From contig JAOHMI010000005.1 of the NCBI GenBank assembly GCA_028101965.1, forward strand, positions 1 to 64,000: a stretch of DNA of 64,000 nt. Direction: 5' to 3'. Numbering within the stretch: the first letter of the stretch is position 1; each line of letters begins with the position of its first letter. The position numbers and the translations under genes were made by a program. The notes beneath the pieces are model-generated. The model was not told where the DNA came from. It searched no databases and was given only the letters and a program-made list of their open reading frames with translations. This document shows, piece by piece, positions 1 to 64,000 of this stretch. The stretch comes from Bacteriovoracaceae bacterium (GTDB lineage: Bacteria > Bdellovibrionota > Bacteriovoracia > Bacteriovoracales > Bacteriovoracaceae).

Positions 1-2072
1 ATCCCACTGAAAAAATTGGAGAACGCCACTCTCTCACATCGCAAAAGTCTCGTTTAATTCATAAGCTCTTGCAAAATGATAGTTTTGAACAGCAGATAAA
101 ACTATATAATGAATTTAGTTTAACAGTTAATGAATCATTTACGGCTATTCGTCATTTTTTATCCGTGGACAAACTGGATTCGATTGAATCTGATAATGGT
201 ATAACTGACACTCAAGAAAGTATTCTCAAACTATTTGGAAGTGGCGGCATGTCCTTTGGTGCTATTAGTGCAGAATCACAAAGGGATTTAATTCTAGCTT
301 ATGAGGAAATTGGAGGACGTTGTAATAGTGGAGAGGGAGGAGAGAATCCTTATTTTGAAAAAGAAAATATTTCTGCCAATGTAAAACAAATTGCATCAGG
401 TCGGTTTGGTGTAACGGCTGAATACTTAGTAAATAGTGAGGAAGTTCAGATTAAGATTGCCCAAGGGGCTAAGCCTGGTGAAGGTGGGCAGCTTATGGGA
501 TTAAAAGTAACCACTGATATTGCGAAAGCACGTTACTCAAAAGCAGGAGTCGATTTAATATCACCTCCTCCTCATCATGATATTTATAGCATAGAAGATT
601 TGAAACAACTCATTTATGAACTCAAGCAGTTAAAGCCTCAATTAAAAGTTTCAGTGAAGCTAGTTGCAGGGAAAAATATTGGTGCAATTTCTGTCGGAGT
701 GGCCAAAGCAGGTGCGGACATAATTATGGTTTCAGGTGGAGAGGGGGGAACGGGAGCAGCGAATCTTCTTTCCATGAAACATGCCGGTCTTCCTTTTGAA
801 GTTGGTTTAATTGAAGTTCATCATGCACTAGTTGAAAGTGGATTTCGAAATAATGTGACCTTGAGAACTGATGGAGGTTTACTTACTGGAAAAGATATCG
901 TTCTTGCGACTATCTTAGGCGCAGATGAATTTGATTTTGGAAAAATACTTTTAGTTTCTCAAGGGTGTATTATGGCCCGTGTCTGTGAGAAAAATACTTG
1001 TCCAACGGGGATCGCTACTCATAATGTTAAGTTTAAAAAGAACTATAATGGAAATAAAGAAAAAGTTGTCACCATTTTAAAACTAATGGCCGAACAAACG
1101 TTGCAAGAATTAACCAAAATAAATGCCACGTCCTTAAAGCAAATTAAAGGAAAAACCCAGTTGTTGGGAATTAAGCCGAATTGTTCTGCCTTGGCAGAGA
1201 GTAAGGGATTAAGTTTGGATTACTTTAAGGACTTATCTATTGAGAACACTCTTGAAATCATAGAGGAAAAAGAAACACTCAATGAAATTAATCCGCTTAA
1301 CAAAAAAGTTTTAGAGGGAGTCTCCCAAAATTCTTCAGAAATTTATCCAATAATTAGTACTGACCGTGCTATCCCCATGAGCTTATGTGGATCAATTGCA
1401 GGGGCAAAAATAAACAAAAAGAAATCACAACCGATGCAGCTTTGGAAAGAGATTGATGAAAGTAAAGAGATCAATCTCAACTTTATTGGAAGTGCGGGGC
1501 AAGGTTTTGGAATTTTCTTACCTCAAAATGTTACAGTTAAGCTTCAAGGGGAGGCGAATGATTCTGTTGGAAAGGGTTTGTCCGGAGGGAAAGTCCATGT
1601 ACTTCCTCATCCTGATTCTAATTTTGATCCCATTGAAAATACTATAATCGGAAATGGAGCACTTTATGGAGCTACGTCAGGCGAACTCTTTGCTTATGGT
1701 AAAGGAGGGGATCGATTTGCCGTCCGCAATAGTGGGGCGAGTGCGGTAATCGAAGGAGTCGGAATCCACGCTTTAGAATATATGACAGGTGGGCGAGTTA
1801 TTATATTAGGTTCTGCTTTAGGAAACGTGGGAGCAGGAATGACTGGGGGAGTTTTATATATTGCTAGTAATGAAAAGGATAAAATTAATCATGAATATTT
1901 AATTCATGTGCCATTTCTTGAGGATGATTTTGTTTATATTCGTGAAAAGCTTGATTCTTATCTTGAGTTAACAAAGAGTCCACGCGCGAGGGAAGTATTG
2001 AAATCGATCAATCAAGGAGATTTTCCTTTGAGTAAGTTTTTGCCTAAAAATATAAGCTCTAATTCTGATTAA
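1..2072 (+). CDS. gltB: Glutamate synthase large subunit, C-terminal part (5'-truncated by window edge)
   Basis: Makes glutamate from glutamine and 2-oxoglutarate in the cytoplasm. The frame stays open upstream of the listed TTG to base 3, so the true start lies outside the window. Visible parts are the FMN-binding barrel (GGMSFGAIS, GEGGENPYF, SPPPHHDIYSIEDL, GGEGGTGAA), the 3Fe-4S cysteines in CIMARVCEKNTCPTG, and the C-terminal GXGXG beta-helix (GSAGQGFGIF, GNVGAGMTGG). The amidotransferase domain would be upstream. The small subunit gene gltD does not follow; the next gene is unrelated and 189 bp away. Family assignment is certain; completeness of the gene cannot be judged here. Confidence 0.97.
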   Translation, partial: PTEKIGERHSLTSQKSRLIHKLLQNDSFEQQIKLYNEFSLTVNESFTAIRHFLSVDKLDSIESDNGITDTQESILKLFGSGGMSFGAISAESQRDLILAYEEIGGRCNSGEGGENPYFEKENISANVKQIASGRFGVTAEYLVNSEEVQIKIAQGAKPGEGGQLMGLKVTTDIAKARYSKAGVDLISPPPHHDIYSIEDLKQLIYELKQLKPQLKVSVKLVAGKNIGAISVGVAKAGADIIMVSGGEGGTGAANLLSMKHAGLPFEVGLIEVHHALVESGFRNNVTLRTDGGLLTGKDIVLATILGADEFDFGKILLVSQGCIMARVCEKNTCPTGIATHNVKFKKNYNGNKEKVVTILKLMAEQTLQELTKINATSLKQIKGKTQLLGIKPNCSALAESKGLSLDYFKDLSIENTLEIIEEKETLNEINPLNKKVLEGVSQNSSEIYPIISTDRAIPMSLCGSIAGAKINKKKSQPMQLWKEIDESKEINLNFIGSAGQGFGIFLPQNVTVKLQGEANDSVGKGLSGGKVHVLPHPDSNFDPIENTIIGNGALYGATSGELFAYGKGGDRFAVRNSGASAVIEGVGIHALEYMTGGRVIILGSALGNVGAGMTGGVLYIASNEKDKINHEYLIHVPFLEDDFVYIREKLDSYLELTKSPRAREVLKSINQGDFPLSKFLPKNISSNSD

Positions 2073-2261
2073 TTGTATCTTATTTAATTATAGTTAGAAC
2101 CAAAGTTCTCATGATCGATATCAATTGAATAAACTCAGCAAACCAAGAAAATGTTCTTATATAGTAATAAATTTATATTTATAATTATCTAAATCAGTTG
2201 ACATGAATTTACTTAGTGATACTTGAGGGTAAATATCTATCAATTAACTAAGGATTTATGA

Positions 2262-4160
2262 GTGAAAAAATTACTCATTTTATGTATACTAATGTCTAGT
2301 CAGCTTTTCTCTCAAAAAAAAGAAAATTATTCGAGTTATACTTGGAAGTTTAATAGCTCGCTTAATCACACAGATAATTTTTATTCAGATTCGCAAGGAC
2401 AGGTTCTTTGGACCATTGGAAATTTTAACTTAGTTAGTGATTATATTAAATCCGAATTGCGTAAAATTGCAAAAAAGCAAAACAGAACTCCATTAATTTA
2501 TAAACAAGTCTTTGTGGCCAGTGCTGAAATTGAAATTTATGTTAGTGGTGATATTCCTGATGGCCAGCACTTTGGGGTCTATCGTTACAATTCAAAAGCA
2601 AATAAGCTTATTTCTCAAGGTGGATTAAAGCCTGGTTTAAATACAATTAAAATAGAAAATATAAAAAATAATAGCCGTGTAGGAATAATGGTTAAGAGTG
2701 ATCATGAAATAAATGATTTTGTAAAAATAAAGGTTAATAAAATCACAGTTTATGGAGGAGTTCCGGATAAAATCCGTGGAGTGAAATCCTATAAGGATCC
2801 GGTTGAAGGATATGACCTCAGTGTTCCAAGGCCAGATTTAATTAGTGAAAAACATTGCGGAGTTCCAGCCTTTTTTTGGAAGTCTGAAAATTGGGATAAA
2901 ATTAAGGCAACAGTGAATGAGCTTGGTGGACTATGCAACGTAGTGGAACATATTAATGTTCTAAATCGAATGAATCAAATTGGTCGCCCAGGAGAGGCTC
3001 CCCCAGAACCTCCTGCTCCAAATGAGCCTAGTTTTGATGACAATTATGTAGAAGCTCCTCTCGAACCAGAGGAACCGGTAAAGCCTGTCATTCCAATTAT
3101 TACTCGTGAAACTGTCGTTGATTATATTCTTACTAATTATGCGAAATTTGCCTATATTAACTTAGAAAATGCCTTGGAAAGAAATTCAGCGTACCTAGTG
3201 GATACAAGTGGATCGGTTGAAGGCGCGCCTCTTCAAACCATTAAAGCAGAACTAAAAATTCTTGCAGATGTATTAGATGCAAATCACTATGTTAGTATTT
3301 ATCCTATGGCGTATTCGTTAAATAGCTCGAGTCCTTATATCGATAACTTTAAAAAAAGAAATGCCGATGATTTAGGAACGGAGTTAATCTCTGCTATTGA
3401 TACGATCCGTGCGGATGATGATTGGGATAATTTCTATCCAGCTCTTATTTTTGCTTTGGAAAATAAAAAAATTGATACGATTAATATCCTCAGTGATACG
3501 GATTATAATGACTATTGGTCTTCTGATAGAAAAAATTCAATTAAAAAACTGATTAGTTCAAGAGGAACTCCGATAACCTTCAATGTTTATAACTTTGGTA
3601 ATGGAACTACTAACTCTTTTAGCGAAGAGCTGATCAAGATGGGTGAAGGCAATGGTGAAATTATTGAGAATAAAAAACTTAAACCTGAAATGGCCAAAAA
3701 AAGTTTAGAGCGTATTTTAAAGACTCGGACAGAGGAAGGTTTAGAGGAAGTTATTCAAGAAGTTCTAAAAGAAGTAAAAGAAGAACATGATAAACTTATG
3801 GAAGAGTATCTTCAGAAACTCACTCAGTGGGAAGAAGATCACGCTGCTTGGGAAGAAGAATTAGATGCCTGGGAAGAAGGCCAAGCATTACATCTTGAAG
3901 CTAAGCAAGTTTATCAAGACGATATGGTAATTTATGAACAAGATTATTTAGATTGGTCAGAAGCCCATGCAAAATGGGAGAAAAGTCAATCAGATTGGCA
4001 AACGCAATATAATGAGTATCAATCCCAAGTGACACAATTGAGTCAAACTTTAGAAAGTCCTGAAAAAGTAATTAGCAAACTGGAAAGCTTGAAAAAAATA
4101 TCTACAAATAACGAAGAAGCAGAATATTTCCAAAACTTGATTGATCAGATTACAAATTAA
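2262..4160 (+). CDS. Secreted von Willebrand factor A-domain protein with coiled-coil tail
   Basis: The GTG start gives a clean signal peptide (MKKLLILCILMSSQLFSQ) and has AAGGA about 9 nt upstream. Residues ~20-240 are a beta-rich region without a recognised family. A Pro/Glu-rich linker (~240-280) leads to a vWA domain (~305-480) with a MIDAS-type DTSGS at D314. The tail (~485-620) is a charged coiled coil with Trp at heptad spacing (QWEEDHAAWEEELDAWEEG). Such proteins usually bind a protein partner through a metal ion in the periplasm or at the surface. No chaperone ATPase partner is adjacent. A perfect TTGACA lies at 2198-2203 but I see no good -10 at the right distance. Function is unknown beyond the domain. 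Confidence 0.85.
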   Translation: MKKLLILCILMSSQLFSQKKENYSSYTWKFNSSLNHTDNFYSDSQGQVLWTIGNFNLVSDYIKSELRKIAKKQNRTPLIYKQVFVASAEIEIYVSGDIPDGQHFGVYRYNSKANKLISQGGLKPGLNTIKIENIKNNSRVGIMVKSDHEINDFVKIKVNKITVYGGVPDKIRGVKSYKDPVEGYDLSVPRPDLISEKHCGVPAFFWKSENWDKIKATVNELGGLCNVVEHINVLNRMNQIGRPGEAPPEPPAPNEPSFDDNYVEAPLEPEEPVKPVIPIITRETVVDYILTNYAKFAYINLENALERNSAYLVDTSGSVEGAPLQTIKAELKILADVLDANHYVSIYPMAYSLNSSSPYIDNFKKRNADDLGTELISAIDTIRADDDWDNFYPALIFALENKKIDTINILSDTDYNDYWSSDRKNSIKKLISSRGTPITFNVYNFGNGTTNSFSEELIKMGEGNGEIIENKKLKPEMAKKSLERILKTRTEEGLEEVIQEVLKEVKEEHDKLMEEYLQKLTQWEEDHAAWEEELDAWEEGQALHLEAKQVYQDDMVIYEQDYLDWSEAHAKWEKSQSDWQTQYNEYQSQVTQLSQTLESPEKVISKLESLKKISTNNEEAEYFQNLIDQITN

Positions 4161-4254
4161 GTAATTTTTTATTCCATGTAAGAAAAAAACATTTTCATTT
4201 TTGAACTCTAGCAATAACTTCTCTGTACTTACAAAAACTAAGATATCCCGAATC

Positions 4255-4260
4255 TATAAT
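4255..4260 (+). promoter_or_regulatory. Candidate -10 element for the GY-lipoprotein operon
   Basis: A perfect TATAAT lies about 250 bases before the lipoprotein start. No good -35 at 16-18 bp is visible; CTTACA is 21 bp upstream. If used, it gives a leader of about 240 nt that contains the folded element at 4295-4378. Confidence 0.4.
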
Positions 4261-4294
4261 CCTACTAAACCTAACTTGCTGTTTTGTGTCATGA

Positions 4295-4378
4295 AGACAA
4301 TCCGGTAAAGATCACCGCAAGTAGATTCCTTCTGCCACTGATTATTCTTCAATTCTTATCAGTGGTTGCACTTTGTCT
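4295..4378 (+). ncRNA. Structured 5' leader, predicted three-way junction
   Basis: Three nested helices can be read directly. The closing stem is AGACAA (4295-4300) with TTGTCT (4373-4378). Hairpin 2 is CGGT (4303-4306) with ACCG (4314-4317) and a 7-nt loop. Hairpin 3 is CCACTGAT (4335-4342) with ATCAGTGG (4358-4365) and a 15-nt loop. The element lies inside the 347-base gene-free stretch between the vWA gene and the GY-repeat lipoprotein operon, 130 nt before the start codon. It could be a riboswitch, a thermosensor or a protein-binding leader; no known riboswitch consensus is met. Folding is by eye only. Confidence 0.45.
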
Positions 4379-4507
4379 CCATATAAAATTTTAGATCTAA
4401 TTTTGCCTAAGCGTCTTCAATTTTTTATTTACCAATCAGCGTAAGCAGGAAGATAAAACTTTTATCCTTCCAAAAGTTTATTAACAATTTTTTTTTAGGA
4501 GAAAACA

Positions 4508-5704
4508 ATGATGAAAAAAACATTTGCTGTTTTGGCCATCTCCTCCTTTTCTGTGCTGATGACGGGCTGTAATTCAAAGTATAACGAAGGTTATGATACG
4601 GGTTATAATGAAGGCTTTTCACAGGGGAAAGGTGAAACCTATCAAGGGGCATACGACCAAGGAGTCGTGGAAGGGGAAGCCTCTGGATACAATGAAGGAT
4701 TCACTGCAGGACGAGATGTTGGTTATGATCAAGGTTGGAATCAAGCCGAAGTTGATTTTACACCAGACGAGTACTACCAAGGGATTGCTGATGGTGATGC
4801 TGCCGGTTTTCAAGTTGGTCTTGTTAATGGAGCCGCTCAAGGGGCAATTGATGGAGCTTCGAATGGAGCAGTTGACGGTTACCAAACAGGGGCACAATCT
4901 GGTTTAGATGCTGGCTTTACAGTTGGTTATAACCAAACTTACGATGGAGCTTTTGTCGACGGAACCGTTGATGGTGCAATCGATGGGGCCATTGATGGGT
5001 TTCAAGATGGACGAGCTGAAGGTATTGTTGCCGGAGAAATCGTTGGTGAACAAGATGGATTCGATGATGGTGCAGATTTAGGTTTTACTGATGGTTACAA
5101 TGATCAGTATGCAGCTTCTTATCAAGCTGGATACGATGCGGAGTACGATACCAATTATAATGTCAATTATGATACGTCCTATGATGTTGGTTATGGTGAT
5201 GGCTTTGATGGCTTACCACCTGATCCAACTTATCCAGGGGGAGAAGGTCTTAATGGATTCAATTCTGGAAATTTAATTTCTGAAGTAGTTAATGATCTTT
5301 TAACTGAAGAAGAGTCTAAGTCTGAAACCACTGCTTCCATGTTGGCTTCGGCAGAACACTCCCAAATTCAAAACTTAGGAAAAATTTCTGCAGCGAAGGA
5401 AATGATTCAAGTTGAAAAAATTAAGTCAACCTTATTAAAAAAATATAAAGGGCTTGTTAGCGAAGAAGGAGCTGACAAACTTGCTGACGTGATTATTCGA
5501 ATTGAAAAAGGAAAAGCCGACGGGAGCCTTGATCAAGTAGTTCTAGAAGAGTTTGGTTCAACTCCCCAGGAGTTTGCTGAAGTTGGAAAAAAGTATGAAC
5601 AAGGTGACAAACAAGAAATGGCAGACAAGCTAAAACTTGCTTCAGACAAGTCAGGAATCGCTCAAATTGAGTTGATGACTTTTTTAAGCGACGTGTTCTT
5701 GTAG
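4508..5704 (+). CDS. GY-repeat lipoprotein 1
   Basis: Signal peptide with lipobox LMTGC (Cys21) marks a lipoprotein. Residues ~24-235 are a low-complexity array of G-x3-G steps with aromatic or Asp partners (YNEGYDTGYNEGF, DGAIDGAIDGFQDG), the type that Yae1-like or GXXXG-repeat profiles pick up. The C-terminal ~130 residues form a predicted helical domain shared with the next gene (ASxxxxQIxNxxKIxAxKxM). An AGGAG box sits 8 nt before the ATG. The gene is first in a two-gene operon with a long folded leader. The repeat suggests an extended or zipper-like helical surface structure; function unknown. Confidence 0.85.
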   Translation: MMKKTFAVLAISSFSVLMTGCNSKYNEGYDTGYNEGFSQGKGETYQGAYDQGVVEGEASGYNEGFTAGRDVGYDQGWNQAEVDFTPDEYYQGIADGDAAGFQVGLVNGAAQGAIDGASNGAVDGYQTGAQSGLDAGFTVGYNQTYDGAFVDGTVDGAIDGAIDGFQDGRAEGIVAGEIVGEQDGFDDGADLGFTDGYNDQYAASYQAGYDAEYDTNYNVNYDTSYDVGYGDGFDGLPPDPTYPGGEGLNGFNSGNLISEVVNDLLTEEESKSETTASMLASAEHSQIQNLGKISAAKEMIQVEKIKSTLLKKYKGLVSEEGADKLADVIIRIEKGKADGSLDQVVLEEFGSTPQEFAEVGKKYEQGDKQEMADKLKLASDKSGIAQIELMTFLSDVFL

Positions 5705-5725
5705 GAATGAATTAGGAGAATAATC

Positions 5726-6982
5726 ATGAAAGTAAATAAATATATAGCTTTACTTGTTACCTCAGCCTTTTTGGCCACGGGTTGCAAGGACAAGTTTCAG
5801 GAAGGCTATAATGATGGTCTTTCAGACGGAAATCAAGATGGTCGTCAGGCCGGATTGAGTGAAGGCCATGAAGATGGTTTTCAATTTGGGTATAACTCAA
5901 CCTATAATACTGGATTTAATGACGGTAAAGTACTGGGGATTGATGAAGGTTATGCCGCTGGTGAAGTACACTTCGGGCAATTCACTTATCAAGTGGGTTA
6001 TGATGAAGGTTTTGGCCAAGGGGAAACTCGCGGGTATAACCAAGCTTATACTCCAGCATACAATACTGCTTACGATGACACTTTCGCTACCAGTGAGCAG
6101 CAAGGATATGATGATAATTTTAATATTGGTGTCGCCGATGGTAATTTAGCCGGTGCGGAAGACGGATATCAAGATGGTTATGAACAGAGTTACAATATCA
6201 CTTATGATGAAAACTTCACTGCAGGTTTTACTGAAGGTAGCGATGAAGGTTACGTTATAGGTTATAACAACGGTCAAGCTCAAGGCTACGCTGTCGGTTA
6301 TGATAATGGTGTTGTGGAAGGTGACATTGTCGGAGACGCTGATGGGCGCGCTGATGGTGCTTATAATGGTTCAGTTGATGGTTGGGCCGATGGCTACATG
6401 GACGGCTGGTATGACGGTTGTATCGATGGCGGCTTCTCTGATTGTGATGATTACCTAGGTGGTGGTCAAGCAAATTTCATGATGGCAGCTAGTGGTTCAA
6501 CTTCAACTAATCCAACAGTAAGTTTTGTGGGTAAAGTGGTTGAGGAAATGGTTGATGCAACTTCGATTAAATCTTTTAATCCAAAAGAAGCGAAGGCAAC
6601 TCTTTCATTACTTGCTAGTTCTCAAAATGCTCAGATCGCAAATATCACTAAAATAGCTGCGGTAAAAGATATGTACTACACAAGTGCATTTGCTGATGCG
6701 CTTAAGATTAAATTTCCAAACTTAAAAGATGGTTCTCGAGATAAACTCGCAAAACAATTGTACTCTTGGCATGAACTTAATCGAAAAAATGTTAGCCCTG
6801 AAGATGCCGATAAGTTTGTGAAAAACTTAACTGGTGTATCTCTTCAAAACTGGAATAACTCTGTTGTCTCAAGTAAAACGGGTGATAGCAGCTCACTTAA
6901 TGAAAACTTTGAAGTGGCATCTGAAACTTTAGATACTACTCAAGCCGATTTGCAGGGCATACTGCATACTATTTTCTTCTAA
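5726..6982 (+). CDS. GY-repeat lipoprotein 2 (tandem paralogue)
   Basis: Begins 21 bp after the previous gene with its own AGGAG box. Lipobox LATGC (Cys20) is followed by a GY-repeat array to about residue 245, ending in a Trp/Tyr-rich stretch with a Cys pair (GWYDGCIDGGFSDCDDY). The C-terminal helical domain (~260-418) aligns with that of gene 1. The same order of modules in both shows a tandem duplication followed by repeat drift. The two products may form a hetero-assembly on the membrane; this is inference. An intrinsic terminator follows. Confidence 0.85.
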   Translation: MKVNKYIALLVTSAFLATGCKDKFQEGYNDGLSDGNQDGRQAGLSEGHEDGFQFGYNSTYNTGFNDGKVLGIDEGYAAGEVHFGQFTYQVGYDEGFGQGETRGYNQAYTPAYNTAYDDTFATSEQQGYDDNFNIGVADGNLAGAEDGYQDGYEQSYNITYDENFTAGFTEGSDEGYVIGYNNGQAQGYAVGYDNGVVEGDIVGDADGRADGAYNGSVDGWADGYMDGWYDGCIDGGFSDCDDYLGGGQANFMMAASGSTSTNPTVSFVGKVVEEMVDATSIKSFNPKEAKATLSLLASSQNAQIANITKIAAVKDMYYTSAFADALKIKFPNLKDGSRDKLAKQLYSWHELNRKNVSPEDADKFVKNLTGVSLQNWNNSVVSSKTGDSSSLNENFEVASETLDTTQADLQGILHTIFF

Positions 6983-7027
6983 TAATCCCAAACTGGGATT
7001 GTAAAAAAATTGTTCCTACTTACCTAG

Positions 7028-7055
7028 CCGCGCTCTTATGAGTGCGGTTTTTTTT
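7028..7055 (+). terminator. Intrinsic terminator after the GY-lipoprotein operon
   Basis: CCGCGCTC-TTAT-GAGTGCGG forms an 8-bp stem with one G-U pair, followed by eight T. A smaller stem, AATCCC-AAACT-GGGATT, lies between the stop codon and this terminator. Confidence 0.9.
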
Positions 7056-7145
7056 ATTCAATAGTTATTTAAAATTTTTTAATTTCTTTATTATTTTAAT
7101 ACGCTTCGTTTTCGGATTGATAATTTAATGAAGTAGATTTAAAAG

Positions 7146-7964
7146 TTAGTATGACTTTAAGTTCTCATCGATTGCAATGAAATTGACATTTCTGGATTGA
7201 GCTTTTCTTAAGTGTTTTAATTTTTTAATTTTATACACTCTTTTCAAAAATAAAGTCGAATCTTTAATTTTTGAATATTGTTTAATTTGAGAAAGTGGAA
7301 AATTTAGGACGGCCGTATGGGAATTAACTTTATTTAATCGGCTTGCATTAAAAAATGTTTTTTTCATCAACTTAGAAAAATAAAAATCTCCTCCACCTTC
7401 TGAAATAAATACTAAGACTCTTCTTTGAAGATTGGATTCATGAGGCCAACCGCAGATTTTTAGAGAATTAAGCATATTATTAGCTTTGCCACATCTGGAA
7501 ATATAATCTTGATAAGTAAAAAGCAAGGAACCTAATTCTTGGCGAAAGATTCTTTCTACTTCATTAATGGAGTTTTCTCGATTGGTCATAGGTAGCTTTT
7601 TAATGTCTAGAAAGAGAAAAAGAGGCTGAGAAGTAAATGATTTGTCATGAGAAACCACATTTCGAATAGACTTTAAGGCCTTTCGTAGGCTGTCTACATT
7701 CGACCATGATCGAAGAGAGTCATGATAAATCCACCAATCATTTGGTTTTTTGATACCTCGTTTTGATTTTCTAATATCAAGTTCAATCGCCTTAAAATTA
7801 TATTTAGTGATTTGTTGATTAATATTTGATTGAAAGGAATATGAATTGTGGGAAGTTTTATACTTGATTAAATTTATCGGAGTTCCGAGAACTTTAGAAT
7901 CACTAATATTAGTAATCAAACTCACTATCATTAGTTTAAAAGAAATCGCCCTTATTCTTAGCAT
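7146..7964 (-). CDS. Secreted PI-PLC-like phosphodiesterase
   Basis: 272 aa with a hydrophobic N-terminus that may act as a signal peptide. The motif order fits the PLC-like phosphodiesterase barrel: TSHNSY with His39, an acidic pair in IELDIR (Glu61, Asp63), His81 in WIYHDS, then FLFLDIK. This matches the Ca2+-dependent PI-PLC-C1 type of bacterial enzymes, which cleave phosphodiester bonds of inositol or other head groups. In a predator it could act on prey membrane lipid; that is inference. It is downstream of the 938-aa gene but 204 bp away, so co-transcription is uncertain. The C-terminal half is poorly conserved to my eye. Confidence 0.7.
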   Translation of the reverse strand: MLRIRAISFKLMIVSLITNISDSKVLGTPINLIKYKTSHNSYSFQSNINQQITKYNFKAIELDIRKSKRGIKKPNDWWIYHDSLRSWSNVDSLRKALKSIRNVVSHDKSFTSQPLFLFLDIKKLPMTNRENSINEVERIFRQELGSLLFTYQDYISRCGKANNMLNSLKICGWPHESNLQRRVLVFISEGGGDFYFSKLMKKTFFNASRLNKVNSHTAVLNFPLSQIKQYSKIKDSTLFLKRVYKIKKLKHLRKAQSRNVNFIAIDENLKSY

Positions 7965-8168
7965 AAGTTAATATGATTCATTTTAAATTTGTAATCAAGT
8001 CTAGTTGAAATCATTCACGAATTTCTGACAATTAGACTACCCATATTGATCTAGATCAATTAAGTTTTAATATATATTTAACAAAAATAACAATTATGGA
8101 ATTTTAAAGTTTGGCTTTATTTCATTTGAAAAATTCTTATTCGCCTAATCAATTATTTTATTATTGGA

Positions 8169-10985
8169 TTATTTTTCATTAACACAATCTCCAATCCTTT
8201 TAGTCACAATGTTAATTAGATCTTTAGGTTTATTTATCCGGTAATCACTGATGAACCGTCCAATGCTTTGATCATTCTTTCTTATTTCACTAATTATTTC
8301 TGTAGCATTTGAAATCATTCGTTTCAGAGGATCTTCAATTGTTTCCATTGCCACTGATGGTATACTCATATTAAGATCTTTTGTAATGGTGATATCATAT
8401 CGGCTTTTGGTCATTTCATCAAAATGAATAATAAAATCTCCTATGGCACGCTTAGTGATATCATCACTTAAGTTTAAATATTTCCTCAACTCAAACCCAC
8501 TTCCATGAATTAACATTTCTTTTATAACCTGCTGTCTAAATTGAGGTGGAAGTAAGTCTGAGTTGAGAACTGCTTTGATGACTTCTCTTCTTCCATTTGT
8601 TGATAGCGTTCCATAATAAGAGTCACTCATGACTAATCCCTTTGCAAGTTTTTCAGCTCCATTTGGCTCTTGCATAATAAGGTTTATGGTATGATTTCGC
8701 ATGGGTCCTTCAAAGAAAAATAGATTTTGCAGCATGGACTCGTTATGATATTTTACGATGTAGGTTAAAAAGGCTTTATCATAATTATCCAAAGGTAGTT
8801 TAAGTTTAGCCCTATTCATAAAATAATAGAAAGTTTGAACGGTTTTGGAATCTTTTTGTGGGAATTCAATATCAATATCAGTAAAAGATTCTGTTTTAAA
8901 TAAGCTTGTTTCATTTTTTGCATTAAAATCCTCACTAATGAGTTCTTCAAAGATTCTTCCTGGATGATCATCAAATAGTTTATCAAAAAAGGAGTGGCGA
9001 TTAAGATAGATGTGCCCAAAGTGATGACGTAACATTGCTCCTCTTAATTTACTGTATTTGGCATTATAATCGGGATTGTTATTTATAACTAACTCAAACC
9101 CAAAATCAATTGGTGCACTATAGTTATCAATAAAGTGAGGATAGAGCCCTGCTGCTAAATCGGGGTTTATCTTAGCTAAGTTTATAAATTCTTGTTCTGA
9201 CATTAAACGATCTGGCAAATTTAGATTTATCGAATTTAAATATTTTGTAAAATCTGGGGAACCTTCATTAATAATTTCTGAAAATTTTTGAATTGCTTCC
9301 TCTCCAAACGTATTTCTTAAATCTCGGTTAGCTAAAATATGAGCGACAAATTTACCCTTTTTTTCTGGGTAATTTGATTCAAAGTTAAGAATGTAGTCTC
9401 TAACTGCATTATAGATTTGTTTTCTATTCTTCCAGTCATTTTGAACATTATCTGATTCATTTATTAACTTTCCACTCGATATATAAAACTTTAATTCTGG
9501 GTTGGCTAAAAGGCTTCCAATTTTTTTTGGATCACTTTTTTCTAAATAGGCTTTAAACGTAGCTTCATCAAGTGGTTCACCATCATAGGGTAGGTTAGGA
9601 TCAAGCTTAACCCAAAGCTTAAAAAAAGTTTCACTATCAACAAGTTTTAAACCAAAATGATGTTTAGTGACAGCTGATCTTAATTTTTCATATTCTTTAT
9701 TATTGATATTAAAGGGAAATTGTAAATGTGGTTTATCCTTGTTGACTATATGTTTATATAGTCCAGCAGCAATATCAGGATCATTTTTAGCCAGTTCTAT
9801 AAACTCTTCTTGGTTCATTAAAATTTTTGGAAGAACATATCTTGTTTCGTTGAGGTGTTCAAAAAATTCGGGGGGAGCTTTACTGATAATATCAATAAAT
9901 CTGTTCTTGAGTTTACTTGAAAAGACTTCATGTAATCCCTTATGTGACAAGATGCTTGATAAAAAGTTTCCCAGTTTTTTGGGATCATCTGTTGTAAAAT
10001 TGTCGATGTAGGTTTCAACTGCATTGTAAATTTCAACTTTTCTCTGAGGTAAAGTGCCTGATAAATTTTGATGTTGATATCTCATTCCTTCTTTAACGAA
10101 GTCTACAAAATCATGGGAAGTGAAAACATGTCCTATTGACCTTGGATCCGCTCGAAATAGATATTTTTCAAACTCTTTTCCCTTAAGTCTTTCTCTTAAA
10201 TATTGGAAGGTGCTATTGATTGGATTTTCTTGAGCATGATAGGGGTCAGCTGGGAAAAATTTTGAGAAATTTTTCACACGATTTCCAGTTTCCAATTCTG
10301 CATTTGCATTATTAACAATCCCTTGGATTTCTCGCCCTTTGAAAACTTCCGCAAATTTATCGTGAAGTGCTTTTCTAAATTGGGGAGGTAGAGAGCGCTC
10401 ATCTGGACTTCCTCCAATCCCCCATGATTCACGGCTGAGACCTTTATTGACACTCGCTGATATATATCCAATGTATGCATTCCCTTTGGCATCAATACCA
10501 ATATGACCAGCAAAATAATTTCTTTTAGATTTACTTTTTTCTTCTAAAATTCTTTGCATGTGATCATGTGGACCGTTAGATTCATTGGTCAAAGTAAAAG
10601 GTAGATAATTTCCATCTGCATCAACTGGCCAAGAGTATTTTCCTTCCTGAGATGAATAATTAACTAAGGGATAGGTTCCTTCTTCAACACTTCCCGCAAG
10701 ATGATTAATGTCCTCAAATCGCCCATTGCTGAAAGAAAACCCCCAATCTTCTCCATCTTCTGACATGACAAAGGATAAATTTGAACCTGGTCCGATTAAG
10801 CTTAGATCAAAAGTTTGATTAACAAACATATTAGTCGATCCATCGTGAGGGGTTAAGGCTTCCAAGATAGCAACTCCGCCAGTTTGTACGTCATCAGGAG
10901 GAACAACTCGCATGTTTCTTGATCCACCCTGAGAATAGAGTTGAGTTGATCCAAAAAATAATAGGATAACTAGTAAGAGTTTCAC
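8169..10985 (-). CDS. Large secreted protein with an internal ~200-aa duplication, function unknown
   Basis: 938 aa, GTG start with GAAGAG upstream, and a signal peptide ending near SQG. I recognise no family. Residues ~267-463 and ~472-675 are two copies of one module: DPRSIGHVF/DPKKIGSLL, IYNAVETYI/IYNAVRDYI, then EFIELAKNDPDIAAGLY/EFINLAKINPDLAAGLY, ending KLRSAVTKHHFG/KLRGAMLRHHFG. The copies are mostly helical, in the manner of an alpha solenoid. The N-terminal ~200 residues are different and beta-rich (PHDHMQRILEEKSKSKRNYF). Likely a periplasmic or secreted binding protein; no catalytic motif is evident. Confidence 0.75.
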   Translation of the reverse strand: MKLLLVILLFFGSTQLYSQGGSRNMRVVPPDDVQTGGVAILEALTPHDGSTNMFVNQTFDLSLIGPGSNLSFVMSEDGEDWGFSFSNGRFEDINHLAGSVEEGTYPLVNYSSQEGKYSWPVDADGNYLPFTLTNESNGPHDHMQRILEEKSKSKRNYFAGHIGIDAKGNAYIGYISASVNKGLSRESWGIGGSPDERSLPPQFRKALHDKFAEVFKGREIQGIVNNANAELETGNRVKNFSKFFPADPYHAQENPINSTFQYLRERLKGKEFEKYLFRADPRSIGHVFTSHDFVDFVKEGMRYQHQNLSGTLPQRKVEIYNAVETYIDNFTTDDPKKLGNFLSSILSHKGLHEVFSSKLKNRFIDIISKAPPEFFEHLNETRYVLPKILMNQEEFIELAKNDPDIAAGLYKHIVNKDKPHLQFPFNINNKEYEKLRSAVTKHHFGLKLVDSETFFKLWVKLDPNLPYDGEPLDEATFKAYLEKSDPKKIGSLLANPELKFYISSGKLINESDNVQNDWKNRKQIYNAVRDYILNFESNYPEKKGKFVAHILANRDLRNTFGEEAIQKFSEIINEGSPDFTKYLNSINLNLPDRLMSEQEFINLAKINPDLAAGLYPHFIDNYSAPIDFGFELVINNNPDYNAKYSKLRGAMLRHHFGHIYLNRHSFFDKLFDDHPGRIFEELISEDFNAKNETSLFKTESFTDIDIEFPQKDSKTVQTFYYFMNRAKLKLPLDNYDKAFLTYIVKYHNESMLQNLFFFEGPMRNHTINLIMQEPNGAEKLAKGLVMSDSYYGTLSTNGRREVIKAVLNSDLLPPQFRQQVIKEMLIHGSGFELRKYLNLSDDITKRAIGDFIIHFDEMTKSRYDITITKDLNMSIPSVAMETIEDPLKRMISNATEIISEIRKNDQSIGRFISDYRINKPKDLINIVTKRIGDCVNEK

Positions 10986-11153
10986 AATAGTCTCTTCGGA
11001 AATCAGTGGTTTAAGTTGAGTTTATAATTGATGAATACTGTTCGTCGGAAATGAGTTTTATCAATGTTTTTTTCATTTTTTTATCCTAAGCACGAAGTTA
11101 CAAGCATACTGAAATTGTCTGATATAGGGTTACTTAAAAAAATTTATTTAACT

Positions 11154-11969
11154 TTAAAAATTTAGCTTAATTCCCGCTGCAACCTGGTCAAAGGTGAGAT
11201 CAGAGCTGCTCACTCTTTTATAACCGAGAAAGAACTTATCAATAATTTGAGGAAAAAAAACTTTGTTGTGAATAAAATATCTCAATCCAAAAATACTGGC
11301 CGTCTCACTATTTGATTCGGAGAAATCTTGAATTCCAAAAAAGAATTCAATGTTATTGGGAGAAAGTTTGGTGAAAACATATTTGAATTGTAACTCTAGA
11401 AAAAAAGATGCATAGGTTTGATTTTTACCAACCCTTTCATTATCCACAGTCTCTTCTTGTTCTTTGAGAAAATCTGTTCCTAGGCCTAATCCAAAAATGA
11501 ATTGTTGATAATTGTAAATTTCAGGGTTCCAGGAAACATTAAAACTATAAGAATACTCTCTACTATTTTGATGGTTATAGGTCGCTCCCATTCGCAAAAA
11601 AGAAAGCCAATAGGATAAACATCTTTTTTTGGGGCGGTAGAAATACCACTTTTTACCTTCCTTCCAAAGCCCAACTTTTTGTTCACAAGAATAATTTCCA
11701 AATTGTTCAATTTCTCCAGAAGCGCTTGAGTGCTTCCAAAAACCGATTGGCTGATTTTCTTTCCATTTTCCTTCGCTAATTAAACTTCCATCTTCACGAA
11801 ATCGTTTCCACACACCAGTCATCTTGTTATTGTTTGAGAAATTGCCAGATGTTTTTATCTGACCATTAGGGTACTTCTCTTGAAATTCCTTTTCGGCTTT
11901 TAGGTTAAAAATAACTATTAATGTAAAGAGGGATAATTTGGCGGTACATTTCAAAAAAGGACTATTCAT
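11154..11969 (-). CDS. MORN-type repeat protein with C-terminal outer-membrane barrel
   Basis: 271 aa with a signal peptide (cleavage near NLKA). Residues ~30-100 hold MORN_2/YwqK-like repeats: YPNGQIKTSGNF, GVWKRFREDGSLISEGKW, GFWKHSSASGEIEQFGNY. Residues ~115-271 alternate aromatic and polar residues and end in Phe (AAGIKLNF), as in beta-barrel outer-membrane proteins. MORN_2 repeats are often carried by surface or antitoxin-like proteins, but nothing here points to a toxin. The start codon faces the FecR gene only 15 bp away, and its -10 TATAAT lies in that gap, so the mRNA is probably leaderless. Confidence 0.75.
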   Translation of the reverse strand: MNSPFLKCTAKLSLFTLIVIFNLKAEKEFQEKYPNGQIKTSGNFSNNNKMTGVWKRFREDGSLISEGKWKENQPIGFWKHSSASGEIEQFGNYSCEQKVGLWKEGKKWYFYRPKKRCLSYWLSFLRMGATYNHQNSREYSYSFNVSWNPEIYNYQQFIFGLGLGTDFLKEQEETVDNERVGKNQTYASFFLELQFKYVFTKLSPNNIEFFFGIQDFSESNSETASIFGLRYFIHNKVFFPQIIDKFFLGYKRVSSSDLTFDQVAAGIKLNF

Positions 11970-11975
11970 AGCACA

Positions 11976-12004
11976 ATTATACTCATGAATAAATCATTCG
12001 TGAA
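11976..12004 (-). promoter_or_regulatory. Leaderless promoter of the MORN/barrel gene, overlapping the divergent FecR gene
   Basis: Minus strand TTCACG (4/6) - 17 bp - TATAAT - 6 nt - ATG. Transcription should start at or beside the A of the start codon. The -35 lies inside the first codons of the divergent FecR gene. No Shine-Dalgarno is present. Confidence 0.55.
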
Positions 12005-12968
12005 ATATTGGATACTGCTTATTTTTTCTTACCCTCTTTATTCTTATCACGGAGTCGTGGTGAAAATGAAAGGAAGGGTGACTATTCTTCCTCCATCCAC
12101 CACGGCCGCTGACCAATTGAATGTTGATGACAAAGTTTTAGAAGACTCTTCAGTGGTGACGAATAAAGGTGCTTTTGTTCGGATTAAAATGAGTGATGGG
12201 TCTACATTAACTGTTAAACCAAATTCAAAAGTAGTGGTGCGATCTTTTCAAAAAAAGAAGATTGGGATGGTCAAGTTAATTAAAGGGGTGGTTCGAACTA
12301 AGGTACATAAAGCGCTAAATAGAAAAAAGAAAAATAAGTTTATCGTGAAAACAAGATCTGCTGTTATGGGAGTGCGAGGAACTGAGTTCGTAACTTCTTT
12401 TCATCCTCAAAGTCAGAAAACCACACTTCTCACCATTGAGGGAGAAGTTGCTATGAAAAAGGCTCAAAAATCGGATTTAATAACTGGAGCAAAGCCTGAA
12501 ACCCCTGATTTCAACAAGAGTAACTCTCAAGTTATTTCTCGTGGTCAGTTGACTCAAGCGATGCCAGAAAAGAGATCATTGGCCAAGCCGGTGAAACTAG
12601 CACCTCAACAATTTGCTTCTGTTAGAGTAAATGATGATTTTAAACCTGAGGTTAAAAAAGAAGAGTTGCTAAAAGAAATAGAAAAAGTCGAAGGGGAGTA
12701 CGCCGAAGACGCCAAGGCAGGGGAAAACTTTGCCACTCAGGACTCTGGAGGAGTGGTGGACTTCTATCAGGGTGAGTATTTAAAACCAAACCAGAAGGCA
12801 AAGTTTAATGAAAAGCTGAAAATATATGAAGCTGATGAAAATTTGATCAAAAAAGTTAATCCAAAGGGAGAGTTTCAGGCAACTTTATCCAAATCGGCGA
12901 ATGAAGCAACTACAGAGCGGTATAATGATACAGTGAACGAGCAGTATCAAAAATACTTTGGAGATTAA
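11985..12968 (+). CDS. FecR-domain exported protein
   Basis: 327 aa with a signal peptide (to ~YPLYS) and a FecR domain at ~30-155: GAFVRIKMSDGSTLTVKPNSK, then VKTRSAVMGVRGTEFVTSF. The remainder is charged and probably disordered. In iron regulation FecR senses a TonB receptor and controls a sigma factor, but stand-alone exported FecR-domain proteins like this, without a sigma factor nearby, are common in Bdellovibrionota and are probably structural or signalling proteins. The start lacks a Shine-Dalgarno. A GTG five codons in (12000) would also leave a signal peptide and a short leader from the TATACT at 11978. It is coupled to the LamG lipoprotein that begins right after its stop. Confidence 0.85.
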   Translation: MNKSFVKYWILLIFSYPLYSYHGVVVKMKGRVTILPPSTTAADQLNVDDKVLEDSSVVTNKGAFVRIKMSDGSTLTVKPNSKVVVRSFQKKKIGMVKLIKGVVRTKVHKALNRKKKNKFIVKTRSAVMGVRGTEFVTSFHPQSQKTTLLTIEGEVAMKKAQKSDLITGAKPETPDFNKSNSQVISRGQLTQAMPEKRSLAKPVKLAPQQFASVRVNDDFKPEVKKEELLKEIEKVEGEYAEDAKAGENFATQDSGGVVDFYQGEYLKPNQKAKFNEKLKIYEADENLIKKVNPKGEFQATLSKSANEATTERYNDTVNEQYQKYFGD

Positions 12969-13862
12969 TTGACTCAGTTTATCGTTGCTACCCTATTTTT
13001 AATTTTTGTCTCATTATGGGGTATTTCAAGTTGTGGCCCTGGTATGACTGTTAATCCTGAAGATGAGAATACATCTTCTTCTTCGAGTTCATCGGCAGTT
13101 GAAGAGAGTAGTGATTCCGTGGATGAGGATGTGAGCATTCAAAATAATGCTTGCGAGAGAAGCCCAGGCTGTACTCACTGGTTTGATGCTTCAGATGCTA
13201 GTTCCCTGTACACTGATAATACTTGTACAACCAGTGTGAGCTCAGATGGTGATGATGTAAAATGTTTTGAAAATCAAGGGTCTGCTTCTACTGATGAATT
13301 GACACGAGCAGCGGGCTTTATTGGTTCATATGAAGTGGCCGAAGTAAATAGTTTATCAACCGTTGGCTTTGCCACGAATGCTTATTTACCTTTTACATCT
13401 TATGTCCCATCTAGTACCGAATTACAATTTATGGTGGCAAAGTTAACAGCATCACCTTCAGGTTCACCAGGGAGATATTTATATGGAAATTCAGGGACAA
13501 CTTCAACAGATGATCAATCTGGAGTTGGTATAGACAATAATGGGTATATTAATGTGTTTCACGGAGGAGGTATCGTTACCGACTCTACAAACAATTTTAA
13601 TAATGTTATCCTCATAACAAAAATTGTGTCATCTGGAACAGTAAGTATGAGAGTTAATGGGATTGATACTGGAACTCCTGCTTCTGTTGGAACAATAAAT
13701 ACTTCGAATGTTTATTATCTTGGATCAAATAATTATAACTCTGGATCTGCCGGAGGTGCGGAAAATTGGGATGTAGGAGAAATTGTTTTTTATAATACGA
13801 TTTTAGATGATGATGAAATCGAAGCAATCGAAACACATCTGATTAATAAATGGGGAATTTAA
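12969..13862 (+). CDS. LamG-like (concanavalin-fold) lipoprotein
   Basis: The TTG start directly follows the FecR stop codon, so translation is coupled. Lipobox GISSC is followed by a Ser-rich linker (SSSSSSS) and a domain that starts CTHWFDASDASSLY and ends GEIVFYNTILDDDEIEAIETHLINKWGI-like, the hallmark of Laminin_G_3/concanavalin-A-like domains. Such domains bind glycans or other surface ligands. With FecR it forms a two-gene envelope operon. The product is probably displayed on the cell surface; its ligand is unknown. Confidence 0.82.
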   Translation: MTQFIVATLFLIFVSLWGISSCGPGMTVNPEDENTSSSSSSSAVEESSDSVDEDVSIQNNACERSPGCTHWFDASDASSLYTDNTCTTSVSSDGDDVKCFENQGSASTDELTRAAGFIGSYEVAEVNSLSTVGFATNAYLPFTSYVPSSTELQFMVAKLTASPSGSPGRYLYGNSGTTSTDDQSGVGIDNNGYINVFHGGGIVTDSTNNFNNVILITKIVSSGTVSMRVNGIDTGTPASVGTINTSNVYYLGSNNYNSGSAGGAENWDVGEIVFYNTILDDDEIEAIETHLINKWGI

Positions 13863-13867
13863 ATAAT

Positions 13868-14782
13868 TTAGACTTTCCTTGTATCAATAATTAATTCAAA
13901 ACTTTTTTCTTTTTGAACTCTCTTACTTGGAGACTCAATTTTCTTAAGATCTAATGATTTAATTTTTTCAAAAGCTAAATCCAAATCCCAAAATTGAATG
14001 GAAAGATTCTCTTCATTCGGATTTGCCCATCGATGAAAGTTATCATCAAAGAGCATATTGAGAACACTTACTTTTTTATTTTCAGTTCCAACTAAGGACT
14101 TAGGGACGAGTATTTTTCGCTCCCACTTGGTAACGATTTCATTTGGAAGATTAATGGACTGGTGAATGCTTTCTGCTAATTTCGCACAGCCGGCACCTTC
14201 ATTCGTCTTAGGATGATAATTTAATCCTGCATAGTAGTTGGCTGAAATCGATTGACGATAGTGACGAATGTAATTAGCCGCTTGATGACATGATTGATTG
14301 TTAATAAAATATGTCAGGGTGCGAACTTCCCCTGTTTTTTGCTTGATATTCATTTCCTCTAAATTCTCCTCTATCGTTTCAAGTCCACCTTTATAACGAG
14401 TTAGCATCACACCAAAACCTATTTCTTTAACAAAAAGGTTTTTTAAATTATTCATTTCCTTTCCGTAGGCCCCAATTAAATCATAAAAATTAGACTCGGT
14501 TTTATTTCCAAGACATTCAATTTCAACATTGACATGACCTAATTTTCTATTTTTTTTAGAGAAGAAAAAGTTTGAAAAAACTGAACCAAAAAGTGCTTTA
14601 GGAGAGTCCCAATTCACACCATAGGGGCTTGCATAAAAATGAAAACTAATACGGTTTGTATTATAGTTATTTAACTTTGTTGGCTTGGATGAGTAATCGA
14701 TTGAAGGCATAAGTTGATAACTCACAAAGAGAATACCTGGTAATAATAGAAGAGCTAAAAGAGGAATGAATATTTTTTTCAT
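13868..14782 (-). CDS. Exported protein, possibly a papain-fold (permuted NlpC/P60-like) enzyme
   Basis: 304 aa with an N-terminal hydrophobic segment (signal anchor or signal peptide). I do not recognise the family with certainty. Two islands look catalytic: GHVNVEIE early and NEGAGCAKLAESI later. A His-then-Cys order in a beta/Cys-helix setting would fit circularly permuted NlpC/P60 (LRAT-like) proteins, but this is only a guess. It ends 5 bp from the stop of the convergent LamG lipoprotein. The promoter reads TATACT - 7 nt - ATG with no Shine-Dalgarno, so the mRNA is likely leaderless. Confidence 0.6.
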   Translation of the reverse strand: MKKIFIPLLALLLLPGILFVSYQLMPSIDYSSKPTKLNNYNTNRISFHFYASPYGVNWDSPKALFGSVFSNFFFSKKNRKLGHVNVEIECLGNKTESNFYDLIGAYGKEMNNLKNLFVKEIGFGVMLTRYKGGLETIEENLEEMNIKQKTGEVRTLTYFINNQSCHQAANYIRHYRQSISANYYAGLNYHPKTNEGAGCAKLAESIHQSINLPNEIVTKWERKILVPKSLVGTENKKVSVLNMLFDDNFHRWANPNEENLSIQFWDLDLAFEKIKSLDLKKIESPSKRVQKEKSFELIIDTRKV

Positions 14783-14789
14783 AGAGGTT

Positions 14790-14818
14790 AGTATAGACTA
14801 ATACCATTTTAGAACCAA
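14790..14818 (-). promoter_or_regulatory. Leaderless promoter of the 304-aa exported protein
   Basis: Minus strand TTGGTT (3/6) - 17 bp - TATACT - 7 nt - ATG. No ribosome-binding site lies between the -10 and the start. Confidence 0.45.
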
Positions 14819-14995
14819 GGGAATTGAATCCCATGACACAAAATACAAAGTTACAAATGCTTATTCGAAGTTATTTTAATTTATTTTGTAGAAAGACAAA
14901 GTAAAGGTTGTATAGTTTAGTATAATTCTCTTCTCTTCTTGTGATCGCGATGTATTATAGGTCATTACTAATTATAACATTTTACAAAAGATTAA

Positions 14996-15970
14996 ATGAT
15001 GAGAATAGCAATAATTGGCGATGGAATCGCCGCTCGATCTTTATTATACAATTTAAGTTTGTTAAAAAGTGAAGTAATTGAAGTTCATCAATTTTCTTCA
15101 TCAAAAATTTCATCCTGCTCAAGAAACTCTACTGCAGTTGTCGCAAAACGGGCGACTCAAAAAGGAATCTCTGAGTTGGGTAACCTTATTGTCGATGCCT
15201 ATAATGAGTTTGAAAGTTTCTTGGAGAACTTTTCTGGGGCCGGTGTGGATACTACGAGTGAGTATATAATAGGGAAAAGCTTGGAATCTTATCAGAAAAA
15301 AATTAAACCAAGATATGCTGCTGTTTATGAAGAAGAAAGTGGTGATGAATTAATTGAATTATGTATCAATCATAAGCAAAAATTTTTTAAGGAAAAAGCT
15401 TATTTAATTGAACCAGATATTTTTTTAGATTCACTTAAAAGTATTTACGAAAAGAAACTTAGTGTAAAACAAGTTGAAGATAAAATAATAGGTCAAGATA
15501 ATCTTACTCTTCAAGGTGGAAAATCTACATATGGTTCTTTTGATAATATTATTTATTGTATGGGATCAATCCCTCAATTTGTTGTCGAGGAGAAGTCACA
15601 ACCTGTTGCCGGGTCTTTTTGGCAAGTAAATCAGGAAAATGAAAAATCATTTTCTCTTAATTGTGATGGACACCATTTTATGCAAAAGAAAAACTGTTCA
15701 CTCTTTGGTTCAACATCCAACGCTAATTCGGTATCTATGAATCAAGATGAAGTGGAGAAAATAATTTCTCAATTATCTCCTTTAGTTCAGCAAGAGTATT
15801 TAATTGCAGAAGGAGAGTTCAAAACAGGTATCCGCTATAAAGGTAAAAAGCGTATGCCTAAAATTGGTGAGATTGGGCCCAATACATTTTGTATCGCAAA
15901 TCTTTATAAAAATGGGTGGTCATTGGCATTTTTAGCGGCAAAAAAAATTTCACGCCAATTGAAAGTCTAA
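14996..15970 (+). CDS. FAD-dependent amino-acid oxidase-type oxidoreductase
   Basis: 324 aa, cytoplasmic, no signal peptide. The N-terminal Rossmann motif is IAIIGDGIAARSL, a GxGxxA variant. The DAO-family C-terminus is visible as GIRYKGKKRMPKIGEIG followed by NLYKNGWSLAFLAA, where the FAD tail is bound. It resembles the MnmC C-terminal or glycine-oxidase class, but the substrate cannot be assigned. It is shorter than typical DAO enzymes (~370 aa). The two ATGs at the start are adjacent; the Shine-Dalgarno is weak (AAAAGA). Confidence 0.72.
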   Translation: MMRIAIIGDGIAARSLLYNLSLLKSEVIEVHQFSSSKISSCSRNSTAVVAKRATQKGISELGNLIVDAYNEFESFLENFSGAGVDTTSEYIIGKSLESYQKKIKPRYAAVYEEESGDELIELCINHKQKFFKEKAYLIEPDIFLDSLKSIYEKKLSVKQVEDKIIGQDNLTLQGGKSTYGSFDNIIYCMGSIPQFVVEEKSQPVAGSFWQVNQENEKSFSLNCDGHHFMQKKNCSLFGSTSNANSVSMNQDEVEKIISQLSPLVQQEYLIAEGEFKTGIRYKGKKRMPKIGEIGPNTFCIANLYKNGWSLAFLAAKKISRQLKV

Positions 15971-16074
15971 GTGTCTGAAATTATTCTTTAAATAATTGCT
16001 ATTGTTCCAGTGAATATCTTATAAATTTTTCAAGAGTCATAGTTAGAATGACTTTATAAATGTAACTATTTCTA

Positions 16075-17538
16075 ATGCGAATTCTTACCGTATTACTGTT
16101 TATATTCTCTTGGAGTATATTGGCCCAAGTCAAGTATATGCCTCCTTCTTTTATGGATGGACCTCGTAAACTAATCTTCATGGACATTAATCAGGCTTAT
16201 CACCAGCTCAATTTTTTGGAAGATAATAATATTGAAGTTGTTAGCCGATTGGATTTTAATATATATAAATCTGGGTACCCACTTTTTGATCTAGTACCAA
16301 GTGAAAACTTAGAAGTCTATTTACCGATTAAGAAAAAAAGTACTGTTGTTTGTGATAAATATTATCAATCTGAATGTCTTCGCCGGGTGAATTTTTATAA
16401 AACAAATTTCAATTCATATGTTGAACCAATGTATTATGCAGACAAATACCTTTTATTTCCGAGAGACTCAAAGAGTTCTCTCTATTTTTTTCATACACTT
16501 AAAAATGCCAATCAAGCGAGTCGGTTTGCTAAAAAAAGTGGATTTAATTTTGTTTTCGAATTTTGTGATGGCAACAGTAAAAGACAGTTGCTAGAAAGAT
16601 ACTTACCAGCAAATTTGCAGTTTGATCAATATCCAATGACTATGGAGATTAAATTTGCAAATAAGTTTAAGAAGCAAAAAATCATTACTAACGATATTAA
16701 GAGTAAAAGATTTAAAATCTCAGATTATCATTACGTTTTAAGTTATCCTGAATTTTATAATTCTGCTTCAATCTTTTTTCATACCTTTGCTAAAGGTTAT
16801 TTTCATGAATATCCTGTTAGGACAGTGCAAGGAGCAATATTCTATATATATGGAAAAAAAGATCTTTTATTTGAAGATCGGTTTAGTGCAGGTATGGGGT
16901 ATAAGAAGTTAACAAACCCTTGGCCACAAACGTATAAACTTATGCAGGAATTAACTAGCACTTTTGGAGCTTTTCCTCATAAAGAAATGATCGTGTATGT
17001 TGGGGAGAAATTTTCGGGGATTGAGCATTTTGGTGCCACGAGAACCAGTTTCTTTTCTTTAGGACATGAACTGTATCATCAATATATTGGGCGTGGAGTA
17101 TTCCCTGCTGGTGGAAGGTCTGCCTGGATAGATGAAGGATTAGCAAGGTGGCGTGATGGTGGACATTGGTTTTGGCGATGGCTTCCTGGCCAACCATTTG
17201 TTGATCCATACTCTTCACTAAAAGATCTACCTCGCAAGTATGTGGGGTTACCTCATCAATCTGTCTATCAGAGAAGAACTCGAAACCCTAGCTTTGGGAA
17301 AGATTATGCGTATGCCGCAGGGGCAGTCTTTTTTTCCCATATCAATTATAAACTCAATGATCGGTTAAATGATTTATTAAGAGACTTTGTGAAGTCGAGA
17401 ATCAGCTCAAAAAATTATATGTATAATCAGAGCGATTTTAAGAAGTATTTGGCAAAATGGGCAAATGAGAATGGCTACAGTGGTCTAAATATCTTAAATT
17501 TATTTAATAAATTCTTTAATCAAAACCTTTTAGATTAA
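16075..17538 (+). CDS. Secreted M1-like (gluzincin) metallopeptidase
   Basis: 487 aa with a signal peptide ending at LAQ. The zinc site is complete: HELYH at 331-335 with the third ligand Glu354 in WIDEGLARW, exactly the HEXXHX18E spacing of M1 peptidases. The usual GAMEN substrate motif is not obvious; the residues before the zinc site are GIEHFGATRTSFF, which may replace it. The N-terminal ~300 residues are probably beta-rich, as in M1 enzymes. It is exported, so probably acts on extracellular or prey protein. No Shine-Dalgarno is seen; TATAAA at 16055-16060 would give a very short leader. Confidence 0.82.
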   Translation: MRILTVLLFIFSWSILAQVKYMPPSFMDGPRKLIFMDINQAYHQLNFLEDNNIEVVSRLDFNIYKSGYPLFDLVPSENLEVYLPIKKKSTVVCDKYYQSECLRRVNFYKTNFNSYVEPMYYADKYLLFPRDSKSSLYFFHTLKNANQASRFAKKSGFNFVFEFCDGNSKRQLLERYLPANLQFDQYPMTMEIKFANKFKKQKIITNDIKSKRFKISDYHYVLSYPEFYNSASIFFHTFAKGYFHEYPVRTVQGAIFYIYGKKDLLFEDRFSAGMGYKKLTNPWPQTYKLMQELTSTFGAFPHKEMIVYVGEKFSGIEHFGATRTSFFSLGHELYHQYIGRGVFPAGGRSAWIDEGLARWRDGGHWFWRWLPGQPFVDPYSSLKDLPRKYVGLPHQSVYQRRTRNPSFGKDYAYAAGAVFFSHINYKLNDRLNDLLRDFVKSRISSKNYMYNQSDFKKYLAKWANENGYSGLNILNLFNKFFNQNLLD

Positions 17539-17643
17539 TGTTATACTTTCTTTTATCTAGGTAAAAATTCTCTCAAATCCTGTACTCATGGAGCATATAC
17601 TCTTCCTTTAGATTAACAAGAATCAAGTCTGATCCTCTAATCT

Positions 17644-17672
17644 TTTACAATTAGTTTTGGATTGAATATGTA
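17644..17672 (+). promoter_or_regulatory. Candidate promoter for the protein-glutaminase gene
   Basis: TTTACA - 17 bp - TATGTA, followed by a strong AAGGGGG ribosome-binding site before the ATG at 17694. Confidence 0.4.
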
Positions 17673-17693
17673 ATCTCTCATTAAGGGGGATTC

Positions 17694-18431
17694 ATGACAA
17701 AATTTTTGGTTTCTTTATTGGCAGTTCTTCAGTTTTCTTATGCAACTGATTATCCACTTCCAAGTTTTAATTCAACCTTAGAAGATATATCAGAAAAAGG
17801 AATTACATCAGAAGAGATTTTTAATCAACTTGATAGAAGTTTTATTAAATTGAGCTCATCAATTTGTGCTAACCGTGCCATGCTGTGGCTTTGGCAAATG
17901 CAAAGAGAAATGAAAGTTCAAGGGGCCAAAGCATTTATATTTTATACTCCGAAAAAAAATGGAACAACAGGTAGTAAAAATTGGTGGTACCATGTTACTC
18001 CAGTTGTGAATGAAAATGGAAATCTAATTGCAGTCGATCGCGGGTTTAGCCGAAAAATAAAATCGGCGGTCCCCTTAGAGACTTGGTTTGAGAAATTTGC
18101 TGGCAACAAAGTTTGCCGTGAGATCAAGCCAGATGATCACGACTTAATCAAGAGAATGTTTGTTCGCCGTACATTTCCTATTAACTATAAAGGTGAAGAG
18201 AATGATTGTTACTATATTGTTGCACCAGCAGGGTATTGGATTCCATCATCTGTGGCAATGCATCTATTAGGCAAGGACTCCAAAGGAGAGCCAGTTCATT
18301 TTGTGAGAGATGAAATGAGAGTTGGCGAAGTAAAAAAATCTTGCCGAGAAGCAGTTAATAAAAAAGTAGGAAAGTGGCTTGGTTTGGGTAGAAAGAAATG
18401 TAAGAAGCTTATTGGTAAGGAGTACTACTAA
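17694..18431 (+). CDS. Secreted protein-glutamine glutaminase-like deamidase
   Basis: 245 aa with a signal peptide (to ~SYA). The core matches the protein-glutaminase (Gln_amidase) papain-like fold: Cys58 in SSSICANRAMLWLWQMQ, His100 in WWYHVTPVV, and Asp115 in LIAVDRGFSRKI, in the order Cys-His-Asp. These enzymes deamidate protein-bound glutamine to glutamate without breaking the chain. The basic C-terminus (KKVGKWLGLGRKKCKKLIGK) is unusual and could bind membranes or nucleic acid. The protein is exported, so a role on prey or environmental protein is plausible but inferred. A strong AAGGGGG box precedes it and an intrinsic terminator overlaps its stop. Confidence 0.8.
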   Translation: MTKFLVSLLAVLQFSYATDYPLPSFNSTLEDISEKGITSEEIFNQLDRSFIKLSSSICANRAMLWLWQMQREMKVQGAKAFIFYTPKKNGTTGSKNWWYHVTPVVNENGNLIAVDRGFSRKIKSAVPLETWFEKFAGNKVCREIKPDDHDLIKRMFVRRTFPINYKGEENDCYYIVAPAGYWIPSSVAMHLLGKDSKGEPVHFVRDEMRVGEVKKSCREAVNKKVGKWLGLGRKKCKKLIGKEYY

Positions 18432-18446
18432 AAGTAGTGCTCTTTT
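18420..18446 (+). terminator. Intrinsic terminator overlapping the glutaminase stop
   Basis: GAGTACTAC - TAAAA - GTAGTGCTC, a 9-bp stem with one T-G pair, followed by TTTT. The left arm lies within the last codons and the stop codon is in the loop. Confidence 0.75.
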
Positions 18447-18623
18447 ATTTACGTAAGAAATAAAATATCTATAAAAAGCACAAGAAAGTGCAATCTAACA
18501 TCTGTTTTAATAAAATGATTGAATCCTTTACTTAGTTAAAGTTTCATAATTCTTAGTTTGCTCTTGAATGAATTTATCAACATTTTAGAATGATACTTAC
18601 ACACATAACTTTAAGGATTATTC

Positions 18624-19634
18624 ATGAAACAATCAAAAATCGCTCTCGTTTGGTTATTAATTTTGAACATTACAACTATTTATCCTTGTGCCCACAATGT
18701 GGATCCAGATAGTATCGATACAGTTGGTTACTCCGTATCTCCTAAAATGGTTAAGTTAAAAGAGAAGGATACCGAGTCCACAACTTATAGTCGCTATGAA
18801 TTGGTTTCTGGAACATCAATTCCAAATAAAAAATTAGTGAAAATGTTTTTTGTTAAAGAGTCAAAAGTAGAAGACATTAGCTTTGTTGATATCACTAAAA
18901 GAAAGAATCGAAAAATTAAAGAGAGACTCCAAGAAGTTAGAACAGTCGCAGCAGGGCTTCCTAGCCGTGGAACACGCGGGGGAAGCGAAGATAAGACATT
19001 AGTGTATGGTAATAAAAGAATATCTCCTCCTTTGCTCATTGATAAAGACTTTATCGATGGAAAAAAAGCAGAAGAGATTTCTTTTGAAACCATTTATGAC
19101 TATATTTCATTAAATTATGAAGTGGAAAAAGGTGATGAGTTTCACACCAGTGAAATGAATCTTAAGTTGCAAAATGCGGTGGAGTTAGGACTAAAAGTAT
19201 TAGTTGTGGCCGTTGAGCAAGTTGATAATGGCGGAAATAACTCCTCAATTGTTATGAAGATTCAAGATAGTGTTAAAGTGAATACTTATGCCACAACTCA
19301 AGATGAAAAAAATCAATCGATCCTTAAAAATTACACCAGAGAAGTCGTACGAATTAAAGGGTTAGAGTTGGACATGTCATCTCATGGGGACTGGGCCTTT
19401 AATATTGAAGGAAGTAGTATAAGTGATTATATCTATAATGTGGTTCGATCTGACTATAGAGAAACTTTAAAGTTCAAACGTCATGGAGCACCTTTTGCTT
19501 ATCAAAACTTTTCAACACTTAAGCATTTCACTGAGTATTTTGGAGAATCTGAAGTTAATATTCAAATCCCCTTAGCTGATTATACCGAAGATGATGATAA
19601 TTCTGATATTTTAATTGCTCGAATTTCTGAATAA
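18624..19634 (+). CDS. Secreted protein of unknown function
   Basis: 336 aa with a signal peptide (MKQSKIALVWLLILNITTIYPC) and a single Cys near the cleavage site; IYPC is not a convincing lipobox. I recognise no family. A central basic stretch (TKRKNRKIKERLQEVRTV) and GLPSRGTRGGSEDK loop stand out; the rest looks mixed alpha/beta. AAGGA lies 6-8 nt before the ATG. It sits between two terminators, so it is a single-gene transcript. Confidence 0.65.
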   Translation: MKQSKIALVWLLILNITTIYPCAHNVDPDSIDTVGYSVSPKMVKLKEKDTESTTYSRYELVSGTSIPNKKLVKMFFVKESKVEDISFVDITKRKNRKIKERLQEVRTVAAGLPSRGTRGGSEDKTLVYGNKRISPPLLIDKDFIDGKKAEEISFETIYDYISLNYEVEKGDEFHTSEMNLKLQNAVELGLKVLVVAVEQVDNGGNNSSIVMKIQDSVKVNTYATTQDEKNQSILKNYTREVVRIKGLELDMSSHGDWAFNIEGSSISDYIYNVVRSDYRETLKFKRHGAPFAYQNFSTLKHFTEYFGESEVNIQIPLADYTEDDDNSDILIARISE

Positions 19635-19648
19635 TTCTAAACTTAAAC

Positions 19649-19685
19649 AGATAGGCTGGGAAAACTTCCTAGCTTGTCTTTTTAT
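19649..19685 (+). terminator. Intrinsic terminator with long wobble stem
   Basis: AGATAGGCTGGGAA - AAC - TTCCTAGCTTGTCT pairs over 14 positions including three G-U pairs, then T5. Confidence 0.8.
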
Positions 19686-19821
19686 AGGACAATTTTTTAT
19701 AAGTCCCCACGTTCTTCTCTTTTTTATTAAGTATAATTTTCAATTTATGAATTGTTCACTTATCTATTGTTTAATTTACCTTAAAATCTAGAATTACTAA
19801 GAACTTTCAAGAGTAGATACT

Positions 19822-20652
19822 ATGATTTTAAGATTAATTATTTCTTGTTTATTTTCTTTTTCAATTATTGCTCATGATGGAACTTTATTCATCGAGGGAT
19901 ATAATGAATTTAATTATGAAGCTTATGATGATCCAGATAAAGGGATGGAATCTTTTCAAATCGATCAAAATGAAAATAATAAAATTAGTTTTAAAGAAGC
20001 CAGGCACTATCTAAATGAGCTTCCTTCTAATTCAACATGTGCACATGATTACCAAAGTTATCGCCAGAAATTGCTCAGAAAGCTATCTTTTAAACCACTC
20101 TCTTTTGTTGGGGCCACAGCAGTTGCTGTGGCAGCTGGAGCGAGTATCGGAGCTGCAGCAGGAGGTCTTTGGGGATATTCTACTGTTTCGGCGAGTGGAG
20201 CCTTTGGTGGAATAAGTCAAATCTATTCCGCAGTTTCTTTTGGAGCACAAGGAGCAATTTATGTTTCCACGGCCGTAGGGGCGACCATTATTGTGGGGTA
20301 TCTAGTAGGGACGGGAATTCAAATTGCTAAGTTAAGAAGAACTTCAAAAATGTTAAAGTTAATGATGGAAGCAGAGGTTGGGACAGGAATCCGATTGCAA
20401 AAATTTGTGGATAAATTGAATCGAAAACGAGATAAAAGAAATTTAGATCCATTTACAGTTGAGGAAGTTGCAGAAAAAATTTCAGAATTAAACCAAACAA
20501 AAGAAATGTGTCGCCCTGAATTTATTCAACAATTTTCGAAAAGAAAAGCTCGCAAACTGGCAAAGAAAAATGATTTAAAATATAAAGTTATTAGTCAAAA
20601 TAAATTTAGGCGCTACTTTCAAAATATGGGAATGGAAGAAAACGAATTGTAA
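19822..20652 (+). CDS. Exported EF-hand-like protein with Gly/Ala-rich membrane segments
   Basis: 276 aa with a signal peptide (to ~IIAHDG). A canonical EF-hand loop is visible at 48-59, DQNENNKISFKE, with Ca2+ ligands at positions 1, 3, 5 and 12. Two hydrophobic Gly/Ala-rich segments follow (~95-125, ~135-165: GATAVAVAAGASIGAAAGG and ATIIVGYLVG), then a basic helical tail (KRKARKLAKKNDLKYK). The combination suggests a calcium-responsive membrane protein. Glycine-zipper segments of this sort occur in pore formers and in lysosome-lipoprotein-like proteins; no function can be assigned. Converges on prfC with only 7 bp between stops. Confidence 0.65.
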   Translation: MILRLIISCLFSFSIIAHDGTLFIEGYNEFNYEAYDDPDKGMESFQIDQNENNKISFKEARHYLNELPSNSTCAHDYQSYRQKLLRKLSFKPLSFVGATAVAVAAGASIGAAAGGLWGYSTVSASGAFGGISQIYSAVSFGAQGAIYVSTAVGATIIVGYLVGTGIQIAKLRRTSKMLKLMMEAEVGTGIRLQKFVDKLNRKRDKRNLDPFTVEEVAEKISELNQTKEMCRPEFIQQFSKRKARKLAKKNDLKYKVISQNKFRRYFQNMGMEENEL

Positions 20653-20659
20653 TTTCCAA

Positions 20660-22258
20660 TTAAACTTTATCTGAAGTTGTGTGAAATTCCACCTCAGGAT
20701 TTTTTTCCTGGGCTAATTTTAAATCCCAAGGTGTCTTAAACCCAAAGCAAAAACGATTTCTACCATCTTTAAAAATCATCTGTGCATTATGGCTAATAAA
20801 ATGATCTCGCGATTTTTCATCGGGAAATTTTAACCAGCGAACTCCATTAAAAGGCATCGCTTCGTAAATAGCTTCCACTTTGTATTCATCTTCAAGTCGA
20901 AACTTTACCACTTCAAACTGCAGCTTTCCCACAGCACCAAGCAGTTTTTGGTTATTTACTTGACGAATAAAAAGCTGAGTGGCCCCTTCTTCTGAAAGCT
21001 GAATTAGGCCTTTTTCGAGGTGCTTTGCTTTCATGGGATCTTTGGAAGTTACTTTCATAAAGAGCTCAGGAGCAAAGGATGGAATTCCCATGAACTGAAT
21101 TTTCTCACCATTAGTAAAAGTATCACCAATTTGATATTTTCCGCTATCGTAGATCCCTACGATGTCACCCGGGTAAGCAGTATCTAAGATATCTCGATCT
21201 TGAGCTTGAAAGAATATAGGGGTGGCAATTTTAACGTCTTTTCCTGAGCGTACATGATGAACTCGGTCACCTCGATTAAGCTTGCCTGAAACAATTCGTA
21301 AAAAGCTCATACGGTCGCGATGATTCTTATCCATATTAGCTTGTATTTTAAAAATAAAACCAGATAACTTATCTTCAGTGGGGGCCACATCTCGCAGTGA
21401 TGATGAATCAGTAACAGGATAAGTTTTAGCCGGATATATTTTAGGTCCAGGAGCAAATTGATGAATCATATCTAGAACTTCTTGCACGCCGAAACTAAAC
21501 AAGGCCGACCCAAAAAAGACCGGAGTTTGAATACCGGCATAGTACTCATCTTTATTAAAAGGTGAAATACATTCCTTAACCATTTCTAAGTCTTCTTCTA
21601 ATTTTTCCTTCAGTTCAACACCTATATATTCAATCACCTCAGGAGAGCTTAGGTCACTGGCATCAATTATTTTTGAATCGAGTGGGTCAAACTTATCATT
21701 ATACACCATAATCTTTTGATTGCGAAAATCGTAGACGCCTTTAAAGGTTACTCCATGTCCAATCGGCCAGGTCATGGGAACACATTGAATACTTAGTATT
21801 TTTTCTAAATTTTCCAGAAGCTCAAAGGGGTCCATGGAATCACGATCAAACTTATTCATAAAGGTAACGATAGGAGTGTCTCGCAATCGGCACACTTCCA
21901 TTAGCTTGATGGTTTGTGCTTCAACTCCTTTAGCTGAATCAATCATCATTAAAACCGATTCAACGGCCGTAAGCGTTCGATAGGTATCTTCAGAGAAGTC
22001 CTGGTGACCAGGTGTATCCAAAAGGTGCATGGGACGATCTTTATAGTTAAAGCTCATAACTGAGGAGGTGATAGAAATTCCTCTTTGTTTTTCCAGCTCC
22101 ATCCAGTCAGATTTTGCGTAATCGCCCGATTTACTCTTTACCATTCCGGCTTTTCTTAATAACCCCCCAAACCACAGGAGTTTTTCAGTGACCGTGGTTT
22201 TCCCTGCATCAGGGTGGGAAATAATGGCGAATGTACATCGTTGTTCATTTAGTGACAT
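20660..22258 (-). CDS. prfC: Peptide chain release factor 3
   Basis: 532 aa, close to the usual ~529. The GTPase that removes RF1/RF2 from the ribosome after termination. Visible motifs: G1 SHPDAGKTT, switch I region MKSKSGDY-like KSKSGDYAKSDWMELEKQRGISITSS, G3 DTPGHQDF, G4 NKFD. The domain order and C-terminus (FKTPWDLKLAQEKNP) match RF3, not EF-G or LepA. The ribosome-binding site is AGGTG. There is no nearby translation gene. Confidence 0.97.
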   Translation of the reverse strand: MSLNEQRCTFAIISHPDAGKTTVTEKLLWFGGLLRKAGMVKSKSGDYAKSDWMELEKQRGISITSSVMSFNYKDRPMHLLDTPGHQDFSEDTYRTLTAVESVLMMIDSAKGVEAQTIKLMEVCRLRDTPIVTFMNKFDRDSMDPFELLENLEKILSIQCVPMTWPIGHGVTFKGVYDFRNQKIMVYNDKFDPLDSKIIDASDLSSPEVIEYIGVELKEKLEEDLEMVKECISPFNKDEYYAGIQTPVFFGSALFSFGVQEVLDMIHQFAPGPKIYPAKTYPVTDSSSLRDVAPTEDKLSGFIFKIQANMDKNHRDRMSFLRIVSGKLNRGDRVHHVRSGKDVKIATPIFFQAQDRDILDTAYPGDIVGIYDSGKYQIGDTFTNGEKIQFMGIPSFAPELFMKVTSKDPMKAKHLEKGLIQLSEEGATQLFIRQVNNQKLLGAVGKLQFEVVKFRLEDEYKVEAIYEAMPFNGVRWLKFPDEKSRDHFISHNAQMIFKDGRNRFCFGFKTPWDLKLAQEKNPEVEFHTTSDKV

Positions 22259-22385
22259 GGAGCACCTATAATTATTTGAATAATAGTAAAGTTAGTTCAT
22301 TTGATAAATTCTGATTTTATCCAGAATTAGAGGAAAGTCCATACTAGATATCGAAATTATAATGTTAAAATTGCCAGTGCCTAAA

Positions 22386-24059
22386 CTAATTGAGTAGGAC
22401 TTTTTCTAATACTGAAACCGGCATATTCCCGGCTTTTAGATAAGCCTCATGGAAAGCTTGGTCGTCGCCTTTACCTTGCTCAAGGAATTTCTTCTTTAAG
22501 TTATTTACGAGATGGTTTCCGGTTAAATAAGATAGAGGGTAGCCACGCTCTTGTGAGTACCAATTAAGTTCTGCCTGAACTCGCGCATCCGTAAAACCAG
22601 TCAAGTATTGCAGAAGTTTTCCAGCGTTAACAAAGGGATCTTCTGAATCAAAAGTGAGGTTATCTACAATTTGCAGGTATTTCTTCTCTCCCGTCATGAA
22701 GTATAGATCGATGGCAACTCGAGCTCCGAGACGAGAAAGATCTCGTTTCCCCAGAAAAACCACTTCGTCTTTATTTTCTGAAATGTATCCAACATCAACC
22801 ATATAGTCTTCCAGCATTGTGGTCCAACCTTCGGCCAGATCATTGGCCATGGTTAGCTTTCGAATAACAGATGGATTATTTGCGGCCCAAGATAATTGCA
22901 AATGGTGCCCAGGGATTCCTTCATGCACCATCATAATAGGAATACTAAGTGTGCAATGTTCGTCTAAAAGTTCTTCTTTCAAAGTTAAGTAAACAATACT
23001 CTTTTTATTTCCTGTTCGAAAGCTAGGAGGAGGGCACATGGCACCAGCAGGAATAACTGCTTCCATAAACTTAGGAGTCTGAATAATCATCATCTCTTGA
23101 TCATCCATTATAGGGAATAAATTTTTATCTTTTAGGAAAGCTTCAATTTTACTAGCTTCATTTTCGTAATAGTCGAGAACATATTGAAAACCTTTTGAAT
23201 CGACGGGACGTTGTACTTTGTACTTAGCCTTTAAAAACTCATCTACTTCTTCAATGGTGGATTCGGCTTTTAATTCATATTTTTTAATAATTATGTCTTT
23301 GAGTTCGTCAATTTTAGCAAAAGTATCTTTGTTAAAATTTTTGGCAATATCAAATAATTCATCAAATGATAATTTGATACCGGCTGAGTTCAGGACATTT
23401 TGAGTTTGTTCAGGTCCAATAAAAATATTTTTTGTGGTTGAAGCACTTTCTAAATAAGTTTGATATTTTTGGATTGAAGCATTCGCAGCTTGAATTGACT
23501 TTTGAAGTTTCTCGTAGCCATTGAATTGGGTTGATTCTGCCCAGCCCAAAAGAGAGTCAAAAAAGCTTGGAATTTCTCTTAACTGACTTAATTCAATTTT
23601 AACCCATCTCTCAACTGGCTTTTGATAAATTTGTTGTGCTTGGGAAAGAAATTGAGGAATTTGTTCAATTCGAGTAAGTACGTTTACTAAACGATATTTT
23701 GGTTCGCGTGGATCGGTGGCAAATAAATAAAATAAGGGATCCACGATCATGGGAGCAGCTTTTGGCATTTTAAAATAGACGAGTTCTCCATCGATGGTCA
23801 TTTCTAGAAATGTTTTTTCACGAAGGAGGAGTTGCCCACTTAATTCAAGGTCGATACGCTCATCTTGGTTTAAGTCATCAGGATTAATTTCCTTAATTGT
23901 ATTGAGTAAGGTTTGGACTTTAGCTGTTTTCTTAAGGTAATTATTTTTACCAATATCAGGTAGATTTCCCAAGTTTGTGTCTAGCCCAGCGGAAACGCAA
24001 AAATTAGAGTCTGTTTTAAAGTAATCAAAGATTTTTTCAACAAAAGTATCAAATTTCAT
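22386..24059 (-). CDS. DUF885-family zinc metallopeptidase, cytoplasmic
   Basis: 557 aa without a signal peptide. The signature of the family is HEGIPGHHLQ, followed ~30 residues on by LAEGWTTMLEDYM which supplies the downstream Glu, so a gluzincin-type metal site is intact. The C-terminus (DARVQAELNWYSQERGYPLSYLTG) is also typical. Family members are carboxypeptidase-like peptidases of poorly known substrate. GAGGA lies 5 nt before the ATG. A second, lipoprotein member of the family is at 59966-61759; the two are distant from each other. Confidence 0.88.
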   Translation of the reverse strand: MKFDTFVEKIFDYFKTDSNFCVSAGLDTNLGNLPDIGKNNYLKKTAKVQTLLNTIKEINPDDLNQDERIDLELSGQLLLREKTFLEMTIDGELVYFKMPKAAPMIVDPLFYLFATDPREPKYRLVNVLTRIEQIPQFLSQAQQIYQKPVERWVKIELSQLREIPSFFDSLLGWAESTQFNGYEKLQKSIQAANASIQKYQTYLESASTTKNIFIGPEQTQNVLNSAGIKLSFDELFDIAKNFNKDTFAKIDELKDIIIKKYELKAESTIEEVDEFLKAKYKVQRPVDSKGFQYVLDYYENEASKIEAFLKDKNLFPIMDDQEMMIIQTPKFMEAVIPAGAMCPPPSFRTGNKKSIVYLTLKEELLDEHCTLSIPIMMVHEGIPGHHLQLSWAANNPSVIRKLTMANDLAEGWTTMLEDYMVDVGYISENKDEVVFLGKRDLSRLGARVAIDLYFMTGEKKYLQIVDNLTFDSEDPFVNAGKLLQYLTGFTDARVQAELNWYSQERGYPLSYLTGNHLVNNLKKKFLEQGKGDDQAFHEAYLKAGNMPVSVLEKVLLN

Positions 24060-24226
24060 ATAGTCCTCACAACAATAAAATTATTTTGTTACTATAAAGT
24101 GTTCCCTCTTTGCTTACAAGACTAAACTCACCATCGATTTAATAATTATACAGTTACTATAGAGCTGTTTTTCTTGACTGGATTGCTTGTTTTTGAAATG
24201 AAGTAGATTCGGAGAGGAGGTTATTT

Positions 24227-24586
24227 ATGCGTACACTTTTATTTCTATCTTTTTTACTTACTTCTGGTGCAATGGCCCAAAAAATTGAGGTACCACCACA
24301 TGGCATGACTTGCGAAAGTTCTGGTGGTTATATACTCGATATCTATCCAGAATCAACATCGCTATTGCGTTTACAGTTTAACTTGGTAGATCCTAAAGGA
24401 ATTATCATTGATGATAACTTGCATCAGTTCTTTTATTTGCCTTTAAATATACTGACTGGGGATGATGGTGTGGTTTCGTTTTCGATACAAGGAATTGAGG
24501 AAGAATCTCTTAAAAATACACATGTATTTTATGAGAACGATGTTCTAGACTTAGTGCTCGTTTTTGATAATTGTGATGTGATTTAA
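24227..24586 (+). CDS. Small exported protein, unknown
   Basis: 119 aa with a signal peptide (MRTLLFLSFLLTSGAMAQ) and a very strong GAGGAGG box. The mature part is ~100 residues, acidic, beta-rich, with two Cys (TCESSGGY and FDNCDVI at the end) that could form a disulfide linking the termini. Family not recognised. Its stop codon overlaps the stop of the convergent gene by 4 bp. Confidence 0.6.
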   Translation: MRTLLFLSFLLTSGAMAQKIEVPPHGMTCESSGGYILDIYPESTSLLRLQFNLVDPKGIIIDDNLHQFFYLPLNILTGDDGVVSFSIQGIEEESLKNTHVFYENDVLDLVLVFDNCDVI

Positions 24587-25269
24587 TCAAAAATCTTCTT
24601 GATAGAGTCTAAATTACACTCGATTTCAATAGCTAGGAATTGAGTGTAATTATTGAGCTGGCTAATGGCATTTTTATCTGCTTCACCTTCTTCAGTTCGT
24701 GTGATCGTATTTAGTCTTTTTGCAATCCATTGATTAACGTGAGCGATTTTTCTGTATTCCTCATTTAATTGATCTAAATTGAGTTGCACGTTCTCATTTT
24801 CATCTTCCATATACTTTCGCAAAAGAAACATAGAGATTGAGCGCATCATGGTTTCTTCAATAGTAGCAAATGGTAAATGAAACTTGGCCATTGGTCTTAG
24901 TGGGTCTAGAATCGGGCATCCACTTGTTGCCATTATTAAGCCAAAAATAGACTTTAAAGTAGTTTGTAGGTCAGATTCTTTTAAATATGTCCTTTGCCCT
25001 GTTACTACCTTTGTACTTACTTTGCTAAATGATTTTTGGTTCTTAAATGTTTCAATAAAGTCTGAAAGGTTGACGGCCACAGGACATTGCTTATGTTTTT
25101 TTACATTGAGAGGACAACTCTCGCATTTACAATTTTCCAAATTTGTCCAAGGCATTGGAGGGATACTGGAAGTTCGTTTCATAATTGAGTTCATAGGATC
25201 TAGTTGAATCTCATATTCTAGATTTTGTTGATCTTCAGTGACAATATAATACTTAATAATTTTAGACAT
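24583..25269 (-). CDS. Conserved protein with N-terminal Cys cluster, unknown
   Basis: 228 aa, cytoplasmic. An N-terminal beta region is followed by PPMPWTNLENCKCESCPL and KKHKQCPVAVNL, four closely placed Cys that look like a metal or Fe-S site. The rest is helical. It resembles the DUF6901-type layout I recall (W-x-L-x4-C-x2-CPL...CPVA), which I cannot verify. The upstream sequence is TATAAT - 7 nt - ATG with no Shine-Dalgarno, so the mRNA is probably leaderless. Confidence 0.65.
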   Translation of the reverse strand: MSKIIKYYIVTEDQQNLEYEIQLDPMNSIMKRTSSIPPMPWTNLENCKCESCPLNVKKHKQCPVAVNLSDFIETFKNQKSFSKVSTKVVTGQRTYLKESDLQTTLKSIFGLIMATSGCPILDPLRPMAKFHLPFATIEETMMRSISMFLLRKYMEDENENVQLNLDQLNEEYRKIAHVNQWIAKRLNTITRTEEGEADKNAISQLNNYTQFLAIEIECNLDSIKKIFD

Positions 25270-25276
25270 AGTAGAT

Positions 25277-25282
25277 ATTATA
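25277..25282 (-). promoter_or_regulatory. -10 of a leaderless promoter
   Basis: Minus strand TATAAT followed by ATCTACT and then the ATG of the Cys-cluster gene. No -35 is evident at 17-18 bp. Confidence 0.45.
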
Positions 25283-25396
25283 CAGTGATCGATTTCGAGT
25301 TTTCGAGCTAGGTAAACTTAATAAAATGATATGTATTTTTAGATTGAGAATGATTAAAGGCTATGAAATTAATCAAACTTGAACTAGTCTTTATGG

Positions 25397-26590
25397 ATGC
25401 AGAAATCAATACAAAATAAGTCAGAATTTATTGCCTTAATGGCACTTCTCATGAGTATGGTCGCCCTTACCATCGATGCGATGCTACCTGTACTTTCGGT
25501 TGTTGGTAATGACTTAAAAGTTGTAAATAAAAATGATGTTCAACAAATTATTTCATCAGTTTTTTTAGGAATGAGTTTAGGGATTTTAATCTTTGGCCCT
25601 ATCTCTGATTCTTTTGGTCGGAAAGTAACGATCTATTTTGGATTAATCTTATTTGGGTTGGGTTGTTTGATATCTTATTTGGCGGAGTCAATGGAGGTCA
25701 TGCTTCTTGGAAGAGTAATGCAAGGCTTTGGAGTTGCTTCTCCGCGAGTCGTTACTCTGGCCATGATTAGGGATCTCTTTTCAGGTCAATCCATGGGAAA
25801 AATTCTTTCTTTGGTGATGATGATATTTGTTCTTGTTCCGGCCTTAGCACCTTTTATTGGACAATTAATTGTAACTTTTGCTCATTGGAGATTTATTTTC
25901 ATCTTCTTTCTATTCGTGGCATTGATATGTGGTCTTTGGTTAATGATACGCCAACCTGAAACTTTAGAAAAAGCTAATCGGATACCATTTGAGTTTAAAC
26001 AAATTAAAAATGGTGTTTTCGAGACTTTGATCAATCCAATAAGTCGATATTACACTTTGATAAGTGGATTAATTTTTGGTTCTTTCGTTGCTTATTTAAG
26101 CCTTTCTCAACAAATACTCCAAAAGCAATATGCTCTTGGAGATAAATTTCCTCAGTACTTTGCAATGTTGGCCCTTTTTATAGGTTTTGCTTCATTTGTA
26201 AACAGTAAACTTCTCGAGCATTATTCCATGGAACTCGTGACCAAAATTTGCTTTTTGGGCATTTTTATTTTGTCTATTCCAATAAATGTTTTTTTAGTTT
26301 TTAATGATCAGTTAATCTCCTTAATGCCCTTTATCTTTTATTTGGGGGTTACTTTTTTATTTATTGGAATCCTCATGGGGAATTTGACCTCACTTGCGGT
26401 TCAACCCTTAGGTCACATCGCAGGTGTTGCTAATTCTGTTATAGGTTCACTAATGACTCTGATTAGTGGCATTCTAGGGGTCATTATAGGCTCTTTTTAT
26501 GAAGGGACAGTTTTTCCTCTCACCTTAAGTTTTTTTGTTCTAAGCTTAATTAGTTTATTTGTTCTCTTTTTATGCTTAAAAAAATCCTAA
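25397..26590 (+). CDS. Bcr/CflA-type MFS multidrug efflux transporter
   Basis: 397 aa with 12 predicted membrane segments. MFS motif A is GPISDSFGRKVT between helices 2 and 3. The Bcr/CflA signature after helix 4 is GRVMQGFGVASPRVV followed by RDLFSG. Exports small molecules by proton antiport; members handle bicyclomycin, chloramphenicol or sulfonamides, but the substrate here is unknown. The ATG overlaps another ATG 4 bases upstream in a different frame; there is no clear Shine-Dalgarno. Confidence 0.92.
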   Translation: MQKSIQNKSEFIALMALLMSMVALTIDAMLPVLSVVGNDLKVVNKNDVQQIISSVFLGMSLGILIFGPISDSFGRKVTIYFGLILFGLGCLISYLAESMEVMLLGRVMQGFGVASPRVVTLAMIRDLFSGQSMGKILSLVMMIFVLVPALAPFIGQLIVTFAHWRFIFIFFLFVALICGLWLMIRQPETLEKANRIPFEFKQIKNGVFETLINPISRYYTLISGLIFGSFVAYLSLSQQILQKQYALGDKFPQYFAMLALFIGFASFVNSKLLEHYSMELVTKICFLGIFILSIPINVFLVFNDQLISLMPFIFYLGVTFLFIGILMGNLTSLAVQPLGHIAGVANSVIGSLMTLISGILGVIIGSFYEGTVFPLTLSFFVLSLISLFVLFLCLKKS

Positions 26591-26664
26591 AAATGCGGTG
26601 CTGATTTTAATATCATATCTCTTAGGTTAAAATTTGATTTATTAAAAAGAATAAGTCGTTAGAC

Positions 26665-26698
26665 AAGTTTTCTCTTACGAAAACTTATTGGAGAGAGT
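26665..26698 (+). promoter_or_regulatory. Stem-loop abutting the ribosome-binding site of the NYN gene
   Basis: AAGTTTTC - TCTTAC - GAAAACTT is a perfect 8-bp stem, followed by ATT and the Shine-Dalgarno GGAGAGAG, then TTTT and ATG. The same layout, with different stem bases, occurs before the DUF885 lipoprotein at 59929-59965. Could control initiation or protect the 5' end; could also be coincidence in an AT-rich genome. Confidence 0.4.
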
Positions 26699-26701
26699 TT
26701 T

Positions 26702-27220
26702 ATGAATGAAAATCAAGATATATATATTGGGCAAACAGTAGCAATTTTGGTGGATGGAAATAATATTGAGAGAAGTATTCAAAGTGAATTTAAATTAAAA
26801 AATGCCATGATAAATTTTGATAGCCTCATCCCAAAGCTATTAGATAATAGAGCATTAAATCGCTTAATTTATTTCCGTGAAGGAAAAAATATTTCCTCAA
26901 AGCTAGCGGAAAGACTTCAGCAAAACTATCATGGATCAGTACATCCTTGTCATAAGTCTGCAGATATTCCTCTAAGTATTAAAGCAGTTCAGTTGGCGCA
27001 AAAAGTTGATTGCTTAATCATTCTTTCTGGGGACTCAGACTTTATAGAGCTTGTGCGACATTTAAAAGGTGAAGGAGTGCGCGTGGAGATATGTGCTGTT
27101 GAAAGTACCACTGCTCAAATCATTATTGATGAAGCTGAACATTACCAAGCCATCACCAAGGATGATTGCTTTGTTTACAAAGCGAGTAAGAAGGTTCGTA
27201 GTAAAAATGTTAAAACTTGA
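26702..27220 (+). CDS. NYN-domain (LabA/DUF88) putative RNase
   Basis: 172 aa, a single NYN domain of the PIN-like nuclease fold. Acidic residues for metal binding: Asp in AILVDGNNIE (residue 18), and SGDSDF (~105-110) followed by GVRVEICAV. LabA-type NYN proteins are predicted metal-dependent RNases; no substrate is known. There are no antitoxin-like or partner genes next to it. Translation begins just after the stem-loop described above, so expression may be controlled after transcription. Confidence 0.88.
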   Translation: MNENQDIYIGQTVAILVDGNNIERSIQSEFKLKNAMINFDSLIPKLLDNRALNRLIYFREGKNISSKLAERLQQNYHGSVHPCHKSADIPLSIKAVQLAQKVDCLIILSGDSDFIELVRHLKGEGVRVEICAVESTTAQIIIDEAEHYQAITKDDCFVYKASKKVRSKNVKT

Positions 27221-27370
27221 TCAAGGTTAAGAAAAAAAATCATATCTAAAGTTAACTTTTATTTCTTATTAAGTACTTACTCATCTAGAGTTGAATCAAA
27301 AATGATAAAACCGTGAAAATTTTTTTTGCTAGTTGTTCTAAGATTCTTCTCGTCATAGATATGCTTCACG

Positions 27371-28168
27371 ATGAGCAGAGAAGAGATTGATTACTTGTTT
27401 TTTATTCGAAACGAGTTCGATGGCCGCTTAAGATATAATCCTCAATACTCGCTTAGGGCCTTCGCTCGTGATTTGGATATTTCCCCTAGCCGTTTAAGTG
27501 AAATACTTAATCGTAAGGGTGGTTTGTCTGAAAAGTCCGCAATAAAAATTGCCAAGAAACTAAAATTGAATTTAGAGGAACAGAGCTACTTTTTGGCTCT
27601 CGTCAATCATAACTTCAGTCGCTCAAAAGAAAAACAATTATTAGCCAGAAAAGTTATCCAAGATCATAAAAACAATAAATATTTTATGCTTTCTTCTGAC
27701 ACTTTTAAGTTAATTTCAGATTGGGAGTACTATGCCATTCTTTCGGCAGTCCAATTAGATGCGTATACTGGTAATGATGAATGGTTGGCGAAGAAGTTAG
27801 ATATTACTTTAGAAAGACTAGAGGAGTGCTTCAGAATATTATTAAAATTGAAATTATTAAAAATAGAAAAAGACCGTTATATATTGGTTAATGAAAAGGT
27901 TAGTACCACTGATGGTATCCCTTCCTTTGCTCTCAGGGCATCACACAAGCAAAATTTAATTCAAGCGATGGAATCAGTGGATGGAAGTGAGAATGATCTT
28001 AGAAATATTAGTTCTATTTCCATGGCCATTGATAAATCAAAATTACCTGAAGCATTTGAGAAAATAAAAAAATTCAGAAGAGAGTTGTCAGATTTTTTAG
28101 AAGATGGTGAGAGAAACGAGGTTTATAATCTCAACGTTCAACTTATTCCAATTTCTAAGAATACTTAA
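27371..28168 (+). CDS. TIGR02147-family regulator
   Basis: 265 aa. The N-terminal XRE-like helix-turn-helix is clear (SLRAFARDLDISPSRLSEILNRKGGLSEKSAIKIAKKL). The middle (WEYYAILSAVQLDAY, then a second winged-helix-like DEWLAKKLDITLERLEECFRILLKLKLLKIE) and the C-terminal part (RNISSISMAIDKSKLPEAFEKIKKFRRELSDFLE-type) are typical of the TIGR02147 family found mainly in Bdellovibrionota and Fibrobacterota. Probably a DNA-binding regulator; target unknown. Downstream is an exported protein that it may control. Confidence 0.85.
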   Translation: MSREEIDYLFFIRNEFDGRLRYNPQYSLRAFARDLDISPSRLSEILNRKGGLSEKSAIKIAKKLKLNLEEQSYFLALVNHNFSRSKEKQLLARKVIQDHKNNKYFMLSSDTFKLISDWEYYAILSAVQLDAYTGNDEWLAKKLDITLERLEECFRILLKLKLLKIEKDRYILVNEKVSTTDGIPSFALRASHKQNLIQAMESVDGSENDLRNISSISMAIDKSKLPEAFEKIKKFRRELSDFLEDGERNEVYNLNVQLIPISKNT

Positions 28169-28288
28169 TATTTGTTTTTTTAGCTTTAGAATTTAATTCA
28201 GAGGATTTTAAAGTTTTATATTCATTGTTTGAATAAGTTTTCTTCTTGAGAAGGCTTGGTCAAATTTAGTATCAATTCAGAGGGGTTC

Positions 28289-29233
28289 ATGAAGGTCTAT
28301 TTATTATTAGTCATTAGTTTACAATATCATATTTTGGTATTGGCCAAAGATGGCCATGACAAGGGGAGTGGGGGAGATGTGGTTGCTTGCTTTACCCCGG
28401 CATCAAAGATTTATAAAAGTCGAATATGGTATAAATCTCTTGAAGTTGAACTTGATGGAATTGAGCCTGTATACGAAAAAGTTGGTAACCATTCCTTAGT
28501 TCTAAATGCCAATCTTAAATATAAAAATAATATAATGGTGGCTCCCCATGATGGAAGAAATAATTCTGGAATAAATCAAAAATTTTTCCTCGTTAGAAAT
28601 GGCGGACTAACTGATTGGGGAAAAGCTTTTTTAAGAAGTCTAGAAACATTCGAGTATTTTAAAATCAAAAGAAGCCGTCAGGACTCAAATTTCCATCGCT
28701 TATTATTAAAGAATAATATTGAAGTGCGATATGCTTTGCTAAAATACTTTAAGGTGCCCGGGAATGATAACTTATACAATGAATTATTAAAAGCTCAAGA
28801 TCCCAGTACTGGAATTGGTAGGATTAATGTTTACGGTTCTAAAAGTGATGTTCCGCTCACAGACATTAAGGATAATGGAGTGGCAAGAAATTACCATGAT
28901 AATTGCATGCAACTTCAAGCGGTGATTAGAGAAGGAAGTTTGTTGGAATATGATATTAATATTTGGAATAATTTAGGAATTCATCATTATAATCAAGATG
29001 GAGAACAAAATATTTTGGGCAAAGCTTTTCATCAGGAACTACTTCAATTGCATGAAGAGTTATATTTTATCGGTGAAGTTCATCCGAGTTTAAAGCATAA
29101 AAATGCGATGAAAACCATAGAGGTAATTTTTAAAATGGCCACAATTGAAAATCCCAATGATGCTAGCCTTTCATTGAATGATCAGCAAAAAATAAATGTA
29201 TTAAAAAGTACAAACTTTTGGATAGAAAATTAA
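28289..29233 (+). CDS. Exported protein with GGDVVAC motif, unknown
   Basis: The ORF opens at 28256, but the ATG at 28289 has a good AGAGGGG box and gives a signal peptide (MKVYLLLVISLQYHILVLA), so it is chosen; 314 aa. The mature N-terminus DKGSGGDVVACF is a recurring motif at the start of Bdellovibrionota exported proteins as I know them; its role is not established. The rest has no recognised domain; the region HHYNQDGEQNILGKAFHQELLQLHEEL is His/Glu-rich and could bind metal. Possible pairing with the TIGR02147 regulator 120 bp upstream is inference. Confidence 0.65.
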   Translation: MKVYLLLVISLQYHILVLAKDGHDKGSGGDVVACFTPASKIYKSRIWYKSLEVELDGIEPVYEKVGNHSLVLNANLKYKNNIMVAPHDGRNNSGINQKFFLVRNGGLTDWGKAFLRSLETFEYFKIKRSRQDSNFHRLLLKNNIEVRYALLKYFKVPGNDNLYNELLKAQDPSTGIGRINVYGSKSDVPLTDIKDNGVARNYHDNCMQLQAVIREGSLLEYDINIWNNLGIHHYNQDGEQNILGKAFHQELLQLHEELYFIGEVHPSLKHKNAMKTIEVIFKMATIENPNDASLSLNDQQKINVLKSTNFWIEN

Positions 29234-29251
29234 TAATGATGAATGAATTAA

Positions 29252-29980
29252 TTAATCATTAACTTCCCACTCGCCAACTTTTTCATCACTTTTGTATTCA
29301 CCTCTGGCAAGGATTGAGCCATCAAGAGCAAAAAATGTCCATAGGCCTTCTTTTTTTCCACGATTATAGCTTCCTTCGGCCATGAGGTCTCCTCCAACAT
29401 AAAAATGCTGCCAATCACCGGTTCTCTCATAGGCCGCAAGTGGTCCTCTGGCCGAGACTTCACCATTTTCGTGCCTAAATTCGAATACACCATTGACCGT
29501 ATCGGGGCGTTTGTAGTCAATAATACTTTGGGGAGGCATGTCCCATTTTAAATCCTGTATTTGTCCTTCATCTTGGAATTTTCTTACATATTTTATAATG
29601 GTGAACGTAACTGTTTCTTGTACCGGTGTTTTGACAGAGGTGATGTATTCTTTTTCATCCTTGTATTTACTAAGATGTTGGCGGCTTATTTTTTTTGTGA
29701 ATGATTCTTCCAACTCTCTTCGTCCATGCAAAGCTTTACAGAAAAGTGTATACGAATTTGGAATTTTATCCACAATGAGATCAACGGTATCATCGTCTAG
29801 GTTTAGCACTTGAGTAAAAGTGAGAATATTTCGTACGGCCCATTTGGTATAAATAGAATCATCTAATACTGATATTCTTAAAATTTCTTTTAATGTTTTT
29901 TGTGGAGAGGTTTCAAGGTTTTGTACATAACTTTTAAACCCTTCAGCACCCTGCTTTTTCCGGCGGTCTAAAATCCCCAA
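29252..29980 (-). CDS. Cytoplasmic protein with C-terminal MORN-type repeats
   Basis: 242 aa, TTG start with GGAGG 6 nt upstream; no signal peptide. The N-terminal ~115 residues are helical and unassigned. The C-terminus (~160-242) carries four MORN_2-like units: GVFEFRHENGEVSARGPLAAY, GDWQHFYVGGDLMAEGSY, GLWTFFALDGSILARGEY, GEWEVND. Unlike the MORN protein at 11154 it lacks an export signal and barrel. MORN_2 units usually act as scaffolds. Converges on the preceding gene. Confidence 0.7.
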   Translation of the reverse strand: MGILDRRKKQGAEGFKSYVQNLETSPQKTLKEILRISVLDDSIYTKWAVRNILTFTQVLNLDDDTVDLIVDKIPNSYTLFCKALHGRRELEESFTKKISRQHLSKYKDEKEYITSVKTPVQETVTFTIIKYVRKFQDEGQIQDLKWDMPPQSIIDYKRPDTVNGVFEFRHENGEVSARGPLAAYERTGDWQHFYVGGDLMAEGSYNRGKKEGLWTFFALDGSILARGEYKSDEKVGEWEVND

Positions 29981-30210
29981 CTTAATCCTCCATAAATCAG
30001 TTTGATTATAAATCTTAGCTAGTTAAGAGCTTTTTGTATTCAATTATTTTGGGTAAATTTATATAGAATACTTTACCGATTAACTTTTTTTAGCAAGTAA
30101 ACTTCGATATATATTTATTCCATTTTCTAGATTTGAATTGTACTTAAAATAATAATGGATAAGTTATTGAAAAATATTACTTTTTTGGAAAATTAGTGGA
30201 ATATGACTAA

Positions 30211-31344
30211 ATGTTTAAGATAATTTTTATTCTCATTATAAGCTCACTCTGCTCCCTTTTTTTGGGAATAGCACTTATTCGCTATATCCAGAGAAAAATT
30301 TTAAATTACCTTTCTGTCGAGAATTATAAAGAGGCAATTCATCCGGATTCAAAATATTTAATGAATCAAATTCCCTCTGAAGAGCTTAGCTTGACTCAAC
30401 TTGAAAAAGATACCTTTTTAAAAAGATACGATTTTTGTTATTTTGTGCATGGAACTTTCGTGGGAAATGATCCTTTTCATATCTATGGCTTGCTTTCTTA
30501 CTTATTTCCAGAGAATGGAAAACCTATAATTGAAAAAATTCAGCAATACGGACATAAAAACCATCTTGCCTTTATTAAAGATTTTGGAAACTTTAACTCT
30601 TTTCATATTTCCTCGTTAAAGGAGTTAGTTGATAGTGACTTTCCTGCAGAAACATTTACTTGGAGTTCGGGAAATAATCACCTCGCTCGTGTGAATGGTG
30701 CAATTAAATTGTTAAAAAGTATTATTAGTAAACATGATTATAAAAGCTCCATTCTGTTAATCGGCCACAGTCATGCAGGTCAAATTTTTGCCTTGATGAG
30801 TTTGATCATTAATAATATTTTTTTTCGGAAAAAATTATCTCGAATTGTGGGAAGAAAAAATTTATTAATGATTGAAAAAAAGCTCAAATTTCTTAAAACC
30901 TTAAAATTTACTTTTGTCACCTTAGGAACCCCACCACGTTATCAATGGCACATTTCACCAAAAATGAAACTCATCCATTTTATTAATCATAGAGGGAATG
31001 AGCCCATTGGAGGAAGCTTCTCTGGTCTATTGACAACGAGAGATGGAGATTACGTACAGCAGTGGGGAATCGCAGGATCAGATATCGTTTCTCCTCTTAA
31101 TGAAGAAGCTTTGATTAATACAGAGTTAAATCAACTATTAGGAGAGGGGTCTAATATTGTAGAGTTGAAAAAGAATATTAAAACTAGAAAGAGATTGCAT
31201 CGAAATGGTAAAAATCTATTGGTAGATTACCGTGATCAAGGTAATCTACCAAATTTTTTTAAAACAGCTCTCGGGCATGGTGTTTATACTAAAGTTAATT
31301 TACTTCCTTTTCATCTTAAGGAAATTCTAAAACACTTGGATTAG
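30211..31344 (+). CDS. Membrane-anchored alpha/beta hydrolase
   Basis: 377 aa with an N-terminal membrane anchor (~1-25). The oxyanion-type VHGTF (79-83) and the nucleophile elbow GHSHAG (185-190, Ser187) fit an alpha/beta hydrolase; the catalytic His is probably in ALGHGVYTK near the end. Lipase/esterase class is likely; the catalytic acid is not assigned. A perfect terminator-like hairpin lies inside its coding sequence at 31219-31260, just before the catalytic-His region (see findings). Its stop overlaps the convergent gene by 4 bp. Confidence 0.78.
   Translation: MFKIIFILIISSLCSLFLGIALIRYIQRKILNYLSVENYKEAIHPDSKYLMNQIPSEELSLTQLEKDTFLKRYDFCYFVHGTFVGNDPFHIYGLLSYLFPENGKPIIEKIQQYGHKNHLAFIKDFGNFNSFHISSLKELVDSDFPAETFTWSSGNNHLARVNGAIKLLKSIISKHDYKSSILLIGHSHAGQIFALMSLIINNIFFRKKLSRIVGRKNLLMIEKKLKFLKTLKFTFVTLGTPPRYQWHISPKMKLIHFINHRGNEPIGGSFSGLLTTRDGDYVQQWGIAGSDIVSPLNEEALINTELNQLLGEGSNIVELKKNIKTRKRLHRNGKNLLVDYRDQGNLPNFFKTALGHGVYTKVNLLPFHLKEILKHLD
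31219..31260 (+). terminator. Terminator-like hairpin inside a coding sequence
   Basis: TTGGTAGATTACC - GTGATCAA - GGTAATCTACCAA is a perfect 13-bp inverted repeat, then A and T7. It lies 85-126 nt before the stop of the hydrolase gene and codes for DYRDQGNLPNFF-like residues. Confidence 0.5.
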
Positions 31345-31784
31345 AGCTTATTAATCTTCTTACAAGAGTCAATGTTTTTGTATGCATCTTTTAGTGCAGT
31401 TTTAAACTGTGTTGAAGCGTAAGCATTTTTTTCAAGTTTTTTGCTGATTCCGTACCCTTGAAATTGAGCAATTTCTGTTTTTGACTGAGTATCCAGTTTA
31501 AAGACTTTTAGAGAAACAAAAGCTTGAAACCGGTCTGTATTGCTATTGTCTAAACTTTCCATAAAAGTTGCTTGCATCATTAAGTTTTCGCTTCCATCAC
31601 TGACATACTTCATTTTTTTACTCTTGCGAATTAGGTTCCGACCAACAATTCCTAGGTTCTTTTTTCCTACTTCTGTGACCTTGTCGCTAAGTATTTCAAA
31701 AGTATAATTCATGCGACAATCTGCGTGTGCATATTGTGTGGCCGATAAGAATAAAACAAAATTTAACATGATTAATTTTTTCAT
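31341..31784 (-). CDS. Small exported protein, unknown
   Basis: 147 aa, signal peptide (cleavage after AHA), AGGGAG box. Mature N-terminus has Cys (DCRMNYTF) and the C-terminus another (DSCKKINKL), a likely disulfide. Beta-rich core (LMMQATFMESL, FQAFVSLKVFKL). Periplasmic; family not recognised. Confidence 0.6.
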   Translation of the reverse strand: MKKLIMLNFVLFLSATQYAHADCRMNYTFEILSDKVTEVGKKNLGIVGRNLIRKSKKMKYVSDGSENLMMQATFMESLDNSNTDRFQAFVSLKVFKLDTQSKTEIAQFQGYGISKKLEKNAYASTQFKTALKDAYKNIDSCKKINKL

Positions 31785-31940
31785 AATTTCTCCCTAATAA
31801 ATCTCTCGTTTTCTAATGGATAGAATAAGAGTAACTATCTGAGAATAAGGGAGTGATGGCAATGAAATAAATATGACATTTTGAGAATATTCGAATGCTA
31901 CTTCTAGTGTTAAATTGTCACCAGTTTGCAGAGGAACAGT

Positions 31941-32243
31941 TTAAGTACTTAACTTTAGAGAATCGCTCGATTCATTAGAACTTTTTTCGAGAGATGCATA
32001 AGTTGCAGGAAAAAGCACATGCAAAAGTTCCGCTAACCGGCTGGCTTTCGCTTTTTGCGATTGCTTCACCCGTGAGATTTCTTTTCTATCAATTTTCTTT
32101 TGATTGATTAAAGATTCTGTACTTTGAAGCATTAATCGACCTCCATCAGAATGCTCACCTGTATGATGGGTACTCTTAGTGCAACCAATAAAAAAGTTTG
32201 AAATAAATAATTGAAGAATAAATACAAGGGTAATTTTTTTCAT
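31941..32243 (-). CDS. Small lipoprotein, unknown
   Basis: 100 aa with lipobox FFIGC (Cys21). The mature part is hydrophilic and helical with a basic centre (KKIDRKEISRVKQSQKAKASR) and the segment LLHVLFPATYASLEKS. No family is recognised. The short length and a lipobox make it a likely envelope lipoprotein. Weak ribosome-binding site. Confidence 0.55.
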   Translation of the reverse strand: MKKITLVFILQLFISNFFIGCTKSTHHTGEHSDGGRLMLQSTESLINQKKIDRKEISRVKQSQKAKASRLAELLHVLFPATYASLEKSSNESSDSLKLST

Positions 32244-32490
32244 ATGCAGCCAACGTCCTAATTTAATGAAAATATAAATGTGGCTTCATTGTAACTTCAA
32301 TTTTAATTTTTAATTGATTCATTTTTCAATAATGTTAAAAAAGGCTATATCTTTCAATAAGTTAGAGTGAGTGTTTCAGGGGGTAAACTTTTAGAGCTGA
32401 ATTATTTTATTTTAATATAATTCGCCCAAAGAAATTGGCAAGGAATTCAGCCTTTTTTATATTCTAAAATTAGAAAGTAAGAATAACTAT

Positions 32491-33641
32491 TTAATCTTTA
32501 AACTCATACTTACCAGTGTATTTATTTAAATGTCTCCAATAGTTGCAAGTAAGCTTTCTTGTCTTTCCTTGATGATCAGTACACTCATTCAGGAGAGATT
32601 CATATTCAAAACAATAGGCATCAACTATATCCTCACAGGTGAGTGCTTTACATGATTGTCCCGTTTGCCATGAATTGCCGTCATCAAACCACCCTGCATT
32701 TTTATCAAGGCAACAACTTTGGGTAACAACTTTATTCTTGTCATTGAGGCATCGAAAGGATTTATTTCGATTTGAGCAGCCTCCTCTTTTGCAAGGAGAG
32801 TAGAGCTCTCTTTGCACGCTATTTTTAGAAACTAAAAAACCAATAATCGTTGACTCTTCAAGGTCATTTTTATAAAAACTTTGATTTAGTTGGTTGGCTC
32901 CAATGAGTATGGTTTGTTTATTACTTAAGCTGCCTTGAATTGATTTTAAGTACTTTTCCGTATCAGTAATATTGCAAAATGTTGCGCATCCATAGTGAAA
33001 GCTGGTGATATTTACTTTTGGAGCTTGCTGTATTAAAAGATGCGAGCGATCGATAAAACTTTCATAGGCATATTTTGAGGAGTGGCTCATTACCGCATGT
33101 TCGACTTTAGTACACAATTGATTAACAGTTAATTCAGAGTTTTTCTCAATAAGCGAAGTTTTTTTACAGTCATTTACTTCAAACCAATCACTGCACTCTT
33201 TTTTAAACTTATCCTCGTCCTCGCCTTGAGCGTATTCACAAAGGCAGCAAGTTTTGTTTTTATATATAGTTCCTCGTACATAAATGTATTGGCTAACTCT
33301 GTTGATTTTTATTCTTAATTTTTTTAAAATATTTCCATGCTCTCTTATTGTACATTTAACTCTTATTTCTCCTATCCCATAGGGTAGAATTGGATCATTT
33401 GTGTATCGATCTATTCGGCAACAATTTCGTGAGTTGCAAGTTTCAGATGGAGAGTGAATGATGATTGGTTGCTGAGAAGTATTCTGTACTAGAAATGTTT
33501 TATAGAGAGAGAAGCTATTTTTTTTTCGATTACCTGAAAGTTCCATTCAAGTTCATCAAGGAAAGTGAAATGAGAACCATTTTGTTGGGCTTGTAGATTT
33601 GGCCAGTAATAAAATAGAAGTATTAATAATACTATCCTCAT
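32491..33641 (-). pseudogene. Cys-rich secreted protein with DUF1573-like domain, split by a frameshift in an A9 tract
   Basis: The ORF track starts this protein at 33546, with an in-frame TGA just upstream and no signal. In the neighbouring frame an ATG at 33641 opens a signal peptide (MRIVLLILLFYYWPNLQAQ) and reads ELEWNFQVIEKK before it fails. The switch is at a run of nine A on the coding strand (33517-33527 region): ten would join both frames into one 383-aa protein. The join restores a DUF1573-like core: WNF.VIEKKNSFSLYKTFLVQNTSQQPI, then YIYVRGTIYKN. The rest is Cys-rich. It may be a sequencing error, a real frameshift, or a gene rescued by slippage. The -10 GATAAT lies 7 nt before the ATG. 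Confidence 0.65.
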
Positions 33642-33648
33642 AGAACTT

Positions 33649-33654
33649 ATTATC
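33649..33654 (-). promoter_or_regulatory. Candidate -10 of a leaderless promoter
   Basis: Minus strand GATAAT, then AAGTTCT, then the ATG at 33641. No Shine-Dalgarno lies before that ATG and the -35 is poor. Confidence 0.35.
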
Positions 33655-33888
33655 TAGGAGAATAGAATTATTTATTAGGTTCTAAGTAATCTTTTTGTCT
33701 AAAAAAAATAACAATTTAGGTACTAAATGGAGGGAATAACTCTTATGACTGATGATATAACCACCTGATTATATGTGAATGTAATTGAATGAATAAAGAT
33801 TATTGATAGATTTTTCAGTCTTACTTTAACTAAATTTACAACTACCTATATTAAGCGCTGGTTAAACATTTTTTACGGGGTGAATAAG

Positions 33889-36081
33889 ATGGCACGTGCG
33901 TTTCCTTTCGCGATCCTAATCTTTCTATTAATCAATCTTGGTCTTTTAGCCCAAGAAGATGAAATCAATTTAGTACAAAACTCACAAATGTGGTTAGCTG
34001 GAGTTGATTTGACTCAAGACCCTAATACTTCTTTGAGCCCTTTTACATATTGTCCTACAGCGTGGAATCAATTCTCTTATGGTCTGCCCTTTATTAATTA
34101 TGGAAACTCAAACTGGGAAATTATGAGAATTCCCCCCTGGAACGGAACTCACAGTGAGTTTGGAATCATGCAAAACCTGGCCGATCAAATAGGGTGCACC
34201 CAGGGAAATATGACTTTGCCTAATCCCACTCAATTTTCCGGAGTAACTCCATTTCCAAGTATGGCAGCAACAGATCCCAATGGGGACATGAATGCAATTG
34301 CAGCATTATGGGCCATGAACGGAAATACCTATAGCGGATCACGATCTGAATACTTAAATGGTAAACTTACTCAAGATTTAGTTCCATTTATTCGCTATAA
34401 GGTTGCCTTTGATTATGCTCTTGCTCGAGCTTCTCGAGTTGGTTATCGCCGTTTGCATGCCTTGTTTTACGATGATCTTGGGGGAACTGTTAATCATTCC
34501 ATTCACCCGAATGCAATGTTTTCTGGGAGTTATGGAAATTTAGGTAACTCTGGATTCTATTTAAACTCAGATGAAAGCTTTTGGTTAAATAATGAAGGAG
34601 CCGGCTTATTGCGATTTGAGAAGCCACATGGTGAAGGGCCTTGGGGAATGGCCATAAAGAATGCTCAAGATAATTATGAAACAACATGGGAAAGAGTCGA
34701 ACTAAATAGCGATGAATTCTATCGCCCTCAAAGTCACCAACAAAATACTCTCACCATGGGCTTTTTCTATCAGCATGTTCAATCAGTAGGTTTTCAGCGT
34801 ATCACTTGGGATCTAGATGAACCGGATTCTTTTTCGGCATCTACTGATTTTGGTTTAGAAAGCAGTAATCCTCCTGATTCAAATTATAATTTCTCTACAT
34901 TTAATTTTTATGACAATGTCTCTGTCCACTGTCACTCGAATCCAATGTTTTGGGCGAGTAAGAATAGTCAGCAGCCAATTAATTTTCCTTATGATGAAGT
35001 AAAGCAGGTTAAATTAAGTTGTGGGGATGAACTTAGGATCAAACCACTATTAAAGTATGAAGATGACTTTGGGAACTTCAAAGAGTTTTATTTTGAATTA
35101 TTTAATCCAGATTATGATTCTTTAAAGAAGTTTTCTCACCAAGGGAGTCATACTAGTATTTTTCCTTTAATGAGTGATAATGAGTTAGAATCTGATTCTG
35201 TTAACTTAAGTAAAGAGTTTAATTTATACTCATATTTAAAGAATGAATTTGGACAGGAGAATATTTCTGGAAAAGAATATTTAATCTCTATGTCAACCAC
35301 TTGTCATGACACAAAATTAGACGAATCTTGGAGTGAAATTGCCGAAGAAGACTTTCTAAAAGTTTCGATTGATCCCTTTGACCCAAGTTTGGTCCAATTT
35401 GAATTGGATCAAGGGAGCTATGGAATTGACTTTCGCAAGCACTCTGCAACCCACTTTCAAATCAATCCAGGAAATTTTAAACAACAACAACATCAAATGT
35501 TTGAACAACATGGAATTGTAGCACGTATTAAAGGAACTGAGCAGTTATCAAATTATCAAGTAACTTGGGAAGTGTATAAAGTATATCCTGATAATACCAC
35601 TTCATTGGTTGGTTCTCCTATCATTAAAGTCGATGATAACGAATTTAGGGTTGGATTGGAAGAGCACTCGAGTGGTAGTAATTTTGACATAATCTTAGGC
35701 CTTTCATCATTTTATAAAATAACCGCAAAAGTTAAAACTATACATGACTGTATGGAAGAGAAAACCTTTGAATTCTCTGTGGATGTAGTGGAGAGCTTTT
35801 TCGTTCCCAATGCCTTTTCTCCTAATAGAAATGGGGTTAATGATTTGTTTGAAGTCTACTTTAAAAATCCGAGTCAAATAGACTTAACTTATTTTAGACT
35901 TTTTAATCGCTGGGGAGCATTGGTTTACGAATGTGCCGGAAATAATCCTACTCATTGTCAATGGAATGGTAAGTTTAAAAATGAAGATGCAGCAGTCGGA
36001 GTTTATGCTTGGATAATTTCCTTTAAAGCGGGAAATGGGAGAGAAGTGAATGATAGTGGCGATCTAACACTCTTACGTTAA
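33889..36081 (+). CDS. Secreted protein with a type-B T9SS / gliding-motility C-terminal domain
   Basis: The ORF opens at a GTG (33880); the ATG at 33889 has GGGGTG ~7 nt upstream and gives the signal peptide MARAFPFAILIFLLINLGLLAQ, so it is preferred (730 aa). Residues ~20-330 look like a carbohydrate- or ligand-binding module of the kind seen in Bacteroidota (EYLNGKLTQDLVPFIRYKVAF). The last ~85 residues are a CHU_C/type-B C-terminal domain: PNAFSPNRNGVNDLFEV, YFRLFNRWGALVYE, WNGKFKNEDAAVGVYAW, ending LTLLR. In Bacteroidota this directs secretion by the type IX system. Its presence here suggests transfer or an unsuspected T9SS; no T9SS gene is in the window. Confidence 0.82.
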   Translation: MARAFPFAILIFLLINLGLLAQEDEINLVQNSQMWLAGVDLTQDPNTSLSPFTYCPTAWNQFSYGLPFINYGNSNWEIMRIPPWNGTHSEFGIMQNLADQIGCTQGNMTLPNPTQFSGVTPFPSMAATDPNGDMNAIAALWAMNGNTYSGSRSEYLNGKLTQDLVPFIRYKVAFDYALARASRVGYRRLHALFYDDLGGTVNHSIHPNAMFSGSYGNLGNSGFYLNSDESFWLNNEGAGLLRFEKPHGEGPWGMAIKNAQDNYETTWERVELNSDEFYRPQSHQQNTLTMGFFYQHVQSVGFQRITWDLDEPDSFSASTDFGLESSNPPDSNYNFSTFNFYDNVSVHCHSNPMFWASKNSQQPINFPYDEVKQVKLSCGDELRIKPLLKYEDDFGNFKEFYFELFNPDYDSLKKFSHQGSHTSIFPLMSDNELESDSVNLSKEFNLYSYLKNEFGQENISGKEYLISMSTTCHDTKLDESWSEIAEEDFLKVSIDPFDPSLVQFELDQGSYGIDFRKHSATHFQINPGNFKQQQHQMFEQHGIVARIKGTEQLSNYQVTWEVYKVYPDNTTSLVGSPIIKVDDNEFRVGLEEHSSGSNFDIILGLSSFYKITAKVKTIHDCMEEKTFEFSVDVVESFFVPNAFSPNRNGVNDLFEVYFKNPSQIDLTYFRLFNRWGALVYECAGNNPTHCQWNGKFKNEDAAVGVYAWIISFKAGNGREVNDSGDLTLLR

Positions 36082-36094
36082 GTTTCACCAATAG

Positions 36095-36124
36095 TTGCTG
36101 ATAAAGTTTTCTCTATGTTAGTAT
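36095..36124 (+). promoter_or_regulatory. Leaderless promoter of the 272-aa lipoprotein
   Basis: TTGCTG - 18 bp - TAGTAT - 6 nt - ATG (36131). No Shine-Dalgarno is present. Confidence 0.45.
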
Positions 36125-36130
36125 ATTTTC

Positions 36131-36949
36131 ATGAAAAGACTAAACCTTCTATTTTTGCTTATTTTTCTTTTTGCCTCCTGCTCTGAAGAAGAGAGAACAG
36201 TAGCATTATTAGGACAGTGGCATCTTTTAAGTAAGGCCAGCACTATTGATATTGAAAAAGGAAAAAGTCTAGCTCAATTTCCCAATCAAACTTCCATTTA
36301 TCTCATGCTCAAGGAATGGATCGAACAAAAAAAGATTGATACGATATTAGCTGAGGGATGCGAAGGTGAGCTAACCAGTAATTTTAAGCCTAATTTTAAT
36401 GGGTGGACTTTTGAAAGTCTCAAGTCAAAATCCAAAGATCAAAATTATTCCGCCATTATGACTCATATTCCCTTGAAGTTAAAAGCCGAGTTTGGAGATA
36501 AGATTAAAGTCATTTGTGCTGATAATTTAGACACTATTAGACATCATCAATCACTCTTTAGTGATTTGAAAGGTTATTTTGGTTTTTATACGAGAATTAA
36601 GCAATCACTCAATGGAGATAAGAAGAAAGGTAAGGCATACTTATCAGCCTTGGAAGATAATGAGAAAAAAACGATCGCTCAACCCTTGGCTTATTTGAAA
36701 AAGAAAATTGTTAAATTAGTAAATGATGAAAATGAAATGATAAAAAAAAGAAATGAATTATTTTTAAATCAGATTGATAAATACTCCTCGAGAAAAGTTG
36801 CGGTCGTTATTGGTTATCGGCATCTAGCCCATCTTAATAACCAGTTAAAGGAAAAAAAGATTAAGACTTTCATACCTCAGATTCTAGTTGATACTTTACC
36901 AGAAGAGGATTTAATTCAGGAGCTTCTTAGTAAATTGAAGACTCTATAG
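36131..36949 (+). CDS. Lipoprotein, ChaN/TIKI-like fold suspected
   Basis: 272 aa with lipobox LFASC (Cys17). The mature protein starts VALLGQWHLLSKAS and has ILAEGCEGEL in the next conserved block, then ends with VVIGYRHLAHLNNQLKEKKIKTFIP. An early GxxH, a Glu-rich second block and a late HLAHL are the layout of ChaN/TraB/TIKI-superfamily proteins, which use His and Glu as metal ligands. The match is by eye and could be wrong. Its 3' end overlaps the convergent exonuclease gene by 23 bp. Confidence 0.6.
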   Translation: MKRLNLLFLLIFLFASCSEEERTVALLGQWHLLSKASTIDIEKGKSLAQFPNQTSIYLMLKEWIEQKKIDTILAEGCEGELTSNFKPNFNGWTFESLKSKSKDQNYSAIMTHIPLKLKAEFGDKIKVICADNLDTIRHHQSLFSDLKGYFGFYTRIKQSLNGDKKKGKAYLSALEDNEKKTIAQPLAYLKKKIVKLVNDENEMIKKRNELFLNQIDKYSSRKVAVVIGYRHLAHLNNQLKEKKIKTFIPQILVDTLPEEDLIQELLSKLKTL

Positions 36950-38264
36950 GTAAATCAAGCATCTTAACTTTCTTTTTTAGTAAGTAGTCCAAAGTGATGG
37001 TTTTAAGATCTTGGTCTTCATCTAAACCAAGAGATTCTTCAATATCTCCATTTTGATCTTTAAACTCAATATTAGTCGGGTGAAGTTGGTTTACGGTAAT
37101 AAAGCATTTTTCTGAACTTTTCCTTCCTGACAATTGTAAGAAGAAACTCTCTTTTTCTGGTCGCTTAAAGAAATAAACACTTTCAAGCATTCGATTGAAT
37201 GATTCAATTCCAAGTTTTGAAATGTAGTCTGATTGACGTTGATTAAAGTGGAGAGAGTCTCGCGAACATCCTAAAGCACTTTCATATATTTTATCTAATT
37301 TTTTTTTCGCTCTGATTTTATTTCTAAAGCGAAACAAGCAAGGCTCGTTAGACCTTAATATTTTCAGATTCTTTAATCCATTTTCATTTTGATTTAAATA
37401 TAATCCAAAAGGAAATGTGCTCCCCTTGAGGGCCACATTATAGGGAGGAGAGAGTTTTTTTATTTCTTGGGCTTCATAAAGAAGAGCAGCTAGCTCATTC
37501 CCCATGACTTTGTATTCAATGGAGCTAATTAAATTTTTTAATTGAATCTCTTTAGCCTTTTTCATATTTGGGCGAAAATGATTGGAGACTCTTTGCTTAA
37601 TATTTTTACTTTTCCCTACATATAATAAGTTATGATTCTTATCATAAAAATAATAGATCCCAGGAGTTGTGGGAAGTGCTTCAATATCATCTTGAGAAAG
37701 ATTCGCTGGAAGGGCCAATTTTCGCTTTTTAATAACTTCTTGTGTTAAGTCGAGAGAGCATTTTTGAATTTTCTGAAACAGAGTTACTGTGGCCTTCGCA
37801 TCATCTAAAGCTCGGTGGGCACTCACAATTTCAATTTTAAAATGCTTACATAAATTACGAAGGGAATAAGATTTAAGACCAGGGAAAGCTTTACGAGCTA
37901 GTCTAACTGTACATAAGAGTTCTCGATTAAATTGAAAACCTAGCTGGCTAAATTCGTGTTTAATAAAATTAAAGTCAAAATAAACATTATGCGCGATAAA
38001 GACACGACCTTCGGTCATTTCCACAATTTTCCGAGCTATTTCATAATATTTAGGCGCATTTTTTACCATGAAATCATTAATACCAGTTAGAGATTGAATA
38101 AAAGGTGGAATGGTTCTTTCTGGGTTGATTAATGTAGTGTATTGGTCGACAATTTGGTTACCATCAAGGTTGATGATGGCAATTTCAATAATTTTATTTT
38201 CACCAGAAGATCCTCCAGTGGTTTCAATGTCGATAAGGGAAAACTTTTGTGAAGAATCTAACAT
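36927..38264 (-). CDS. DnaQ-type exonuclease fused to UvrC-type GIY-YIG nuclease
   Basis: 445 aa, cytoplasmic. N-terminal DEDDh exonuclease (~5-175): Exo I FSLIDIETTGG, Exo II HNVYFDFNFI, Exo III HRALDDAKAT. C-terminal GIY-YIG (~205-290): PTTPGIYYFYDKNHNLLYVGKSKNIKQRV, with the conserved Asn/Glu-region NELAALLYEAQEIKKLSPPYN. This is the known exonuclease-Cho-like fusion used in DNA repair, lacking the UvrC C-terminal endonuclease. The role in nucleotide excision repair follows from the family. A TATGAT lies 11 nt upstream of the start, giving a very short leader. Confidence 0.9.
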   Translation of the reverse strand: MLDSSQKFSLIDIETTGGSSGENKIIEIAIINLDGNQIVDQYTTLINPERTIPPFIQSLTGINDFMVKNAPKYYEIARKIVEMTEGRVFIAHNVYFDFNFIKHEFSQLGFQFNRELLCTVRLARKAFPGLKSYSLRNLCKHFKIEIVSAHRALDDAKATVTLFQKIQKCSLDLTQEVIKKRKLALPANLSQDDIEALPTTPGIYYFYDKNHNLLYVGKSKNIKQRVSNHFRPNMKKAKEIQLKNLISSIEYKVMGNELAALLYEAQEIKKLSPPYNVALKGSTFPFGLYLNQNENGLKNLKILRSNEPCLFRFRNKIRAKKKLDKIYESALGCSRDSLHFNQRQSDYISKLGIESFNRMLESVYFFKRPEKESFFLQLSGRKSSEKCFITVNQLHPTNIEFKDQNGDIEESLGLDEDQDLKTITLDYLLKKKVKMLDLPIESSIY

Positions 38265-38329
38265 TTTTGGCTTGTATCATAAAGACAAGTCTATTGTCTT
38301 CTAATCTTCTGTCATGGTAAAAGGTATAT

Positions 38330-38764
38330 ATGCGAAACTTAATTTTACCATTACTTAGCTTATTTTTATTAGTCTCATGCTCTCAAATGAATTCTCGGGA
38401 GAGAGACTACTATAAAGAAAATAAAAAAATACGACATGGTATCGTTCCCACAGATTATCGGAAGACCAAGATTAATAATAATTCTCCAATTGATGAGGAT
38501 GCTGTCGCTCGGGGACAAGTTATCTACAAGCAAAATTGCTATAAGTGCCATGGAGCTCGCGGGGATGGAAAAGGTCCCGACGCGGTTAAAAATGATATGC
38601 AAGTGCGGAATCTTCGCGAAGTGGTTCAAACAGTTCCTAATTTTAAATTCTATATGATGATTTCTCAGTGGAAAGAAAATATGCCAGGATGGAAGGCCGC
38701 TTTTTCTCCAGATGAAATAAGTGATTTAGAGCAATACGTTCGTTCACTTCTTGCAAAAAATTAG
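38330..38764 (+). CDS. Mono-heme class I cytochrome c lipoprotein
   Basis: 144 aa with lipobox LLVSC (Cys17). Heme is attached at CYKCH (70-74), with a distal Met in KENMPGWKAAF and the C-terminal helix ISDLEQYVRSLL. Anchored in a membrane facing the periplasm, it passes electrons to an oxidase or other acceptor. AAAGG precedes the start. It is divergent from the exonuclease gene and stands just upstream of the CXXCH/porin fusion, which fits a shared redox role. Confidence 0.88.
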   Translation: MRNLILPLLSLFLLVSCSQMNSRERDYYKENKKIRHGIVPTDYRKTKINNNSPIDEDAVARGQVIYKQNCYKCHGARGDGKGPDAVKNDMQVRNLREVVQTVPNFKFYMMISQWKENMPGWKAAFSPDEISDLEQYVRSLLAKN

Positions 38765-38868
38765 TTTTAATTAAATTTTCGAATGAATTATTCAAAGCGG
38801 AAACTCCAAGAGAAATGATAATATATCTGACTAATCAGTTTTAACCATAAATGAAATCACTATTGGAC

Positions 38869-38898
38869 TTGTCACAGTTTTAAACAAAGTGGTTTAAT
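38869..38898 (+). promoter_or_regulatory. Leaderless promoter of the heme-porin gene
   Basis: TTGTCA (5/6) - 18 bp - TTTAAT (5/6) - 6 nt - ATG (38905). No Shine-Dalgarno lies upstream of that ATG. This is the best of the leaderless promoters in the window. Confidence 0.6.
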
Positions 38899-38904
38899 CT
38901 AATT

Positions 38905-40053
38905 ATGCCTTTAATCATTATGGCTTTTGCAATACTTTTTTCTCAAAACATTGAGGCGTATCCCTATATGATCGGGTATGGCTATGGTAGTTGTATTAAC
39001 TGTCATTATAATCCCTTTGGGAATGGTCCTCTGACGGACTATGGCCGTGCAGTGGGAGCGACGACTTTAACCGCAAGAACATTTTATGATGCTAAAACCT
39101 CCGATGAAGCTCTGGCAGAGAAATCAGGGTTTTTGTATTCACAACCTTCACAGGATTGGTTTCGACCTCAGGTAAATTATCGCGGATTGAATTTTACTTC
39201 TAATCAAGGAACGGATCAGGCGGCGGCAAAAGACATTACGATGATGCTAAATGCCAGCGGGGTGTTTAAGTTTGGAGAAGATGACAATGTTCTGGTTGTC
39301 TTGGAAGCAGGATATGCTCCAAGTCCTGCTGGAATAGAAGAAGATGATGAGCCAAATTATCGTTCACGTGAAAATTATGTGGGATATCGTCTACCGGAAC
39401 AAAATTATGGTTTTTATGTGGGTTTAATGGACAAAGTGTTTGGGATTCGAGTTCCAGATCATAATTTATATAGTCGTAGTGTTCCTCAATTAACCATGAA
39501 TGACCAAGCCCATAGTGCACTCTTTCATGCTTTCTCAGAAACATGGGAATTAGGATTGCAATATTTTATTGGAAACTTAAGTCAGGAAGAAGAGTTGAGG
39601 CAGCAAGGCTTTACTGGTAAAGCTGAGTATAGTTTTGATAAAAAAACTCGAGCAGGAGTTTCCTATTTGAGTAGTGAGAATGATTATTTAAAACTTAATA
39701 GTTATGCTCTCGAATTCCGGCAAGGATTTGGAACAGGTTCTGCCATCATGGCCGAATACGGGATGGTAACCCAAGAAATAATTTCTAGTGAAGTAGAGAC
39801 CTCGTCACAATATTTCACCACTCAGTCCTATGTCCGTTTGAATAGAGGGATTCATTTTGTCTACACTTATGAGTATTTGAAAAACGATATTGAAGAATAT
39901 GATCATCTCTACCGCATGGGTCCTGGTTTCCAATGGTTTCCTTTGCTCGGTGTTGAATTGAGAGTCGATATCTATAATAAAAAAGGATTTAGTGAAGTTG
40001 CCACTATCGAAGATAGCTGGGATCTCGCTGGGCAAGTACATTTATGGTTTTAA
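38905..40053 (+). CDS. Outer-membrane barrel with N-terminal CXXCH heme motif (porin-cytochrome fusion)
   Basis: 382 aa with a signal peptide (to ~NIEA). The mature N-terminus is a short heme module, YGSCINCHYNPFGNGPLTDYGR with heme site 30-34, of the C-x2-CH-x2-P-x-G-x-G-x2-x2-YGR type. The remaining ~320 residues alternate polar and aromatic residues and end in Phe (GQVHLWF), as outer-membrane barrels do. The layout suggests a heme plugging or lining an outer-membrane channel, which could carry electrons across the membrane. Electron transport across the membrane is inferred. Its end overlaps the next gene by 10 bp. Confidence 0.78.
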   Translation: MPLIIMAFAILFSQNIEAYPYMIGYGYGSCINCHYNPFGNGPLTDYGRAVGATTLTARTFYDAKTSDEALAEKSGFLYSQPSQDWFRPQVNYRGLNFTSNQGTDQAAAKDITMMLNASGVFKFGEDDNVLVVLEAGYAPSPAGIEEDDEPNYRSRENYVGYRLPEQNYGFYVGLMDKVFGIRVPDHNLYSRSVPQLTMNDQAHSALFHAFSETWELGLQYFIGNLSQEEELRQQGFTGKAEYSFDKKTRAGVSYLSSENDYLKLNSYALEFRQGFGTGSAIMAEYGMVTQEIISSEVETSSQYFTTQSYVRLNRGIHFVYTYEYLKNDIEEYDHLYRMGPGFQWFPLLGVELRVDIYNKKGFSEVATIEDSWDLAGQVHLWF

Positions 40054-41090
40054 GAATTTTTTTAATTTTTCTATTCTTAGTACCTGCGGCCTTTGCAAAA
40101 AGGAATATGTACAAATATGCCCAAAAGCTTCATCGCAAAGGTCAGTTTAAGCGTTCAAATAAAAAACTTAAGGGTTACTATGCTCCTCACCGAAAGAAAG
40201 CGAGTAAAGGTGTTTATAATTTGATGGCCTCAAATTATAAGAAAATGGGCCGCATAAGTAAGGCCAGAGATACCTATCTTCTTCTTATTAAGTTTCATTA
40301 TGCCCGTCAATTTAAGAAGCATTTAAGAGTTGCACAAAAAACCAGTATGGAGGGTTTTGATGCTAAAGTAGGGCCACAATTAGGTTCAGTGTATGTGCGC
40401 ATTGGTGGATTATATCTAACCCAAGTTCATCAAAAGTTTAGCAAAGGTGACGATTACGCAAAAGAGTACCGCTTATCCAAAAGATTTTTTATCTGGGCTT
40501 CTCGTGCTCCTGGACGAGTCGGAGAGAAAGGGGAAAAAGGATTATCCTCTCTAAAAAGATTCGACAAAAAAATAGAACAAAGAGAGATGACTTATCAATT
40601 TGGAATTCGTTTTGGCCATATGCTGTGGACTGATAAATTTGTTTTAAAAGATACAGTTCGAGATCGCGAGCAAGACTTTTTAGGTAACTCAAAGGCGACT
40701 ACCATGCTGCTTGATATCCGCTATCGTAATGAAATGTACTATTATGGAATATTAATTGGCGGTTTTCAGGGTGTTTCAACAGTAGGTGAGAAGAACAATT
40801 ACTTTGTTAAAGATGCAACAGTTTTAGGGGGACTTCTTATTCCAAATATTCACACCATGTCTGTTTATCATGGAGCAAGCTTTGGCGTTTCAACTCCAAT
40901 CATGATTCGCTCTACTGATGTGAATGATTCACAAACTAAAGAGATTAATCCAAAAAGTACCACTGCTGTGGGGCTTGGAATCGATGGAAATTGGGAGTTA
41001 GAAAATGGGTTTACCTTGGGCATGAGCACTGCTTGGCTTTCCAATACTCATAGTTCGACCATCCGATTCGAAATCGGTTACCTCTTTTGA
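40044..41090 (+). CDS. Outer-membrane barrel with N-terminal TPR-like helices
   Basis: 348 aa with a signal peptide (to ~AAFA). Residues ~20-175 are basic helices with TPR-like spacing (YKYAQKLHRKGQFKRSNKKLKGYY, KMGRISKARDTYLLLIKFHY). From ~185 the sequence is barrel-like and ends EIGYLF. It overlaps the heme-porin gene by 10 bp, so the two are translated together and probably form one outer-membrane complex (inference). The stop codon is also the first base of a long repeat. Confidence 0.72.
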   Translation: MVLRIFLIFLFLVPAAFAKRNMYKYAQKLHRKGQFKRSNKKLKGYYAPHRKKASKGVYNLMASNYKKMGRISKARDTYLLLIKFHYARQFKKHLRVAQKTSMEGFDAKVGPQLGSVYVRIGGLYLTQVHQKFSKGDDYAKEYRLSKRFFIWASRAPGRVGEKGEKGLSSLKRFDKKIEQREMTYQFGIRFGHMLWTDKFVLKDTVRDREQDFLGNSKATTMLLDIRYRNEMYYYGILIGGFQGVSTVGEKNNYFVKDATVLGGLLIPNIHTMSVYHGASFGVSTPIMIRSTDVNDSQTKEINPKSTTAVGLGIDGNWELENGFTLGMSTAWLSNTHSSTIRFEIGYLF

Positions 41091-41222
41091 TGATGGATAA
41101 ACTGCGAATTTCGTCGTCGAAACTGCTTTTTCACCTCGGTCATGTACTTTATGTACACTCCCGTCGCTGAAAAAACAGTTCTCCTAGAACTTCTTGTTTC
41201 TCCAACCTCAAAAATATATTAG
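41088..41222 (+). repeat. Intergenic direct repeat, copy 1 (135 bp)
   Basis: Starts at the stop of the barrel gene. Left part (41088-41121, TGATGATGGATAAACTGCG...) is identical to 41223-41256; right part (41141-41222) matches 41348-41429 with 4 differences in 82. It contains two short palindromes: TGTAC-N5-GTACA and AGTTCT-CCT-AGAACT. On the minus strand the second is followed by GTTTTTT, so the repeat can act as a terminator there. Confidence 0.85.
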
Positions 41223-41429
41223 TGATGATGGATAAACTGCGAATTTCGTCGTCGAACTAGTTTTTCTAGTTCAGTTATTAACCATAATATCGGTTTTCGT
41301 ATTTCGAAAACCAAATAAGCGGAATGTATGCCAGGCGAAGCCAGGTGCATGTACTTTACGTACACTCCCGTCGATGAAAAAACAGTTCTCCTAGAACTTC
41401 TTGCTTCTCCAACCTCAAAAGTATATTAG
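41223..41429 (+). repeat. Intergenic direct repeat, copy 2 with an expanded centre (207 bp)
   Basis: Same flanks as copy 1 but a longer centre that holds two perfect hairpins: GAACTAG-TTTTT-CTAGTTC and GGTTTTCG-TATTT-CGAAAACC. No ORF and no transposase in or beside it. Together the two copies fill most of the 453-base gene-free interval before the LanC-like gene. Confidence 0.85.
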
Positions 41430-41543
41430 CTGGGTGATATAATTGTACCTATTTAAGTTATTAATACTCAGGTTATTGCGAGATTCTTTTATACCAATTA
41501 AAATATCAGATAAAGGTAATAAACTAATTAATTTAGGAATAAC

Positions 41544-42707
41544 ATGCTTTATGAAAAAGAAAGACACACTAAAATAAAAAACATTGCATGGTCCGAAGAA
41601 ATTGCTTGGGAAAAAATCAATAATATTTTTGAAGAAACAATAAGCTCTTTTAAAAGAAAAAAATTTTGGAAGACTCACCCTGATGAAGATAATAAAAGAG
41701 AATTTTTGAAAACTTTGTATTATGGAGCTTCAGGTACTTTATGGGGATTAATACAAATCTCAGAGGTACTTAATAGAGAACTTCCATTTGATTGCAAGAA
41801 AATTATAATCGATATTACTGATGCTTATTTAGATGAACCTGACACCAACGAAGTAATCCCATCTTACTTTGTTGGAATTGTAGGAATTCTAGCAATCAGG
41901 TATAAAATTACTCCTGATGAAAAAACTCGTAACTTAATCAGTGATTATATTTCAAAGAATACAACAAACCCAGCGAATGAAGCATATATAGGGAATGCCG
42001 GGACAATTTTAGCTTCTCTTTTTCTATATGATTGGGAAAGGGACGATCATTGGAAAGAGCTCTTTCTTGAAAATGCAAATTACTTGTTTAATGAATGGCA
42101 ACAAGACAAGGATGGTAAATGGATTTGGGTTCAAGATCTCTATGGAAAAAAAAGAAAACTGATCGGAGCTGCTCATGGCTTTTTTGGTAATGTCTTTCCA
42201 TTATTAAAAGGTATGGACCTACTTTCGGAAAAACAAAGAAAATTACTAATAGAAAGGACTATATATACAACTTTAGATTCTGTTGAAGAAGATATCAATT
42301 ATGCAAATTGGCCAGATAAGTTCACTAGTGAAGATAGAAAAATGAGAGTTCAGTGGTGTCACGGGGCTCCTTCGGCAATTGTTTCACTATCTCCTTTTCC
42401 AATAGGATACTCCGATGAAATTGAGTCGATTTTGTTGAAAGCAGGAGAGCTTATTTGGGAATCGGGTCCTCTTTTAAAAGGAGTTGGAATCTGCCATGGC
42501 ACCGATGGGAACGGTTATTCTTTTTTAAAACTTCATGACCGGTCAGGTGACAAAAAATGGCTAGAAAGGGCAAGATCATTTGCAATGCATTCAATTTATC
42601 AAAGTAATGGAAGACACACTCTTTGGACTGGTGATATTGGACTTGCCCTTTATCTAATTTCTTGTATCAAGAAGAATGCAAACTTTCCAACTCTTGATTA
42701 TCTATAG
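41544..42707 (+). CDS. LanC-like (lanthionine synthetase C-like) protein, orphan
   Basis: 387 aa, cytoplasmic. The double-barrel LanC/LANCL fold is indicated by repeated G-x-x-G segments and by the zinc site: Cys272 in WCHGAPS and Cys317-His318 in GICHGTDGNGYSFL. Other marks are GAAHGFFGN and the terminal WTGDIGLALYL. In lanthipeptide synthesis LanC adds Cys to dehydrated Ser/Thr; stand-alone LANCL relatives add glutathione to dehydroamino acids in proteins. No LanB, LanM or precursor gene is nearby, so the second role is more likely (inference). It lies after the 41088-41429 repeats and may be acquired. Confidence 0.88.
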   Translation: MLYEKERHTKIKNIAWSEEIAWEKINNIFEETISSFKRKKFWKTHPDEDNKREFLKTLYYGASGTLWGLIQISEVLNRELPFDCKKIIIDITDAYLDEPDTNEVIPSYFVGIVGILAIRYKITPDEKTRNLISDYISKNTTNPANEAYIGNAGTILASLFLYDWERDDHWKELFLENANYLFNEWQQDKDGKWIWVQDLYGKKRKLIGAAHGFFGNVFPLLKGMDLLSEKQRKLLIERTIYTTLDSVEEDINYANWPDKFTSEDRKMRVQWCHGAPSAIVSLSPFPIGYSDEIESILLKAGELIWESGPLLKGVGICHGTDGNGYSFLKLHDRSGDKKWLERARSFAMHSIYQSNGRHTLWTGDIGLALYLISCIKKNANFPTLDYL

Positions 42708-42970
42708 AGGCTCTCAAGACTATTTCCAATAATCAATCGAATAAAGCTCTTTTATCAAACATGAGTATTTGCCATTATATTAACAACAAGATATTTGGTA
42801 AGTTTAATAGAATTTTAGTAAGGCAGGAAAAACTGCGAATTCAGTAGTCTAAATTATTGATAACTGGCTTATACATTTTTGAATTTTTCCTATATTTATT
42901 ACAAAAAGTACCTATGCCTTTTTGTTTGCTCCTATTATATTTTTTCAATTTTAATTAAGCAGGATCAAAC

Positions 42971-44035
42971 ATGAAGATATATCTTTGTCTTTCTTTTTTA
43001 TTGATTAATCTGGCCATCGCTTGGGAAACAGATAATTTCTCAACTCGGGCGCAGCTGTTAAAGCAGAGTCGAGAGAAAGTTCTTAGAGATTTACATGCTT
43101 TGAATGATCATACTAATCAAAGAATCAAAGATGCCCTTAAGCAGTTCAACCGAAGAAGACGAAATAGATGTAAGCCTGATATGAAACGGAAAATTCCCCT
43201 TGTCACAAAACTTATTCACCATGCAATTGGAGCCGGTTTTTCTAGTACCTACCTAGAAGCGTGGGTGGAAAAAAATATTAAAACATTACCTATTATCAAT
43301 CCTATTTATAAAAGAGGCTGGACACCCAGAAGGGCTTTTAATTTTGCAAATACAATTATTGGTTCTGATAAAATTGATCATATGATTAATATGGGGTTTA
43401 AATTATTTCAAAAGTATAAAAAAAGAAATCTAGAGAAAGCTCTTCAATTAAGTGACCTTACTGAAGAGATCGGTGGCCCTTACGGATTAACCGTTTCAGG
43501 GATAAAAAGTTATGGAGATTTGGCCGCTAATTTTGCTGGGATTTACTTCTATACAAATTTAACCAACGGGCCTAATTCCCATTTGGGTTGTGATCGAAAA
43601 TCTAATAAATACTATTTGAATGAACCGGTGAATTGGGCAGACTATATTCATCATTCTTGGGACCAAGGAATAAACTGCTCTTTATTTACTTCCTTGCGAA
43701 GTCCATTGACCAAGAGCAAACTGAATGCCTACATATCTGAAAATAAAGAAGTGAATTCATCAATGTATCAAAAGTTTACGAAGAATTTAGATTCATTATT
43801 TGAAAATATTTATACCAGTGAGGACTATAAGGATCTTGGGTTTCAAAACTCTTGCCCATTGGTCGATACTCAATGTGAAGAGCTAATAAAAATAAACTGT
43901 GCACAGTATATCGTAAGTCCTAGGTGTCACTCAAAATACCCTTCGCTCATTGATTCTTTAAAATGTTATGATCCAGCTCCTGGTGAACGATTTAATACGT
44001 CTCATTCATTTAGTGATTATCGATTTGAGGAATAA
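42971..44035 (+). CDS. Exported protein, unknown
   Basis: 354 aa with a signal peptide (MKIYLCLSFLLINLAIAW). Distinct blocks are GSDKIDHMINMGFKLF and GGPYGLTVSGIKSYGDLAANFAGIYFYTNL, followed by a Cys-rich C-terminus (NSCPLVDTQCEELIKINCAQ, SPRCHSK). A SDK-I-x-H-M motif with an acid-rich helix recalls exported families seen in Bdellovibrionota, but no function is known to me. Possible disulfides at the end. Convergent with the next minus-strand gene; 19 bp between stops. Confidence 0.65.
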   Translation: MKIYLCLSFLLINLAIAWETDNFSTRAQLLKQSREKVLRDLHALNDHTNQRIKDALKQFNRRRRNRCKPDMKRKIPLVTKLIHHAIGAGFSSTYLEAWVEKNIKTLPIINPIYKRGWTPRRAFNFANTIIGSDKIDHMINMGFKLFQKYKKRNLEKALQLSDLTEEIGGPYGLTVSGIKSYGDLAANFAGIYFYTNLTNGPNSHLGCDRKSNKYYLNEPVNWADYIHHSWDQGINCSLFTSLRSPLTKSKLNAYISENKEVNSSMYQKFTKNLDSLFENIYTSEDYKDLGFQNSCPLVDTQCEELIKINCAQYIVSPRCHSKYPSLIDSLKCYDPAPGERFNTSHSFSDYRFEE

Positions 44036-44054
44036 ATTTTACAATGGAGCTAAG

Positions 44055-44441
44055 TTATTGAGTGTATAACTCAATCCAATTGAGAATGGCATCGTAATCA
44101 GCATCATTGAGAGCTGAACCATCCTTAGGCATCGTTCCACCTTCATTAATTAAGTACTGAAATAAAGTGGAGTCATCACTATTTCCAGGTAGGATCAAAT
44201 CATTGTCTACAAAGTCCTCAGAAGAGAAGTCTGCATAGTTCGAATGATAATTAGTATGACAGTTTACACACTGATTCAGTATAACTTGTTGGGCTAGGCA
44301 CCAGCGCAGAGCCGCTCCAGAACCGGAACAAGTGACACTTTCTAATTCCGCATCACCCGAACTAGAATTATAGGTTTGTTGATTACAACCTGTGAGAACC
44401 ATTAAAACAGCGACCACTTTAAATAGAGAAACTATTTTCAT
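44055..44441 (-). CDS. Mono-heme cytochrome c-like lipoprotein
   Basis: 128 aa with lipobox LTGC (Cys19). The heme site is CVNCH (58-62); the C-terminal block GGTMPKDGSALNDADYDAILNWIE supplies Met as the likely sixth ligand and the closing helix. An extra Cys pair (VTCSG, LRWCLA) may form a disulfide. This resembles cytochromes that accompany DUF1501/DUF1588-type systems. An AGGAG box lies upstream. It is divergent from the multi-heme operon starting at 44715. Confidence 0.85.
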   Translation of the reverse strand: MKIVSLFKVVAVLMVLTGCNQQTYNSSSGDAELESVTCSGSGAALRWCLAQQVILNQCVNCHTNYHSNYADFSSEDFVDNDLILPGNSDDSTLFQYLINEGGTMPKDGSALNDADYDAILNWIELYTQ

Positions 44442-44714
44442 ACATCTCCTATTATAGAAATTTTAAAACTGCTCGCACAGAAAATTAAAACAAAAAGTGC
44501 AAAAAAGTTTTCCAATTTCCTGTTTAAACTTTAGCCATCTCTAAGAAAACTCAGATTTCGCCCATTTTATCTGGCAAATCAAAAAATTATTCCTTTTTTA
44601 TTAAGGTATTAGAATAAAAAGCCGATGTGATTTTGTCGGTTAAATCCTAGGAGAAAACTTGACAGTGCTTCACAATATTAAAGTAGTAAAGAATTCCATA
44701 AGGAATGTCTAACA

Positions 44715-46205
44715 ATGGATTGGATTTTGAACAAGATTTTATTTACTTCCTTCATTCTCACAAGCCTTTTTATTTCAAGCTCGATGGCACAGGTAACAAA
44801 ACGGGATCAGGCAAAACAGTTGTACGAATCCTTGGTAAAATTGCCTCCAACAAAGCTAGAGCTAGACTTTGTTGAAACCTATATCGAGAATAATGACTAT
44901 GAAACAGTTGCTAGTATAATAATTGATCCTCATAGTCCTTCTGCTCCAGCGAATCATCCAATTAACAGTATGGGAGCTTTTTATTCGGTAAATTTACAAA
45001 ATATGGTATCAAGATGGACCAATACTGAAAGCAGTGCTCAAGTTCCATTAAATGATATGACTGCATCGATTTTAGGACAAGTTAAAGAAAACCGATCATT
45101 TAAAAAACTATTCTATGAAGATATTTATTATCTTGTTTCAGGTGTCGTTGGTTCACAATACTTTGCTTTTCAATTACCTAATTATCCTTCAAACTCTATC
45201 TTACCGTCTAATATTCCTACTTCTGCACGTCCTCAAGCTGCTTGCGCAGAGGTAATAAGCAATACTCAGAATGCTAATAGCAAAGTTTTTGTTTATTACC
45301 AAAACCCTACCAATCCAAATAATCCAGCAGATAAAGGCTGTAGAGTTTCTAATAATTATACCATGTCTAGAATTAACACTTGTAAAGGCGTTGATTGTCT
45401 CTATGTTCCAAATCAAGATTTTCTTCTTGATGCTGGTATAAAAGTACAAACCAGTAATAGTCATTTTTCCGAATTTGAGCAGGGTTATTTTGATTTAAGT
45501 GAGTCTAACATTTTACAACGGACTTCTCAGATGGGAACTTCCACTGAAAGAGAAGGTGCTATCGCAGGTATTTTTAGTATGCGAGCTTGGGGAGCTTCAT
45601 ACTATTCAGCTGGAACGAACCGCCGGGCGGTGGCTTTTGCAATGAAAAATTTCATGTGTAAAGAAATGGAAGAGCTTAACGATACCACAATTCCTGACTT
45701 TCGAGTTCGCCGAGATGTTGATCGAGCTCCCGGAGATCAGCCATTAATTTTTCAAACTAAGTGTGTTGGTTGTCATGCCGGAATGGATGCTCTTGGTGGG
45801 GCATTTGCTTATTATAACTTCCCTGCTGGTGCCATTGATTATGAAGAAGGTGTGGTGGTTGAAAAAATGTACCATAATCCAGTTTATGCCAACGGTTATG
45901 TAACGAATGATGATAGTTTTATTAATCTTTGGACTCAAGGAAAAAATGCAGACTTAGGATGGAGAGGACCCGCTTCAGGAAATGGTGCAAGAATGTTTGG
46001 ACAAGCGATCACTCAGTCTGATGCATTTGATACTTGCATGACCAAACAAGTAGCCGATAGTGTCTGTTCAAAAGTAAAATACACTGTCTCAGAGGATCAG
46101 TATTCCGATATTATTGCAAAGTATGCATCTGAGTTTCGTTCTCATGAAAACTTAAAAAAGCTTTTTATTGATTTAGCAACTGAATGTACAAAGGCGTACC
46201 AATGA
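44715..46205 (+). CDS. Exported mono-heme protein, DUF1588-like region (operon gene 1)
   Basis: 496 aa with a signal peptide (to ~SMAQ). The C-terminal part carries NRRAVAFAMKNFMC and KCVGCHAGMDALGGAFAYYNF (heme Cys350/Cys353/His354), which resembles the DUF1588 block of planctomycete cytochromes. QSDAFDTCMTKQVADSVCSK near the end may correspond to DUF1585. The N-terminal 200 residues are unassigned. It overlaps the next gene by 4 bp (ATGA), so it is translationally coupled. A perfect TTGACA is at 44659-44664 but no clear -10. Likely periplasmic redox or binding role. Confidence 0.8.
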   Translation: MDWILNKILFTSFILTSLFISSSMAQVTKRDQAKQLYESLVKLPPTKLELDFVETYIENNDYETVASIIIDPHSPSAPANHPINSMGAFYSVNLQNMVSRWTNTESSAQVPLNDMTASILGQVKENRSFKKLFYEDIYYLVSGVVGSQYFAFQLPNYPSNSILPSNIPTSARPQAACAEVISNTQNANSKVFVYYQNPTNPNNPADKGCRVSNNYTMSRINTCKGVDCLYVPNQDFLLDAGIKVQTSNSHFSEFEQGYFDLSESNILQRTSQMGTSTEREGAIAGIFSMRAWGASYYSAGTNRRAVAFAMKNFMCKEMEELNDTTIPDFRVRRDVDRAPGDQPLIFQTKCVGCHAGMDALGGAFAYYNFPAGAIDYEEGVVVEKMYHNPVYANGYVTNDDSFINLWTQGKNADLGWRGPASGNGARMFGQAITQSDAFDTCMTKQVADSVCSKVKYTVSEDQYSDIIAKYASEFRSHENLKKLFIDLATECTKAYQ

Positions 46206-46873
46206 AATATTTAATATTTTTAATCACAATAGCTTTCTTTGTCTCTTGTAATTCGAATAAGGATGCAGATCTCGAAGTTGATGAGTCAACCTCTGAAACG
46301 GAAAGTCAGTTTAATCCTCATGATTTCGGTGATGGTGATGGCAGTCAAGTTATCTCTGGAGCTCAAACACTCTTATCTCAAACAGATGAAGGTTATAGAA
46401 CTTTTAAGTCCTTGAATATGACTTATGCCAAGTTAACTGGAGTAAGTCCCGTTGAAGTAGAACCAATTTATCAAGTGATACAAACTTCTCTCGCAGCGGA
46501 AAGCCATCCAGATCTTGCTACTCGTTTTCATGCATTAGCCGCAGCTCGGTTAGCTGATGCTTACTGCCACCTATATATAGAAAGAGACAAGTTGGGTGTG
46601 AACTTTAGCACGGCAACAGCAAATCAAATATCAAATAAGTTTATTGATAACTTTCTTGATGAGAGAAAGCCTGGAGACTATAACTATATTCGGATAGAGC
46701 TGGAGAAGCTTTTAAATAATGAGGTGATCGATCCCTTTGATGGAACACGCTTTATTGACCCAGTGGCCAATACTTCAGAGAAGAATAAAAGATTATCTAA
46801 GCTAGCCTGTGTTGCACTTTTTGCTAGCTATCCCATTGCGGGAAATCCCAGCATAAGAAATTTTGGAAATTAA
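46202..46873 (+). CDS. Lipoprotein (operon gene 2)
   Basis: The ORF track opens at 46184, but the ATG at 46202 overlaps the previous stop as ATGA and gives lipobox FFVSC, so it is chosen (223 aa). The mature part is acidic then helical: DLATRFHALAAARLADAYCHLYIERD and NKRLSKLACVALFASYP, two Cys in helices. No heme site. Family not recognised. Its place between two heme/Tat genes suggests an assembly or docking lipoprotein, which is inference. Confidence 0.72.
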   Translation: MKYLIFLITIAFFVSCNSNKDADLEVDESTSETESQFNPHDFGDGDGSQVISGAQTLLSQTDEGYRTFKSLNMTYAKLTGVSPVEVEPIYQVIQTSLAAESHPDLATRFHALAAARLADAYCHLYIERDKLGVNFSTATANQISNKFIDNFLDERKPGDYNYIRIELEKLLNNEVIDPFDGTRFIDPVANTSEKNKRLSKLACVALFASYPIAGNPSIRNFGN

Positions 46874-46890
46874 AAGAATAGAGGATACTT

Positions 46891-48585
46891 ATGACAACTA
46901 AGAAAACTGACCGAGAAATTGATCTTGAATTGAAAAGAGAAAAAGAAGTTCAAAAGAAAATTAACGAACGTCATGAACGAGATAGAGTTGCCGAAAAAGT
47001 AGCGAGGGAACGTAAACCTATCCATCATTGCTTAACTCGAAGAGATTTTCTATCTCAAGGTTTAATTATGGGCGGGGGAGCCTTTTTTACAACCGGCTTG
47101 TCATCTCTTTTAACCTCCAATACTGCAAATGCTTCTTTATTACAAACACATTTAGGTGAGCTAGTCACTGCCAATAATCCCATTCTATCCATTGATCTAG
47201 CCGGAGGGGCCAACTTATTAGGTGGTGGTGCAGTCGTTGGATTTGCCGATACAGAAAATCAATTGGATGTAGGAACCAATTCGGGAAGCTATATTCAGTT
47301 AGGTATACCTAGTAATCTTCATCCTAAAAATGATGCTAATGTTGATTCTCAATTTGGTTTGAAATTTCATCGCTCATCTGGTTTTCGTCAAGGACTTATT
47401 GATGGGATAGGACATGATCCCAATGATCCTGCTTCCCCACCAGATTTAGCCGAATATATAGATGGTGTTATTGCTTGTGCAGTCACCGCTGATGATAGTG
47501 CCGCCAATGCCATTAATCCACTCTATGCAATTAATCATGTTGCTAATAATCGAGGAAAGCTCGTTGCGGCCGTGGGAACTCAACCAAATGCTTACGGAGG
47601 AAAATCAGTTGGTCCGGCTCAAGATATGAAAGCTGCTTGGCGACCATCAAATATTTCTGTTGGTAATGCGGAAGCGGATGCAGCAGGTCTAGTGTCAGTT
47701 GGGAGAAATATCATGGAGCCAGGTATCTTGGATGCACTAGGTCCTAAGGGACAATTTAGACTTGAAAAATTTATGGAAATTGTAGGAAACATCACCAAGA
47801 AAGATATGGACCGAGTGGTTGGAGGTCGTCATCAAAATACATTAGTGGCAAACAAAATTCGTTCATTAGCGAATGACTCTTCAAAACTTTTTGATACTTA
47901 TGGGCCAGAAAAATTAAAGCCTACAGACTCAGAAGTTGTTGCTCATGTGCAAGCTATCTTTGGCGATGGTAATGGAAATATTAGTAATAATAATATGCAG
48001 CATGCAGCGATCATGAATTTAATCGTTAAAGGAATTGCCACTACGGGAACGATTCAAATCGGTGGTGCTGATTATCATAATGGAACAAATATGACTGGTT
48101 ATAATGTAGATCGAAATGCCGGTCTAGCTGTCGCTCGGTTTTTTAGAATGTGCCACGCTGAAGAGCGGAATGGAGTTGCCTATATTTGTACTGATGGTGG
48201 TGTTCGTGGAAATACTGCAGGTCAACTAGACCCAGACAATGGAAATGTTGTTTGGCAGGGGGATTCAGGAGCACGATCTGGTATAATTATACTTAGATAT
48301 GTTCATGGTGTAAAAAGAATTGATAACCCTAACGGTGGCTCAAATCTTATTTATGGAAAAAGACAAATAGGCTGGTATGCGGAAAATGGTGGTGCTCAAT
48401 TGGGAAGCAGTCCATTTATAAATTCACCACATTTACTTACTCGATTGATAACCGCAAATTATATTGCATCCATGTTGGATACAACTGATCGAGATGAAGC
48501 GAGGACAATCGCAGGGGATATTATGATTCAAAAATTTGGTGGAGACTGGAAGCCTTCATGGAATAAATATATAAGGTGCTGTTAA
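46891..48585 (+). CDS. Tat-exported DUF1501-like protein (operon gene 3)
   Basis: 564 aa. A charged N-terminal stretch of ~45 residues precedes a Tat signal, LTRRDFLSQGLIMGGGAFF (RR at 50-51), ending NTANA. The body is long and hydrophilic with DLAGGANLLGGGAVVGF and YHNGTNMTGYNVDRNAGLAVARFFRMCHAEE. This resembles DUF1501-type alkaline-phosphatase-superfamily proteins, which travel with large cytochromes in Planctomycetes, but the match is only moderate and the metal ligands are not certain to my eye. Folded in the cytoplasm and exported by Tat, it probably holds a cofactor or metal. The gap to gene 4 is 17 bp. Confidence 0.75.
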   Translation: MTTKKTDREIDLELKREKEVQKKINERHERDRVAEKVARERKPIHHCLTRRDFLSQGLIMGGGAFFTTGLSSLLTSNTANASLLQTHLGELVTANNPILSIDLAGGANLLGGGAVVGFADTENQLDVGTNSGSYIQLGIPSNLHPKNDANVDSQFGLKFHRSSGFRQGLIDGIGHDPNDPASPPDLAEYIDGVIACAVTADDSAANAINPLYAINHVANNRGKLVAAVGTQPNAYGGKSVGPAQDMKAAWRPSNISVGNAEADAAGLVSVGRNIMEPGILDALGPKGQFRLEKFMEIVGNITKKDMDRVVGGRHQNTLVANKIRSLANDSSKLFDTYGPEKLKPTDSEVVAHVQAIFGDGNGNISNNNMQHAAIMNLIVKGIATTGTIQIGGADYHNGTNMTGYNVDRNAGLAVARFFRMCHAEERNGVAYICTDGGVRGNTAGQLDPDNGNVVWQGDSGARSGIIILRYVHGVKRIDNPNGGSNLIYGKRQIGWYAENGGAQLGSSPFINSPHLLTRLITANYIASMLDTTDRDEARTIAGDIMIQKFGGDWKPSWNKYIRCC

Positions 48586-48602
48586 AAGAGTTAGGGAGAG
48601 GT

Positions 48603-51600
48603 ATGAAAGTTTCAAAGCTGATTTTTTTATTAATGGCAATGCTTGCGCTTCCATCCTGTATTCCAACAGGTGGCGGAGAAGGTGAGCTTGAGGTCGCAGA
48701 AAGTATAGTTGCTAGCGATGAAGATATTGCTGGCACATTAATTGGACCTGGCGGAGCAAGTAGCTTTGAAGCATTTAAAGCCACAGTCTATCCCTTAGTT
48801 CGTTCAAAAACTTGTGTTGGTTGTCATGATTCAGGTCAATCACCTCAATTCGCTGAAGAAGATCCAGTAAAAGCTTATAATAATTTAGTATCCACAGGTA
48901 AAGTCAATCTAGCCAATCCCGGTAGTAGCCGGATTGTTGTGAAGATAGAGAATCAATCTCACAATTGTTGGTCTAACAATTGTGGAAATGATAGTAACGA
49001 AATGTTAGTCCAGGTTCAACGCTGGGCGGATATGATTAAAGACAGCGATGAGATTGTCAATTCCGGAGCCCAATTTCTTACGACTGACTTGGGATTCCCA
49101 AGTTCCTACTTACCTGCTCAAACAGAATACGGATTAACAATTATCGATGCTGAACAAGATGATCCAACGGTCCAGCATGGTCGGTTTAAAACAAAAATTG
49201 GTAATGGAGCAGTTAACGGAAAGTTGATTGATACAGCTTACGCTATTCCTAATCCGCTATCAGATGTTCCGCGCGAGCTTACCTTACATGTTGATTTGAA
49301 AGGGGGCAATTGCGAAACCTTTGAAATGAATGAGATAAACGATCCTAAAAATGGTCCAGTTAGAATAAATGAAGGTGAAGTTCATGTAAACTCAGGTAGT
49401 CGAATAGGGAGTAACAGTCTACCTATTAGAGATGGATACCGCTTCTATCGAATGTTGGCTTTAGGAAATATGATCAGGCCTGACATGAGGGTTGAGTATG
49501 GAAAAAAACTTCTAAGTGGAAATTATGCTCAAGTTTCAGAAATGTTTTTAAACACAAATACCAGTAATAATCAAAGCAACTTTGAAGACTACACCCGAGA
49601 AGATGGGGCTGATTTCCCCATAATGATTGGACCGGCCGTAGCGGTTCGATTATTTTATACAGCTCCTTACTTTACTCGATATGAAGAAATATTTGATAAC
49701 AATGGAAACTTAAAATCAGCTGGGAATACTTTTACTGATTTATGGCAAGAGCAAAAAAATGTCTATGAATTATTTAAAGGCGGATCCTTTGATGCCAATA
49801 ATGATTTGATTCGAAGAAAACTTGAACAAGATGTTAGTGTTGACCGAAAAATGTTGGGTTACTATCGCCTTAAAAAAGCCATCGATACTAACTTAAGTTC
49901 TACTTATACTACTTCAAGTACAAACCCCATGTTTACTGTTTACCAAAATAACAAAGAAGCATTCTTTCAACTTTCTAGTGAAGTTAAACTTCGCTGTAAG
50001 TATGCTCCAAGTGAAGCAAATAATTATATTTGGCCTGGGTGTGATAATAATCCTCAGGGATCAAGCCAGTGCCCTAATTATCAATTTTACAAAGGTAAAA
50101 GAACTTGTGGTCCGACAGCTCGGCGAGATAACTTTGAGTGGTATATCGCAAGCAGCGAAGGTGAAGCATTAACTTACGGGAATGCTAGAGATAAATTAAC
50201 CATTGATAATAATGATAATATTATTCCGGCGACCAGTGGAGATATTGCAGCTGGAAATTTCTTTGAAAGAATTGATTTATACTTTTATACAGTTATAGAT
50301 ACGAGTACTATTTTAACCGGTAACTCTGGCAACAGCACCGCAAATTTTTCCATTAGCCAAATGGTGAGCACCTCTCCTAATAATTATGTTAACAATGAAG
50401 GCTTCACTACGGCTTCAACTCAGAACTTTGATTTTTATGATGGAGCAGCCGACACTTACAATCTTGATTTAAGTAATATTTTAAAAGGCTCCGAAGAAAG
50501 TGTAAGTCCAAGTGTAGAATTGCAAACTTTTGAGTCTACGTTATTTGCTGAAATACGATCACAAAATTGTGTGAATTGTCATGGTGTCGGTCAGAACCCT
50601 ACCTTTGCTGTTTCAGAAGCGGCTACAGCTTTACAAATAATTAAATCAAATAATTTAGTGAACTTTACGAATCCATCCGCCTCTTTTCGACCCGGAGAAA
50701 TGGTCCATAATACTGGAGGAGCAGATCCATCAGCTGTGCGAACAGCTTTTATAAACGCAATTAATTCTTGGAAAGCGCAAATGGATGCAACGGTGAATGG
50801 TGATGACTTTGGTCCCATGGAAGATAGGGAGCGAATTCCAGGATATGCTAATTATAAAGTTAAAATTAGAGATGGTGAAGCTGGCTATTATAATGTTTGG
50901 TTAAGAACTAAAAAATCTGGCAGTGTGACCAATGCACGAGTTTATTTTCAATTAAAAAATAGTTCCGGAAATATTTTACAAATAAAAAATAATGTTTCAA
51001 ATAATAATGGTGGAAACAATGTTGGAAATTGTATTAGTCATGCTTTCTCCAATGAACAATTTCGATGGCAAACTTTTGGTCGAGATCAGGAACTTGCGGC
51101 CATTGATAGTTTCACCGGTAGACGATTACTCAATAATGATCAAAACCCAATTCCAATTGGCGACGAAAGGCAATATTATTATTTGACTCCAGGTGAATAC
51201 ACTTTATCTATTTATGAAGGAAGTTCTGGAGCGGGAATTGATGCTATCGCCTTTAACCGTGTGTTCGGCAGTAATGCAGATATCGATCAAGCTTCAAGCT
51301 CAAATAGTATGACTGAGAAAAATGTGGATGAATTACTTGAGTTTCAACCTGATTTAATTGAAAGACATAGTAAGCATGTTCATGATTATCATCGATATGT
51401 CTTAAAATATGATATCTCTGAATTACTACAATTAACTGGAGGAGATAAAGCTTACTTTGAAGTTGAGGTTAAAGAGAAATTTAGTAGCAATGTTTATGAA
51501 TTCCGTTCTCCTCGAATAAATTATCCAAATGGAGCCGGTAAGGGAAAATCTGTTCGAGCGAAAAATATTTTTCTGTATATTAACGGTCAAACAGCACAAA

Positions 51601-52898
51601 CTGATAAAACATTTGAAAAAATTGATGGTTACTATGGAGACAATCGTGTCATAACATATGCTCCTTTAGTTGCATTAAAAGAAGGGAACTCTAGTACTGA
51701 TACCTTCGCTTTTGGTTTTGAAGAATTATCATTGTCTGACTATAGTAACTTAAGTGAAATAAAACCAGCTGGAGACTTGCCAGAAGGCCCGGCAATGAGA
51801 CAATGCCGAGAACTTGCTCTTTTTACCAATACGGTCAAACCTATTATTACAAATGTTACTGTTACATTAAATAATTCTCAGAACGGATTAGAAAATAGTT
51901 TAAATGGATCTTGGCCGGGAAATCCTCAGCAAAGAAATGTAAACCTTGATGTTTATATGTGCCGTGGGTGTCATACGGCAGAACATCCTTATTTTAAAAT
52001 GGCCAGTTATGAGGCTAATGATAACTCCTTATGTGAGCAGATGCTTAGCAGAGTTAATTTTAACAACTATTATGCTTCACAAATTTTAAAAGGAATTGAT
52101 ACTGCTGGGCCTCATCCAAAATTTAGCTTTTTAGAAGAGCTTTTTTGGGCTGACTCAAGCAAATTAAGGTATAAAATTCACGATCAAGGGAATGACTATA
52201 TTAAAGGATATATTTTAAAAGATACGGCTAATGGGTTTGCCTCAAAAATAATCAATCGGGGATTTGAAATTTATCGCCCAGAAGATTTTGGTATGACCTT
52301 AAATACTGATTATTTTTCTCTATCAGATAATGATAAGGCAAAAGCTAGACTGATTGGTCAAATTAAACGTCCACGATTTATAAATTTACCACAAGTAAAT
52401 TCTCAGCAAGATAATGAGAACAATTATAATGGCTATTTTATTGAAGAAGAGCATGGTCAATTTGATGGCACCACTCGGGGAGAAAATGACTTTGTTGGCT
52501 CAAATATTTCTCCAGACCCTGGTGTACATGGAGACCCCGTAAATCCTGACTTATTTCCTATCAAAACCAACCGAGGAGGAGGGTCAGCTGGAAGAGCGGT
52601 CTATTATCACTTCAATGAGCCGGCTTATCTTAACGATCCAATCGGTACGATGCCTCCCTCATTTGCTACAGGAAATGGAGTTTCGAATATGCAGGTTAGC
52701 TGGCGTTATCAAAAATCAGGCTTTGGAGGCGAGTCAAGAAGACTATCTTCAATCGATTATGATGGTAATGGATCTTATGAGAATAATAAGAATCTATTTT
52801 ATGAAGATGAAGCCCGAATTAATGAAAAAGCGCGTGAAGCTATTTATAACTGGATTGTCAAAGAGCATGCTGCATGCCAAGCAGCAAACGATTGCTAA
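48603..52898 (+). CDS. Large three-heme-motif lipoprotein with sugar-binding-like domains (operon gene 4)
   Basis: The ORF opens at 48576, but the ATG at 48603 has GGGAGAG 5 nt upstream and gives lipobox ALPSC; 1431 aa. CXXCH sites: CVGCH at ~71-75, CVNCH at ~656-660 and CRGCH at ~1120-1124. The first two sit in duplicated modules (FKATVYPLVRSKTCVGCH, FESTLFAEIRSQNCVNCH). Between them are jelly-roll, carbohydrate-binding-like stretches (YNVWLRTKKSG; YYLTPGEYTLSIYEGS). The closing third resembles planctomycete cytochromes. Likely anchors to the outer membrane or periplasmic face and transfers electrons linked to polymer binding; that is inference. Confidence 0.82.
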   Translation: MKVSKLIFLLMAMLALPSCIPTGGGEGELEVAESIVASDEDIAGTLIGPGGASSFEAFKATVYPLVRSKTCVGCHDSGQSPQFAEEDPVKAYNNLVSTGKVNLANPGSSRIVVKIENQSHNCWSNNCGNDSNEMLVQVQRWADMIKDSDEIVNSGAQFLTTDLGFPSSYLPAQTEYGLTIIDAEQDDPTVQHGRFKTKIGNGAVNGKLIDTAYAIPNPLSDVPRELTLHVDLKGGNCETFEMNEINDPKNGPVRINEGEVHVNSGSRIGSNSLPIRDGYRFYRMLALGNMIRPDMRVEYGKKLLSGNYAQVSEMFLNTNTSNNQSNFEDYTREDGADFPIMIGPAVAVRLFYTAPYFTRYEEIFDNNGNLKSAGNTFTDLWQEQKNVYELFKGGSFDANNDLIRRKLEQDVSVDRKMLGYYRLKKAIDTNLSSTYTTSSTNPMFTVYQNNKEAFFQLSSEVKLRCKYAPSEANNYIWPGCDNNPQGSSQCPNYQFYKGKRTCGPTARRDNFEWYIASSEGEALTYGNARDKLTIDNNDNIIPATSGDIAAGNFFERIDLYFYTVIDTSTILTGNSGNSTANFSISQMVSTSPNNYVNNEGFTTASTQNFDFYDGAADTYNLDLSNILKGSEESVSPSVELQTFESTLFAEIRSQNCVNCHGVGQNPTFAVSEAATALQIIKSNNLVNFTNPSASFRPGEMVHNTGGADPSAVRTAFINAINSWKAQMDATVNGDDFGPMEDRERIPGYANYKVKIRDGEAGYYNVWLRTKKSGSVTNARVYFQLKNSSGNILQIKNNVSNNNGGNNVGNCISHAFSNEQFRWQTFGRDQELAAIDSFTGRRLLNNDQNPIPIGDERQYYYLTPGEYTLSIYEGSSGAGIDAIAFNRVFGSNADIDQASSSNSMTEKNVDELLEFQPDLIERHSKHVHDYHRYVLKYDISELLQLTGGDKAYFEVEVKEKFSSNVYEFRSPRINYPNGAGKGKSVRAKNIFLYINGQTAQTDKTFEKIDGYYGDNRVITYAPLVALKEGNSSTDTFAFGFEELSLSDYSNLSEIKPAGDLPEGPAMRQCRELALFTNTVKPIITNVTVTLNNSQNGLENSLNGSWPGNPQQRNVNLDVYMCRGCHTAEHPYFKMASYEANDNSLCEQMLSRVNFNNYYASQILKGIDTAGPHPKFSFLEELFWADSSKLRYKIHDQGNDYIKGYILKDTANGFASKIINRGFEIYRPEDFGMTLNTDYFSLSDNDKAKARLIGQIKRPRFINLPQVNSQQDNENNYNGYFIEEEHGQFDGTTRGENDFVGSNISPDPGVHGDPVNPDLFPIKTNRGGGSAGRAVYYHFNEPAYLNDPIGTMPPSFATGNGVSNMQVSWRYQKSGFGGESRRLSSIDYDGNGSYENNKNLFYEDEARINEKAREAIYNWIVKEHAACQAANDC

Positions 52899-52906
52899 GG
52901 GAGATC

Positions 52907-52936
52907 TTGCTAATCTAAATCAACTTACGATAAACT
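52907..52936 (+). promoter_or_regulatory. Leaderless promoter of the 141-aa lipoprotein
   Basis: TTGCTA - 18 bp - TAAACT - 6 nt - ATG (52943). It overlaps the end of and sequence after the large lipoprotein gene. No Shine-Dalgarno is seen. Confidence 0.4.
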
Positions 52937-52942
52937 TGATGT

Positions 52943-53368
52943 ATGAAATTAAGTTTATCGCTAATCCTTGCCTCATTATTTATCTTTAGTTGTGGAAAGC
53001 CAAATTCCAAACCAGAGGTTCAGCAGGAAGCAATTTCCGCTGATGATTATCAATTTTCTATAAACCAAAAACCCTCAAAAAGAAAAACCATTCGCACAGA
53101 TAAGTACTGGTACACCGATGAGTACTACCGAGGTGACATCTCTTTATACCTATACGATGATGGAAAAGTTTATTACGAGTTAGAAAATTTAGGCTCAGGT
53201 GAAGGTGAATGGAAGTATGCGGATGATAAAATCACCTTGAAAGCAAGCTTCTCCTTTATTGATATGGAGTTTGAGCTTTTTCTAACCGAGCGCAATCCGG
53301 ATAAATTCTATCTTAAGTTCACCGACTCCAAGGGAACCCAGGTCAAAGAAGTTAAGCTTAAGCAGTAA
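52943..53368 (+). CDS. Small lipoprotein, unknown
   Basis: 141 aa with lipobox FIFSC (Cys17). The mature part is a compact beta domain: DISLYLYDDGKVYYELENLGSGEGEWKYADDKITL, then FELFLTERNPDKFYLKFTDSKG. This alternating pattern is lipocalin-like, in the style of small periplasmic beta-barrel lipoproteins. No family assigned. It lies 44 bp after the multi-heme operon but seems to have its own promoter. Confidence 0.65.
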   Translation: MKLSLSLILASLFIFSCGKPNSKPEVQQEAISADDYQFSINQKPSKRKTIRTDKYWYTDEYYRGDISLYLYDDGKVYYELENLGSGEGEWKYADDKITLKASFSFIDMEFELFLTERNPDKFYLKFTDSKGTQVKEVKLKQ

Positions 53369-53391
53369 GTCTCCTTAGAACACTTCAAAAA

Positions 53392-53808
53392 TTATTCATT
53401 ATAAGTTTTTACAGTGGCCGTCATTAGCAAGCTCTCTATACATTTTTTTAATTCTGCTTGATAGGGTTTTAATTTTTTAGAATTATAGACTTTCACAGGG
53501 GTCTTTACATCAATCGTAACATCATCATCAGCTGGGTTTAATTGATAATAGTTATCAAACCAAAACTCTTTGTATTCTTCTGTGCTGAAATCTTCAAATT
53601 TCGTTCCTTTAATTGCTTTGCGAAATCCAAGGAGGCAAGATGAAAAGAATCTTAATTCTTCAGGGCTTCCTCCTCCTAAGATATCAATATTTTTTAAAGT
53701 TTGGCCTACTTGGGCATCATCTAAATTGACGGTAATGGTAACTGTTTCTGGATGATGGGCGAGTAGATTGATTGAAGTAAGAAGAGCGATTAAGATAAAT
53801 TGTTTCAT
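53392..53808 (-). CDS. Small exported protein, paralogue A, unknown
   Basis: 138 aa with a signal peptide (to ~LLA). Shares with the next gene the blocks LDDAQVGQTLKNIDILGGGSPEELRFFSSC, EFWFDNYYQLNPADDDVTIDVK and AELKKCIESLL. Two conserved Cys (FFSSC, ELKKC) probably form a disulfide. The mature protein has a His pair just after cleavage (AHHPE). Function unknown. GAGGA box present. Confidence 0.65.
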   Translation of the reverse strand: MKQFILIALLTSINLLAHHPETVTITVNLDDAQVGQTLKNIDILGGGSPEELRFFSSCLLGFRKAIKGTKFEDFSTEEYKEFWFDNYYQLNPADDDVTIDVKTPVKVYNSKKLKPYQAELKKCIESLLMTATVKTYNE

Positions 53809-53982
53809 AGAGTCCTCGTGGTTAAATAAGCAATAACGCTAATTATATTTGGAGGCAAAGACAGAGTTAATAGGGGGGAAGACTCGACTATAGCTTAAGT
53901 GTAATAGTTAAAGCAAGACGGAGACTAAAATATTCACAGTAAGTAAGAATAAACGGCCCAAACATATGAGCCGAATAGTTTA

Positions 53983-54417
53983 TTACCGGGAGGAATAAAC
54001 GGTACCAACGGTCAATAGGGCTTCAACACATTTTTTTAGTTCAGCATTGTATAAAGTTAGGTCATTTTTATCATAGATATTAATAGGTCGTTTCACATCT
54101 ATTGTTACATCATCATCACCAGGGTTTAATGAATAGTAATTAGAAAGCCAAAACTCTTTATAAGATTGTGTGGAATAATCTGTTTCATCATTTGCTTTAA
54201 TGGCAGATCGAAAGCCTTGGACACATGAGGCGAAGAATCTTAATTCTTCTTGGCTACTCCCACCAGTTATATAGATATTCTCAAGGACTTTCCCAACTTC
54301 AGCCGCAGTTAAGTCTATGGTAATTCTCACTCTCTTTTTCTTTCTTTTAGTTGGTTCCGATTCAGCAAGGGAAAAAAGAGAAAAAGTGAGAAGGAATAAT
54401 AATGTAAAGATTTTCAT
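53983..54417 (-). CDS. Small exported protein, paralogue B, unknown
   Basis: 144 aa with a signal peptide (to ~LAES). Same family as paralogue A: LTAAEVGKVLENIYITGGSSQEELRFFASC, EFWLSNYYSLNPGDDDVTIDVKRP, AELKKCVEALLT. Differs by a basic insert after the signal (PTKRKKKRVR). Tandem duplication with clear drift. TGGAG box present. Confidence 0.65.
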   Translation of the reverse strand: MKIFTLLFLLTFSLFSLAESEPTKRKKKRVRITIDLTAAEVGKVLENIYITGGSSQEELRFFASCVQGFRSAIKANDETDYSTQSYKEFWLSNYYSLNPGDDDVTIDVKRPINIYDKNDLTLYNAELKKCVEALLTVGTVYSSR

Positions 54418-54821
54418 AAAAACTCCAATGACAATTTTTAATTTTGCATTCTAAAATGCAGTGAAGGGTGAGTATAATAGTTGAATAAAGTTTCAAACGA
54501 AATTGTAATAATTAAGTTCTGTTTTATTGATGTTAAGAAACAAAGAAAGAATATGAACTTTGGTCAATACAGATTTTCAAATAGTAGTTCCGGGTAATAA
54601 TTTAATAATTAAATTAATTAATATTCCGACTAATTTACTAGAGCTAAAAACTTCTTTAAGTCTTTATAAAAATCATTTGAATACTTTAAAGAGTATTTTT
54701 GAAGTGCTAAACTAATCAGATGAATATGGTTTTCGTTAAAATTTTATCCTTGTATTTACTAGTCGAAATTTATATAAGCTATCACGTACCAACTTAAAAT
54801 TTAACCTATGGTGGCCAGATT
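54418..54821. other. Gene-free interval of about 400 bases
   Basis: AT-rich, with no ORF longer than ~20 codons that has a ribosome-binding site. A TGCATT-CTAA-AATGCA stem near 54444 and a TATAAT near 54474 are visible; neither is tied to a gene. No repeat of the 41088 type and no tRNA. Confidence 0.6.
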
Positions 54822-55175
54822 ATGGTTAATAGAAAGAATGTTCTGATAGATATTATTTTGACCCTCATTACGGGTGGGTTATGGAATTTTTGGGTTCAGT
54901 ACCGACAAATTCGCGATACAAATAACTTATTAGGAGGAAATGAAGTACGGTCATTTTGGATGGTTATGCTTTTTTCCTTTCTCACTTTCGGGCTCTATTT
55001 TGCCTACCATGAGTTTACTTTGTGTAAGAGACTTCATTTCCTGGTTTACGGGGATGAAAAGTTTGAAGTTTCTCTTTTAATTTCCCTTCTTACTTTTTTT
55101 GCTCTTTGGTTTGTGGTGGATTCTTACCAGCAAACCTTAATTAATTTATATCTTGAGGGAAAATCCTCAATCTAA
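54822..55175 (+). CDS. DUF4234-type small membrane protein
   Basis: 117 aa with about three membrane segments: ILTLITGGLWNFWVQYRQIRD, SFWMVMLFSFLTFGLYFAY, VSLLISLLTFFALWFVV. The G-x-W-N-F-W-x2-Y-R-x-I block is the DUF4234 signature. Function unknown. The ribosome-binding site is weak. Confidence 0.72.
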   Translation: MVNRKNVLIDIILTLITGGLWNFWVQYRQIRDTNNLLGGNEVRSFWMVMLFSFLTFGLYFAYHEFTLCKRLHFLVYGDEKFEVSLLISLLTFFALWFVVDSYQQTLINLYLEGKSSI

Positions 55176-55339
55176 TAAAAATATCTTTTCTCATAGCTTT
55201 CATCATGAAAGTAAATCGAATTTAAATATAAAGTCTTTTGATATCATGTACTTAGGATGTAAATCGTTTTTACCTTTTATTTCTATAAAATAGCTCTTTT
55301 TATTAAATTGAGGTATATAATAGGGTAAGGAGAATGCTT

Positions 55340-56416
55340 ATGAATAGTCATAGCGAACCCTCTCAAAATTCTGCACCAGAGATTGAAAATCATTGTTGCC
55401 CCAGTAAAAAGAAAAAAGATTATTTTTTCTTTTCCTTAGTTGGAGTTTCACTTGTTTTTTACTTCGGACACCTTTTAAGTTTAGTCGAGATTACTCTTCC
55501 CCATCAAATCAAGCACCTGTTTCATCACTTCTTTGAATTAATTAATAAAATGAGTTTAGGAATTATTATAGGAATTGTTTTTGTGGGTGTTTTAAGTCAT
55601 GTCCCCCGAGAATATGTCATTTCAATTTTAGGCAAACCAGGTAGTCGCTGGAGCTTAGTTAGGGCCACCATGGCAGGGGTTCTGTTAGATTTATGTAGTC
55701 ATGGGATTCTCATGGTGGGGATGCAGCTCTACCGGCGAGGGGCCGGTATTGGACAGGTAATGGCTTTTCTTATTGCTTCTCCTTGGAATTCACTATCTTT
55801 AACGATTATTTTATTTACTCTCATTGGGATTAAATACACTTTACTGTTTATATTCCTCAGTATGTTTATAGGCTTAATTACTGGAAAATTATTTGATATA
55901 TTGACCATAAAAAAAATGATTCCTCTGAATCCAAATCAAGTTGAACTGCCAGATAATTTTAAACTAATTCCAAATCTAAAAAAAGATCTAGCTAAAGTAA
56001 ATTTCAACTTTAAACTTGTCTTTGATATTATTTGGGGTGGGGTAAAAGAATCAAAAATTATTGTAAAGTGGTTACTTTTCGGTAGTATCCTGGCTTCTTT
56101 AATAAAAATTTTTGTGGATCAAGGAATTTTTCAAAATTATTTTGGCCCATCTCTCATAGGACTTCTTTTAACCTTAGCGGCCACAACAATTATTGAAGTT
56201 TGTTCTGAAGGAGCAACTCCAATTGCTGCGGATTTGTTAACCAGGGCAAATGCTCCTGGAAATAGCTTTACTTTTCTTATGGCCGGAGTGGCCACAGACT
56301 ATACAGAAATCGTTTCCATTAAAGAGACCATGAAATCCTGGAAGATTTCACTCTTACTTCCACTTCTGACTGTTCCTCAAATTTTAATTCTTGGATATAT
56401 CCTCAATACGTTCTAA
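55340..56416 (+). CDS. SO_0444/ArsP-type permease, putative metal exporter
   Basis: The ATG at 55340 is chosen over 55334 because AAGGAG sits 7 nt before it; 358 aa. N-terminal cytoplasmic stretch has HCCPSKKKK, a likely metal-binding Cys pair, followed by 8-10 membrane segments in two homologous halves. Signatures are GVLLDLCSHGILMVGMQLYRRGAG and EVCSEGATPIAADLLTRANAPG, as in DUF318/ArsP-family permeases and the SO_0444 Cu/Zn efflux group. Substrate is not proven: Cu, Zn or organoarsenical are options. A TATAAT at 55316-55321 would give a 12-nt leader. Confidence 0.8.
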   Translation: MNSHSEPSQNSAPEIENHCCPSKKKKDYFFFSLVGVSLVFYFGHLLSLVEITLPHQIKHLFHHFFELINKMSLGIIIGIVFVGVLSHVPREYVISILGKPGSRWSLVRATMAGVLLDLCSHGILMVGMQLYRRGAGIGQVMAFLIASPWNSLSLTIILFTLIGIKYTLLFIFLSMFIGLITGKLFDILTIKKMIPLNPNQVELPDNFKLIPNLKKDLAKVNFNFKLVFDIIWGGVKESKIIVKWLLFGSILASLIKIFVDQGIFQNYFGPSLIGLLLTLAATTIIEVCSEGATPIAADLLTRANAPGNSFTFLMAGVATDYTEIVSIKETMKSWKISLLLPLLTVPQILILGYILNTF

Positions 56417-56428
56417 AGAGAATCATCT

Positions 56429-57760
56429 ATGAAAAATTTAATTAGTTTCTTATTCTTATCCTTCTTTTATTTATCTTACTCAAGCTCACATGAAAAAGTA
56501 ATTAAACCAATGGATTTCAGTAGTGCCATTCACCAAACGAAGCAAGAACTTATTTTAAATGGAATTTATGAAGCGATTCTTAAGGTGAGTGAGAAAGAGT
56601 TAATTAAAGAGGAAAAGGAAAAACCTAAGTCGAGTTTGAATGAAGGTAGGCGGGGAACAATGATTGTGGAAGAGATGATGCGCAAAAACCGAGAGAGGTT
56701 AGCGGCTCAATCGGGATTAGACCCAAACCAGGCAAAGTCGGGTAAAGATATAGTAAATTTTCAAAAAAAAGATAATAAGAACATGATCCAGGAAATGGAC
56801 CGTCAAGTGAAGAAGGCCAAAGATTGGAAAGAGCTAGCTCAAAGTGAAATAGATATGATTCGAGCGAGTGTAATGCAAAAGTGGAAAGAAAAAAATCAAA
56901 AAGTTTTACAAGATTGGAAACAGCAAAAAATTCTCTATAAAAACAATGTTAATAAATATGGCAAGACAACCTTTGATATTCCCTTAGTTCTTCCTGTAAA
57001 TGAAGCAGATCTAAAAAAATCCCTTAAGAAAAAAGTTTCAAAAGAATCTTTTGTGGTGGCAAATTCAATGGGGATGAAAGTGAAGAACCAGAAGTTTCGC
57101 GCCACTTGTGCTAGCTTTTCAGGACTGCGGTCACTGGAAATTTTGCTTGGTCAAAATCAATATGATCTTGATTTAAGTGAGCAGTATTTCTATTGGGCTT
57201 CCAAAAGTGACTGTCAAAATAAAAAATGCTCTAGTCGTGGTTCTTGGGTGGGACATGGGCTTAAGTTTTCACAGAATGCTTCCAAACATGACATTCCATT
57301 AGAGGAAGATTGTCCTTATAATCCTTTTTCAGCAGGTCAAAATGAAACTCAAATACCGCTTAAAAATTCCTGCGATCAAGGAAAAGTAAAAATTGGGCAT
57401 TATAATTATCATAAAACACTGGATGAGTTGATCGAAGCTCTTCATCAAAATACTCCAGTGGTGATTGGTACTTATTTAACTCCAAACTTTTATGATGCTG
57501 ATTCCCTTATTTTAGAGCGGAATAAAAATGAAGGTCGGAAAAAGATGGATTCACACTCTAAGGGGCACTCTCTTTTAGTTGTGGGTTATGTGAAGTTACC
57601 TCAGGTTCTTAACGAAGGAAATCTTTGCTTAATTGTGACAAATAGTTGGGGCGAAGGTTGGGGGTTTGGTGGCTATTCATGTCTTTCTGAAAAATGGTTT
57701 CTGGAGCAACGACAAGCAAATCCATTTGTTTCCATCGATTTAGTTAGCTATCGAAAATAA
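56429..57760 (+). CDS. Exported papain-family (C1A) cysteine protease
   Basis: 443 aa with a signal peptide (to ~SYSSS). Residues ~25-200 are a charged, helical pro-region. The catalytic domain (~205-440) has all four key residues: oxyanion Gln221 and nucleophile Cys227 in KNQKFRATCASFSG, His380 in KGHSLLVVGY, and Asn405 in VTNSWGEGWGFGGY. It acts outside the cytoplasm on protein, in a predator probably on prey protein (inference). It follows the permease gene by 12 bp, so the two may share a transcript. Convergent with the glycosyltransferase; no bases between stops. Confidence 0.9.
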   Translation: MKNLISFLFLSFFYLSYSSSHEKVIKPMDFSSAIHQTKQELILNGIYEAILKVSEKELIKEEKEKPKSSLNEGRRGTMIVEEMMRKNRERLAAQSGLDPNQAKSGKDIVNFQKKDNKNMIQEMDRQVKKAKDWKELAQSEIDMIRASVMQKWKEKNQKVLQDWKQQKILYKNNVNKYGKTTFDIPLVLPVNEADLKKSLKKKVSKESFVVANSMGMKVKNQKFRATCASFSGLRSLEILLGQNQYDLDLSEQYFYWASKSDCQNKKCSSRGSWVGHGLKFSQNASKHDIPLEEDCPYNPFSAGQNETQIPLKNSCDQGKVKIGHYNYHKTLDELIEALHQNTPVVIGTYLTPNFYDADSLILERNKNEGRKKMDSHSKGHSLLVVGYVKLPQVLNEGNLCLIVTNSWGEGWGFGGYSCLSEKWFLEQRQANPFVSIDLVSYRK

Positions 57761-58849
57761 TTAAATCTTTGAAAAAGCTTTGTCATAAAGAGAAATAATA
57801 TTTTTCCAGTCATATTTTTTTACATTTTCAATTAGTTCACTTTTCCGTGAAGGAACAGATTCACAAAGTCTTTTCAATTTCTTATATAGCTGATCACTTG
57901 AATTATATAAATGATTTTCCCTTAGAGTACTAGGAAGGTGTTCTGGGTAGGCTAACCTATTAGGTAACAGGGGGTAAACTCCGTGGGCAATCGCTTCAAC
58001 CACTGATGCGCCAAAAAAATCATGAATACTTGTCACCGGTAAGATATCACATTTCTGGAGCAAATTCTCATAAGTTTCTCGGTCTGCATATCCCATATGA
58101 ATGATTTCATTTTTAAGTTTAATTTGTGCTTCTTTAAAAATGCCAGGTATTGATGAATAGGATTCTCCCAAAAGAATGAGTTTAAATTGAATTTTCTCTT
58201 CTTTGAGCCGATATAATACATTAAAAAATTCGGCAGGATTCTTATCATACTCCCAGCGGTGGTTCCATAGTAGAGTTGGAATTTTACTTTGGTTTAATTT
58301 GGGTTGAACTTGGTCAGGAAGATTTAAACCAAGAGGAAGAACGACTGATTTGTTCTTAATGGCTTTAATTGAATCCAAGTTTTGGTAGTCAGGAAATCCT
58401 TTTAACATTTTGGGTAGCGCTTCCATGAAGCAACTATGGTGATAGTGAGAGTTAAAAAAAACGTTATCAGCAACTAAACAACTGGTGTAATTAATAAAGC
58501 CATAAAGTAAGTGAGTTTGTTTTTTTTTATCTCGGTCATGCTCTGACCATGGATAGGTTAGTTGGTTCTCGTGGAAGTAAATTGCCGTAGGTACCTGGGA
58601 ATATTTTTTTCCCACAAGTCCTAAAAAAGTAGCAAAGTCCAACATATCTGTAGCTAAAATTAAATCTGGCAGAAAGTCACTTCTTAGAAATTCATGGGCA
58701 AGGGTTACAGCTCCACCGTTCATTCGCCATTTCCAATGCCTGCCTGGAAGGGAGAATATTTTGACCTCATGTTGTGAATATTTTTGTAGACTCTCTGCCC
58801 AACTCTTATGGCTGCCAGTGAAAAATGGTTCAATAAGGGCGATCTTCAT
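57761..58849 (-). CDS. DUF3524 glycosyltransferase, tRNA-queuosine mannosyltransferase-like
   Basis: 362 aa, cytoplasmic, GT-B fold. The N-terminus MKIALIEPFFTGSHKSWAESL is the DUF3524 signature; later come PTAIYFHENQLTYPWS, LPLGLNL, LLWNHRWEYDKNP, HMGYADRETYENLLQ and TSIHDFFGASVVEAIAHGVYPLLP, the typical donor-binding C-terminal block. In animals the homologue (GTDC1/QTMAN) adds mannose to queuosine in tRNA-Asp; bacterial members are assumed to be related. There is no queuosine gene in the window. There is no Shine-Dalgarno before the ATG. Confidence 0.88.
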   Translation of the reverse strand: MKIALIEPFFTGSHKSWAESLQKYSQHEVKIFSLPGRHWKWRMNGGAVTLAHEFLRSDFLPDLILATDMLDFATFLGLVGKKYSQVPTAIYFHENQLTYPWSEHDRDKKKQTHLLYGFINYTSCLVADNVFFNSHYHHSCFMEALPKMLKGFPDYQNLDSIKAIKNKSVVLPLGLNLPDQVQPKLNQSKIPTLLWNHRWEYDKNPAEFFNVLYRLKEEKIQFKLILLGESYSSIPGIFKEAQIKLKNEIIHMGYADRETYENLLQKCDILPVTSIHDFFGASVVEAIAHGVYPLLPNRLAYPEHLPSTLRENHLYNSSDQLYKKLKRLCESVPSRKSELIENVKKYDWKNIISLYDKAFSKI

Positions 58850-58870
58850 GGTGAGGGAGCATATCTAAAC

Positions 58871-59860
58871 TTATTTCAAATGAAAACGACAAACTGATCG
58901 AAAACCATAGTGGTCTGAGAGATTGATTTTTTTCTTTTTATACTTCATTCGCTGATTGAAGATTAACTTAGAGTCTTCTACATTAACTTTTATGGAAGGC
59001 GCCTGATATGCTCCACAATAAATATGATCAAGTTGTCCTTCACTTTTAGAATTATAATAATTATCGCGAGAGTAGGTATGCAGTGATCGAGTGTCACTTG
59101 CCGGGTAGTTTACCGCTTCTTTGAATCCAAGTTCTTGATAAATAACTGGATGCAAGCTTGAACCAGGAAGAGGGTCACTAATCTTTTCTTTTAACCCATT
59201 TAGAGCGTAATTAAAGTCTCCCAAGAAAACCGTGGGAATCCCTTTGCTGTGTTTTTTTATATAGTTAATTATGAGATTTAGCTGAAATTTGCGCAGAGGA
59301 TGTTGCCGATTCTTTGGGCCAAAGTTTGCTGCTAAGTGGGTGTTATATATATGGAATAGGTGGGATTTCTCTCCTTGTATAACTTCCAATTGCAAATGCA
59401 TGAAGCCTTTATTAATAAATTTTTCAGAAATTTGTTTACGAAATTTTATTCCCTTTCTTCTACGATAGCTTTTTTCATGAGGTCGAAAACTTATCTGGCG
59501 TATTTTTTTTAAGGGGTAGCGGCTGAGGATAAGGAGACCATTTCGTTTCCAAAAAGCTCGTTTAAAGCCTCGACTATCTCGACTATAATAAATTTTAAAC
59601 TTTGATTTTCTTAGGCATTTTACGACTCTTTTGAGACTTCGTCTTCGCCACAGTTCTTGAATCCCTAATATATCTAAATCTTGCATATCATCTAAGATGA
59701 GCTGACAGAATTTTTTTACTCGCCAGTTCGCATGTTTAGATTTAAAAACAGGTTTATCCCAGATGTTAAAGGTTCCTACTTTGAGGGACACAATATCAGC
59801 AGAAGCGCTACGTAGGCAGATAAAACTAATAAATAAGAGGTTCGACAAAATCCATTTCAT
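58871..59860 (-). CDS. Secreted endonuclease/exonuclease/phosphatase-fold hydrolase (sphingomyelinase/DNase I type)
   Basis: The track starts at a TTG (59866); the ATG at 59860 gives the signal peptide MKWILSNLLFISFICLRSASA and is preferred; 329 aa. The EEP active site is complete: Asn in VGTFNIWDKP, Glu in ILGIQELWRRR, His in YNTHLAANFG, Asp-Asn in FLGDFNYAL, and the final Asp-His in LSDHYGFRS. Very basic protein. Could be a secreted DNase or a neutral sphingomyelinase; the spacing is closer to sphingomyelinases in my reading but this is not decisive. Positioned 21 bp upstream of the glycosyltransferase gene on the same strand. Confidence 0.82.
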   Translation of the reverse strand: MKWILSNLLFISFICLRSASADIVSLKVGTFNIWDKPVFKSKHANWRVKKFCQLILDDMQDLDILGIQELWRRRSLKRVVKCLRKSKFKIYYSRDSRGFKRAFWKRNGLLILSRYPLKKIRQISFRPHEKSYRRRKGIKFRKQISEKFINKGFMHLQLEVIQGEKSHLFHIYNTHLAANFGPKNRQHPLRKFQLNLIINYIKKHSKGIPTVFLGDFNYALNGLKEKISDPLPGSSLHPVIYQELGFKEAVNYPASDTRSLHTYSRDNYYNSKSEGQLDHIYCGAYQAPSIKVNVEDSKLIFNQRMKYKKKKINLSDHYGFRSVCRFHLK

Positions 59861-59928
59861 CTCCAACTATTTTAGTTGATGACCCGGTGATCTACCTAAT
59901 GCTTTTTCGTTATAATTTTGTTAAAAAT

Positions 59929-59962
59929 AAGTTTGATTATAATTATCAAACTTATTGGAGAG
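59929..59962 (+). promoter_or_regulatory. Stem-loop abutting the ribosome-binding site of the DUF885 lipoprotein
   Basis: AAGTTTGAT - TATAATT - ATCAAACTT is a perfect 9-bp stem, followed by ATT, GGAGAG, TTT and ATG. Matches the layout at 26665-26701 with different inner stem bases. The loop also contains TATAAT, so it may instead be a promoter. Confidence 0.4.
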
Positions 59963-59965
59963 TTT

Positions 59966-61759
59966 ATGTATCAATACTTGAGTTACATTGTATTACTTGT
60001 CTTTGTTGCCTGTAGCAGTGATTCAAAAAAACCGGTTTTGACTGAAGATCAAAAAATTTCTCAGTACTTTGAAGATTCATTTGAAAGGAGCGTTAAAAGA
60101 TATCCTACATGGCAAACCTATTTAGGGCGAAAAACAAATTACCATAAACTTGACGATGAAAGTTTAGAGTTTATGGAAGAATCATTTGACCTTAATCGAA
60201 AGTGGTTAAAAGAATTGGACCAATTTGATGTGGATAAACTAAATGTACAAAATAAATTAAGCTATAATCTATTAAAATATTCAATGGAATTAGAAATAGA
60301 AGCTTATCCTTTTCGCTTTCATAGCTATCCTCTCAATCAGATGTTCGGATATCACTCATCGCTTCCATCGTTTATGATCAACATGCACCAAATAGATAAT
60401 TTCGCTGATGCTCAAGCTTATATTGCACGTATTAAAGAATTTAAACGAGTGTTTGATCAGCATCTAATTTATATGAGTAAACAGCAGAAAATGAAGATTG
60501 CTCCTCCAAATTTTGTTTATGCCAAAATAATTAGTGACATAAGCAATGTGGTCAAAGGTAAGCCTTTTGATAAAGGTCCTAAAAATTCTACAATAAAAAA
60601 TGATTTCTTAAAAAAAATAGCCAAGTTAAAAATTTCACAAGAACAAAAAAATTCTTTAAATTCCAAACTAGATCGGAATTTAAAAAACTATTTTAAGCCT
60701 GCTTATGATGAACTTCTATCATTCGTGAAGTTACAACAATTTGTCTTTGTTGATAATAAAGGGGCTTGGGGGCTTCCAGAGGGAGAAAAGTATTATAAAT
60801 TTCGACTTAAAACAATTACAACCACAGAATTAACTGCCCCTGAAATCCACAAAACCGGTCTTGCAGAGGTGGTAAGAATTCATGAGGGCATGAAGTCTAT
60901 TATGAAAAAAGTTGGCTTTGCGGGAAAATTAAAGGACTTTTTTCTGCACATGAAATCACCTAAATATCAATATCCCAATACTGAAATTGGACGCGAAAAT
61001 TATTTAAAGCAAGCAAAAGTTTTAATTAAGAATATGGAAGCGAGGCTTCCTGAATTATTTAATCGTTTTCCAAAGGCGGCACTTGAAGTAAAGCCAGTGG
61101 AAAGTTTTCGTGAAAAGAGTGCGGGAATTGCTTTTTACAATGGCCCTTCAATGGAAGGAAATCGCCCAGGAATTTATTATGTAAATTTATATGACATGGC
61201 AGATAATCCAATTTATAAAATGGAGGCCCTTGCATATCATGAAGCCATACCAGGGCATCATATGCAAATAGCGATTGCTACGGAATTAAAAGAATTACCA
61301 AAGTTTCGCCGGATGGGAGGGTATACGGCTTATACTGAAGGATGGGGCCTATACTCAGAGCTTCTGCCAAAAGAAATAGGGTTTTATGAAGATCCTTACT
61401 CTGATTTTGGCCGATTAAGTATGGAATTATGGAGGGCCGCTCGTTTGGTGGTGGATACAGGAATTCATCATTATAAATGGTCTAGAGAAAAAGCTATTAG
61501 CTATTTAAAGGAAAATACACCCAACGCTGATTTAGAAATAATTAAGGGAGTCGAACGCTATTTTGTCATGCCAGCTCAAGCCACTGCCTATAAAATTGGA
61601 ATGTTATATATCTTAAAGCTTCGCTCTCAAGCCAAAATGAAATTGGGAGAAAGGTTCGATATCAAGCAGTTTCACGACGAAATTTTGAAAAATGGGGCGG
61701 TTCCTTTATTTGTTTTACAAGCGCAGATAGATAAATGGGTCAAGCTAAAGCTGCGTTAA
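59966..61759 (+). CDS. DUF885-family metallopeptidase, lipoprotein
   Basis: The ORF opens at 59918, but the ATG at 59966 has GGAGAG and gives lipobox FVAC (Cys16); 597 aa. The active site is YHEAIPGHHMQIA with the downstream Glu in YTEGWGLYSELLPKE. The C-terminus (VERYFVMPAQATAYKIG) is typical. Second member of the family in this window after 22386-24059, but this one is anchored in the envelope. Probably a peptidase or carboxypeptidase acting outside the cytoplasm. Confidence 0.9.
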   Translation: MYQYLSYIVLLVFVACSSDSKKPVLTEDQKISQYFEDSFERSVKRYPTWQTYLGRKTNYHKLDDESLEFMEESFDLNRKWLKELDQFDVDKLNVQNKLSYNLLKYSMELEIEAYPFRFHSYPLNQMFGYHSSLPSFMINMHQIDNFADAQAYIARIKEFKRVFDQHLIYMSKQQKMKIAPPNFVYAKIISDISNVVKGKPFDKGPKNSTIKNDFLKKIAKLKISQEQKNSLNSKLDRNLKNYFKPAYDELLSFVKLQQFVFVDNKGAWGLPEGEKYYKFRLKTITTTELTAPEIHKTGLAEVVRIHEGMKSIMKKVGFAGKLKDFFLHMKSPKYQYPNTEIGRENYLKQAKVLIKNMEARLPELFNRFPKAALEVKPVESFREKSAGIAFYNGPSMEGNRPGIYYVNLYDMADNPIYKMEALAYHEAIPGHHMQIAIATELKELPKFRRMGGYTAYTEGWGLYSELLPKEIGFYEDPYSDFGRLSMELWRAARLVVDTGIHHYKWSREKAISYLKENTPNADLEIIKGVERYFVMPAQATAYKIGMLYILKLRSQAKMKLGERFDIKQFHDEILKNGAVPLFVLQAQIDKWVKLKLR

Positions 61760-61922
61760 TAAGAGCTTAATCAAGTTGTCATTCTAAAAAAAATGGGTAT
61801 AGTGTAATTCCTATAGCCTTGCTGAGATACTTCTGTCATTTTCTAAATTCTCAGTTAACTTAAAATTACACACACTGATAAGTAATCAAAATTTTTGTCA
61901 GATTTGATCAGGAGCACCCGAA

Positions 61923-63644
61923 GTGAGCTTTACATTTAACGACCTCTCTGAGCATTTAGTTCAGGCGGTGACTAATCTTGGTTATACCAAGCCCACCGAA
62001 ATTCAAGAAAAGACTATTCCTCTCTTAGCTGAAGGAAATCACGATTTCGTGGGACAAGCCCAAACGGGAACCGGTAAAACCGGAGCTTTTTTGCTTCCTC
62101 TTTTAGAAAATTTCGATCATGATAACAATAATATTTCTGCACTTATTCTAACTCCAACTCGAGAATTGGCCCAACAAGTTTATCTAGAATTAGAAAAATT
62201 TAGTAGCACTAAACCAGTAAACAGCCTTTGTGTTTACGGGGGAACTAGTTATCGGGACCAAATTACCAAGTTGAGAAAAGGTAAAGTGCAAATTGTAGTA
62301 GGAACCCCAGGAAGAATCATCGATTTAATAGATCGAGGAGAGTTGAAGCTAGGTTCATGCCAAAAACTTATTATTGATGAAGCTGATGAAATGCTCAATA
62401 TGGGTTTTCTTCCCGACGTAGAGAAAATCATTGAGCATTTCAATGCTGAACGAAAAATTTGGATGTTTTCTGCCACAATGCCTAAGCAAATTGTAAGTTT
62501 AATCAATGATAAATTTAATAATCCAAAAATAATTCGTTCAGGTGAAGTGAATAAAGCCAATCAAAATATTAAACAGTCTTATATTGTCTTAAATCGAAAA
62601 GATTTTATTCGTGGACTTAAATTATTCTTTGGTAGCCAAAAAGAGTGTTTTGCTATTATTTTTTGTGAAACTCGTTGGGAAACAGAGAAGGTCAGTGACA
62701 ATTTAAATCAGTCTGGTCTTTCTTCTGTCTGTCTTCAAGGTGACTTAAGTCAAGCACAAAGAGATCGAGCTATTCGAATGTTCAAAGAAAAGAAAGTTGA
62801 TATATTAGTCTGTACTGATGTCGCTTCACGTGGTCTGGATATTGATCATGTTACTCACGTAATTAACTTAGGACTTCCTCGACATTTGGAGTCTTATGTT
62901 CACCGAATTGGAAGAACAGGAAGAGCGGATAAAACTGGACAAGCTGTTACCTTAATTACTCCTAATGAAAGACGAGACATTTCAAAAATTGAAAAGCGTT
63001 ATCAAGTTAAGCTTGAGGCGATTAAGTTGCCAAATGAAAATGTTTTAAAAACAGTTAAGCTCGAGGCAGAATTAGAAAAAATGATTAAGATAAAGGAATC
63101 TCTCCTTAAGAAAGGTGAAGATTTCGATGTGGATAAAACATTTCCTCACTTTAGTGAATTCTTAAAGGATTTATCTAAAGATGAAGTAATGAAGTTACTT
63201 TTTACTTTTTACTTTAATCCTGAGTTTCGAAGAATTGATGAAAACTTAAAGATTGCTCCCGTTTTTGAATCCGGATCAATGAGAGGAAAAGGCCGAAGCA
63301 ACGCTAGCGGCAGTCGTGGACGGCTTAGACGCTCTTCTGGTGATAGAGATGATTCTCGTCGCGGAGAAGGACGCCGAAGAGATCGAGATGGACGTCGTGG
63401 AGATGATCGACGCGGAGATGGACCACGTGGTGAAGGAAGACGTGGAGATCGAGACGGACGATTCGGAGATCGTGATGCACGTCGCGGAGGTCGAGACGGA
63501 AGGCGCGGAGAAAGTAGACGTGGAGATGGCCGTCGCTCGGAATCAAGTAGAAGCGAAGGAAGTGATTCAAGAAGAAGTGGTGGTGGCAATCATTTTCGCC
63601 CTAAAAGTTCTGAAAGAAGTCATTCTAGTCACGCTTCTCACTAA
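61923..63644 (+). CDS. DEAD-box RNA helicase with Arg/Gly/Asp-rich tail
   Basis: 573 aa, GTG start with AGGAG ~8 nt upstream. All helicase motifs are present: AQTGTGKT (46-53), PTRELA, DEAD in IIDEADEML, SAT, RGLDID and HRIGRTGRAD. After a ~100-residue linker, the last ~115 residues are an RGG/RGD-like low-complexity tail of Arg, Gly, Asp and Ser. This tail probably binds RNA and the helicase probably serves ribosome assembly or mRNA decay in the cold. It lacks a clear RNA-binding DbpA domain, so it is a DeaD/RhlE/CshA-like enzyme rather than DbpA. Confidence 0.93.
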   Translation: MSFTFNDLSEHLVQAVTNLGYTKPTEIQEKTIPLLAEGNHDFVGQAQTGTGKTGAFLLPLLENFDHDNNNISALILTPTRELAQQVYLELEKFSSTKPVNSLCVYGGTSYRDQITKLRKGKVQIVVGTPGRIIDLIDRGELKLGSCQKLIIDEADEMLNMGFLPDVEKIIEHFNAERKIWMFSATMPKQIVSLINDKFNNPKIIRSGEVNKANQNIKQSYIVLNRKDFIRGLKLFFGSQKECFAIIFCETRWETEKVSDNLNQSGLSSVCLQGDLSQAQRDRAIRMFKEKKVDILVCTDVASRGLDIDHVTHVINLGLPRHLESYVHRIGRTGRADKTGQAVTLITPNERRDISKIEKRYQVKLEAIKLPNENVLKTVKLEAELEKMIKIKESLLKKGEDFDVDKTFPHFSEFLKDLSKDEVMKLLFTFYFNPEFRRIDENLKIAPVFESGSMRGKGRSNASGSRGRLRRSSGDRDDSRRGEGRRRDRDGRRGDDRRGDGPRGEGRRGDRDGRFGDRDARRGGRDGRRGESRRGDGRRSESSRSEGSDSRRSGGGNHFRPKSSERSHSSHASH

Positions 63645-63846
63645 ACAGTATCTAAATTTCAAATTCAATTATGTTCAAATATGAATAAGAGTTCTTTTAA
63701 ATAAAATAATTTAAAATCGTTCACTCTGATCCTATTTCTTTTTAAGCATTTAGGAGGATTCGGTTAGAGTATTCAATGTAAGTATTCATTAACAGTCTTC
63801 TTAGGCAATATTCGCCTTAGCACTTTGTATGGAAAAGGAGACATAT

Positions 63847-64000
63847 ATGAAAATTATCATTCAACACTTTATTCTAACTTTATTAATTGGAGCAGGGGCA
63901 GTCTGGGCACAAAAGTCACTTGAAATTGAGAACGATCCCCAGTTTATTTTATCTAAGCAAGAGTCTTGCTCTCTTAGTTTTCATGTAGAAGATGTAATTA
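63847..64000 (+). CDS. Exported protein, 3'-truncated by window edge
   Basis: AAAAGGAGA precedes an ATG at 63847. The first ~50 residues are visible: signal peptide MKIIIQHFILTLLIGAGAVWA, then QKSLEIENDPQFIL. A Cys lies at ~41 (QESCSLSFH). No family can be assigned from this fragment; not in the ORF track because it is short and runs off the end. Confidence 0.7.
   Translation, partial: MKIIIQHFILTLLIGAGAVWAQKSLEIENDPQFILSKQESCSLSFHVEDVI

Follow-up and report, generated by a model that had tools for sequence, protein, structure and literature searches.

A conserved heme/Tat operon of Bdellovibrionota that often adjoins a second cassette built around a predicted mono-heme barrel protein

We describe an ancient gene set that is held together across the phylum of predatory bacteria, Bdellovibrionota. 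Because it is so often kept beside a predicted heme-carrying outer-membrane pore, we regard the operon as probably an undescribed machine for moving electrons across the cell envelope. The stretch of DNA analysed, 64,000 nucleotides long and referred to here as the window, lies on a contig of a 2.78-Mb genome (66.6% complete) whose relatives are Bdellovibrionota. The four genes have the positions and tight spacing that an earlier note on this DNA had claimed for them: A and B overlap by 4 bp, and gaps of 17 bp separate B from C and C from D.

Gene A, 44715..46205, + strand: exported mono-heme protein of 496 aa, by profile a remote relative of PSCyt3 (DUF1588/DUF1585) proteins; CXXCH at 45762-45776
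Gene B, 46202..46873 from its ATG (a longer reading frame starts at 46184), + strand: small lipoprotein with an FFVSC lipobox
Gene C, 46891..48585, + strand: Tat-exported protein of 564 aa with RRDFL at residues 50-54 (47038-47052), remotely DUF1501-like, with a predicted fold that may be like that of the alkaline-phosphatase superfamily
Gene D, 48603..52898 from its ATG, + strand: lipoprotein of 1431 aa with an LPSC lipobox; CXXCH at 48813-48827, 50568-50582 and 51960-51974

None of the four proteins passes any Pfam or NCBIfam cut-off, and an Rfam search matched zero RNA elements. The source genome encodes a cytochrome c assembly protein; TatC was not detected in this 67%-complete assembly.

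Inheritance of the operon across Bdellovibrionota

Of 59 genomes searched with C, 18 proved to have a relative, at 26%-38% identity. From 18 regions and a further 20 in other families we compiled 40 C loci, covering about a dozen Bdellovibrionota families in all. A lies near C in 38 of them, the two exceptions both beginning at contig edges, and the order A-B-C(-D) is retained in nearly all. The lipoproteins B and D, which the earlier note had presented as additions to a known pair, are themselves conserved, each being found in 37 of the 40 loci.

The earlier note had put up co-occurrence across genomes and retention of the heme motif in orthologues for checking, and on both counts the operon held. 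Profile matches among 369 genomes (161 for C, 164 for A) fell together in 154, with A alone in 10 and C alone in seven, 17 single occurrences altogether. All 39 A-type proteins compared have exactly one CXXCH. The gap between A and C matches was 640-1190 bp in 33 sampled genomes. Distances of C correlate with those of A (r 0.87) and B (0.84), which indicates that these genes travel as a unit; the correlation between C and Y, a neighbouring gene described below, is 0.54. Chance gene order was rejected on the strength of co-occurrence, Y-A proximity, conservation in the 40 loci and distance correlation. We therefore have high confidence that the operon is real, conserved and co-inherited. A scan with a Bdellovibrio-like A gave matches solely in Bdellovibrionota MAGs, and a degenerate scan of named genomes found no close relatives of C.

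Several other features of the window were recorded: a 733-aa protein (33880-36081) carrying CHU_C, a sorting domain for type IX secretion (PF13585, 53.6 bits), here in a Bdellovibrionota genome; two tandem lipoproteins (4508-6982) with short glycine/tyrosine-rich repeats and Yae1_N-like and FliH-like matches; an ArsP_1-type permease (55334-56416), SO_0444/SaoE-like but scoring under NCBIfam cut-offs; and a protease of the papain family whose N-terminal part is long (56429-57760).

Genes A and C and their remote relatives

Profile comparison relates A, remotely, to the planctomycete PSCyt3 (DUF1588) proteins. The DUF1588-like block that had been noticed in it stays below the Pfam threshold (PF07627, 13.9 bits against a cut-off of 27), with matches at E <= 1 in five of 19 A members (best 4.6e-4), and comes out in profile-profile alignment. 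Against canonical PSCyt3 proteins, hhalign gave Prob 96.7 and E 4.5e-10 over 285 columns that take in the CxGCH heme block and the flanking helical domains. A also aligned, at Prob 98.1 over 194 columns, with the heme protein from a sister heme/DUF1501 pair. Sequence searches found no solved relatives, and for A a fold search found none either.

For C, the label "DUF1501-like" stood as to Tat export and failed as to a Pfam match; what is left is a remote relationship. C had zero matches in Pfam, DUF1501 included (PF07394, gathering cut-off 27 bits), the best DUF1501 match among 19 C members had an E of 0.051, and the source genome has no DUF1501 over the Pfam cut-off. By hhalign, C and canonical DUF1501 align at Prob 86 over 71 columns around a DxH motif. 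R50, R51, D394 and H396 are invariant in the 19 C members, the last two within a GG-x-D-x-H motif that is likewise invariant in seven canonical DUF1501 members. C differs from DUF1501 in being without SEF(G)R and DHG: both motifs (SEFGR and DHG), invariant in canonical members, are absent in all 19 C members, and C shows TDGG and GDSG there. DUF1552 was rejected as the family of C, the likeness being confined to the Tat signal.

The kinship that the earlier note had drawn with the planctomycete pairs is borne out, in that the operon is conserved, heme-bearing, exported or lipidated, and of PSCyt/DUF1501-type relationship. In Planctomycetes and Verrucomicrobia, PSCyt3 (DUF1592-DUF1588-DUF1585) is paired with DUF1552, and PSCyt2 with DUF1501; the function of the PSCyt genes is stated as unknown (PMC5615132). 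Those pairs and the present one share an exported mono-heme helical protein whose gene adjoins that of a Tat-exported protein. They differ in that A and C fall under the Pfam cut-offs, that A is PSCyt3-like yet C is not DUF1552-like beyond its Tat signal, and that the operon here adds the conserved lipoproteins B and D and has a heme-barrel cassette nearby. With the DUF1501 proteins that accompany DUF1800, C shares Tat export, the DxH motif and the remote profile similarity; its partner A bears heme, whereas canonical DUF1501 neighbours in the phylum had no heme in the flanks that were fetched. The source genome also holds a separate, second heme/Tat pair (locus L139; G000, contig C24, 6060-9977), whose PSCyt3 protein passes the Pfam cut-off and whose Tat-signal protein, encoded after it, has no Pfam match.

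The predicted structure of C (AlphaFold2, pLDDT 65) bears a marginal resemblance to the alkaline-phosphatase superfamily, to which nearly all of its best Foldseek matches belong (E 5e-3 to 0.1; alkaline phosphatase, EptA/MCR, LtaS and iPGM at the top). C might be a catalytically active, metal-dependent member of this superfamily, a hydrolase or transferase whose substrates are lipids or glycans of the envelope; the heme proteins would then regulate it or sense redox state. The fold matches fit such an enzyme, as do S163, D394, H396 and D435, invariant in the 19 members, and D102, kept in 18. But these matches are marginal even at their best, C has no phosphatase match in Pfam, and the second-site "DH" and last His of the superfamily are missing in all 19 members along with SEFGR and DHG. 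The lack of the DH and DHG residues makes classical two-metal catalysis doubtful, and we consider an active enzyme of this kind decidedly unlikely. The incomplete set of metal-site residues also counts against the electron-transfer model that we prefer, in which C would probably bind metal.

The neighbouring cassette with a predicted heme barrel

New here is that the operon often adjoins a second cassette, composed of Y, Z, a His/Met cytochrome lipoprotein and sometimes a YceI protein. The window carries the following parts of this conserved neighbourhood, of which the Y-Z genes (38905-41090) were not in the earlier note:

Class I cytochrome c lipoprotein, 38330..38764, + strand: 5' of Y; PF13442 41.6 bits, PF00034 34.4 bits
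Y, 38905..40053, + strand: CXXCH at 38992-39006 near the N-terminus, then an outer-membrane beta-barrel predicted from sequence, with HLWF at the C-terminus
Z, 40044..41090, + strand: TPR-like N-terminus and a predicted barrel; always adjoins Y in relatives
g0, 44055..44441, - strand: mono-heme (His/Met type) cytochrome c lipoprotein, divergent from the operon and a recurrent neighbour of it

The divergent cytochrome lipoprotein g0 had been pointed out before, and its lipobox Cys, CXXCH and axial "MP" proved invariant in 10 aligned relatives; the lipoprotein at 38330 matches the g0 HMM weakly. Many relatives have a fuller cassette of Y (ending in HLWF or HLWL), Z, g0, W, which has a YceI domain, and X, which is like signal peptidase II but carries an additional tail. 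Neither W nor X was seen in the window, and X was not found in the source genome, which is 67% complete. Y starts 5.8 kb from A, and Y-Z is separated from A, which lies downstream, by ∼3.6 kb and two unrelated genes. A LanC-like (lanthionine synthetase C-like) protein is encoded between Z and the operon (41544-42707; PF05147, E 7e-33).

Of 82 genomes that had both Y and A among the best matches listed, 52 carry the two less than 15 kb apart, a figure that is approximate because it draws on those matches and on many fragmentary assemblies; ∼1% would be expected from chance position. The whole set occurs together in three families (f1, f6 and f8), and at one locus (L097) A-B-C-D-W-g0 all lie on one strand. 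A genome that we take to be B. bacteriovorus HD100 has the complete locus, with Y-Z followed by W-g0-D-C-B-A on the opposite strand; there A-B-C-D spans about 2435071-2440310 and the open frame of Y, of uncertain start, about 2431184-2432752. At six loci (L155, L156, L165, L169, L170 and L171) a sister heme/DUF1501 pair replaces A-C beside Y, W and g0, mostly with Z as well. Y itself is commoner than A-C (222 of the 369 genomes), and two families (f11 and f25) have A-B-C with no Y nearby, so Y is not obligatory and the cassettes are modular. In one genus X and Y are fused in a single frame (L152, 7463-9421; L153, 5630-7594), with a puzzling topology.

Y resembles the fused cytochrome-porin Cyc2 in having, in a protein of 382 aa, a single N-terminal CXXCH (invariant in 11 members) joined to a predicted barrel. 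Published criteria for Cyc2 are a single CXXCH, a length of at least 365 aa, AXPXFAR[Q/K][T/Y] upstream of the CXXCH and PXL downstream of it (PMC8406198). AxPxF stands just before the CXXCH in eight of the 11 Y members and is followed by IGYG-type residues; Y lacks the completed AXPXFAR[Q/K][T/Y] and the PXL, and the likeness is drawn from these published criteria. With MtrAB and MtoAB the locus shares a (here predicted) outer-membrane barrel, cytochromes and lipoproteins in one place. It differs in having no multiheme (deca-heme) partner, the heme being on the barrel protein itself; proteins of the locus have at most three CXXCH sites, in contrast to the inserted multiheme cytochrome of the MtrAB type.

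A heme barrel and lipoprotein cytochromes at the outer membrane, with YceI-like and signal-peptidase-II-like partners in relatives, could also serve iron or heme acquisition or sensing, or redox sensing, in place of respiratory electron carriage. However, the conserved set lacks a TonB box and includes neither a receptor nor a regulator or transporter, and covalent c-type motifs fit heme uptake poorly; we consider this reading very improbable.

Electron transfer and polymer processing as possible roles for the locus

The CXXCH sites of D, three as the earlier note had counted, start at residues 71, 656 and 1120. The duplicated modules it described around them come down to two clear copies, the first two (36% identity over 55 aa, E 1e-10), and a third that is marginally similar. 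D in the window is at the large end of its kind: among 36 D-type proteins, 17 have one CXXCH, 16 have two and three have three, and most relatives are shorter, with one or two hemes. In some relatives the B slot is fused to a heme domain. The sugar-binding-like regions that had been suggested for D drew no support from domain matches within the window's D, and Pfam and domain comparison found no carbohydrate-active enzyme or sugar-binding domain anywhere in the window's operon.

These domain results bear on a polymer-processing role, in which C and A would act jointly on a polymer (carbohydrate) of the envelope or of the cell's surroundings, cutting or modifying it where B and D bind it, the hemes would shuttle electrons in the periplasm only, and the barrel cassette would be a substrate channel or a frequent yet separate neighbour. 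Some relatives do have LamG3 (one of nine), Calx-beta or LapA domains in the B/D slot. Likewise, the PSCyt proteins of Planctomycetes and Verrucomicrobia are fused to carbohydrate-binding modules and lie near sulfatases (PMC5615132), and DUF1501-DUF1800 genes accompany bacterial chitin synthases (PMC5122149). Most D relatives, however, have no domain of the LamG3, Calx-beta or LapA type, no sugar-related domain was found in the window's operon, and what recurs beside it is not glycosidases but cytochromes and a heme barrel. Given that two different heme/Tat pairs are repeatedly linked to one heme-barrel cassette, we prefer envelope electron transfer over polymer cutting alone, and rate polymer processing as unlikely. 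The polymer oxidation or sensing that the earlier note had offered as a role likewise drew no support.

That the operon is a redox system of the envelope, and one coupled to Y, we hold with moderate confidence. The fuller account that we favour, tentatively and with a reasonable chance of its being right, is that A-B-C-D form an envelope complex working with the outer-membrane mono-heme barrel cassette (Y-Z and the cytochrome lipoproteins) for electron transfer. The Tat-exported C and the heme protein A would be its core pair, tethered at the outer membrane by B and D to make a single complex. The heme modules of D would relay electrons, the lipoprotein cytochromes (g0 and that at 38330) may connect the system to the respiratory chain, and Y, as a plugged barrel with one heme, would conduct electrons through the outer membrane. 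Against this account stand the wider spread of Y, the families with no Y near the operon, the two unrelated genes that part Y-Z from A in the window, and the failure to detect TatC in the 67%-complete assembly. By analogy with Cyc2, the direction that we prefer is one in which the system would oxidise a donor, either outside the cell or in the periplasm; confidence in any assignment of donor or substrate is low. Literature searches by HD100 gene number, and for extracellular electron transfer in Bdellovibrio, brought up nothing usable.

Heme/DUF1501-type pairs are abundant in Planctomycetes and Verrucomicrobia, and this locus is a compact and strongly conserved version of them whose constant partners can now be named: two lipoproteins, a mono-heme barrel and a His/Met cytochrome. 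Since the genetically tractable HD100 has a complete copy, its function can be addressed by gene deletion. It is possible, though we hold it more doubtful than the complex proposed above, that predatory and related bacteria, HD100 included, have an undescribed trans-outer-membrane electron pathway: a barrel with one heme would be the conduit, and its head, for catalysis or docking, would be the planctomycete-type heme/Tat pair with its alkaline-phosphatase-like subunit. If true, the PSCyt/DUF1501 class, so far unexplained, would thereby gain a function.
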